From: Cloeon dipterum
Lineage: Eukaryota; Arthropoda; Insecta; Ephemeroptera; Baetidae
Direction of reading: 5' to 3'
NCBI RefSeq assembly: GCF_949628265.1
Contig: NC_088788.1
Coordinates: forward strand, 13,764,001-13,828,000
Length of the DNA: 64,000 nucleotides
The notes under the pieces are model-generated. The model made no database searches. It had not been told where the DNA came from and saw nothing but the letters and a program-made list of their open reading frames with translations. Position 1 is the stretch's first letter. Every line of letters begins with the position of its first letter. Positions 1 through 64,000 of this stretch are shown here, one piece after another. The position numbers and the translations under genes were made by a program.

Positions 1-511
1 ACCATAGTGGTGCTGAGGCTGATTATTGAACCACAACTGCTTCAATTCATATGTAATTGGTACAATATTTTGGCCAAATTATATGGTTACTCGGCCGTAG
101 CATTTGAATTAAAAGACTGTTTAATAAATATCGATATTTTTACAAAAATGCTATTGAAATTATTAAAATAGCGCTTCCGTAAAGATGTTTGCTGAAAATT
201 TATAACCGCTGATTTTTGCAAATATTTTCAATAACATTTAATGAAGATGTAAAATATATTGCACACAAAATATTACAGAGGAGAAGAAGATTGCCCTCGA
301 TTAAAATTATTCGAATTAAAATTAGATATATTCAGGACTAATAACAACTCATAACATTTCTGCACCGAGGATAAGTCCAATAATTTATTAATTGTTCTGC
401 AGGTGGGAAATAGATATAGCAATTTTAATCAAACTTCTTGGCATTATACACTCATAAAGGGACATTTTAACTTCCCAAGTGAACATTTTTAATAATAAAA
501 CGATGAAAGTT
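1..511. other. 3' flank of lectin-OBP gene 1 with relic of an older copy
   Basis: No intact gene is seen. Bases 1-110 resemble 6660-6780: both carry a Thr-codon-poor remnant of the mucin exon region (gctgattattga, then ctgcttcaattcat), followed by a shared stretch ending near ctgcaggt. About 100 bases before the lectin stop codon there is a TTTATT (AATAAA on the minus strand) near 382, a possible poly(A) signal for the gene that ends at 512. I read this as the 3' untranslated region of that gene running into the decayed 5' part of another duplicate that lies mostly outside the window. Confidence 0.5.
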
Positions 512-3500
512 TCAAGGCTTGCAGAAAGGTAACAATATGCTTCCCTTGTCCTCCTGGGCTAAGTAAACATCAGTTGGCTGCGTATCAACGACGAATCTGA
601 CCGAAAGAAGAAACGAGTTGGGCAAAGATGAGCGTTCAGGGTAGTGAACGGATATTGTGGGCATCAGATTGAACGGGCTGGTGGACGTGCACCAAGCGTA
701 ATTCGCGACTCCACGTTTACTTGCCGCCAGCCAGACGTGAAAATTCAAGACGGGAAGCGTGCCTGAGAGAAGAGACAATTATTTTGCACTTTCAATGATA
801 ATGCTTTGCTCACTCATTGATTTGTTAACCAGGCACAAGAGCTCACTTGGACTACTGAAAGAGGCCAATTTGAGGCCGTACTTACAGCACAATGAAGCTG
901 CTGCTTGATACGAAATCTGAATGCAATATGGATATTTATTTAATTATAAATGTAAGACGTCTTCATTGGGATACCCAATCATACGGGATCAGATACTTCA
1001 CTCCGCAGGCGGTGAAAAGTATAACCTTGTTCGCATCAACTAAACAATAATTGTTAACGTTGCAATGCGATATACCTAAATAAAAATCTGGAATCTATTT
1101 ATACCTCTGTTATATAAATAATCATCTCTCATTTGCGGCTGTGGATTAAAAATCAATGTATTAACTCCTATTAGCGCAAAAGTAATGAGTTTACGTCCAA
1201 AACACAGTCATACTCAGTCGGGCATTTCGGTACAGGGCCTGGTAGAGGAACTGCTTCCTAAATTGAAATTATAAAACTGGAATAGAGTGAGACACAACTA
1301 AATATACTGAGGACGCATTTATTTCCACTGTGTTGATTATATTGGCAACAAGATCTGGCGCATTTTCCAGACCGCATTGGAAGATTAACGACGCCGTGTC
1401 GCACTCGTCCATCCCCTCTGTGATATATATCGGTATTTCAAAGTGAACTCTATTTCCTCTATAATGCTTGCTTTTTGAACTGCAAGTTGAAACGGCGATC
1501 ATGTTTTCTTGCAGTATCGCAGAATTAGCTGCCATAATTTCGGCCATCAACAAAATTCTCTCGTCAACCAGTTTTCCATTCAACATCTGATAAGCAGTAA
1601 AATGATAAGTTATCCTTAAGCATAAATGGAACTTACGAATCCTCCATTTTCTCCCATGCATTTCAGAAAGCACTGTTTAAAATAATTATATTTTAGAGTA
1701 TTTTAATTTATTACTGTTGCAAAAATACTTTGATTTTAAGAGAGTATGTGGTTGTATTGAAAATCTGTTTGATTTCATCTAAGGTATTATTTAAAAATAT
1801 TATTTCCCGCGACTGGCTCAAATTTATTATAATCTTAAATGCCTTTGGAGAGGTTGAAAGCTGCTCCGCACTCGTCCACCATTGCCCCAGAACTTGAAGT
1901 CGTTTTGGTCGTGTCCCTCGCCTCGCAAATGTACATTTGGCTGGTCGAGCAGTCCGCATCATAGAGCGTTGCGCTAGTTTGGCTCAAACTAAGAAAGATG
2001 CAGTTTTCCTTTCCGGCATAATTATTTGGTTCTCCCGGTTGCCACTTAGTTTCTTGACTCCTAACCAGTTTGTTCACCGCGCACCATCCGAAATTCCCCT
2101 CGCAACCTTCATCAGTCCCTGATGTCCAAAATATGCCATTTGCGCTCGTCGAATCTGAAGAAAATATTTAATATCAGCTCAGTTAGGAATCGTTTACTAT
2201 ACATACTATTCGCGGCAGCAATAAGGTTATTGTATTCATAATCGAACTCTATGCTGAGGATCTTCATTCCAATTGCGCAACACGATTTAGCTGCATCCAA
2301 CCACTTAAAAATTACACAAACCACCTGTGTGGATTAATTCTTTTGTTGAAATAAGTTTAATTACATTCATTTTCTCCGAGTTGAACACGTAGCTTCTACC
2401 ATTAACTGTAAACCAGAAACCGTGGCTACTTGGATCTGATTTCAAGAGTACCAAATATCATAGAAAACAATTCAGAAACAATTAGTTTACTCGTCAAGTA
2501 TTGAGCAACGCCATCAGCAGGAGTACTAAAAAACGATGGCTGCAAACAAACGAGTTAACAATCAGTCGAACGTACTTTTAAGCCTATTTTTATTACATTC
2601 TTGTCACAATTAAATTCGGGGCATTTTGGAGCAAAGCAAGATGGGGCAGGAGTCGGTTTTCCCTTTGATGAGGAAGGTAAATAGTTTAAAATAAACTTAA
2701 ATTTTGCGTACTTGGCATCCAAAAACGAAAAGATTGGAACAATTTCTGGCAGTCAGAAATACTTTGCTTAGACTTTTGTTCACTTGCAGGTGGACACAAT
2801 TTTCCCCGTTTATAGCACGCGGTTGTCCTGGCATCCAATACGACGACGTGCTGCCAAATGTCGGAAAGTTTGCAGCATTGGGCAGACACCATTCAAACAA
2901 TTGGAAGGTGTCATTCATGCTGGTTTTGTGGGCCGCGGTCCAGTAATTATAATTATACTTCCAAACCGAGGCTACCAAGATTTCATTTTTAGCCGCATTT
3001 CAATATTGATTTTACAAAATATATTCGTACGATTTGTAATATTTTCTAAACATTTCTTTTTGTCTTCGTTTTCCATAGTGATTGGCGTCATTCCCAAACT
3101 GCAGCATTTGTCGTGATTTGTTTGCCAATTCACCTTTTAATTAACATTATAAAATTATTGTACGAATGAAATATTTATTAAACACCAAACGTGTACAACA
3201 GACAACCAACGCAAAACGAGCACTGATCTGTGATTTAACTATTGTGTCTATTATGTATAAATGTCTGTTGTACACCATTGTTTTTAATAAAGATTAAATT
3301 CATTCAAAATTGTTGTACGTTTTTCAACACATAAATTTCAGATAGTTAAGTTTGCCACCATTTCGAGAGTGCTATTAAATATTTCTGTGGTCAGAAAATG
3401 CATCTTGATCATTTACGGTGCCCAAATTTGGTTCCTGCTCTTTTTAAAAAAAGAATATAAGAAACAAATATCTGCTAGTTTAGATATTTGTGATTTGTCA

Positions 3501-5358
3501 TAGGATTTGAAGATATGCACTGGTGACCAAATAATTAAGATCAAAGTCAAGAGTAAGCCGCGAGTTAGACTGTAAGAAAATCCTGCCATCAGACGTGGAA
3601 AATAAGGAATCTATAGTGTTCGTCAACATTTTTCGCCAACCTTTCACAAGGAATGCGCATCTATTACAATTGTAATTGTAGATATTTACTTAAAACAACA
3701 TAAAATTATTTATTTGTAAATAACACCTAAGATAACTCAAACTATCGCGAACTGGAGTTCACATACCACCGTATTCCCCCACAAAAATAATTGGCCACAG
3801 TCCTCTGTCCAGTACCCATACTGTTTTGCATCTAAGGATGATTGTAGATAATAATATGATTTACATTCCGCTTAAATATTAATGCACCAATGAGATGACC
3901 GTCATTGGAATACAGGGACAGCTGATGATTAATTTTAAGTATAATTTATTTCTTAAACTAAAAATCTGGTAATATACGTTTCTCTTGCATGTGCTGTTGT
4001 TGTATTTAAAAATGGTCTATAAAATGAAATTAATATTTTCAGATTTAAAAAGCATGGAAAGTGCAACAAATTTTTCTGGATCGATTGTTGTTGTGAGGAC
4101 CGTGGTGGTTATTTTTTGTGTATCAGCTTCGGTGGCAATGGTTGTTGAGAAACCATGAGCGGTGGTGCTCGGAAAAGTGCCGGAAACGGTGCTTGCGCTG
4201 ATGATGGTTCCGGTGGCAGCGGCGGCGGCGGTGCTGGTGCTGGTGCTGGCTGTAGAGCCATAATCTAGCTGCTTCAATTCATGTTCATTTGTGATTATTA
4301 TCTTTTGGGCTAAAGTTTCTTTGAAATCTGACACTAAAAATCGGTTTGAATCAAGTTAGGTAATTTAAAATGCACTAAAACTACAACTGCTTCGCACACA
4401 CAAGTTAAATTAAAATACTAAACAATTCGATTTACCGTAGTTGGATTTACAGAGGTTGTGGTGGTTGTAGTGGTTGTTGTGGTGGGGGTTGTGTTGGTTT
4501 TGGTGGTGGTTGGGTTGGTGGTGGTGGTGGTGGATACTTCAGTCGTACTGGGTATTACGGAGGGTGCATTCACTGGAGCAGTGGGTTAATGTTTTGAATA
4601 TTTTTCTCGATTAAAATAACAAATAACATATTATACTTGAAGTCGTAGCTATATCGGCGTTGGTCGCAGTTACACCAGGACTGTTTGGTTCAGTCCCAAT
4701 ACGAATTGAATTAGTTGTTTCTGCGTTTTGCTCCTGATTTGTAGATGATTTTTCGGCAATTTGTGTTGATTTCCCTATATCTCTTTCATGTAACTGCGTA
4801 GTACGAATCAAATCTTCAGCACTTGAGGCTGCATTACACAATTTTCAGTATTCGTTCTCCGAAAAAAAAACTGATTTACCGTTGTAAATACCGTTTTTCG
4901 TATTTACAGAAGCCTTTGCTTCCGTTAAATTTTTTTGAGGCTTTGTGTTACTCTTTAAAGTTATTAAATTGATGTTATTCTGGGAAAATATCAATACATT
5001 AAATTTCCTCACTTTCGGTGAAGAAGTGGACTCTCGCGAGATATTATTAAAAGCTTTAGAGCATGATTGTCTACCGCAACATTTGATTATGTATATTCGT
5101 CTCTGTCTGTTTGCTGCAGTTTTGAAGTTTTAGGATATTTAAATTTGAAATAATAATATATGCTACTGACATCGCAAAGATATTCGAATAGGCCCGCCTT
5201 TTAGATTGTATATATTCACTCCTGATGACTCGGAAATTAGAAACCAGCATGCTATCTTCTCGGAATTTAACTATATGTTGACAATATTCGTCTATAGGAC
5301 TAAAATTTTCACTCACCGATACCAATATCACGCAATTGAGAGTTTTCAATTGAGTCAT
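512..5358 (-). CDS. Secreted mucin-like / C-type lectin / OBP mosaic protein, copy 1
   Basis: Function unknown; by domains a secreted, probably O-glycosylated binding protein. Exons in transcription order: 5358-5317, 5102-4892, 4828-4637, 4572-4451, 4268-4068, 4016-3978, 3921-3888, 3831-3767, 3133-3031, 2971-2712, 2662-2597, 2539-2491, 2435-2365, 2303-2207, 2154-1843, 1778-1729, 1672-1637, 1586-1472, 1417-1308, 1257-1195, 1138-1105, 1039-975, 916-814, 762-512. They total 2691 nt, 896 aa, in phase throughout. Residues 1-14 look like a signal peptide (MTQLKTLNCVILVS). Residues 149-256 are Thr/Ser-rich, with long ACC/ACA runs in exon 4. CTLD A is about 270-423, CTLD B 450-612 (GEPNNYAGKENC, sugar-site EPN), OBP-like 613-725 (Cys 613, 639, 643, 685, 694, 703) and CTLD C 747-896. 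Weak junctions: exon 5 donor (GTTGCA), GC donors after exons 15 (GCATTT) and 18 (GCAAGC). The mucin exons are the least certain part. Confidence 0.8.
3191..3275. mobile_element. 85-bp MITE-like element in intron 8 of copy 1
   Basis: GTGTACAACAGACA at 3191-3204 is exactly inverted as TGTCTGTTGTACAC at 3262-3275, enclosing about 57 bp of unrelated sequence. The element is present only in lectin copy 1, not in the matching intron of copies 2 and 3. This fits a small non-autonomous DNA transposon. No coding capacity and no clear target-site duplication were seen. Confidence 0.5.
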
Positions 5359-6935
5359 CTCTCATGATACCAGCACGACTGCAAATTGAATGAAACACAC
5401 GGTAAAGCTCTGTGCTCTATGGCTCAGAATCATATCCGTTCGGAATTTATTTTATTTTTTGTTAAACCAGCAATGGCACTCACGCACGTACCAACATAAG
5501 GACAATTCATATAGTATAAAAAGTAAATTCAATAGATAAGAAATAAAATGTAAGTAAATCTTTAACAGATGTTGAAATTATACAAGGTTAAATTTTAATT
5601 GAATATTATTTTATTTTAGTTAGACTTTTCCTAAATTTTCCTCAAACTTTCAAGTGTACATTTTTCATGATTGATATATAGATAAAAAACTTCAGATACC
5701 CACTTCCAGGCGTAAATCGTCACGTCCTGTAGGCTAGCTGTAAAAATTTCTAACATGATTTTGAATTACAATACAGCTAAGTTGAACTGGTGGCATATTT
5801 AAAAAGACGTTTTATGTTAATGATATTTAATATCCATGTAGATTTAGATTCAAAAGTATTATTTATTATTTCATAATTAAATTTAAAACAAAGGAAATCA
5901 GGTAAAATGATGGTAAAAAATATATACTTAACATCATTAGGTCAAGCAAATTGTTGCTTTCTTAACATCCGTCCAATACAGTGGCGGCTCGTCCATAATA
6001 TAAGTGTTGCGAGTGCCACATTTGCCACACGTAAGAGAAAAATAAAGAGTCAGCAGCGGTGGTGCTGGTTGTCGGGCCACCTGACTGCTTCAATTTATAA
6101 ATAATTAATACGATTTGATTTTGGCAAGGTTTGTATTTTCAATATATCTTTGTTGCCGGGATGGTTATTTACAAAATGAGTCATTAATTCATTATGTTTG
6201 AATTTGTCAATATGAAAAACATGTGACACTAAGGGACACATTTTAACGCTCTTTTACAATTATTTTTTATGGTTCTTCACTGTTGCGTGTGTGGCGCAAG
6301 TCATTGTCATATTCCCCCGAATCCGTATAGAGGGCAGTGTATAACTATGCGATAATCGCGGTACTATTTTTCTGAGTATTACACGGTGCTTGAAACAGCT
6401 GTACCGCCTTTAGCATTAAAATAAATAATAATATTGCCAGCATTTAACTTATTCCATCTAAGTGGGCATTGAAAAATGTACTAAACCTAAATATGACACT
6501 ACCCGCCATACTACATAAGAACAAAATTAGAAAATAAAAACTGTATCGTGGTGAGGTTTTATCTTTCACAGGGATTAAATCTGTGTAGGTACATTCACTG
6601 GAGCTGGGTTAATTTTTTAGTATTAAATCGGATTTGGTTGCAGTTACGTTGGAGGTGCGGAGGCTGATTATTGAGGCATCTAGCTGCTTCAATTCATGTG
6701 TGATTGGTACAATTTTTGGCACAGGTTATACGATTACTCTGCCGCATCATTTGAATTAAAAGACTGGTCATATAATGTCAACATTTCTGCACCGAGGTTA
6801 AGTCCAATTTATTACTTGTTCTGCAGGTACGATATAGATATAGCAATTTTAATCAAACTTCTTTGCATTATACACTCATAAAGGGACATTTTAACTTCCC
6901 AAGTGAACATTTTTAATAATAAAACGATTAAAGTT
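5359..6935. other. Intergenic spacer with relic mucin exons of a lost lectin copy
   Basis: No intact gene. On the minus strand, 6040-6130 resembles the Ala/Ser/Thr exon 5 boundary of copy 1 (ggtggtgctgg...ctgcttcaattt...). Bases 6590-6780 resemble its exons 3-5 (acattcactggagc, ggttgcagttac, ctgcttcaattcatg). Both are riddled with differences and lack open frames. A stretch starting CAGTGGCGGCTCGTCC near 5978 looks like a hAT-type transposon end, but no matching partner end was found. A TTTATT near 6806 could be the poly(A) signal of copy 2. The rest is AT-rich with nothing recognisable. Confidence 0.45.
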
Positions 6936-9900
6936 TCAAGGCTTGCAGAAAGGTAACAATCTGCTTGCCGTGCGCTCCTGGGCAATGTAAATATCCGTTG
7001 GTTGTGTTTCAACGACGAATCTGACCGAAATAAGAAACCAGTCGGGCATAGATGAACGTTCAGGGTAGTGATCGGATATTGTGGGCATCAGGTTGAACGG
7101 GCTGCTGGATGAACACCAAGCGTAATTCGCGACTCCAAGTCTACTTGCCGCCAGCCAGGCGTGGGATTCCACGACGGGAAGCGTGCCTGAGAGAAGAGAC
7201 AATTATTTTGCACTTTCAATGATAATGCTTTGCTCACTCATTGATTTGTTAACCAGGCACAAGAGCTCACTTGGACTACTGAAAGAGGCCAGTTTGAGGC
7301 CATATTTACAGCACAATGAAGCTGCTGCTTCATACGAAACCTAAATGCAACATGGGAAATTATTTAATTTGAAATGTAGGACGCTTTAATTGGGACACCT
7401 TATCAAACTGGATCATATACTTTACTCCGCATGCAGTGAAAATTGTTCCATTGTTCGCCACAGCTAAACAATTGTTAACGTTGCAATGCGATCTAACAAA
7501 ATCTGGAATCAATTAATACCTCTATTATTTAAATAATCGTCTCTCATTTGCGGCTGTGGATTAAAAATCAATGTATTAACTCCTATTAGCGCAAAAGTAA
7601 TGAGTTTACGTCCAAAACACAGTCATACTCAGTCGGGCACTTAGGTACAAGGCCTCGTAGAGGAACTGCTTCCTATATTGAAATTACAAAAGTAAAATAG
7701 AGTGAGACACAACCAGACATACTGAGGACGTATTTAATTCCACTGTGTTGATTATATTGGCAACAAGTTCTGGAGCATTTTCCTGGCCGCATTGGAAGAC
7801 TAATGAAGCCGTGTCGCACTCGTCCATCCCCTCTGTGATATAATATCGATAGTTCAAAGTGAACTCTATTTCCTCTATAATACTTACTTTTTGAACTGCA
7901 AGTTGAAACAGCGATCATGTTTTCTTGCATTTTCGCAGCATTAGCTGCCATACTTTCGGCCATCATTAAAATACTCTCGTCAACCAGTTTTCCATTCAGC
8001 ATCTGATAAGCAGTAAAATAATAAAAAATATTCCTCATACACAACAAAAACGGAACTTACGAATCCTCCATTTTCTCCCATGCATTTCAGAAAGCACTGT
8101 TTAAAGAAGTAAAATTTTAAAGTATTTTAGTTTCTTCCTACTACAAAATACTTTGATTTTAAGAGAGTATTTTGTTGTATTGAATATCTGTTTGGCTTCA
8201 TCTAAGGTATTTAAAAATATTATTATCCACGACTGCGACTGGCTCAAATTTATTATAATCTCAAATGCCTCTGGAGACGTTGAAAGCTGCTCCGCACTCG
8301 TCCACCATTGCCTCAGAGCTTGAAGTCGTTTTAGTCGTGTCCCTCGCCTCGCAAATGTACATTTGGCTGGTTGAGCAGTCCGCATCATAGAGCGTTCCTC
8401 CAGTTTTACCCAGTTTGAGATATATGCAGTTTTCCTTGCCGTTGTAATTATTCGGTTCCCCTGGATACCACTTGGCCTCTTGACTTCTGACCAGTTTGTT
8501 CACCGCGCACCACCCGAAATTCCCCTCGCACCCTTCATCGCTTCCAGAGGTCCAAAATATGCCCTCAGCATTCGACGAATCTATATGTATATAAAATAAA
8601 TTTCATTCCGTTATCTATGTTCTTGCTACACCATTGGTTACTTTTGGCTGCGGCAATTAAATTAGTGTATTCGTAGTCAAACTCAATGCTGAGAATCTTC
8701 ATCCCAATTGCACAGCATGCTTTCGCAGCATCCAACCACTTATATTTTGAAATTATACGTGCAGATAATAAGAAAAGATGAAGTATTAATTAAATATTTT
8801 GATTAAAATTACAGTTTGTTTCACTGAACTAAACACGTAGGTCCTCCCGTTGATTGTATACCAGAAGCCATGGTTGATTGGTTCTAAAAAGAATTAAATT
8901 TCAAACAGGGTGGTTTCACTTAAACGAAGAATATTGTATGTACTTGTTAGGTATTGGGTTTTACCATCAGGAAGTGTGCTGAAAAATGAAGTCTGTTGAC
9001 GTACAAATTTCACGATAAATTCTGACAGGTAATGTGATTGTTTTTTACAGTTTTGTCACAGCCGAATGTGGGACATTTTGGAGAAAAGCATGGCGGCGAT
9101 GGTGTAGGCTTCCCCTAATTTTGGAATAGTTAAACATTTGAATTGAAAAACTGCGTTACAGACTTGGCAGCCGAACACGTAGAAATTAGAGCAGTTTTTG
9201 TCGGTTAAATACATTCTTCCAATGCTTTTATTCACTTGCAGGTGCACACAGTTTTCTCCGTTAAAGTTGTTTGGCTGTCCTGGTAGCCAATACGACGACG
9301 AATTGTCAAATTTTGAGTCGGAATTCGTTTGATTAGGCGAACACCATTGAAATGTTCCGTTTGTTCTAGTTTTGCGAGCCGCGGTCCAGTAGTTTGAATT
9401 ATATTTCCACACCGAGGCTAAATTTAAGTAACTAATTCATTTTTATTTTTGAAAGAGAAAAAGTAATTCTCACGTTTAGATAAATTGTCTAAGCATTCCT
9501 TTTTTGTGTCATTTTCTAAAGCGATCGGCATCATACCAAGACTGCAGCATTTGTTGTAATTTGTTTGCCAGTCAACCTTGTCAATCAATGCCATTAATGG
9601 ATTTAAAGCGTTTAAAGGGATGCTTAATTATTAAGTTATAAATATATCATGTAAGTAAAGAGTTCTCAGCAACGAATTTTTGAGGCGGATACTGCTTAAA
9701 CCGAATTTTCACCCAACGGTGGTGGCTAATCAGTTTTGCCAACGGCTGGCAAAATTTGAAGTTGGAATTGAAGTTTGGTAGTGGCATAAGGCTGTTGACC
9801 AATTAGCTCAACATCCAGCCTGTTTTATTTCACGGCGGCTGGCGGCTGACCACGTGATCAAAAAGAAGCCGCCTGGCGCTGCGCAGCGCCGCTTGCAAAG

Positions 9901-11452
9901 ACCTCTATACTATAAGACACTGGAAAGAGGAGAAAGATATTTATGCAACCGGCATTATACGACTGTTTGGCGGCACATCATCCCATCCTTTGCCAGGCGT
10001 TATAAGGAGTTTTAAGTTTTAAAAAATGTATTTCTTTAAATTAAGTTTGGACGGAATAAAACATTCCAATTGAAACAGTCTACTCTGTATATAAGGAATG
10101 AGATTAATGTTTCGTTTGAATGAGTTTTATTTAGTGAAAATAATTTTGACGTACCACTGATTTCCCCCACAAATACAAAATGCCACACGCTTCATTCCAG
10201 TACCCATAATCATTTGCGTCTGTGAAATCGTCGGTTTAAAATTACTGAAAACCCAAATATAAAGTATAGCACCAATAAGTCGCCCGTCCTTGTAGAACAA
10301 TGATTCCTAATAGATTGGGAGAGTGAGTACTATTGAGTATTAACATTAATTTCCTACGTTCTTCTTGCACGTATTTTCCAAACAATCGTAAATTTTCTAT
10401 GGAGATAGGAAAAAATGTATTATAGTCAACCATTTAAAAACACGCACTATATTTGGATCAATGGTAGTAGTGAGGACTTTGGTGTTAGAAGAAATGTCAG
10501 CACTGGAGGAAGTGATTGTGGTGTGTGTAGACAAGTTCATTGTGGAGATAGTGGAAGTTGGCATCATCCACGTTGTTAATATTGCTGCTCTTGTTGTGGT
10601 GGTCGGCCTTTCGGTAGGTGGAAGTGATGCAGATATTGTTGCTGCTTGAGTAATCGTGACTAGGAACAGTTAAAACAAAAATCAATTTTGCTTATTTTTG
10701 TTGATGTTATTCTCACAGGAAGAATGTGTTGTTTTTAAACTTTGCTTGGCCAACGTTGATGTTTCTAAATAAAATTAATTGATAGATTCTTTTAGCATGA
10801 TTTTATAAAGAAAGGACGAGATAATTACTTTGGATTATAGGAAAATCTGTAGATGAGGCTACAATATGATCCGTGACTGATTCTGGAGGAATTAAAATAG
10901 TTTCTGTTCCTTTTTCTTGATCTGAAGTGGCTAAGGGAATATTTTGTTCTGTCGTTTCTACTGACTGTTGGGTACTATCACTCGCTTTGTCAGCATAATT
11001 TGATGTTGTCTGAAATAATATCTCTCCTGCGCTTGTGCCTATGATTCTCTGTTGTATTTTCAAGTTGAATGATTATTTTTCTATTACCGGAAGTAATTTC
11101 AACCGTAGAATTCTTTTTTGATGATAAATTATTCATTTGAGTGCTAGATTGTCGCGCACGCTTGGGTAAAACGTTAACGCAAGATGATTTGCCGCAACAC
11201 TTAATTATGAAATTTCTCTTCTGTTGATCTAAATAAAATCATTTAGTATGATATTGAACAATGCAAAAGCTAATTGGAAACGTTTTGAATTTTTTCTTGG
11301 AGCTTTAATTTGCCGATGGCCTTTTAGAGGCTGGCTGAACAGGACGCAGAAAGTGAACTTCTCATATTTAGATTAGTTGATAGATTAGTTATTTTAAAAT
11401 TATCACTCACCAATACGAAAATCACGCATAGAAGAAATCGAAAGCGATCCAT
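6936..11452 (-). CDS. Secreted mucin-like / C-type lectin / OBP mosaic protein, copy 2
   Basis: Paralog of copies 1 and 3 with the same 24-exon layout. Exons: 11452-11411, 11220-11088, 11038-10829, 10764-10717, 10659-10448, 10396-10358, 10306-10273, 10219-10155, 9576-9474, 9417-9164, 9114-9049, 8992-8944, 8883-8813, 8738-8642, 8580-8269, 8201-8152, 8096-8061, 8002-7888, 7832-7723, 7672-7610, 7553-7520, 7463-7399, 7340-7238, 7186-6936. They total 2562 nt, 853 aa. N-terminus MDRFRFLLCVIFVL is a probable signal peptide; exons 3-5 are Thr/Ser-rich. CTLD A has WLPGQPNNFNGENC, CTLD B WYPGEPNNYNGKENC, and CTLD C lacks an EPN/QPD-type motif. The OBP-like domain has six Cys (about 570, 596, 600, 642, 651, 660). 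The exon 15 donor is the same unusual GC (GAG-GCATTT) as in the other copies. Intron 8 carries a TIR element. Exons 9-10 are nearly identical to copy 3, so the two separated or were homogenised recently. Confidence 0.82.
9660..9905 (-). mobile_element. TIR element (MITE-like), degenerate copy, intron 8 of copy 2
   Basis: Same family as 16805-17064 and the reverse-orientation copy at 61580-61880. The shared order is: TTCTCAGC-type left end, GAGGCGGATACTGC, a GGCTGGCAAAATTT block, then CACGGCGGCTGGCGGCTGACCACG, with AGACCTC followed by TA at the right end. It lies inside an intron, is non-coding, and is richer in GC than its surroundings. Confidence 0.55.
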
Positions 11453-11940
11453 CTCACTTTACAATGCATAGCACTACTGAATGATTCACATACATAGGTG
11501 GCGTAGGAATCACTTGTAAGCGTCATTATTTACTTCCGTTATGTTAGTCTACACGCGCATTTCCGTCTCGTCATTTAGACCATCTCTCTCGCATCACTTT
11601 TTGATTGCAAGGAGTGAAACACTTAAATTAAAATTAAATGATTAGAAGAGATTCGGATATTTTCATTTCTCAGATTTTTGTATTTGTGGACAAAAATTCC
11701 AAAGTGCTCCACAACATTTCATTCAAGCTATGTATCGAAACAAAATGATGACATATGTATACGTCATAACATCCTGTTTGCCGATTCAGCTCTCAACTAC
11801 CGCACGGCTTGGGAATTGGGACAAAATTTTGGTTTCAAATTTTTACCCAAAATATTTGATCATGCTTTTAAATGACAGAAAGCGTATAGTTTTAAGGATA
11901 ACTAATAGATTTCTTAATATTTAGGGAAAACAGCAGCAAC
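11453..11940. other. Shared upstream region of lectin copy 2
   Basis: Closely matches 18612-19080 upstream of copy 3 (for example the blocks around acataggtggc, catctctctcgcatcac and tcataacatcctg). It probably contains the copy 2 promoter. On the minus strand an initiator-like TCAGT lies at 11480-11476, with A (+1) at 11478, 26 bases before the start codon. No ORF of interest. Confidence 0.5.
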
Positions 11941-12440
11941 ACAGTCATTTACTTTTTATATTATCCTTTATTAGATTAATTTAGCAATTGTAATTTTTGG
12001 AGAGATGTATAAGAAACCTGCACCTCTCTAATGAATTGTTTATCACGTCAGCAATCAAATATTTAGCTACAGAATAAATATACCACGAAAAAAATCACTA
12101 ACACTTCACTCGCACTTCTTCTCGTTCTCTCCATAAGAATAATATGGTGCGCCCTATTTGCCGAGAATATTGTCAACATGAGTTCTGATTTTTCCATATT
12201 CCCGTGTTTTGTAACTAAAAATTCAAAGGTAAAAAATTATATAATAATGTGTGTGCAAAACAATAATAAATATTTTACCTTGCGCAGAGTGCAAACCAGT
12301 CCCTGTTGCATTACAACACCCAAATCGTGATTTTCTTGCATTTCTTTTAAAAACTGTTTCATTCTGTCTTTATTCATTGCAGTTAATTTTTTTGTTTTCT
12401 GGACGGAAATTTTCAGTTAGGCTCGCGCTGGCCGTTTAGG
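11941..12440 (-). pseudogene. Relic of the LRR gene with all repeat exons deleted
   Basis: Two parts that lie about 2.4 kb apart in the intact gene (19.1-21.95 kb) are fused here. Bases 11941-12050 match its 3' flank (tcctttattagattaattta, gtaatttttggaga). Bases 12080-12440 match its first exon and promoter (atggtgcgccctatttg, catgagt...gatttttccata). The exon 1 copy (12377-12279) encodes MNKDRMKQFLKEMQENHD..., versus MNKDRKKEFLKEMQENHK... in the intact gene. It carries a two-base net deletion near its end before a GTAAAA donor. No leucine-rich exons remain, so it cannot make the protein. It shows that the duplicated unit once held both the lectin and the LRR gene. Confidence 0.75.
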
Positions 12441-14073
12441 TGGAAGATGAGAAGGATATAGTGGCTGCAATCTGCTCGGCAAAAAATGTGCTTAGACTTT
12501 TAGCCAAACAACTTTTGATAAGTGACCACTAATTGAGTCACAAAAATTGTAATTCGACGCTTACTGATTGTGATACGAGTCATAACAATATTATGTATTA
12601 TGGTGTAACGTTGTATATATTGATTGGCATGTTTCGAAATTGGCACGTAAGTTATTCAAACAGACGAGTAATTTATTTTAATTTTTGTATTTTCTTTCTC
12701 TCCTACTATCTCCCGTTTCTCAAATTGCGCTTATCTTAATAAATGTGAGTCGAACGACGATTTCAAAGTGATGTAAAAATCATTCTCCGCATGCTGAGAA
12801 CCCCAAATATTTGGGATACCTCGCAGGCGAATGAGGGGAGTGCAATGCATTGCACTCACGGTGAATTAATAGTCAGAGGCACGAAAACCACCACCAGGCA
12901 AAGCACGCAAACTGGTGTGCTACTTGCCAGACAACGATCTCTTTAAGCGATCGGATTCATAAATCCTTTTTGAAAGATCAAATGTAAGTGAGATTTCTAT
13001 TTGGGACTACCTTTGTGACTTTTTTTGCTCTTTTTATCCCTGTCCGAGGACCGGGAAGGGCGCGCACTGCACTAGCACGAATGCTGAACTTTTGTGCAGA
13101 ATTATTTTTATCGGGTCATTATATGACTATTCATTTGCTACCCTCAGGTGCCCTGCGGAGCCGTTTGGTATGTCTAACGCCGACGGCCTGCAGTTGCCTG
13201 CCTGGGCATCATATAGGAGAGGTTCGAACATCGTCAATTATTGTCTCCGAGTGGAAGACCATCTTTCCACCCTGCATGCGACAAACCGATCACCCTTTTT
13301 GTCCGTGAGAAGAACGACGACGAAGACAGAATTTGTGATTAGAGAGACTTATGCAAGAAGATTTTTGTTGAGTACAACTTTTTGAGAAGCGCATATTTTT
13401 CTATATTCCTTTGTTACCCATTACTAACCCTTTCCTACTATATTTTTCATATTTGTCGTTACACATATCGCTACGCACACTACATTAGATTTCGTATTTG
13501 TGTAATAAATCCGACAAATATTTTTTTCTCATCCTAAGTATTTGCCAATGTTATTTCCTTTTCGCCTTTTCAATGTGAGCATATATTTGATTATTTCCAC
13601 GGAACCGAGAGTCTGCGCCGAACCCATTTACTTTAATTTTTAGGATTTACTGGATTGGAATCTAATGCTTTACCTCTGCTATTGGAGTTTTAATGGCTGG
13701 CATCTCTAAAATAATTTAGTTGAGTAGAAACTATCATAATGGAAAAATTACTCATCTCGCCGCGGCTTTAAGTTTTGGGCAGTGACTACCCATACTTTTA
13801 TGTACATACGTACCTATCATGGGATTCTAATAAGAACTGGCAAGTCGTTTAACGTAGCGGAAACTGTAAGTTTTCCCTGATTCATAATATGTTATTATGT
13901 AATGAAACAAAAGTTTGGTCGAATATATTAATTAATATATATCAATAAATCAGGGAAAATGCAAGTACGGTATAGATTTAGCAATTTTAATCGAACTTTT
14001 GGCAGTATACACTTTTTAAAGTATATTTTAATTATACCCAATTGAAAATATTTAATAAGTAAAACGAAATGAT
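12441..14073. other. Spacer between relic LRR gene and lectin copy 3
   Basis: No supported gene. There is a perfect 20-bp palindrome at 12838-12857 (GAGTGCAATGCATTGCACTC). A GC-richer block at 13040-13330 contains overlapping short ORFs with no recognisable protein and may be an eroded insertion. The last part (13930-14073) is homologous to the 3' flanks of copies 1 and 2 (gatatagatatagcaattttaat family). Confidence 0.4.
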
Positions 14074-17000
14074 TCAAGGCTTACAAAAAGGTAACAATCT
14101 GCTTGCCGTGCGCTCCTGGGCAATGTAAATATCCGTTGGTTGTGTTTCAACGAAAAATTTGACCGAAATAAGAAACCAGTCGGGCATAGATGATCGTTCA
14201 GGGTAGTGATCGGATATTGTGGGCATCAGGTTGAACGTGCTGCTGGACGTGCACCAAGCGTAATTCGCGACTCCATGTCTACTTGCAGCCAGCCAGACGT
14301 GGGAATCCACGACGGGAATCGTGCCTGAGATAAGAGACAAATTTTTTGCATTTTCAAATAAAATGCTTTGCTTACTCATTGATTTGTTAACCAGGCACAA
14401 GAGCTCACTTGGACTACTGAAAGAGGCCAGTTTGAGGCCATATTTACAGCACAATGAAGCTGCTGCTTCATACGAAACCTGAATGCAACATGGGAAATTA
14501 TTTATTTTGAAATTTAAGACGCTTTAATTGGGACACCTTATCAAACTGGATCATATACTTTACTCCGCATGCAGTGAAAATTGTTCCATTGTTCGCCACA
14601 GCTAAACAATTGTTAACGTTGCAATGCGATATATCTAAAAAAAAATCTGGAATCAATATAATATACCTCTGTTATTTAAATAATCGTCTCTCATTTGCGG
14701 CTGTGGATAAAAAATTAATGTATAAACTCCTGCTGTTTGCACAAAAGTATTGAGTTTACGTCGACAACACAGTCATACTCAGTCGGGCACTTCGGTACAA
14801 GGCCTGGTAGAGGAACTGCTTCCTAAATTGAAATTACTATACTGAAATAGAGAGAGACACAACTAAACATACTGATGACGCATTTAATTCCACTGTGTTG
14901 ATTATATCGGCAACAAGTTCTGGAGCATTTTCCAGGCCGCATTGGAAGATTAACGAAGCCGTGTCGCACTCGTCCATCCCTCCTGTGATATTTATCGGTG
15001 GTTCAAATTAAACTCGTTCCTATCTAAAGCTTTTACTTTTTGAACCGCAAGTTGAAACGGCGATCATGTTTTCTTGCAGTTTTGCGTCATTAGCTGCCAT
15101 ACTTTCGGCCATCATCAAAATTCTCTCGTCAACCAGTTTTCCATTCAACATCTGATAAAGCAGTCAAATATTAAATTATCCTTACACATAAACGGAACTT
15201 ACGAATCCTCCATTTTCTCCCATGCATTTTAGAAAGCACTGTTTAAAGAAGTAAAATTTTGAAACATTTTAATTTCTTATTATCACAAAATACTTTGATT
15301 TTAAGAGAGTATTTAGTTGTATTGAATATCTGCTTGACTTCATCTAAGTTATTTCAAACGATTAATTTCCGCGACATGCTCAAACTTATAATAATCTTAA
15401 ATGCCTTTGGAGACGTTGAATGCGGCTTCGCACTCGTCCACTATTGCCTTAGAACTTGAAGTCGTTTTGGTCGTGTCCCTCGCCTCGCAAATGTACAGTT
15501 GGCTTGTCGAGCAGTCCGCATCAAAGAGCGTTCCTCCAGTTTTACCCAGTTTGAGATATATGCAGTTTTCCTTGCTGTTGTAATTATTCGGTTCCCCTGG
15601 ATACCACTTGGCCTCTTGGCTCCTGACCAGTTTGTTCACCGCGCACCACCCAAAATTCCCCTCGCACCCTTCGTCGCTTCCAGAGGTCCAAAATATTCCC
15701 TCAGCATTCGACGAATCTAAATATGAAATAAATTTCATTCCATCATTTGTGTTCTTGTTACACAATTGGTTACTTTTGGCTGCGGCAATTAAATTAGTGT
15801 ATTCGTAGTCAAACTCAATGCTGAGAATCTTCATCCCTATTGCACAGCATGCCTTCGCAGCTTCCAACCACTTATAATTTGAAATTACGTGCAGACAATA
15901 ACATAAGATGAAGTATTAATTAATTATTTTGATTAAAATTACAGTTTTTTTCACTGAACTAAAAACGTAGGTCCTCCCGTTGATTGTAAACCAGAAGCCA
16001 TGGTTGATTGGATCTAAAATGAATTAAATTTCAAACAGGGTCATTTCACTTAAACGAAGAATATTGTACTTGTCAGGTATTGGGTTTTACCATCAGATAG
16101 TGTGCTGAAAAATGAAGTCTGTTGACGTACAAATTTCATGATGAATTTTAACTGGTAAATGTAATTGTTTTTTACGGTTTTGTCACAGCTGAATGTGGGA
16201 CATTTTGGAGAAAAGCATGGCGGCGATGGTGTAGGCTTCCCCTAATTTTGGAATAGTTAAACATTTGAATTGAAAAACTGCGTTACAGACTTGGCAGCCG
16301 AACACGTAGAAATTAGAGCAGTTTTTGTTGGTTAAATACATTCTTCCAATGCTTTTATTCACTTGCAGGTGAACACAGTTTTCTCCGTTAAAGTTGTTTG
16401 GCTGTCCTGGCAGCCAATACGACGACGAATTGTCAAATTTCGAGTCGGAATTCGTTTGATTAGGCGAACACCATTGAAATGTTCCGTTTGTTCTAGTTTT
16501 GCGAGCCGCGGTCCAGTAGTTTGAATTATATTTCCACACCGAGGCTAAAATTCATTCCTTCGTTTTAAATTTATTAAAGAGAAATAATAGTAAATCTCAC
16601 GTTTAGATAAATTGTCTAAGCATTCCTTTTTTGTGTCATTTTCTATAACGATTGGCATCATTCCAAGACTGCAGCATTTGTTGTAATTTGTTTGCCAGTC
16701 AACCTTGTCAATCAATGAATTGGTTAAAGCAATGCCATTTATGGTTTTAAAGTGTTTAAATGGATGTCTTTTTTATTAAGTTATAACTATCATGTAAGTA
16801 AAAAGGTCTCAGCCATGAAATTTTGAGGCGGATACTGCTTAGACCGAATTTTCTGTTAGCGGTGGTCGATGATCATTTTTGCCGACGGCTGGCAAAATTT
16901 TAAGAGTGAAGTTTGATAGTGCCAAATAAAGGGCTGGTGACCAATTTTCTCTCTTCTGGCAATTTTTTTATTTCACGGTGGCTGCAGGGCAGCTGGAGGC

Positions 17001-18611
17001 TGACCACGCGATCAAAAATTAACCGACTGGCGAGACGCGACGCAGCGCAGCTTGCTGAGACCTCTATAAGACACGGTGAAGATAGGAGAAAGATATGCAA
17101 CCGGCAGTATACGACTGTTCGGCGGGCATTGTAAGGATTTTAAGTGTATGTCATTAAATTAATTTTAAATGGAAGGAATCATTCCAATTGAAAAAGTCTA
17201 CTCTGGCTATATATAAGGAATGAGATTAATGTTTGACTTGAATAATTATTATTATTATTGACTTGAATGTTATTTGGTTGCAAATAATATTGATTCACCA
17301 CGGATTTCCCCCACAAAAACAAAATTCCACCCGCTTCGTTCCAGTACCCATAATCATTTGCGTCTGTGAAATCGTCTGTTTAAAATTACTGAAAACTCAA
17401 ATATAAAATATAGCACCAATTAGTCGCCCGTCCTTGTAGAACAATGATTCCTAATAATTGATTGGGAGAGTGAATATTTTTACTGTGGAGTACTAACTTG
17501 AATTTCCTACGTTCTTCTTGCATATGTTTTCCAAACAATCGTAAATTTTCTATATAGAGATAAAAAAATTTATTATTAGTGAGTAATATAAATATTATAA
17601 CACGCACTATATTAGGATCAATAGTAGTAGTGAGGACTTTTGTGGCAGAATAAATGAAAGTACTGGAGGAAGTGATAGTCGTATGTGTAGAAAAGTTAAT
17701 TGTGGAGATAGTTGAAGTTGGCATCGTCAACGTAGTTAATATTGCTGCTCTTGTTGTGGTGGTTGGTTCTTCGGTAGGTGGAAGTGACGCAGAGATTACT
17801 GCTGCTCGATTAATCGTGACTAGGAAAGGTTTAATAAAAAAATTAATTTTGCAGCTTCATATATTATGATGTAATTCTCACAGGAAGAATCTGTTGTTAT
17901 TGAACTTAACTCGGCCAACTTAGATATTTCTAAATATAGTTAATTGTTTTTTTCTTTTAGCATGACATGTCCCAAAAAAAAGGACGAGATATATGTACTT
18001 TGGATTATTTTAAAATCTGTAGATTTAGGCTCCGTGACTGATTCTGGAGGAATTAATATGGTTTCTGTTCCTTTTTCTTGACCTGAAGGGGCTGATGGAA
18101 TATTTTGTTCTGTCGTTTCTACCGACTGATGGGTATTATCACTCGCTTTGTCAGCATACTTTGATGTTTTTTGAAAATTTATCTCTCCTGCGCTTGTGCC
18201 TATTGATTATTTATGTTATTCTCAAGCTGAATGATATAGTTATTCTTTTACCAGAAGTAATTTGAACCGTAGAATGCTTTTTTTGAGATACATTATTCTC
18301 TCGAGTGCTAGTTTGTCGCGCACGCTTGGGTACAACGTTGACGCAAGACGATTTGCCGCAACACTTAATTATGAAATTTCTCTTCTGATGATCTAAATAA
18401 AATCATTTAGCATGATATTGAACAATACAATAAAGCTAGTTGGAAACGTTTAGAATTTTTTCTTTCTCGCTGATGGCCTTTTAGAGGCTGGCTTATCAGG
18501 AAGGAGCAAGTGAACTTCTCATATATAGATTAGTTGATAGATATTAGTGATTTGAAAATTGTAACTCACCAATACGAAAATCACACATAAAAGAAATCGA
18601 AAGCGAACCAT
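14074..18611 (-). CDS. Secreted mucin-like / C-type lectin / OBP mosaic protein, copy 3
   Basis: Exons: 18611-18570, 18384-18252, 18199-17999, 17929-17882, 17819-17608, 17549-17511, 17450-17417, 17363-17299, 16703-16601, 16544-16291, 16241-16176, 16118-16070, 16013-15943, 15870-15774, 15716-15405, 15343-15294, 15238-15203, 15151-15037, 14982-14873, 14822-14760, 14700-14667, 14601-14537, 14478-14376, 14324-14074. They total 2553 nt, 850 aa. Signal-like start MVRFRFLLCVIFVL, then a CC/C segment (to about 58), a Thr/Ser-rich region (to about 212), CTLD A 226-377 (QPNNFNGENC), a Pro/Cys linker (to 399), CTLD B 404-565 (GEPNNYNSKENC, FDADC), OBP-like 567-679 and CTLD C 701-850. OBP cysteines are at 567, 593, 597, 639, 648 and 657, with CFLKC at 593-597. 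Three introns here (16119-16175, 15717-15773, 14325-14375) are multiples of three without stops, so unspliced readings look open; paralogs show they are introns. The family link is secure; the ligand is unknown. Confidence 0.83.
16805..17064 (-). mobile_element. TIR element (MITE-like), intron 8 of copy 3
   Basis: Begins GGTCTCAGCC (16805-16814) and ends GCTGAGACCTC followed by TA (16/17 kb side at 17054-17066), giving inverted ends. The interior matches 9660-9905 in the same orientation and 61580-61880 in reverse. It sits in the intron between the first two CTLD A exons, at the same place as in copy 2. It therefore most likely inserted before those two genes duplicated. Confidence 0.6.
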
Positions 18612-18632
18612 CTCACTTTGCACCGCATAGCC

Positions 18633-18637
18633 ACTGA
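18633..18637 (-). promoter_or_regulatory. Initiator-like element of lectin copy 3
   Basis: Minus-strand TCAGT with the A at 18635, 24 bases upstream of the ATG, in a context shared with copy 2 (ATTCAGT). This would give a very short 5' leader. It is inferred only from motif and position. Confidence 0.35.
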
Positions 18638-19204
18638 ATGATTCATTTACATAGGTGGCATGAGAATCACTTTTTAGCGTCATTTTTTACATCCGTTATG
18701 TTAGTCTGCACGAGCATTTCCTGTCTCGTCATTTTCACATATCTCTCTCTCGCATCACTTTTGATTGCAAGGAGTGAGACGCAAATAAAATTATATGATG
18801 ATGCATTTTGTTTTCATTTTTAGATTTTTATATTCGAGGACAAGAAAACCAAACATTTCAGTCAAGTTTTAAATCGAAAAACGAAAATGATGATACGTAT
18901 ACGTCATAACATCCTGTTACTCGCCTATTCAGTTCTCATCTATACCGTGGCTGGGAATTGGAACTAAAATGTGGTTTCAAAAATCTACTCATAAAAGATA
19001 GGTAATGCTTATCTATGGCAGAAAGCATTTAGTTTTAAGGATAACTGATAGATTTCTTATTTTGGGAAAAAAAGCAGAAACGACAGTAATTTATTTTTTA
19101 TAGTTCCTTTATTAGGTTAATTTAACAATTATTGTAATTTTTGGAGATGTGTGAGCAACTTGCATTTCTCTAATAAATTGTTTCTCACATCATTAGTCTG
19201 ATTT
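18638..19204. other. Upstream of lectin copy 3 and 3' region of LRR gene
   Basis: Homologous to 11480-12050. It holds the upstream sequence of lectin copy 3 and the 3' untranslated region of the LRR gene. The latter includes an AATAAA on the minus strand (TTTATT at 19108-19113), about 90 bases past the stop codon. No other gene was seen. Confidence 0.5.
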
Positions 19205-21901
19205 TCAAAACAAATCAAATGGTTTTGGCTCACGAAGATAGCCAGGCATACCAGTGAGCGCAGCTACAAATCCTAGCATTGTAAAACTAATGGCATCCTT
19301 GGTCATGGAGTGCAGACGGGGACAATTCATCACTAATCTACAGAACAGATAACCGTACTCTTCTCTGTCGGTAGGAATCATCTCTTCCACGTCGCACTCA
19401 ACTTTCAAAATTTGCAACCTGCGCAGAATCTTCTTTCCCTTTGCCTCTTCCACAATAGCCAGAAGTTCTTCCAAGCCAATGATGTACTTGTTGTTCTCCG
19501 AGAAAAGCGCAACTGAGCGCAGTTTGGGCGCTTGCAGCAGTTGGAGTGTGAGTCCCGGCTGCACAGCAACGCTAGCATGGTGGGACATTCGCACATTCAA
19601 TTCTCGCAGCTTACTCAGCGTTTCTGGCTTCAGTTTGCTCGAAGAGACTAAACGCTTTGCATAGATGTTCAGTTCACTCAGATTGGGACACAACTCAAGC
19701 ACCTTAGACACGTCTATGGTGCTGCGGACGAGCAAGTGCAGTTTGGTCAGCTGGCGTCCAAGTCGACCGAAAATAGAGTAGCATTCGCGCATGGAAGGCA
19801 TGATAAAGAGACCCAGTTCGGACACATTGGAGAACCGATCATCAATTGTAAGAGGTCCCTCAGGATTGACGACAAAGAAAGACTTGAGTTTAGGAAAGGT
19901 GACGCATTGCGGGATGGTTGGCAGACCCACCAGCTGCATCTTCTGCAGACCCAGTTGACATGGCTTTTCCAGCTCTTCCAGCACCATGGCCATTAAATGG
20001 CCATTGATGCACAAGTATGCTTCTTGGTAATCCAACATAAAGTCCCTCTTGATGGCAAAGCCCACTTCTAACAGACCAGGCAGATGCTGGAAGCAGAGCT
20101 CATACAAGAGGGATTCCTCGCAGATTTGATCAAGATCCTCAAAGTAGAACTTCTGCAGGTGCTGTAACTTGGCGAGGGCAGCAATTCCTGTCTCCGACGT
20201 GGTTTCATCTGCATACACTTTAAGCACCCTGAAAGAAAAAATTTTATGACGGTTTAAAATTGAGTTTTTATTCAAACTTTAAGGGAATTTAGGAACGTAC
20301 ACCCAGGCTAGAAGCATGATTTTTTTAGAAAGGAAAATAAATCAGGATGTAACAATTTATTTTTCAGTTGCGATATTGGCACATAATGTGACAATTTTTT
20401 TAAATAACCCTCTTTCCTAACTGGCCAAACTCTTATTTTCTATTTTCTTTTTATTTCGCTTCTGCAACTTGCTAATAGGTGAGAGAGCATAAAACCGCTC
20501 TCAAATTTAATTAGATCCTGGGGTTCTGGGGTTGCCACAATCACCAAAATTTTTCATTTACGTTAAATGTTTGCAGTGATTTTATGAACATGAACTTGCA
20601 ATGTTTGCTCGCCTACCCCCTACCCAGATCGAGCACTCATGTTTTGTCAAAATTTTCTTAATGGACTGGGGATTATACAAACAACCTTCTTAAACCTAGG
20701 GGAGAGGAGATATATACAAAATTACCTGAGCTCTTGAAGGTCTGTCGCAATTTTGCAAAGGTCTGAGTCATCAACTGGAAAATGATCCAGTTCCAAGACT
20801 TGCAAGCTCTTGAACTGCAGCAGGTGACTGAAGAAAGGTCTCAGGTTCCAAGTCATGTGTTCGCAAGCACCCCTTCTGATCAATTCCTTTAGATTCTCTG
20901 GGTTGACAGCAACAAGACTTTTCCACAGATCAGTGACCTCCTTACAGTCACTATTGGCGGTCACCGGAAACTGCAGCGACTCCATCTTATTGTTCAACAG
21001 CTTCTGCATCATTCTGCACTGCAATGCGCACTTTGAGTCCTCGACTTTAACCATTTGAGTTGCTGCTTTAGCATTCACCAGCTCAGCCTCCAACGAAATC
21101 AATTCTGACTTCAACGGGTTTGCTAGAAAAAGGATGAATATTTAATATTATGACAAGGTATTAATTTTTAACTGTTGCATAGAACATTTTAGGATTTTTT
21201 TAAGATTAACTATTTGTTCTCAGAAATGTTATAGAGTTAATTCATATGGTACTAACAAAGCTGTTACCATTCTTGGCAGTATGAAAATTCAAATTAAATC
21301 CAGCAATATTTTTTTACTTACAAATGCAATTGAAGGGATTGGTCGGGTTGAGTGTCTCATCAGTGAAAAACTCTTTGTTTTCCAGAATGCACCTGAGCGT
21401 CATCTTCTTCAGACTGTCTGCAGCAAATTTGAACCGACCAGCACGAATCTCCAACACGCGACTGAAATTTCATAAAAAGACGCAACATAATACATGTATG
21501 AACAATAAAAATATTTGACTTCGGACTAAATATACAATATAATATATCTACGCAAATACATATCACTAATAAATTCACTCGCAATTCTCAGTTTCCTCCA
21601 TTTAAGAATAACATGGAGCGCCCTATTTGGCCGAGAATTAAGCGAGTACGTATGTCAACATGAGTCGTGATTTTTCCATACATTCCTTTGTTAAGTAATT
21701 AAAAATAAAAACTCGTAAGTAAAAAAAACCAATAATGTGTAATTATTTATGGTAATTATACATATACGTACATAAGCAAGACAATAACAAACTATAATAC
21801 CTCGCGCCATGTGCAAATCTGTCCCGCTGTTGCATTTCAACTCCCAACTTGTGATTTTCTTGCATTTCTTTAAGAAACTCTTTCTTTCTGTCTTTATTCA
21901 T
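19205..21901 (-). CDS. Leucine-rich-repeat-like protein (LRR/FBXL-like)
   Basis: Four exons: 21901-21801, 21461-21322, 21122-20726, 20228-19205; 1662 nt, 553 aa, all phases match. It starts MNKDRKKEFLKEMQENHK after a normal leader. Residues 1-35 are charged and possibly coiled. Residues 35-80 hold RVLEIRAGRFKFAADSLKK, an all-helical-looking segment. From about residue 140 onward irregular leucine-rich repeats are seen (LQVLELDHFPVDDSDL, LQHLQKFYFEDL, LTKLHLLVRS, LSELNIYAKRL, LRELNVRMS, LQILKVECDV). The pattern resembles insect LRR proteins related to F-box/LRR adaptors, but I see no convincing F-box, so ubiquitin-ligase function is not claimed. No signal peptide, so probably intracellular. 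A decayed duplicate lies at 11941-12440. The promoter side holds a conserved block gcgccctatttggccgag near 21630 that is retained in the relic. Confidence 0.85.
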
Positions 21902-24900
21902 TGTAGTCAATTTTTCTGTTTTCTGAACGGAAATTCGTCAGTCACGCTCGCCGTTTAGGTGGAGGATGAGGTGATAGCGGAAGCAATCTGCGAAGCAAAA
22001 GACTTCATTCTTAGACTTAATATATACATACAAACAGCTTTTGTTGAGTGACTACTAATACACACCTAATATAATACATATACATACATAATTATTATCT
22101 ATGTATTATGGAAAAAATTATATAATTATGCAAGACTCACACCTCACACACGTCCAGTTCCCATGAGAAGAATCAATGCAAATGCCCTTGCCCTTATGCC
22201 CTATCCTAGCGAGAAGTGTGAGCTGGGCGAAAAGTGTATGTAAGTCTCCCATAATACTATACTTTATAAATAATGTATAAATTCCCTAAACAATACATAC
22301 GCATATGTACATAATAAAACCATCTATAAAGCCTTGGTAACATAAAAAATATTTGTATACATACAAAATACACTTACGTGAAAAAGATCGCAATTAATGC
22401 GAGGGCAAGGAAAACTGAATTTATTCAGGCCAATAGCCAATACAGCTTTTGCATTGATTGCAGTTTGAAAGCCACAGCCAGACCTCTATTTATCTATTAC
22501 CTATGACAGTAACAGTACAACGACACAACGAGAACAGATACGGACACGGACTAGTCAGACTACATACACGACTTCAGAAATCGAAACGACACGACACGTG
22601 TGTTGTGTTCTGGATTCTCGTCTTGCTGGGAAGTCTTTGTTGCATAAGACAGGAGTGGGAGTGGACAAAGCTTTGATACAGCTAGGGCTGCACCACAGAG
22701 ACTCTTAAAAATGAGTAGTGAGTGTGAGGTGCAGCGTTTTTTTTTTTAATTAAAGAAAACGATTTTAATAATTTCAACACTAGCATATTATTCAAAATTT
22801 TTGGAGATTTAGAATTTTTGGGAAGGAAGGTTAATTTACATTGATAGTGAGTGGGGGATGTTGTCACTATATTATACTAAATATCCTCTTTTCGATTTTA
22901 ACCAGCAAAGAGAAAAAACCCGCACGTTTCGACGGTCACTGATCCAGAATTCTCTGCATCTAAAATGCTGTGGTTATAAATTTTGTTTTTGTTTGAAAGG
23001 AAAAAAGTACGGCTATTATGATGAGGCCTGCGTGGCCAATACAGTCGCTGTGCAGTGCATAACCAATTTCATCATTTTATTTTTCTCTTTGAATTTTCAC
23101 AATTAGCTGCTGACGATCTTGATTTAATTTTCCGCGCAGTGCGGACGAGCAAAGCCATTTAAGTCTGTTTAAATTTAACATTCAAGGGTTCCGGGAATGA
23201 AAATTAAGAAAATTAAGCGTCAGCTAGCCGCTGTAGAAAACCGCCAAACTATAGAAAATCTTTATGTTTGATGGGGATGAGGTTCAATATAAACGCATTC
23301 GCGCACAATGTCCGACGGGTGGAGGAGAGGCAACTTACTGATCCCCTGAAATCGGCAGGCGTCTGACACCCAAGTTGTATGAAAAATGGGAAACATGAGG
23401 GTGAGCGTCGTCAGGGATGTTAAGTGTAACGGGGTGGCTTTCAAAGTATTCAAAAACGGGAGAGGATTTCGCCTGAGTTGGTAAAATCGTGGGAGTTTGA
23501 TGGAGTTAAAATTAATTTAAATTAAATGCTGTTAAGGGACACTTAACAGCGCTTAAATTGATATTTTCTTGAGTGCAAAAATTGCATGTTGCGAGCAGTT
23601 TTTCGATTTGCTTCAGTTTTCAGTTTTGGTGAAAATTTGCCGCATGAGTTGTATCTTGGCTTACTTTCTAATAAATATTCATTCAAATCGATTTATTTCT
23701 CCAAAACAAAAGTGGAATATAAAATTAAAATTAAAGCAAATCGCATATAGGAGAAATTGTTTGCCTTTTGTAGCGTTAGCGGACATTCGCTGAACCTCAC
23801 AATACAATTTTGATAACTCAATTACAAATTTGTTCATTAATCCGCTTTCTTATCTCAATTCAACTCTATTAATTAATTGTAAGATGAACGAGGTGCGATA
23901 GAAATTACCAGTTAAAAAGACGTGCTGATGAAAAATACTGCCAATGACGATTACATAAATGGCATCAGCACATGCGTCCACCCATATTTCGATATGCCAA
24001 AAAAATTACTGACGCGAATCAAATCGAATGTGTTAACATTTTATGCTGGTAATTAATATACACAAATTTGGATTGTTATAAGAATTTCAGCACTTACATA
24101 CTAACAATAAGAATTTGGAGAAGTGATGGAAAATTCCTTAAACTAAAATAAAGCTTCCTTGGCCAACAAAGCAAGTTGTTTCTCAGAGAGTCGTACTTGC
24201 CTCCTGCGTTCTTGAAGAGTGCGGAGAGAATGAGGAAGAGTCAGGGAAAATGGAAATTCGTTTAATGGCTCCCGCTGTGAATCGCCTCGCACATCTGGAG
24301 CAAAACATAGTTGGTACAGCGCACAGAGCTTTTCTCCTCGACCTTTCACGCATCATTTTGGTATAGTTTGTATTGTTCCTTTCCTCATTAGTAAATGACC
24401 TTAGGGTTGACAGAAATTAATGAGATCCCCTGCTATCTGGTCTCATTCACGCAGCGACAATAAAAAATATTGAAGTGAAAATAAATGTGAAAATTGACAA
24501 AATAAGCAACCCAGACAAAGGCCAATTTTACCAACTTTACGCTGCCTGCTGCGGCATGCTGTGGCTCTGTTAGCACACAAATTTAATATCCTATTGCTTT
24601 CGAGGGAGAGAGGGCGAAAATTGTAGCTTCGTATTATACATAATTAATATCATGTATTTTTTACCCAAAGAATATAACTCTATTTTACCGCATGTTTTGC
24701 TGCAGCGGCTGCTGCAATAAATAATAATGAAATTTGTGCCCTGCTCATGTTTTAAAAAATTGATAGGTATTGAATGGACAGAAAAGAAAATCACTTTAAT
24801 AATTTAAAGCGGATAAGTGTTGGAAACTTTTAAAAATATATATTTTTCTTCCCTCAGCATATATGCTTTGGAAATTGAGAAAGAGCTAAATTTATTCAGG

Positions 24901-25929
24901 TTACCGTTTAAATTTCTGAGAAAATCGGCAGTCAAGTCAACATGCTAATCAAGCGGTATTACTTTATTCCTATCCAAAATTATGATTTATTTCGTCGGGA
25001 GGAAAATTTTCCTCAAAATTCGCGCAACACTTGAAAGATCGCTACGTAAGGAATCAAAATCATCTTAACCTAAGTAGAATCTAGCTTTACTCTCCTTAAT
25101 CTATAATAATCAAATTATTGAAAAATACGTCGTTACATCAATGCACGGTTTGTAAAACTACTCTGTTTGGAATTTTGAAACCAAACAGTGGCGCATATGA
25201 CATCATGCGCGTATCCATAGGAAGTGAAAATATTGCAATGGATACATTTTTCTGGTGAAATATTGTTTGCACCATTTGCAGGAAATTGAAGTATGTTGCA
25301 ATTCGTCGTGGTAGCGATGAAACTTTGCTAAGCTCAACAAACAATATTCTGCTATGTACCTAGACGAATCGCTAGATGTATTCGATTTCAACTCAATTCA
25401 GCTAATTTTTGTTCTTCAAAATGCTCCCTTTCTGATCGTCTCTCTTGGCCCTGGTTTGGTTCTTAGGAGCAATTGGAGAATTTTTAAATCTGTTCGAAAT
25501 TTCAATACAGCGCATATCTTGACGCTCTAATGCATTTCACATTAATATCCGAAATAAGATCTACCAAAATAGTAAAAGAAAATTACTTTGTTTTAATTAA
25601 TTTTCCAAAACAAAATAAATCTGTTAGGAAAAATTAATGTGTGTCGTTGATGGCGCTGTGTATGCAACCTGCTCTACATGCATGCTTCGCAGGATGCATA
25701 AGATAACTCTGACTCGCTTTATTTTTTGGAAGGGAATGAAAACTCGACTGTACGAGGAGATAACAAAAAGCCATCAGGAAATATCGAATAAATGGTCACT
25801 CTTGGTATCGGCGAGACAAGATAAGCTCTGACACACACAACTCATTACTGGTCTGGTCAATTTATTAGTCTGCATTTGAGCTCCGACCACCGATTTCCGA
25901 TTAAGCAGAGTGCTCACTTTCAGATAAAA
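21902..25929. other. Intergenic, no supported gene
   Basis: Contains the promoter of the LRR gene (to about 21.7-22.0 kb) and AT-rich sequence. At 22165-22249 a short reading MRRINANALALMPYPSEKC... is followed by a good donor (GTAAGT), but no partner exon was found. A reading at 22858-23106 with CCGYKFCFCLKGKKYGYYDE and one at 24143-24349 on the minus strand lack acceptor/donor partners or recognisable homology. Nothing here is called as a gene. Confidence 0.4.
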
Positions 25930-26744
25930 ATGTTCCGATTCTTAACAGGTATGTAACATTCAATTTTAACAGGCCATGCTTAAATTATTTTTACAACTCC
26001 AGTTTCCCTCTGTAAAGTCTGGAACGTAAATTACTGGTGAAATAATATTATAAATATACAACCAGTTTAGTTTCAAAATTAAGTTTATTATGGGCTGACA
26101 GGGCAAATCTGCCCCAAATCAGCACACATCCATAAATTAATGAGACAATTATGTAGGAACAACATTTGGAAGGAAGTAATGATCAATGGTAGCTTGAGAT
26201 TATTGCTTCTTCTTAAATGCACTTGAATTGAAGTTTATTAATAGCATTTTACTAGACTGGCATAAATTTTGATGTGTAAATTAAAATGATCTATCAATTC
26301 AGTCTACGTCCAAGTATTTATCATTAATTTTTGCAGCATGAAATTCAATATTTTTTATTAATAAAATATGTTTTTCTATTTCATTAACATTTTCTTAAAC
26401 AAAGTGATTGCACTGTAAAAATACAAAGTTTTGTTTGCTTTTTTCAAGCTGTTTTTCTGCTCTTCGCGTGCGTCTCTGAAGGTGCAAGGAGGCAGGGACG
26501 ATGCCCAGTGGCGCCTCCCCCAAACCCTTCTCTCTGCTCTCGCTGTGTGTTTGAGGCATGCGGAGGCTCGATTAATCTACTGCTGCCCTATCCAGGCAAC
26601 TGCACAAAATTCTGCGTATGCGATCATTTAGGAGCCGTCTCGTTAGACTGCCCTCGCGGTCTCGAGTTTGACTTTGAGCGACAAGTTTGTACTTGGCCGA
26701 ATCCAAATGGTTGCAGTGCCCACGTGGAGGGATGTGGAGAGTAA
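25930..26744 (+). CDS. Small secreted chitin-binding (peritrophin-A type) protein
   Basis: Two exons, 25930-25948 and 26449-26744 (315 nt, 104 aa). The donor is ACAG-GTATGT and the acceptor TTTTTTCAAG; the phase-1 junction creates a clean signal peptide (MFRFLTAVFLLFACVSEG). The mature part is Pro-rich at first (CPVAPPPNPSLC), then one chitin-binding type-2 domain at about 43-98. Its motifs are YPGNCTKFCVC, then CPRGLEFDFERQVCTWP, NPNGC. The aromatic and cysteine pattern (FC-C...CP-GL-FD...C-WP...GC) is typical of CBM14 domains that bind chitin in cuticle or the peritrophic matrix. A single domain of this size is short compared with most peritrophins, which carry two or more. It ends GCGE followed by a stop. 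Stand-alone gene, no neighbours within 3 kb. Confidence 0.85.
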
Positions 26745-29700
26745 TTAATTTGAAGTTTGTAACTTTTAATCGAATTAACACAATTTTCTATGAATTTTTC
26801 ACTTTTTTCATGTCATTATTGCTTATTATTATACAGACCTTATTGCAGCTCAAACCAACAAATTATTGTTACCATGCAAAAATATGTTAACTGAAACTTT
26901 AATTATTAATCAATCGTATGCATTCTTTAAATGAGTTGCATTTCTTTAACACAAACACAATAGTTAAGAGATGAAGTTAGTATAAATATTCTTTCAAATT
27001 TCTACAATTTTTAATTGTTTCTTCGCTTCACTTGTCTGAATATTAATTGTCTGTAAAACTTCTAATAAATAGCATAATTATAAATCCTCCATATTGCTAT
27101 TTCATCAAAACACTTGTTCACCACTTTAGAACTTGGGTTAGCATGAAAATTAAAATTAGATTACGGTTATTAAACAATTTCATTTTCTTTCCTTAAAATC
27201 TCTGCTTTTAGTTCCGAAACGCTTCCATTGCTATATAGAATTCTTCTGTTCAGGCAGAGATACCAAATTATTTTGCATTGTGGCCGTTGGACCGCGCAAC
27301 AGTAAGCTGATACCTAATAAATAAAATTCTATTAGTGAGCCATTCATCATGCGCACGTCTTTCTGGGTTTGTTTGTTGCACAAAAAAGAAAATCTCACCG
27401 AGTATACTTTGAGAGGTTGCGCATGCACGGGGATATAATACATATTATATATGAGAATATAAGAGGAGCGGCAGGGGATTTGCTCTTTTCCAGTTTTGTG
27501 TGCTGGCTGCTCTTGTGCTCTTTCGGGCAACAATGGAAAGCACAAGTCAGCGACTGGATTGCGCCGATACTCTTGAAACGTCCCAACAGAGCTAAAGAAC
27601 ACATTTTTATTTGTGCCGTTTACAAGAGCAACAACTGTTTTCTCCTGGGATTACAAATTGACCCTATATTCTCGGTCGTTTAAATCCACAGCAGCCCTTG
27701 AGAGCTTTTGGTTCATATAAAAAGCATTTATTTGAGAGATACTCTTTTGTGCATTTCGCGGCTGATAACAAAATCAGGAAAACATGTATTTTTATACTTA
27801 ACATTCATAAAAAATGTACAGTATTTTTTATTTTGACTTGTATTTTTTCCAAAACACAAATGCTTTAGAAATTAAGAGATTATTGCACAGCATCAGAACT
27901 CAAATCGCAACAGGAGTTCATTAAAATCGAAGGTAACCGTTGCGGCTTCAAAAATTAGAGGGCTTCGCAACTAGTGAAATTCCATGATATAGCTTATTTT
28001 GAGGCTCTTTTAAAGAAGCGATCATTTACGTGAAAAATTTTGTTAATGCCCTTTATAAAGTATTATCTGAACTCATTAACTTAACATTAACTTGAAAAAA
28101 TGGCACCTTAATCACAAAAAATATGGCGATCATTGGCCCTTTTCAAATTTGACGAAAATATAATTTTTGTTTTTGTTTTTCCGTCTCCAAAGATGCGTCT
28201 ATATAATGATAAAATTATGGTCAGCGCGTCGCATCTTGAGCTCTAGATTGCGTGGGTGTAAATCACGCGTTCGTGCGTCGATCGTGTGCATCAAATGTAT
28301 GTAATTCTGTAGGCGATCAAGCTAACGGCAGCTCTTTTCGTGATTTGCATACTGCATGCACACTCGACCACGCGCGCGGTGCATAATTTTTGTGCGTCTC
28401 TCGCGCTCATTCAGCACATACATATTATAATGACGCGTCACGAACGCTCATATACATTCAATAATTGCACGTGTCCGTTATTTTTTGAGCGTCGCATTCG
28501 AGCAAGAAGGCGAGACGCGCTGGACATCAAAACTTTTGTCACAGCATATAATATGGAAGTCAAATTAATCCTGCGAAGAGACGCGCTCCACTTGCGGGCG
28601 CCGGAAAAATCAATTTTCTCAGGTCTAATAAGCAGATTTTGACCGCAGAAAGTTAATTTTTACCGTTGTTTAGGAGGCCTGAAGTGTGACTGAAAAATAA
28701 TATGGCTTTTGTCAGAATTTGTTACTTTCTTGGAGCAGTTTATGACTTTTTAAAAATATTTGCCAATTGTTTAAATTTTGCCAGCGCAAATAAAAGCTCA
28801 AAATTAACTCTTTTGAAAAAAAATCCTGGTCTAAAATAAATAATTTTACAGGAGGAAGTCTTTTGATACTTTGATGAATAAATTATCCGTCTTTCACTTC
28901 TATGATTTACGAGATCGCACACGAAGTGTTGAAATGCATGCAGCACATTTTCTATCCAACATGTAAAGCAATAAATAACAGGCAAGAGATCAAGAATTTT
29001 TGGTGTTCAGAAGGCTCTTCAGGTGCACACACATGTTTTATATCTTTCTGGCCTCCCGCGAAAGCATACAAAAGCAGGACTCGCATGCGTAGGAAAGATA
29101 TTTTTAAGGCGGCAGCTCGCACAGTGTACAGATACAGATGAACGCAATTTCAATTGTGCGTGTTTCTGATTTATTTGGCTGTGTTGCTCACGATTTGGAG
29201 GCAACAATGAGATCTGCCCGTCCTTCTGCCCCATCAGTCGCCAAATGGAGCGTGCCGCCGCCAGGGTGGTCCGCTTTTTGCTGCTACGAGACGTCTGATC
29301 TAATCTCATCAAACGTCCGCATAATACACGTTTCGCGTTAGTGTGGAATGTGGAATAGGGCACTAATTGTATATTGTCAATTTCTTTGCTGGCTTGGAAA
29401 AAATCGAATAGTTTAATTTTTAATTTCAATTTTCTATATAGAGGTCCACTATATATATAGATGCTCTTCAAAATGGGTCTAAAATTTTAGCAGTTTTAAA
29501 TAAATATTGTTTAGTTTTAGATGAGCGATAATCTCATTTTGAACAAAACCAAATGGTTGGAGGTTAAATTAATCGGACCGTTTCAATATAACTATCGCAA
29601 TAAAGTATTTGTGACTGAAAATATCCTCAATATAAAAATTTTAACTACTGTTGTTTCCTGCATGAAGATTTTAAAATCTCAACCGGCGCAAGAATAAGAG

Positions 29701-29758
29701 GCTGGCTGTCCTCTTTAATTTATTAAAATATTTTTTGAATGAATAACTAGTTATAGAA
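26745..29758. other. Intergenic region upstream of gsb
   Basis: No gene called. AT-rich to 28.2 kb, then a CpG-richer island at about 28.2-28.6 kb (an octamer ATTTGCAT at 28343-28350, many GCGTC/GCGCG words) and another at 29.03-29.34 kb. Several overlapping ORFs exist on both strands here, but none shows a domain, signal peptide or splice partners. Likely to include upstream regulatory DNA of gsb. Confidence 0.4.
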
Positions 29759-29767
29759 TATAAAAGG
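29759..29767 (+). promoter_or_regulatory. TATA box of gsb
   Basis: TATAAAAGG, a near-perfect TATA element, about 370 bases upstream of the proposed gsb start codon. It is followed by purine-rich leader sequence (atgaacaccaacgaagag). A start site around 29785-29795 would give a leader of about 340 nt. The second gooseberry gene has a similar element before its own first exon. Confidence 0.6.
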
Positions 29768-30128
29768 CTTTGCAGCAAGATATGAACACCAACGAAGAGA
29801 AACGATTTATCAACACACACAGAGGTGAGCATCACATACAAAACATAAAAGGACCCGCCGCGGAGCTAGAGATAAAAATGATACTCTCCGGTCCAGCGTG
29901 ATTTGCATTCTTTTCTTGATCTCTGTTGTCGCGAGTGCACTCATTGTTGGCTCCAGGGTGACGCCCCCTTCGACTCGGCGGTCCAATGGGTGGGCAGGTA
30001 CGGCACCGAGCACCGCCATGGGGGGCGGGGCCAGGTGCGCGTACGGCCGGGGTCTGCGAGCCCCGCTCACCGGCCAGAAGCGCACAGGTGGCTGCACCGA
30101 CTGTATCGAGCACACACGCACGCACACC

Positions 30129-33029
30129 ATGGCTCCCTATTTCACCACCGGATACCCTTTCCAAGGTAGGAACATTTTTCCGTTACCTGTAACTGCAAAA
30201 TAATTTAATTTCAAATGTTGGCCCTTAATGTTATAAGATTGGGTAATTTTTCTACTGAGGGTATTCCCTTTGAAATTTTTTAAATTACCCCTAACTGCAT
30301 ATGTAATGCTTTGAGATTAAATTTTATTTTTTGCACAGCCTATATTGTTAAAAGAAATTTTTGTAAAGAATGCAAAGCTGCGTTACTGTGCAGTGTTTAA
30401 TGACCTCTGCGAAATCATGAATGTGTAAAATGTCGAACATAAAATTATAACTTTTATCAAGTTCTTTTAAATCAAGAAGAAAATTAAATAATGCAACATT
30501 TAAAAATTTGGTTTTAGTAATAAGTTACTATTTTTATAATAATTGTTTATTTTTTATTTTAATATGTTGACACCACAAGTCCCTTGCCAATATACATAAT
30601 TAAATTTAAATTATATCCTCAATGTTACTGAAATATTGGTTTTTAAATTCAATGATGTTATAAGACAGGTCAATGCAATTTTAATTATGCTGTGCATGAA
30701 CTGGTCGAGGAAAAGTTTTGAAATCCAACGCGTTTTGTGTCAATAATATTCAGGTAGTAAAACGAATCGGAGCATAATTTACACATATTATATGATTTTA
30801 TTTCATTGGGCGGAGCCTTTGAAGGGATTTGCAACAAAGTTTATGGACTGAAGCTATCAAGTGCTTCGTGGAACTAAAAAAATATTATTTTTATATTTTA
30901 TTGATGTTGTGTGCACACTCGATTAGGTCATGGATCGACCTTTAGAAGTTCATGCTGACATTTTCTTTGATCGGTGCGTAAAAATTTTCTGCTAATGCAC
31001 GAAAAATATGTTCACCAAAACATTTAAGCTAAATAATTTAGGAAGAAGAGCACAATATAAAAACCTAAAACAACATTTAAACCGGGAAATTGATTTGTTT
31101 TTTATAATAAATTTAAGGAAAAGTCTTGCAATGCAATATATATTTTAGTTCCAGAATATTTTAAAATTTCTTTAATTATTTTCTTCAACCTTCTGTTAAT
31201 ATTGTGTTATGCCAAAAAAAAATTGCAAATTAGGTTTTGCATGCTCGGCATTCTTCACTTAGCCACGAGATTTTTGCTTTATTAATTTAATTTGGTCTCG
31301 GGGCTGGATTCCAACCCGACGAGAAGAGCGGCGAGGAAAAAGGAAAAAAGCCAAAAAATCTGGTGTATGTGTGTGTAATCGGGGGCGTCGATCGCGGCGG
31401 TCGAGTTGAGAGAAGAAGTCTTCAGCACAGAGAGAAAATATATATCAGCATGACTCAATCTGGCAGTCAGTCAGTCGGTCGGTCGTGTTTTCGGCGATAA
31501 TTGCGTCCGATAGCGCGGCGAAAGAGCCCCAAAGAGTACTAATCCGACGAGCCGGCCGGCCGACCGCGGCTTAGCCGTGACATTTTATCATATCTGCTAT
31601 TTAATATCACACACACAGCGAGATACACCTCGTGCACAACGCGCCGCATAAGCCGCCGCGCGGCCGGGAGAGTGAGTGAGAGAGAGAGGGACGAGAAATT
31701 ACTCTCTCATCTCACACGCGGCGGCTCCTTTGATGTGCCCGCGCGCGGTGTTTTTAATAACAAATGGGCGGATTATGCCCAGGCAGTCGCGCGCTCGCTC
31801 CCCTTCATTATTTCAATCAAAACACCGACCAGCCAGGCAAAACCTTCATATTCTGTCGCTCTCTCTAACCCTTCACACTCGGCACACAGGCAATTTTTGT
31901 ACTGAGAGTCGAAATTCCTGCAATGATTGAGACGCTCGGCCGTTTTCCATTATTATTGTTATTTATTCGGTGTGGGGCAGTTAATTTTCTCCTATTTTTG
32001 GACGCAGTGTGTTGCCCACGATGAAATAAATTTGGAAAGATGTGTGTATGTGAAGAAATAATTTACGTCACTTATTTTTGTTCCGAAAAAGATGCTGGAT
32101 GTGTAGGATGTGCCATTATCGTTATTTCAAATTTTATCTTTATTAGTCCTTCATAATGTTTATTACTCAGAAATTTTCCACAACTTAATAATTTTTCAAT
32201 TCCCATAATGCTTTCTTTTATTCCAAGAAGCCCCGAAGGAACAAAAATTGAATATCAAATTGTTTACATATTTATGTGTAAAAAGGCTTAAAACTTAGGC
32301 TGTCTAAATGGGCCTTCAAAGAAATATTTAAAAATTAAATAGATACATGAAGGAAAAGCTAAACTTTGCGTGGGAATTAATTTTTTATTTTTAAAGGACC
32401 GCATCCTGAATTGATTTGCGCGCAGAGTTTAGCTATACTTGTTAATTTTTAAACTTCATAAATTGCTATTTAGTTCTTTTATCTATGATTTAAATTAGAA
32501 CAAACTTATTGCCCGGTAAACCGATCAAAAATATTTTTTGGGAGTTTTTTTTTCAAGATTCAATCAAATTTTTAAATAAAATTGACAGGTCTCATTAATT
32601 TATTGCTTCATCTCTTTCGAGATGGTTGGGGGTGACCCCGTGATAGCAAACGGAACTCGCGAAAACTCCGCGTCCCGATAAAATCCCGAATAAATATTGG
32701 GAGCACGGGTGTCATATTATGGAAGAATTCCAGTCCAGAAAAGGACCATCAGCTCGTGTTATTGCCCCCGCATCGGGGTCTTTAATTAAACTGCTAGACA
32801 TTTGTCCCGTGCGAAATTAATTCACGCATGCTATAGAAAATGCAAACTATAGCAAGTATCATAGAAGTGAGTCGGAAAAAATGTCCTAATCCTACTCCGA
32901 AATCTGAATGGAATCGCAATTGCAATGCAAAGCATGCTCAACAATGCGAGCCAATTACGTCTTAGTTGGTTGTATTTTCACAGCCTTTAAAATAATAAAT
33001 ACATAGCATTAATTATTTAAAATGGCCTC

Positions 33030-33128
<99 letters not shown>

Positions 33129-36100
33129 AGGTGTTGGTTAAAATTTTCCAAAATTCTTCGATGCATCCTAGTAAGGTGGATTCTTTTTGTCGGTGTTGCA
33201 GGTCAGGGCCGGGTGAACCAGCTGGGAGGTGTGTTTATCAACGGGCGTCCGCTGCCGAACCATATCAGACTGAAGATCGTGGAGCTTGCGGCAGCCGGGG
33301 TGCGTCCGTGCGTCATCTCACGACAGTTACGCGTGTCGCACGGCTGCGTGTCCAAGATTCTGAACCGCTACCAGGAGACAGGTTCCATCCGGCCGGGCGT
33401 GATCGGCGGCAGCAAACCGAGGGTGGCCACCCCCGAGGTCGAGCGCCGCATCGACCAGTACAAGAGGGACGCACCCGGAATCTTCTCCTGGGAGATCAGG
33501 GAGCGCCTGATCAAGGACGGCGTCTGCGACAAGGCGTCCGCACCCTCCGTCTCCTCAATCAGCCGCCTCCTGCGCGGAGGCGGTGGTGGGGGCGGCAAGA
33601 GGGACTCGACGGACGAGCACATCAAGAACCACAACATCGACACAATCCTCGCTGGTGAGTAAATATATTCTCATTTTTTTAAAAATTTCAAGTGCGTAGT
33701 TAGGTATATAATATACCTTATGTAAGGACACAGGAAGACGATATATATCATGTAAAAACCGATTATTAAGGAATGGAGTGGAACCCAAGGGAATAACACA
33801 GTTGTTTATTGTTCATGAAAAAACATTAATTTAGTAAAATAGTTTGTGTTTTCTGTAACGGAGGAGCCTCTTTATATATATCATATAGATGTAGGCAAGT
33901 ATAAATGGAGCAAAAAGTTGCCCTGCTGGCCCATAATAATAAATAAAGTTGAACCTATCAGGAAAAACATTAAAGATTTTTGTTTACAAAAATTATAAAT
34001 TTATTTATAAAAATCTTGTAAAACAATCAAGATGTACTTAAAATTGTACCGCCATTTAAACTTTTATAATTAATTTATTGTGCTCCGAAAAACATCTTGA
34101 TAATCCGTCTTAATTTTGCACAGTTCAACTAATAATCTTCACCAATTCTTGATTTTGTCTTTATAATTGTCGCAATTTCGCTTAAATTCATCATTAATCA
34201 AAAGCCGCGTTATTTTTAGATTTTAACAGTGAATTTTCAACTTTTTTCGGTACATTTTACCTTTGCCGAGATATTATGCTTGTTTTGTATAGGCTTTTAG
34301 TTCCATTCAGCCTATCCTATTTCTGCTCATTTGACACGTTTACGCGTTTTCCTCTCCATTCAATTCATTGTACCGTATGCCATATATTTTCTATTCAACA
34401 AGTCATTCATTTTCTCACCTTCCGAGAGTGCGTGTGTGGCTTTTAGCTTTTCTTCAAAGAAGCGAACGCACACCGGCGAGCCCTTTTAATTTAACATTAT
34501 TCGTTCGCTGGCCGCTGTCGGTGCTGAGGGAGAAACCACAAAAACAATTTTCCAGCCGAGATCTGCACCGCGAGGCACACAGGCACGCCAATCATTTTGT
34601 CACTTCTGACTTGCCTCGGCTCATTCCCGCGCGCGCAGAAGGAAAAATGAGAATTTTATGAGAGCTCGTTTGAGCTGGAGTTGATTGCATTATGTTTCAT
34701 ATTCAATATAAATGTTTTCGCCCACGCGAGGCACGCTCAAGCACTTCTCACTTTTGAATTAATTCACTTTGAATGAAGCTCGTGACCACGTTTCCACTAA
34801 AGCTGTGGTTTTCACCCACGAAAACGCTTACTTTTTTATACATTAACTTCATAGATCAACTATTTAAAGAGGATTGATACTGCAAAAGTCTGGGAAATCC
34901 TTATGTTGCCACTGCATGGTCTCTTACCTTTTTGATCCAGTTGAAGCCAATAAAATTGACCTAAGCAGCACTGTAAACATTAGCATGCCTTTCAATTGAC
35001 TGTTTCCATATACTTGAAATCTGATTTTATTTCAATACAAACAGTTTCCACAAAAATTTTCATACACTCTGTTGAATAGATCTTGACGAGAAGAATCGAA
35101 ATCTGCCAAGGAAATGTTGTTCAAAAGCGCAGTACAGTTTGGAGAAAATTTGGAATTTTTTTGCAAGTAGCAACGTCCTTTTTTTATTACATATTGCAAA
35201 TTGCGTAGAGCAAATATTTTATCGATCAACTCTCATCTTGGTAGTGGAAAAGTTGCGCATATCGCTCTTCAAACAGACACACAGTTTGAATTGTTGATTT
35301 GATTGTTGCCCTTTTCTTGTAACAAGAAAATTCGCGTTTTGTTGTTGAAAGTTGCGCAATTTTTCTGCTACCAGGAAGAATTAATAAAACTTCTGGTCTT
35401 TTGAGCAAAATTACACAAAAATGCCAAACAATATGTCTTTGAATCGTTACAAAGTTTGTCTAATTTGGCCTAACCCCCGAGTAAGAGAGAGGGAGGAAGT
35501 TGAACAATCTAACACATACCATCTGTACAGCTTGCGAAAGATTAATGAATTAAAAAGACAGACCTTTCAATTAATAATGACTATATAGCATCTAGAATAA
35601 ATTATCACTTTGGCCCCTTGGGGTGAAACCCTTGAAATCCTCCCGCATTCCTTGCATTCCCGCGTGGCCGCAAAGCGCAATTTGCATCAGCAGGCGGCGG
35701 CTCGTGGGCCTAATGTGACGTGTTGGGATGGTATAAAATTTCAATTTGGATTTTAATTCGGCCGCCGGCGGGGCGGCGTGTGTGGGCGATTTGCATAATT
35801 ATTGGGCCGTTCTTCATTCTCGCGCGCGGCTCCAGAGTGAGTGTGTATGCGTGTGACGTGTTGTGTAGCAGCATAACACGGCGGCGGCGGCCACCAAAGA
35901 AGCGGAGAGCCAGCAGGGGGCCGCGTTGATTGGGTGTTGCCCTTTGTGCAGGTGTCACTGGCCGCCTTTGTCCGTCCGCGCGTCGGCTCCTCTGTCCCCT
36001 TTCCTCCTATAGCGGGGAGGAAATTTATGTCTCTGAATTATGCGCACAGTGGCTTTTGCCTCAGCACTAAAAAATAAATCCACAGGTAAAAAGATAAGAT

Positions 36101-39100
36101 GATATGCTTCTTCTCTGTAGCGCACACAGCACGTTCGTTTAGAGCTCGTTTGGAAAACACGAGCTTGTATGAGAGGGCTATTTTCATCGTAATTCTTGGA
36201 AATACTGTAACTTTTAGCTTCTTTTATATTTATATAAACATAAGAGAGCCGCGAAGCATGTTGTTATTTTTATATGATATCAAAAGCTTTTAGAATTTTG
36301 CTCTGCAATAATAATACAAATTTAGAAGCATGATTTGATTGTTAGAATAATTAACATATGGTTGAATTGGAAATCACAGAGAGGGGTTGTCTTCTTTATT
36401 GGAAAATTTTAATTAATTTGTAGGTTTAGTAAAATCAAAAATTAAATGAGCGTATATATATGTATGAACACCTATACAATATTTATTTAATTATAACGCC
36501 TATTTTTAATTTTTTAAATAAAAATAAATAAAATATGAGTTTAATACATTATATTATATTGATGATCATATGTTCTATTTAATGAAAATGAAAGCTGGTA
36601 TTTAAAACTAAGTGTGCAGACATGAAAAATATAAGGACATGATCACTAATATGTTCACTGCTCGTTTTTGCTTTGGTGGCTTGAGACAGCGTAAAGTTTT
36701 GTTCTCTTTATCACAGTTGGAGAGAATATTGTATAGAAGAAATTGATTTATGAAAGAATTTTCTCTCGCTTTCCCCACTCGCACAGGAATAGGTCCCTTT
36801 TTACAGATTAAATATGTGCCTCGTGAATTGAATATTAAAATATTTTTTAAACTGTTCAGCGTCCAGTTTTTTTAATTTTAATAGAATTTGGAAGCACAGC
36901 ATTACATACAGCACATAATTCCTCTTGAGGATCTCTGTAGAGATATATACTATTAAAAGTACCGAGAGAACAAATAATTATGAGTGATAAGAACTACTTA
37001 AAAGATTTTTTCTTCTGATCGTTAATTGTAAGTTTGATAATTAATATTCCTCTTCCATAAGCCACTGAACAAAATAATCGAATCCAATACCGATTTAAGA
37101 GCGCTGCTCTCATTCATACAAAAGTTTGTATGATATTTCTGTGTGATTTCTCGCGCGTCAGCCCGTATAATATAATATTTCAGGTGGTCTGCCCGGCTGG
37201 CGGTGGTGTGGGCATAATTACATTATGTGTGGGCCAGCGGCGGTGCCTTTGAAGCGGCGCGGGCCGTTTTTTAATTCAAACGCCCATCAACCTCTCGTGA
37301 CCGGGCTAATTAAATCTGACCAGTCATCATGCAAATCACACATAAATCCTCGTTAATGCCGCCGCCGCCGCACCGCACACCTCGCTCGCCAGCTCAATTA
37401 ATCGGCCGCTATCTGCCTCTCGCCCTGACAACAATGCCCAGTCATTTACACGCCATTCGTCATCGCGCGTGTCAACAATCACATACTCTCTCTGAAGCGC
37501 GCACACACACACATCGTTTGTAACGTAATAAAAAGAGAAAGAGTGTGGAGCACATTAGAGCAGGAGATGAAGAAGACGGGACCCTCCTCTTTATCCTTTT
37601 GCTCGCCGCCCCGCTAATTCGTCGCCTTTTCATTTTCTCTGCTCGTTGCAATTGTGCGCGCCGGCCGCATCCAGTTTGTCTTCGTGGGAGATGAGTCTCT
37701 CCTTTTGTGCTCTCTCTCTATTCATTCATCCTTCCTGCTGATTTATCGATTTCGCTTACCCTGACTGCTGTGATCTTTAACTCTTCTCTATTGTGAAATA
37801 ATTGCTTGCAATGAGTATGTGTTACATTCCAGACACACATCTCCGCGAGCTGCGAAAGAAATCTTGTGAAAGTATATTTCGCAAGGAAATTTAAAACGGA
37901 TAAAGGGGTTGCAATAAAATTCTCTACATTTAAAATTAATCTAAAAAAATACAATGATTTTCCTTTTTTATAGTATACAAGACAAAATTCTTAATAGTTA
38001 AAAATTTCGTCAAAATACCATGAAAAAATATTTTTACTTTGGTCAAAAACATTTTACTTTTCAAATATACGGTATAAAATGTGGCTATTTTCCTGCGGTG
38101 CTGTGATCACGGACATATCATGCATGTAGTATACAAAATAAGCCATTTCCTTGCCTTAATGAATATAATCTACGCGGCATATTCCCAAAAATAAATTGGT
38201 TTTGCGGTGCTTATTTTAACTCGCCTCTCTTGGCGCGGTAAAACACGACTCGTTTTCCGCCGGCACATAAAAACAGGTCGTTTGATTTGAGGGCCGTCGG
38301 CAATTAGACCGGCTATTGAGACATTCAGTGACCCCTGCGCTCTCGCGATGAAACTCGGCCAAATGGACCAAAAGCGAAATGGAGATCTCAGCGCTAGAAA
38401 AAAACGCGACGACGAAATAATGTGCGCCACTTCTTCTCTTCGCCATGAGGAGGAAGATATAAATTACGCTTTCTGACTTTTAGAGGGAAACAAGTAATGG
38501 TTTTCAGCGGGCGGCAGCGATCTTCTTAATTAATTTTACTGCCCGCAAATCACTCGCACACTAACATAATACCCAAAGCGTTTGGGCTGCACGACTGACC
38601 TCGAGTGAAATAAAGCTTTTCGTCCGCTTGAATGGTCGCAGATTCGTGGTAATTAATTAGGAAATTTAAGCCCAATATATGGAGAGAAAAAATCGCGAGA
38701 TAATTGTTGCTTTAATTAACATTTAAATATGGATTTGAATATAAATTTATGGGTTCCCTGGATAGTTTTTTAAACTTAATTAAATTAGTCAGCTTGAATA
38801 TATTAAATCATACATGGTTTTTGTGAATTTGATTCTCAGGCTGCGCAATGAGCTCAGCTGACGACGATTCAGACACCGAGAGCGAACCTGGTATTCAGCT
38901 GAAGCGAAAAACTCGACGCAGCAGGACAACCTTTTCCGCTGAACAGCTAGAGGCCCTTGAGAGGACCTTTGAACGTACCCAGTACCCTGATGTGTATACC
39001 AGGGAGGAACTCGCCCAAAAGTAAGTCCTATTTCTCTTTTTTCCATAAGATTATATAAATAACGGTCTTTTGTTTTGTTTTCCTAAGGACTAGGTTAACC

Positions 39101-40318
39101 GAGGCCCGTGTTCAAGTTTGGTTTTCGAACCGGCGTGCGCGTCTGAGAAAGCAGTTGAACGGCCAGCCCCACCAAACACCCACTTTCCAACCACCCGAGC
39201 AGCCCTTCCAGTCACCTCAAATCGGTAAGGGGCCTAGAAAATAAATAATTTAATCCCTCTTTTTCTCCGATACACCATATGCTTTTAAGAAAATAATTTT
39301 ACCGTATACCAGTTTTTGAGGTTTTTTGTTTGTTTGTTGTAGCCGCGACGTGGCCGCACCACCAAACCTCCTACGCCACCCCTTACTACACGCAAGACTT
39401 TCACCAGGAGCACTCTTGGAGCACAAAAAGGGTCACTGACCCTTGGAGCACCACAGTTCCTCCCCTCACCGACACAAGGTAAAATATGGTTTTAACATTC
39501 TTCCACGTTTTTCATGAACGAAATTATTTATTTCACTAAAAGTGAACCTCAGTGAGAGATATCAGATTTGCTGATGTACAAGAGATTTTTCTCTTGCAAT
39601 GTTTGAAACAAAAATCAAAATCATCTCCGAGACTCGCCGGAAAAAATGGTCAGCAGAAAAGTCGAAAGGAAGGTTATAGAATAGGAGAACCCCGAGTAAA
39701 TTCGTCAGTCAAAAATAACAAGCATATTTAATCTGAATTTTGACACTGGATTGTCAAAAAAGTCATTAAGCTGTCATTTTAGTTTATTGTCATTTGGATG
39801 ACAAAACTGTAGTCATTTTTCAATCAATTCGAATTTCTCCAAACACTACAATTAATTAAAAAAGATTTCCTCTCAAAAACTTAGCTCGCTAAAATCATTT
39901 TTGTTAGATTTCTGCAGGAAAAAATATGAGAACCTTTAGAAACTCCTATGCTATTTTAATATCAGAAACCTCTTCAATTTTGTATATCTTTTGTAAATAA
40001 TATTATTTTTCCTTGCATTTTTCCCCTTTTGTTCGTTGGGCAATTGTGCACGTTGTGCAGCGCTGACCCCGAATTCCGATCTTGGCGTTTTATCTGTTGA
40101 TTGATCCTCTCCTGGCATAAAAGCGGCGGTCGTGCTCACAATTTGTGTGTTCTGGTTTCAGCAGCAGCGGCAGCAGCTTGATGTTCGCGGCTCACGCGGC
40201 GGCGGCGGCGAACGGGGCAGCGGCCGGCGCGTACGCTTCCTTCCCGACCGAGGCCAAGTCGGGCTACCCGTATCTCGGCCAACTGCCGCACATGGAAGCC
40301 TCCGCCGTGCACTGCTGA
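30129..40318 (+). CDS. gsb: Gooseberry, Pax3/7 paired-homeodomain transcription factor
   Basis: Nuclear DNA-binding factor; in Drosophila gsb acts in segment polarity and interacts with wingless. Six exons: 30129-30165, 33202-33654, 38840-39020, 39088-39224, 39343-39478, 40162-40318; 1101 nt, 366 aa, phases all match. Exon 1 is [13 protein letters not shown] in strong start context (CACCATGG). Exon 2 carries the whole paired domain ([18 protein letters not shown] to [11 protein letters not shown]), a Gly run, and a diverged octapeptide, HNIDTILA. Exons 3-4 carry the acidic [13 protein letters not shown] and the paired-class homeodomain with [12 protein letters not shown] (Ser50), interrupted by an intron after LAQK. 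Exons 5-6 encode a His/Pro/Tyr-rich then Ala-rich C-terminus ending [24 protein letters not shown] and the PYF start favour gsb over gsb-n. In-frame ATG at 30018 upstream would extend the protein but encodes an implausible GC-rich leader. AATAAA lies at 40630-40635. Confidence 0.93.
30166..33201 (+). other. gsb intron 1
   Basis: Non-coding, 3.0 kb. AT-rich, with a GC-rich island at about 31.30-31.92 kb holding GTCGGTCGGTCG, CGGCCGGCCGACCG, a GA-rich run (31665-31690) and a TCF-like CCTTTGATG (31727-31735). Another TCF-like CCTTTGAAG is at 30816-30824. The 3' end carries a long (AT)n run and 27 bases that are shared with gsb-n. The island is a candidate enhancer. Confidence 0.5.
33033..33122. 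repeat. (AT)45 microsatellite in gsb intron 1
   Basis: About 90 bases of uninterrupted alternating AT ending 80 bases before the acceptor of the gsb paired-box exon. Likely length-variable between individuals. Confidence 0.95.
33655..38839 (+). other. gsb intron 2
   Basis: Non-coding, 5.2 kb, between paired and homeobox exons. GC-rich islands at 34.37-34.66, 35.64-36.01, 37.14-37.70 and 38.18-38.62 kb alternate with AT-rich DNA. Notable words: the 17-mer ATTTGCATAATTATTGG at 35789-35805, CCTTTGAAG at 37246-37254, ATGCAAAT at 37329-37336 and several TAATTA cores. No supported ORF. I infer a regulatory role from composition and motif recurrence only. Confidence 0.45.
39479..40161 (+). other. 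gsb intron 5
   Basis: Plain AT-rich intron between the last two coding exons. A GC-richer patch near 40040-40130 precedes the acceptor TTTCAG. No other feature seen. Confidence 0.5.
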
Positions 40319-40629
40319 TGCTGAGCCGCGAGACACTCGAATTCTCTGCTCTCTGATCACACTCCGCGGGGCGATTCGTGCCGCCCGCCGCTGGCCCGTT
40401 GATAACTTATTTTTTCTCTCTTCGCCGCTCAAAATCGAAAAACGGCAGCAGGCGTGTTTTCCTACCAATGCAGCGACGCAGCACACGATTTTTTCATTCT
40501 ATCCTCGCTGCCTCGCGTTTGTGTATCGTGTTTCAGCCTTCACCAACGCGTGTTGTGTATTTATTACCAAAATTGTAAATAGCTGATGCAAAGAGATGAT
40601 TTTTGTACATTTCTTAAATCTATTTTTAG

Positions 40630-40635
40630 AATAAA
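40630..40635 (+). terminator. gsb poly(A) signal
   Basis: AATAAA 312 bases after the gsb stop codon, repeated a few bases on (GAATAAATTT), followed by T-rich sequence. It marks the likely 3' end of the transcript. Confidence 0.65.
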
Positions 40636-40659
40636 GAATAAATTTATTTATTTTTAAAT

Positions 40660-43154
40660 TTAGGATGTGCATTTTCATTTCTGATAGCTCCCATAAGTAT
40701 TTTTTCTCTATTAGTCATTTCCCAATATCTCGTTCACTGGTCTTACTCCGTAAAAATGTGAGCTTAAATCTTTGAAAAAACTAAATTTACCTCACTAATA
40801 ATGTAAGCATCCGTGTTTGTGCTATTTGAAATTGTTTTATTTACAAAAATATTATTTTGGTTTCCATTATAGCCGCATTAACTGGCAAAATAAAGAAAGT
40901 AAAAATTAATGGAAAATACTTAAAAATTCAACATAGATCCGTCATGAATTCAAATTTAATAACAGTCCGAGAAAACATATAAAAATCAACTCACGGGACT
41001 TTATTCTAGTCCCCTCTAACATTGATAGAAATCGGACCAAACCTCGCTTTTCCGTATTTGAAAGCCGATATTGCGAAAGAAGGTGGCGCGAGCAATGGGT
41101 TATCTCATGACAAAAAGCACGGCGTGAATATATATAGTTTTGAGCACGTGCTGGTGGCCCGCGGGCGTCGGCGGTCCCCTTTGAAGGCCGCCGCCCATTA
41201 GCCGCGTAATTGACTCCCCCGCTTGGTGCTCATGGTTTTCTCCTTTGGATTTGAATTCGAAATGGCTCGCAAATAAAGCGCTGTTTAACTCATCCCGCGC
41301 GCGTTGGAGAGAGAGAAGAGCAGCGAGAGCCTTCGGATGGGATTTCTTGCACACGAAAAATGTATTTATAAAAAAGTGCTGCTCGTCGGTCGGCCGAGGC
41401 ACGACGGTGTTTGGACTTATCGACGGCTAATCTAATTACAGCTATTTAGGCCCTCAAATTACAAGGTGCGCGAGCCGCGCGCTCAAATTCCTCGCAGGCG
41501 GGGGCGTCTTCGGCATTCTCACGCCTTCAATCACGGCGCTCATCACCTCAGCAGAGAGAAAAGGCTGCGGCTACGCGGTGGTCCCGTGATCGATGGCCCT
41601 TCACCAAATCAACGCGCGTTTCTTCTTTCTCTCTCGGCGTTGCAAGCCGCAAGGAATATAAGGAATGCCCTCGCCGCGCCACCCGGCGGTCTGGTCCCTC
41701 TCGTCGCTGCTTCGACTGGCCGTCAAAAACAGGTGTCTTCTCTTCTCACCCGCTCGCTCGCGCAGGCATGCGGCAGAAAATTTTACACGTGTCCAATGCA
41801 CCGTGCAGCCTCTTTTGTATATCTCAGATAACATCTATGATCCATCGTGTAAGCTCAATTGGCTATTTTCAAAGGGAAAATCGAGGGCTGACCGAGTAGT
41901 GGCGTGTGAGAAAAGAGTTGGACAAAAGCTTTTGTGATAACATATATATAATAGCAAAAACTGTATTTTCTTCTTTTTTGACCAGTTCCTAAATATAGAA
42001 ACATTTTAGGAAGTGAGACGTAAGAAAGTAAAAATTATTCCACCATTTTAGGAGTAAAAGGAATATTGCATGCATGCGTTAGATTTTATACAAAACCCCC
42101 TTCTTTTTTTAAAAAGGAAAATTCGAACAGAATTAACGTATTACGATTGTTGTAAAAACAATTGACCGCACTTATTGTAAGCACCAGTGAGCACACTCTA
42201 TGAGAGACCATCAAGTATATATCAAAGGCTTTTTAAATATCGCCACTTATTGACTTCTCCCTGTAACACATTTCCTATTTTTAAAAATTTCAAAAGTCTA
42301 ATATTTCAAAGCGATTTTTAATAAGCAATTATGCTATAAAAATTTCCAAAACAAAATTCGTATTGTATTATAAATTCTGAATTAGCGATCGAAGGGATCT
42401 TTGCAAACCAACAATCGAAAAGAGCAGGAAAACGAGCGGCAGGGTTGTCCAAGATTAAGTTGCTGCTATATAGATTATTTACTTAAAAATAGCTCTTTTT
42501 ACAGATGACACAGAAAACCAGGTTTTTCTCCTTGACGCAGATATGTTTTTGAAAATTTGGTTCGTAAATTTGGTTCTTAATTAAGTTGCAGATCGTCCTA
42601 TAGATTGGCCATTTTATTATGTATATTTTCGTTTGCCGCTAAAATTCATTTTATATAAAAGGAACTTATGGAAAAGCCATTTTCAATTTTAATCTCAAAA
42701 AAATATATTTGTTACCTCGTAATTCTTTTTACTTAAATTCAATTAAATTATAATTCATTTTATGAGGTGTATATAATTTCTAAATATTGCCAGTTAATTT
42801 TAAAGCTTTTGAAACGCACTGGATGGAGAAGCTCATCCTATCTTACTATCAAGAAATCCTTTTTCATTTTGTTCAGCTAAAAACATTCATACTCATAATA
42901 TTAAAAAACAATTCAAAGAAAAGAACGTGTATTTTGGCGAAGTTTTGTTTGGAACAAAGGCTGTTTTTCATGTTGGTCAAAAATGAACTTGAGGGGTGTA
43001 GAAGGAAAAAGATTGATGTATAATACTTTTGCGTGTTGAACAAGGTATTAGAGGAATGTGTCAGCACGGATGCGGCGCAGTTAGTTGATCGGTTATTGCT
43101 TCGCCGTCGCGGCGAGTTCAGAGGTTGGGCTTGGTCGTAAAACATAAAGTTCTT

Positions 43155-43188
<34 letters not shown>

Positions 43189-46100
43189 TTATACACAAAA
43201 AGGGACGGAAGGTAACGACGACTGAGCTCACGCGGAGGGACGAAAATGACTCTCGATCAGCATCACCGCAAAGGCAAGAGAGGCGAGGATGCTCAATAGC
43301 CACGCGGAGAGGACAGAGCGAAATATTTTCAATCGTTTTCTCCCTGTGCGATGCTTCATCCTCCTTCTCCTTTACTAAACAACAACAATGATCCAGACAG
43401 CCTGCGTGGCGACTTCAAAGGCGGAGCATAAAAAATTATTTAGACATAACAGATAGAAAGGAACAATTTGATTCAAAGTAGAAAAATTGATTCGATTAAT
43501 TAATTTTTTTTGCATTTAAAAACGTGGTCATAAAGTAATTTGAATCAGGTTTCGTGCAGACACTAAAAAATCGAAATTGCACCAAATTGATACAAATTGC
43601 AAATGCCAACTGAGAAAAGATAGTGCCTTTTAAAAGCTGCTTTTGGGCATTGAAAAGTGCCGCGCAACGCAAACAGAATTAAGAGGCTGGACGCGCGGCG
43701 AATTATGGTGGCGGCGCACTCGACGATCAAAGAGCGATCGCGAGGGCGTCAATTACGCTCTAATCCCCGGCCAGCAAGCCAAGCAAGCAGTCTATACTGT
43801 ACACACACACCACATGGAGAGAGAAAGAGCGACGAGATCGATCGGGAAAATCGCCTGGAATTAAGCCCATTACCATTATCGCCGGCCGGGCGGCAAATAA
43901 AATGCTCTCGCTCTGCGTTATGCGCGGTCTCGATTTCCACCAAGGCTGCAGCATGATCCTATTATGATAAGTGATCCAATTCATACGCGCAGCTTTCCAG
44001 ACTGAAAATGCTTCGGAATCAATTGAAATCGTGTAAATCATCAATTTTCTTTTAATTTCTACCTCAATAATGAAGAATATGTGCAACACAAGATTTATTG
44101 CTTTTAAATTCTTTATCAATCACTATATACATCCTGTTGAAGAACTTGTATTTTTAGAGTCAGCGAATAATGCAAAAATGCAATCGTGAAAAAACAGAAA
44201 AGCGAATAAAGCACTTCACCATGCTTCTTTTGAATGAGTGCACCACGTTAAAAAAACATCCACGTGATTATTAAGATCTAAATTTCTTACTCACGAGTAT
44301 TATACAGTTTCTCGAAAATGTTGGAATTTTGATAAACCTCTGCTTCATCAAATCATCAATCACAATTTTTGCTGCGATTTCATCCCTTATATTAGATTTT
44401 TGTATACAGTTTCAATTCAATTGATGGGGATTACAGAATACACAACACCTCTTCATTTACACTGCTATAAAGTAAATAACATCACGAGTTATTTTATTTT
44501 ACGACTGTCAACATATATTTTTCAGATTTAAAATGTTGCATTTACATATAATTTATTTTGAGCCGAGATATGGGAATGAGTCGGCGATTCTGCGAATGGC
44601 GATAAAACGCGGACCGATATCGAGACGAGATTTACAACCGCTGCCCTTTGTTGCACATTTTCAATTTGCGCTCTCGTCGATCGAAGCGCAGATCGTTCGT
44701 GGAATCGCCGGTCGCTTTTTCAATTATTCAATTACGCCTGGCAAGCACACAATAATATGCAGCTCGTCGTAATTGCAGCCATACACACTCGCTTTCACCT
44801 CTTCTCTCGTCGGGTCAGATATTTTATCATTTTTTATTCCCCGCCGTCGTCGTCGTATTCCCGCCGCGCGTGAATTATCAGCGCCGTGCACGCGTTGTTT
44901 TTTCTAATTCCAAAGATTCCCCTGGCTCGCGCAGAGCCGACTTGTTATTAATCTGCTGAGGTGAGGTCATCGTGACTCGGAGGGTTTATTTTTCTCTTCA
45001 ATTTGCATTTTAATCGGTGCGTTCGTCTTTTCTCTCTCCCTATTTTTTGTTTTTATAAATACATACCTCTCATTGCCATATACTAATTATTTTTCTAGTT
45101 TAAGTAATGAGTTTTGCCAATGTCATGGTCATTCTCTAGAAAGTCGGGTAAAAATAAAGAACTGTGATGCAGCCTATATGAACACATAATAGCATCTCTA
45201 TAATTATTCTCTTCTTGTAATATTCGAAATATTATTTTTGATTAATTAGAACCAGTTTTCATTCTTTTGTTAATTAAGTAAGCATGTTAAATATTTATTT
45301 CCCAGATTAATTATATAATAAATAATTTTGTAAATAATATATACATCAGTCTAAATTAGAATTGATATAATTGGAGATATTGAGCAACAAACAAACTTTT
45401 TTTATCAATAATATCTAAACACAGCTCTTTATACTCAATATCGGAAAACTTCAGTATGATGTATATATTGATCCGCCAGATTTGAAGCCTTGATAAACCT
45501 AGCAAAATATATTTTTGAAAATCCTTTTCGCCATTAAATTGCTCTCGAAAAATTAAGAAAAATCCAAGAGATTCAAAGAGTGCCGTTTAAATTTCCGGAA
45601 AAATCGGCTTCAAAGTTTATATATTGCATTTAAGCGGCGAGACTGTCTCCCCATAGCTCCCTATCTACAATTGAAATATGATTTATTTTGTTCCGGGAAA
45701 ATCGCCCACCGTCGGGTCAATTGCAACAAATAAAAAATCAAGCGGAATATATCTTTGTTTAACAAATTGACACACTTAAAAACTATAACAAAATCTGATA
45801 TTTATTGTTAATATTAACCGTTGCTCATTGTAAGAAATATATTGCTGCTTTAATTCCATAAAAAGAAGACTCGATCTACCACAGTGCAATGCCGACATTA
45901 CATGACAAATCTGAATTAAATTTCAATTAATATAATCATATTTAATTATATATTTGAGCTGAGAAATTAGTCCTTTTTACAGGAGTGAAATAATCACTAC
46001 TTTTAAAATTTATTAAAAAAAATAGACTTATACATTTTCTCCGTATGCGCACATATACAGTTCAAGAACGAGATTTTGGCGAGCGTCAAGCGAGATAAGA

Positions 46101-49100
46101 TGATGATTTTTGCGCACAACTCGCAGGCGATGGACCCCCTGCGGAGGTGAATTTATCAATTAGGCCGACCGGCTGGGCGCGCGCGTAATAATCGAGTTAA
46201 GCAGCCAAATAATTGGTTCGCGCCGCGCAATTAGCGCCGCCGGACCGCCCGTGGGTGCACGACCGGCTGGAAAGAAAGAAAGAAAAGTGCATGCGTGTGG
46301 CCCTTTTCGGACAGAAACAAAAAAGAAGGAAGGAAAATGGCACGACGCGTGCGACTCGTGACAAAATCACACACACGACCGCGCGAGAGTCGAAGAGATA
46401 TTCGTTCGAAATTAGCGTTTTCTCGAGAAACCAGCTGCGGGCGTATTTCTTCTTCCTCCTCTTGTTCATAATAGTAATCCATCTCCCCGGCTCTCTGCTC
46501 GTCCCCTTTTGATACTTGAGAGGCAGCTCCGACAGAATTATTATGATAATCGCGCGCGGCCCGCTGTAATATTGGATATTATGAGCATTAAGCTTTCCTC
46601 CGACCGCGATTTATGGACGCGCGCAGCTCTCAAAATCGGGTCTGTCTTGCATATACGAAGTTCAATAAAAGCGAAACTGTAGGCAAGATCAAGTAAAATG
46701 CACACGTGATTTTTTTGGTCAAATGTTAGTTTATTTTAATTTTTTAGTAAACAAATAATTAAGATAACCTTTAATTACTATTTTTGATCAATAAATTTTT
46801 TAATTTAAAAAATAATATGATGTAATTTAATATAATTTAAAATTTTAAGAACAATATTAATATTATTTTACTTACTTTTTTACTTATTTATTTCCCATAT
46901 TTTTTTTAAATGTATTCAATTATTTTATTACTATAATTAACCACGATACAGATCATTAGTTGAAATAAAATTGTTAACAGATATTACGCTTATAGATCAT
47001 TTGCTTAAATCTATTCATAATCACATTACAATTACAACTGACTCATAAAGTATGAATATTTTATAATAAAGATGGATTTTAACTTTGGTTCAAACTCTCA
47101 ATGCCGAATTGAAGTTTGGTGTGACCTCGCGCCCGGAAGAGTCTTTTATTTAACTGCTGCACGGTGGCATTCTGAGCGCGGCAGGACCACTGAAGCGAGC
47201 AAAGAAAGCAGAGCAAACAACAAAAAAGAGCGCGGAAAACGCGATTAGATGCACTTATCGGCGTATTCTTCTCGCCTCAGGTCATCGTGGGAAAATCGGC
47301 GGCCAAATTCCGGAAAACAAGCCACTGCGGAGGCGAAATCGAAGCACAAAGCACCGAGAAAAATTGTTTGTTTTCGCGTCTCATCCTGCTCCAGAATTTT
47401 TCATTCATAAGAAATCGGCGTTCAAAATATGCCTTAAGAAATCAATTTGCGCAAACAAGCAACAATAATTCTTTTCAAATGACGTGGTGCAGCGCTAAAA
47501 TATAGGCAGTTGACTTTTTAAAGGATTTCTTTCGTGTTACAAATTTTTATTTTCTATGTAGATTAGAGATTTTTTTCTCGATATTCAGTTATTTAAGTAA
47601 GTTTAGAACTTGCAGCCAATTTATACATTTGAATATTTTTGTTGGTAAAATTGCAGCAGTCTCTGCGTCTTTTCCATTTTATATATTTTTACCTTGATTT
47701 ATTTGGTTGAAGTATTTCAACATTTTTAAGTCATTTGGAATTTTTAGACGAAGAGCCATAATTATATGATCTCCATTCAAATTGTCCTGTAATATTTTGG
47801 TGGTCTGATCTGTTCCTTATTTTTAATTTTTGACTCTTAAATATTGTAAAGTTTAAATTTGTGACTTGCAATGTTTGTATTAATTTATTTATTTAAAATT
47901 GGCGCAAATAATATTGTATTTTTGGTATTTGTAAATTTAAGTGTTTCTTGAGTTGAGAATAATTAAATAAATAAATGAGAGCATAGGAAAAATATTAAAT
48001 TTAAATATTACGCTGAGGTGCCAATTAAGACTTAACAGTAAAAATGTAAATTCTCCACACTTTTGATTCCATAAGACGTAATAAAATTTTATGATGTAAT
48101 TTGCACGAAGTGTGAATAAAATAATCAAAAGATCTTACTAATCTTGACCACAGGACAAAATTCTAATAAACTAGAATTCTTATAATATGGAAAAAATCAT
48201 TTAAGCTTGCAATCCCGTGTGTATGTGCCAATATTTATTACTGATTGTGAGATCAATAACTGTTTTGTCATATAGGGAAAGTTATTTCTTCATGATACTG
48301 CAAATAAAAGAAAGTACTCAAACTGAGAGTATCGCCATAAATCAATTATTGCAATTTTCGCTGCCAAAATCTGGTTCACTTCGCCCTCGGCCGCGACAAA
48401 ATTGAGAGAGAAGAGCCGAGAGGAGACTTGCGGCGCGAGAGAGCTGCACGAGAGACGAGCCGCAAGAAGAGAGAAGGCCACCCAGCTGCATTCCATAAAT
48501 CAAACGCGCGCCTCACAAAGCAAAGTACATTTGTTATCACGTTCAGTGTTTGAAGTCAGCGCCCGCAGTGCAAAAGAGACACACACACACTCGATCTAAC
48601 TCCGTTGCACGCAACGGGGACAACGAATAATTCTAAACGGACAGGGCTCTTCAATAGCGAGTCGTCAGCAAAAAAGTGTTTTGTGTTGGGGACTAAAAGA
48701 CGTGTTTTCCTCCTGAAAAAATGCCACACAAGCTGTTCGCTGATCTGACATAAACGGTTTCAATTTTTTTAGAATGAATAGAGCTGTGAACTCTATACTC
48801 TATACACGCTTCAGTTTTATTTTTTAGACTAAAATTTTGCCACATAACATCCAACTCTTTCGTAATTGTTTTGGAGAGAGAAAAATATCGATTATTTTGC
48901 TGTTGAATTTAAGATATAAAAATGAGTCATTTAACAATTTTTGGAGTAAGTAAAATTTTTCAAAACTGATTTTCTTTAAGTCTAATTCTGTAAAATATGT
49001 CAGCTGTTTTGCATTTTTTTAAATTAAGCTTTACGGCTCAAGTATTTTCAATTTGTGTTTAACAAGAAGCCAAATAATTATTATGTGTATGAAATTGATT

Positions 49101-51136
49101 TTCCGACTTTTAAACTCTATATGTCTACATATATAAATATAAAGGTGTGCGACGCGAAATTCGAGTGGCGAATCGATTTTTCGATTCAAATAATTGCGTG
49201 CACATCATTTTAACCGTGCTGTTTTGCTGACGAGAACGAATCAAGAACTCGTATATCAGAAGGTTCCAAATGATATGCACACAATTCAATCTGCCAGGAC
49301 CTGTTTGCGAGAGGATGCTCCGCGCATCCCTCGGCCATTAGACGCAAAAGCAAACGCGCATCCATTTCGAATGTCGCGGAAACATCAATTTCGACGCTTA
49401 GCTCGTCGCGCTCTTGACCTCATACGTTCTCCTTAATCAATGTAACAAATTATATATCATCTGCTTCAAAATATGATGAGGTATATTTATCTTAATTTAT
49501 TATAAATTATTAAACGTTTTCGTGCTAAAAATTACTCTGCAAAAATATTTTGTATACATGTATCAATAAATATATTGACGGTAAAAACTTTGCTTTATGA
49601 TTACTCCTAACGTGTTTTCAATAATTAATTTACAGCAACCGTGACATTTGTAAAAATATCATTTATTGAATTTTAAATTAAAATTTGTGTATTAAAATAA
49701 ATATTTAATTGAATTTAAACTCTAAAACACGTCATTGTATAAATACAATTTTAAATTATTGTTTAAATTTTGCTTGCAGATTTAATAATTCATTTCTGAA
49801 ATCATGATCTTGATGCCCAGGAAATGAATTTCCAAAATACTCTATATGGCTTGTTGAAGTGCGACCAATGATTCGTTTATATTTTTCGGCAGAGCGTGCC
49901 TGCGTTGTTTGTTTTTGGCTCTTAAGGTGCTAACTACTCGTCGCAAATCTCAATTACGCCGTGGCACCTTTGTTACTTGTGCACGGACGCTAACACGCAG
50001 GCAAAATCGAATTTTCCACCGTCGCGGCGTCTATGCACACGTATATACCATTTTTCAAAAAGGCAAAACGATCTCTGCATATGCGCGAACGAGAGGAGAG
50101 CAGGAAAAAGCAAGCGCATGGGCAGCTGCAGAAATGCACGATGAGAGAGTTGAGGGGCGTCACGCCTGATTTTCGGCTGAACCGGTCGAATTTGCCACGG
50201 CCGTCGCCGACGAAAAGAGCGGCAGCTGCGCCGCCGCGGCCAAATCACCAAAATCGCAGCGTCCGCAGAAGCACCCAAACTGCTCGCTAACGACACTGCG
50301 CGAGATCGAATTAATTTGGCGCCGAAAATTCATTTTCCATGCCGCCTTAGCACGTCTCGCGCGAGCCAATTAATTAATTACGCACACCTGTTCCTCCTGC
50401 GCCGCGCGCGCCACACCAATTTACAGATAATCTTCGTTGGTTTTCCTTTTCGACGCGCTCTCCATAAATGTGAATCAAAGAGTCTCTCTCTGTTCCATTC
50501 TTCCTCCTGCTCCATGCAGCTCTCGAGTGTCGTTTGCTCGTCAATTGGACACACGCGCTCCGCCTGTTTTCGTCTCATTAACAAAAAGGCGCTCGTCTCT
50601 TGAGAAAAGATTGCGTTCCAGTACTGCTCTTAAAAGCATGAAGGGACTTAATTCAAAAGGTAAATTGTAAATAAACATTTGATTCGCACGTACTAAAGTG
50701 CATAATTTGTAATGAGAGCTACGTAATAAGGAAATTATTACCAAATACTTTACCGTTATTAAATTTTAGCTTAATTTTTTATATATGACATTTCTGTAGA
50801 ATTATAAACAGCTCGCTCCACACCTCACCGAGCAAGATGCATTTAATTCGTTTAATTCCACTGAAAATTTGATTTTCTTCACATTTAAAGGCGAGTAAGA
50901 ATTATATATTTCTCTCTTTTCAAAAATTCATGTTTTGACTGTTGTTAATAGTCCTGACCGTTGATAATAAGACCTATATTTAATCAAAACTAATAAGGAT
51001 AGTAGAGATTATAGAATCCGACCAAATCATAGACAAAAACAATAAAAAAAACAGACGTAAGAAAATAATTTAAATATTTAACATAAGTGCGAATCAGGCA
51101 AAAGGTAAAAGATTAGTATCAAATAGCAAACAATGC
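40660..51136. other. 10.5-kb gene-free region between gsb and the single-CTLD lectin
   Basis: No gene could be supported on either strand. It is a mosaic of AT-rich DNA and CpG-rich islands (about 41.08-41.80, 43.03-43.99, 44.56-44.96, 46.07-46.65, 47.12-47.47, 48.37-48.62, 49.90-50.60 kb). TCF-like CCTTTGAAG occurs at 41178-41186 and, reversed, at 43413-43421. A (GA)15 tract lies at 43157-43186. At 48541 a TCAGT initiator-like word sits in a GC-rich patch, possibly a start site of a non-coding transcript. ORFs in the islands (for example 41466-41831) have biased composition and no domain. Confidence 0.4.
43157..43186. repeat. (GA)15 repeat
   Basis: Thirty bases of uninterrupted GA inside a GC-rich island downstream of gsb. 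Could serve as a GAGA-factor-type site or be a plain microsatellite. Confidence 0.85.
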
Positions 51137-51178
51137 GATAAGTCAAATTTAACAATCATCAAGATTGATAATGATAAG
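51137..51178 (+). promoter_or_regulatory. GATA-motif cluster upstream of the lectin gene
   Basis: GATAAG at 51137-51142, TGATAA at 51166-51171 and TGATAAG at 51172-51178, all within 95 bases of the proposed start codon. GATA sites of this type drive fat-body, blood-cell or gut expression of insect immune genes. The function here is inferred. Confidence 0.4.
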
Positions 51179-51230
51179 ACAATAAAGCGTACTTCAACTG
51201 GGAATCAATGTTGTGCTATAGTCGTTTTTG

Positions 51231-52158
51231 ATGCAACGACACTACTGCAAAAGAATGCTGGTCCTATATTATATCTTAGCTCTCAGCTTCCTGGCATTTT
51301 CAAGCGGAATTGAAATCAAGCCTGATTGCACCACTTTTGGCAAGTAGAATTTTGACATCAGCCTTGAATTAATTATCAAGTTTCCAATCTCAGGAGAGCA
51401 TTTGAATTTGACGAATTTGGAAACTGGAGTGTACGCTGTGCGCAAAGACTTGGTTTGAATAATACCTCACCAAAAATGCTTCTTTTTTTATATTAGACTT
51501 ATCCTTTTTCAGTTCAACTGGGACAACGTGAACTCTTTCTGTGCGTCGCATGACTTGCAGGCGATCACGCTGAACTCGCAGCTCGAATTTAATCTTATCT
51601 CGGCGCAACTGAGTGGTACTTCGCATATATAATATATGGCAATTAAGTTGATTTGTCAGTAGAAATTAAGCTATTTATTTTCCATGTTTCTGCAGAAAAG
51701 GTTCCAGCTAATGGCTACCCCTCATGAATTAGGGCTACAAAACAGTATACATATAGCCGGAATTTCTATAGATGTATGGAAAAATAAAACAGCTCGCTCC
51801 ATACACCGAGAGGATGCTGCAATTAATTTCTTCTGACAATTATGACAACCTCGCGTGTATCTGTCTTCATTTGGTATCTGCCAAGATGATAATTTGTATT
51901 TTTTATTTATGTTTAAATTAACGGAAAACAGCCGAGTTTTGGACGTCAGCTCGTTATGAGTCGGGCGAATTCGTTTGGGCTGAAAACTCCGTACTCCTGC
52001 CGATCAACTCAACCTTGTGGGCCGACGCCGAACCGGACGATTTCCTCACCTCCAACAGGGCCTGCGTGAAAGCGTCGCCAGAGTTGAAACTGTTCGACGA
52101 CGACTGCAGACGGCCTCTTTGGTTTGCCTGCGAAATGCCGGAATCCTGCTACGTTTGA
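51231..52158 (+). CDS. Secreted single-domain C-type lectin
   Basis: Four exons: 51231-51339, 51394-51452, 51513-51615, 51932-52158 (498 nt, 165 aa). A start at 51255 in the same frame is equally possible (157 aa). The N-terminus holds a signal peptide (MLVLYYILALSFLAFSSG), then CTTFG and GVYAVRKDLFNWDNVNSFC, the opening of a CTLD. DLQAITLNSQLEFNLI forms its first helix region, followed by AEFWTSARYESGEFVW and a final DDDCRRPLWFACEMP. Position-equivalent residues to the EPN sugar motif read AEPDD, so classical mannose or galactose binding is doubtful. Intron 1 uses a GC donor (G-GCAAGT). The phases agree at all junctions, and AATAAA follows the stop by 11 bases (52169). It is not close in sequence to the multidomain lectins at 0-18 kb. 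It lies between gsb and gsb-n on the same strand. Confidence 0.82.
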
Positions 52159-52174
52159 AATTTTTGTGAATAAA

Positions 52175-53120
52175 TCTGACTAGATTGATTCATTGAGTCC
52201 GATGTGCGTCATTAATAACAAAAATTGCTACGAGGAAAATGCATTTGCTCGCCTCGTAATAATCAGATCAACATGCGGGGATGAAATGTCGTTGGCGACA
52301 CGAACAATGATTTTTCTAGGCCCAATTACACATCATCCCTCGGCGTGGCACACATATATTTCTCCCCTATTCAAACAGAAGCTCTCTCGGCAGTAAAAAG
52401 CAGCACAGAGAAGGAGAAGAAGTAGCCGCAATCACAGCCCCTTTGCCGGCGAATATGTTTTATTCATTCGGCCTGTCGGTCGGTGGGTCGGTCGGCAGCA
52501 CCAGCGCGGTTCCGGCGAATTAGCGCGCGCGACATTTTCCCAGCGCAGCTGCCGACGTCCCATTCAATTAGTCGGTCACGCCGATTAGCCAGCTGCGACC
52601 CGGCGAAAATAAAACTCGAAACGGCCCCCCGGACGAAGCCCCTCCCCCTTTGAAAAAGTGCCCCCTCGAAAAAGACTACGGCAAAAAAGTCAGACAGCAA
52701 CTCACAAAAACTGCAATGCTCATTTTATTACTACTATGACGAATATTTTTTTCGTTCGAAGCTGTTTAAAATGTTATAAATTAACATAAAAAATGTTGAA
52801 ATTTAAAAAATTAGGCTTCGTGAATCTAAATTTTATTTACATAAAATGGAGATTTTAAACAAATGAATCCAGGGAAGTAAATTATGCAACCAGCGCATCG
52901 CGGGAGCTACCCAGGTTGCTTTATATCGTTCCTCTAACTTACAACTAAATTTATGTTCATAATATATTAAAAATTTATTCAAATGATCATCAAAGTGATG
53001 AAAAAATAATTCATCTTCATGGACGTAACAAGTATGATTAATAATTCTGAGGAGCAATTTTTCTTTTAAATCTCTAGTGTCCCATATTCGATCTCCATAG
53101 TCTATAAAGCTGCACCGTTT
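52175..53120. other. Spacer between lectin gene and gsb-n promoter
   Basis: A GC-rich island (52.38-52.70 kb) with GGTCGGTGGGTCGGTCGG, CAATTAGTCGG and CCTTTGAAA is followed by 400 bases of AT-rich DNA. No ORF with support. Probably gsb-n upstream regulatory sequence. Confidence 0.4.
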
Positions 53121-53128
53121 TATAAAAG
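53121..53128 (+). promoter_or_regulatory. TATA box of gsb-n
   Basis: TATAAAAG preceded by TTT, 208 bases before the gsb-n start codon. It gives a predicted start site near 53150 and a GC-rich leader of about 185 bases. Comparable to the element of gsb at 29759. Confidence 0.6.
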
Positions 53129-53335
53129 TGTGAACTCGTTTCCTGAGCGGAGAACCTTTGGAGAACGGTGCTTGGGAGTTCGGTTACAGCGTGTGGGACT
53201 GCAGGGCAGCCGAGCAAGGGGGAGGGCCGTGGAGCGGCCGGGGGACCGCTAGGCCCGGCCCCCGAGCAACGGCCGGCCGCCCACCGCGACGCAGCCGCCG
53301 CTCCGTGCCGCAGCAGTCACCGACCGGCAGGCCTC

Positions 53336-63599
<10,264 letters not shown>

Positions 63600-64000
63600 G
63601 TTTGCACCAGAGCTATTCAATTTGCCTGCGGTGTTTTTCTCTGCCAAGAGATAGCAAAGTCTGGCGAGAATTTCGAGGGTCGTTTTATGCGCTGCGGAGA
63701 AGGGCGTCCTCCTCGAAATGAGAATATATCTGAGAAAATTGAAGCGAAATAAACCATTTTTACGAGCAGATTAAAAGTTGTGATGCGTCAGCTTGTTTCC
63801 TTATTTTAATGATTAAAAAATATTTGTCATTCAGAACAATCTACACAGTCTCAAGAGTTTTCTTGCAGACTTTCATAAAAAATTTATTTGGGCATTTTTT
63901 CAATTTTTGCATTTTCTTGTCAATGTCACTCGTTTTTTAATTGAAACAACGGTTTTTTCCAAGTTAATTCTTCTGAGTTCTTAAATTGGCATGTATCTAA
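63600..64000 (+). other. gsb-n 3' end or next intron
   Basis: No further coding exon is visible. AATAAA at 63748-63753 could be the gsb-n poly(A) signal if the gene stops at 63599. Otherwise this is the start of an intron that follows the GTGAGT donor at 63596. Confidence 0.45.

What the first reader, a model, noticed from the sequence alone, without database searches (positions are those of the whole stretch)
14074..18611. Fusion of three C-type lectin domains with an odorant-binding-protein domain
Joining the minus-strand exons by phase gives one protein: signal peptide, mucin-like region, CTLD A, CTLD B, OBP-like domain, CTLD C. The OBP part is supported by its six cysteines, spaced X25-3-41-8-8, the CFLKC core and the C-X8-C end, which match classic insect OBPs. 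OBPs are normally small stand-alone secreted carriers, and I know of no described lectin-OBP mosaic. A protein that could bind a sugar surface and a small hydrophobic ligand at once would be new, perhaps in sensing, immunity or mucus-like matrices. The architecture is seen directly in three paralogs; the role is inference.
Basis: partly seen in the sequence, partly recalled or inferred. Interest (0 to 1): 0.92.

Follow-up and report, generated by a model that had tools for sequence, protein, structure and literature searches.

The report
Mayfly lectin–odorant-binding-protein mosaic genes
A mayfly genome carries a large family of genes in which an insect odorant-binding domain is built into a chain of lectin-like domains, so this mayfly's famously large set of odorant-binding genes may be mostly something other than ordinary free odorant carriers.

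Summary
The fusion is real. In window 14074-18611 (minus strand), 25 phase-consistent exons encode one 875-residue protein: signal peptide, KCCG motif, Thr-rich stretch, CTLD-A, CTLD-B, six-cysteine OBP domain (PF01395, 43.9 bits, cut-off 22), CTLD-C. CTLD-B's end and OBP Cys1 share one exon. The genome is Cloeon dipterum (mayfly). All 26 proteins of the first relatives search come from Cloeon or Neocloeon and keep the six OBP cysteines. Genome-wide, 145 of 148 OBP C5-C6 exons found lie under 3 kb downstream of a CTLD exon on the same strand (opposite strand 0 of 148): about 150 mosaic loci. The OBP looks like a phase 0-0 exon cassette. The published '191 OBP genes' of this species may therefore be mostly mosaics; identifiers could not be mapped. 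Most likely role (inferred): OBP domains held in a mucin/lectin layer on wet surfaces rather than free in lymph. No transcript, structure or ligand was tested; structure prediction was never available. Ten paper searches listed no title or abstract opening that describes a lectin-OBP mosaic. The proteins are already in databases, uncharacterised.

The parts
14074..18611 (-). Copy 1: complete CTLD-CTLD-OBP-CTLD mosaic gene, 25 exons, 875 aa
   Evidence: Pfam (on the first, 22-exon model)
18570..18611 (-). Exon 1, start codon and signal peptide
   Evidence: strongest hydrophobic windows start at residues 4-7 and none elsewhere exceeds 1.2
18252..18392 (-). Exon with the conserved IIKCCGxxSC motif
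17608..17819 (-). Thr-rich (mucin-like) exon
   Evidence: 34% Ser+Thr in residues 61-240 against 16% in the rest
16291..17549 (-). Linker A and CTLD-A (exons E4-E8)
   Evidence: Lectin_C 21.4 bits, cut-off 22.6; matches CTLD-B
15405..16241 (-). Linker B and CTLD-B (exons E9-E13); the last exon also holds the OBP start
   Evidence: Lectin_C 40.2 bits
15405..15716 (-). Junction exon E13: end of CTLD-B (EPN ... YICE), linker and OBP helix 1 with Cys1, one open frame
14873..15441 (-). OBP domain (end of E13, then E14-E17), Cys at residues 592, 618, 622, 664, 673, 682
   Evidence: PDB OBPs matched
14074..14822 (-). Linker C and CTLD-C (exons E18-E22), diverged
6936..11452 (-). Copy 2, same architecture; exon peptides verbatim in annotated P0001 (LOC135940609)
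512..3831 (-). Copy 3, CTLD-A to CTLD-C part; corresponds to annotated P0002 (LOC135938329); N-terminal exons upstream not placed

Best explanation
This is a gene family, so far seen in baetid mayflies, of predicted secreted glycoproteins in which a PBP/GOBP odorant-binding domain was inserted, as a symmetric phase 0-0 exon cassette, into a multi-CTLD protein. The composite gene then multiplied to about 150 copies in Cloeon dipterum. The most likely working is that the Thr-rich stretch and the CTLDs hold the protein in an extracellular glycan or cuticle layer while the OBP domain takes up small hydrophobic molecules there: an OBP fixed to a wet surface instead of a free carrier. Shown: domains, fusion, copy number (lower bound), purifying selection in the window copies. 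Inferred: cassette insertion, secretion, anchoring, ligand binding, and a place on gills or other nymphal surfaces.
For: One exon joins CTLD-B to OBP Cys1. Both Pfam families match over their cut-offs. Six OBP cysteines in 26 of 26 relatives; a nine-member profile matches 21 PDB sequences, named odorant or pheromone binding proteins or mosquito AGAP accessions. In 15 of 15 loci of other subfamilies where the OBP start lies on its own exon, a phase-0 intron sits exactly at YICE|ARDT or its equivalent (14, L025), and the OBP ends in a phase-0 intron in copies 1 and 2. 145 of 148 OBP C5-C6 exons have a CTLD exon just upstream. A three-CTLD protein model without OBP exists in Neocloeon (P0037), a plausible pre-insertion form. 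No strong hydrophobic stretch beyond the signal peptide; 16 N-glycosylation sequons. Almudi 2020 (passages): 191 OBP genes, 82 of 167 expressed in gills.
Against: No transcript, protein, ligand or glycan data here. Whether the gill-expressed OBPs of Almudi 2020 are mosaics was not mapped. The sugar motif is not conserved across the family, so lectin activity may be lost in many members. The queries used to count OBP exons came from mosaics, so stand-alone OBPs may be undercounted; an OBP exon without CTLD exons in its 3.2 kb exists (L001). 3 of 148 C5-C6 exons had no CTLD exon found nearby. Anchoring is inferred from composition and domain type only.
Confidence: 0.45

Rival explanations
1. Mucosal or humoral immunity: the CTLDs recognise microbial glycans and the OBP domain binds microbial lipids or acts as a spacer; the expansion reflects an arms race, not chemosensing.
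For: CTLD proteins are common insect immune recognition proteins (general knowledge); large clusters in the genome; CTLD-B varies between EPN, QPD and other triplets; CTLD-C evolves faster than the rest (dN/dS 0.32-0.61).
Against: dN/dS among the three window copies is low over junction exon plus OBP (0.18-0.23; OBP2-5 alone 0.21-0.38) and CTLD-A (0.13-0.15). The expression published for the species' OBPs is in nymphal heads and in gill cell clusters positive for a neuronal marker (passages), though not mapped to these genes.
Confidence: 0.27
2. Structural matrix protein: the OBP domain is only a disulphide-stapled helical module between lectin-fold modules in a mucus, silk, egg-coat or cuticle matrix, with no ligand.
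For: Cysteines and a few other positions are the invariant OBP columns; Thr-rich stretch and many glycosylation sequons; CTLD sugar motifs often lost.
Against: The OBP keeps near full-length Pfam similarity in both the window subfamily and two D-subfamily members (43.9, 42.9 and 46.5 bits).
Confidence: 0.2
3. The apparent fusion is two or more adjacent genes wrongly joined.
Against: Single-exon junction in this gene; one open frame reaches OBP Cys1 in 96 of 97 D-type matches and 8 A-type matches; same order in 50 stretches (48 places) read; annotated proteins with this order in two genera, apparently from two C. dipterum assemblies; intact phase across the OBP-CTLD-C boundary in copies 1 and 2.
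Confidence: 0.03

Closest known systems
Classic insect odorant-binding proteins (PBP/GOBP, Pfam PF01395; e.g. PDB 5dic, 3q8i)
   Same: Six cysteines with classic spacing, near full-length Pfam match, sequence matches to solved OBPs
   Different: Embedded in an 875-residue multidomain protein instead of a small stand-alone carrier; the domain is spread over five exons of a lectin-type gene
D7 and double-domain OBPs (recalled, not fetched)
   Same: OBP domains in a larger secreted protein
   Different: Those repeat OBP domains; here the partner is a different fold (CTLD) plus a Thr-rich stretch
Multi-CTLD proteins, e.g. Neocloeon P0037 (LOC132205034) and the beetle protein P0042
   Same: Tandem CTLDs; P0037 shows the same CC and CPxxxC linker style
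   Different: No OBP domain found
The 191 'OBP' genes of Cloeon dipterum, Almudi et al. 2020 (PMC7250882; abstract and passages read)
   Same: Same species and domain family; comparable number (about 150 loci here)
   Different: Main text does not use the word lectin; whether its supplement notes the extra domains was not checked

Membership tests
PBP/GOBP odorant-binding protein domain | Pfam PF01395 match over the curated cut-off, near full length | tested here: met
   43.9 bits, profile 4-112 of 113; two D-subfamily segments joined by hand 42.9 and 46.5 bits
PBP/GOBP odorant-binding protein domain | Six cysteines, C2-X3-C3 and C5-X8-C6 | tested here: met
   copy 1 and 26 of 26 relatives
PBP/GOBP odorant-binding protein domain | Six-helix fold with a ligand cavity | not tested
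   Structure prediction was busy at all 15 tries (last); fold inferred from PDB sequence matches
Odorant-binding protein as a functional class | Small soluble stand-alone carrier | tested here: not met
   875 aa, multidomain
Odorant-binding protein as a functional class | Binds small hydrophobic ligands | not testable with these tools
   needs protein
C-type lectin-like domain (CTLD) | Pfam PF00059 over the curated cut-off | tested here: inconclusive
   CTLD-B 40.2 bits met; CTLD-A 21.4 against 22.6; CTLD-C none, but homologous to CTLD-B
Calcium-dependent sugar-binding C-type lectin | EPN or QPD motif plus further calcium ligands | tested here: inconclusive
   CTLD-B EPN 10, QPD 8, other 8 of 26; the WND-type ligand reads LFDADC in copy 1 (WND recalled; sequence)
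Mucin | Long Ser/Thr/Pro-rich O-glycosylated region | tested here: inconclusive
   34% Ser+Thr over 180 residues, 10 prolines; no tandem-repeat test made; glycosylation not testable

The most novel reading that the evidence does not exclude
Mayflies turned the OBP into a surface-bound sensor or trap: about 150 genes that pair varied lectin-type heads with varied ligand pockets, fixed in the mucus or cuticle layer of gills and other nymphal surfaces, so the largest insect OBP repertoire reported in 2020 is mainly a new class of matrix-held recognition proteins suited to life in water.
Probability: 0.3. Interest if true: 0.92.

Novelty: new variant of a known kind. Interest (0 to 1): 0.8.

Why it matters
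OBPs are treated as small free carriers, and gene counts are read as a measure of olfactory capacity. If most of this mayfly's OBP domains sit inside lectin mosaics, its record count, and the inference that gills smell by ordinary OBPs, need re-reading. The family also offers a clear case of what looks like exon-cassette insertion followed by massive expansion, and a testable idea for how a binding protein can work on a surface open to water.

Tried and rejected
Rejected: adjacent genes joined by mistake (single-exon junction; same order in 50 stretches, 48 distinct places; these stretches were chosen because they match the junction exon, so the informative part is the OBP exons after it and the CTLD exons before it). 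Rejected: shared pseudogene stop in CTLD-C of copies 2 and 3; it lies in a short intron with conserved donor and acceptor. Rejected: 'no OBP match'. Led nowhere: Pfam-family search of the genome for OBPs (1 place at E 0.001 and 4 places at E 10), probably because OBP exons are short; searching the genome with a stretch of PDB 5dic (nothing, uninformative); a search for paralogs of the stand-alone OBP exon at C3:3625510 (itself plus one place at E 0.87); paper searches for a lectin-OBP fusion (one search was for the species' OBPs): no listed title or abstract opening described one; two searches listed only 20 of 213 and 25 of 139 papers. Structure prediction never started, so fold and cavity are untested. 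Stand-alone OBPs could not be counted. dS was saturated for CTLD-B (55 codons) in both comparisons with copy 3, so no ratio was obtained there.
Full report
What is there. The window belongs to Cloeon dipterum: the genome's contig C1 has 43,195,403 bases, the same as the contig behind Cloeon dipterum proteins P0012 and P0041, and 19 of 19 exon peptides of copy 2 occur verbatim in Cloeon protein P0001. On the minus strand, 25 exons from 18611 to 14074 give one 875-residue protein in a single frame (an earlier 22-exon model is). It aligns end to end with P0001 at 89% identity.

Domains. Pfam gives Lectin_C 47.5 bits and PBP_GOBP 43.9 bits on the joined protein (22-exon model). Separately, CTLD-B passes (40.2), CTLD-A is just under its cut-off (21.4 of 22.6) and CTLD-C is not recognised. 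Profile comparison makes A-B and C-B homologous (E 9e-25 and 7e-16) and finds no link between OBP and CTLDs. The OBP cysteines are spaced 25-3-41-8-8, and all 26 relatives keep six cysteines with 25-27, 3, 41-43, 8-11, 8. A profile of nine members matches 21 distinct PDB sequences, named odorant or pheromone binding proteins or mosquito AGAP accessions; the single sequence matches two OBPs.

Why it is one gene. E13 (15716-15405) carries the end of CTLD-B and the OBP's first helix and Cys1 in one open frame. All splice phases agree in copy 2. Between copies 1 and 2, dN/dS is 0.18 across E13 plus OBP (205 codons) and 0.14 in CTLD-A; CTLD-C is looser, 0.32 to 0.61 over the three pairs. In the first protein search all 26 proteins are Cloeon dipterum or Neocloeon triangulifer; 26 of 26 carry precomputed PF01395 and 19 of 26 also PF00059. 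The second search listed 20 proteins, 4 of them already; 19 of the 20 are Cloeon or Neocloeon and one is a beetle CTLD protein without OBP. The third (OBP segment only) listed 12: one Cloeon protein (P0043) and 11 fragments with no organism named (sources jgi, lgn, ena). These searches start from shared five-residue words, so more distant relatives can be missed.

How many. With E13 as query, 150 of 573 genome candidates were scored; all 150 passed and 99 reach OBP Cys1. A D-subfamily query gives 97 strong matches followed by a drop from 103 to 68 bits; 96 of the 97 reach Cys1 in the same frame. C5-C6 exon queries gave 115 places (all 146 candidates scored) and 96 places (150 of 166 scored) at E 0.01, 148 after merging. 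With all CTLD matches (262 places after merging), 145 of the 148 have a CTLD exon less than 3 kb upstream on the same strand (median 724 bases, 139 under 1.3 kb); on the opposite strand 0 of 148, downstream on the same strand 0 of 148; the three without are at C2:34724004, C3:2410235 and C3:13742279. In the 50 stretches read (L002-L051; 48 distinct places, since L026/L050 and L031/L042 coincide; three are the window's own copies), at least two OBP exons including C5-C6 follow E13 in 50 of 50 and another CTLD exon precedes it in 50 of 50. A CTLD exon after the OBP was found in 41 of 50: 15 of the 20 long stretches and 26 of the 30 short ones, some of which end early. Score limits for the short exons were low (10-15 bits). 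Four 9.9-kb control stretches of the window and L001 showed no such array; the only hits of 12 bits or more in the four window stretches were two to CTLD exon profiles in the stretch that holds the lone CTLD exon.

How it arose. In 15 of 15 loci of other subfamilies whose OBP start lies on its own exon (14, L025), an intron lies exactly after YICE or its equivalent: donor GT in 10, GC in 5; acceptor AG 15 codons before the DEC motif, phase 0 at both ends. In eight of the 14 the script's list shows that AG; in the other six I read it from the printed sequence. The OBP ends in a phase-0 intron in copies 1 and 2, and CTLD-A also ends at phase 0. So the OBP behaves as a 0-0 cassette placed between two CTLD modules, with this intron lost in the window subfamily or gained in the others. 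A three-CTLD Neocloeon protein model without OBP (P0037) shows a possible earlier form. A tree of 27 rows needs 4 changes of genus label, 3 of them forced by well-supported branches, so some subfamilies appear older than the Cloeon-Neocloeon split.

What it may do. The protein has a signal peptide, no other strong hydrophobic stretch, 16 N-glycosylation sequons and a Thr-rich region. CTLD-B carries EPN in 10, QPD in 8 and other triplets in 8 of 26; all 19 D-subfamily loci printed read GHP there. My preferred reading is a matrix-held OBP. Almudi et al. 2020 (PMC7250882; abstract and passages) report 191 OBP genes (167 complete), 82 of 167 expressed in gills, and three in gill cell clusters positive for a neuronal marker. 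That about three quarters of them could be mosaics is an inference from numbers alone; I could not map identifiers, and supplements were not readable. The same paper states that its gene models used RNA-seq hints. Proteins labelled 'Hypothetical predicted protein [Cloeon dipterum]' (P0003, P0009, P0021, P0022) sit on other, shorter contigs and probably come from that assembly. That is indirect support for transcription, no more.

What is known in print. Ten paper searches were made, all that were allowed. No listed title or abstract opening described a lectin-OBP mosaic; some lists were capped. I opened only PMC7250882, PMC5381652 (passages: four OBPs found in a damselfly) and PMC11597413 (no occurrence of lectin, OBP or odorant). 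Most subscription journals and all supplements were out of reach, so this is not proof of absence. The proteins themselves are already in public databases, mostly named uncharacterised.

Limits. No structure prediction ran (15 busy replies, the last). At least one OBP exon without CTLD exons in its 3.2 kb exists (L001), and stand-alone OBPs could not be counted. Named relatives outside Baetidae with an OBP were not found, but other mayfly genomes could not be searched directly.

Noticed in passing
window 512-3831 against 14074-17363: Copy 3 is far from copy 1 in CTLD-A (dS 1.53) but close in OBP2-5 and CTLD-C (dS 0.18-0.19), which suggests gene conversion of the 3' half.
   Followed up: partly
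window 15405: The intron after the junction exon has a GC donor in all three copies, and copy 3 also has GC after the fourth OBP exon.
   Followed up: no
window 33021-33662 and 56298-56723, + strand: Two very similar paired-box exons (PAX 239.9 and 209.7 bits), with a homeodomain exon at 62710-63258; probably a tandem Pax3/7 (gooseberry-type, recalled) pair.
   Followed up: partly
window 51922-52146, + strand: A lone CTLD-like exon similar to CTLD-B, with no Pfam match at E 0.01.
   Followed up: partly
window 19205-20278, - strand: A 357-residue open frame just upstream of copy 1, leucine-rich-looking, with no Pfam match at E 0.01.
   Followed up: partly
L001 (G000:C3:3625495-3625665): A classic OBP exon with C2, C3 and C4 together, no CTLD exon in its 3.2 kb and no close paralog found.
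   Followed up: partly
G000:C1 39-43 Mb and C4 33.5-36 Mb, smaller on C5 and C2: Clusters of the D subfamily (97 junction-exon matches in the genome); the long stretches often show an additional CTLD exon upstream.
   Followed up: partly
P0017-P0020 and P0023-P0026 (alignment A1): In these eight members CTLD-B has lost both cysteines that in most others stand in ENC and DADC; seven of the eight read QPD and one EPN.
   Followed up: no
P0044-P0054: Fragments without a named organism (sources jgi, lgn, ena) encode relatives of the OBP exons, perhaps mayfly DNA in environmental samples.
   Followed up: no
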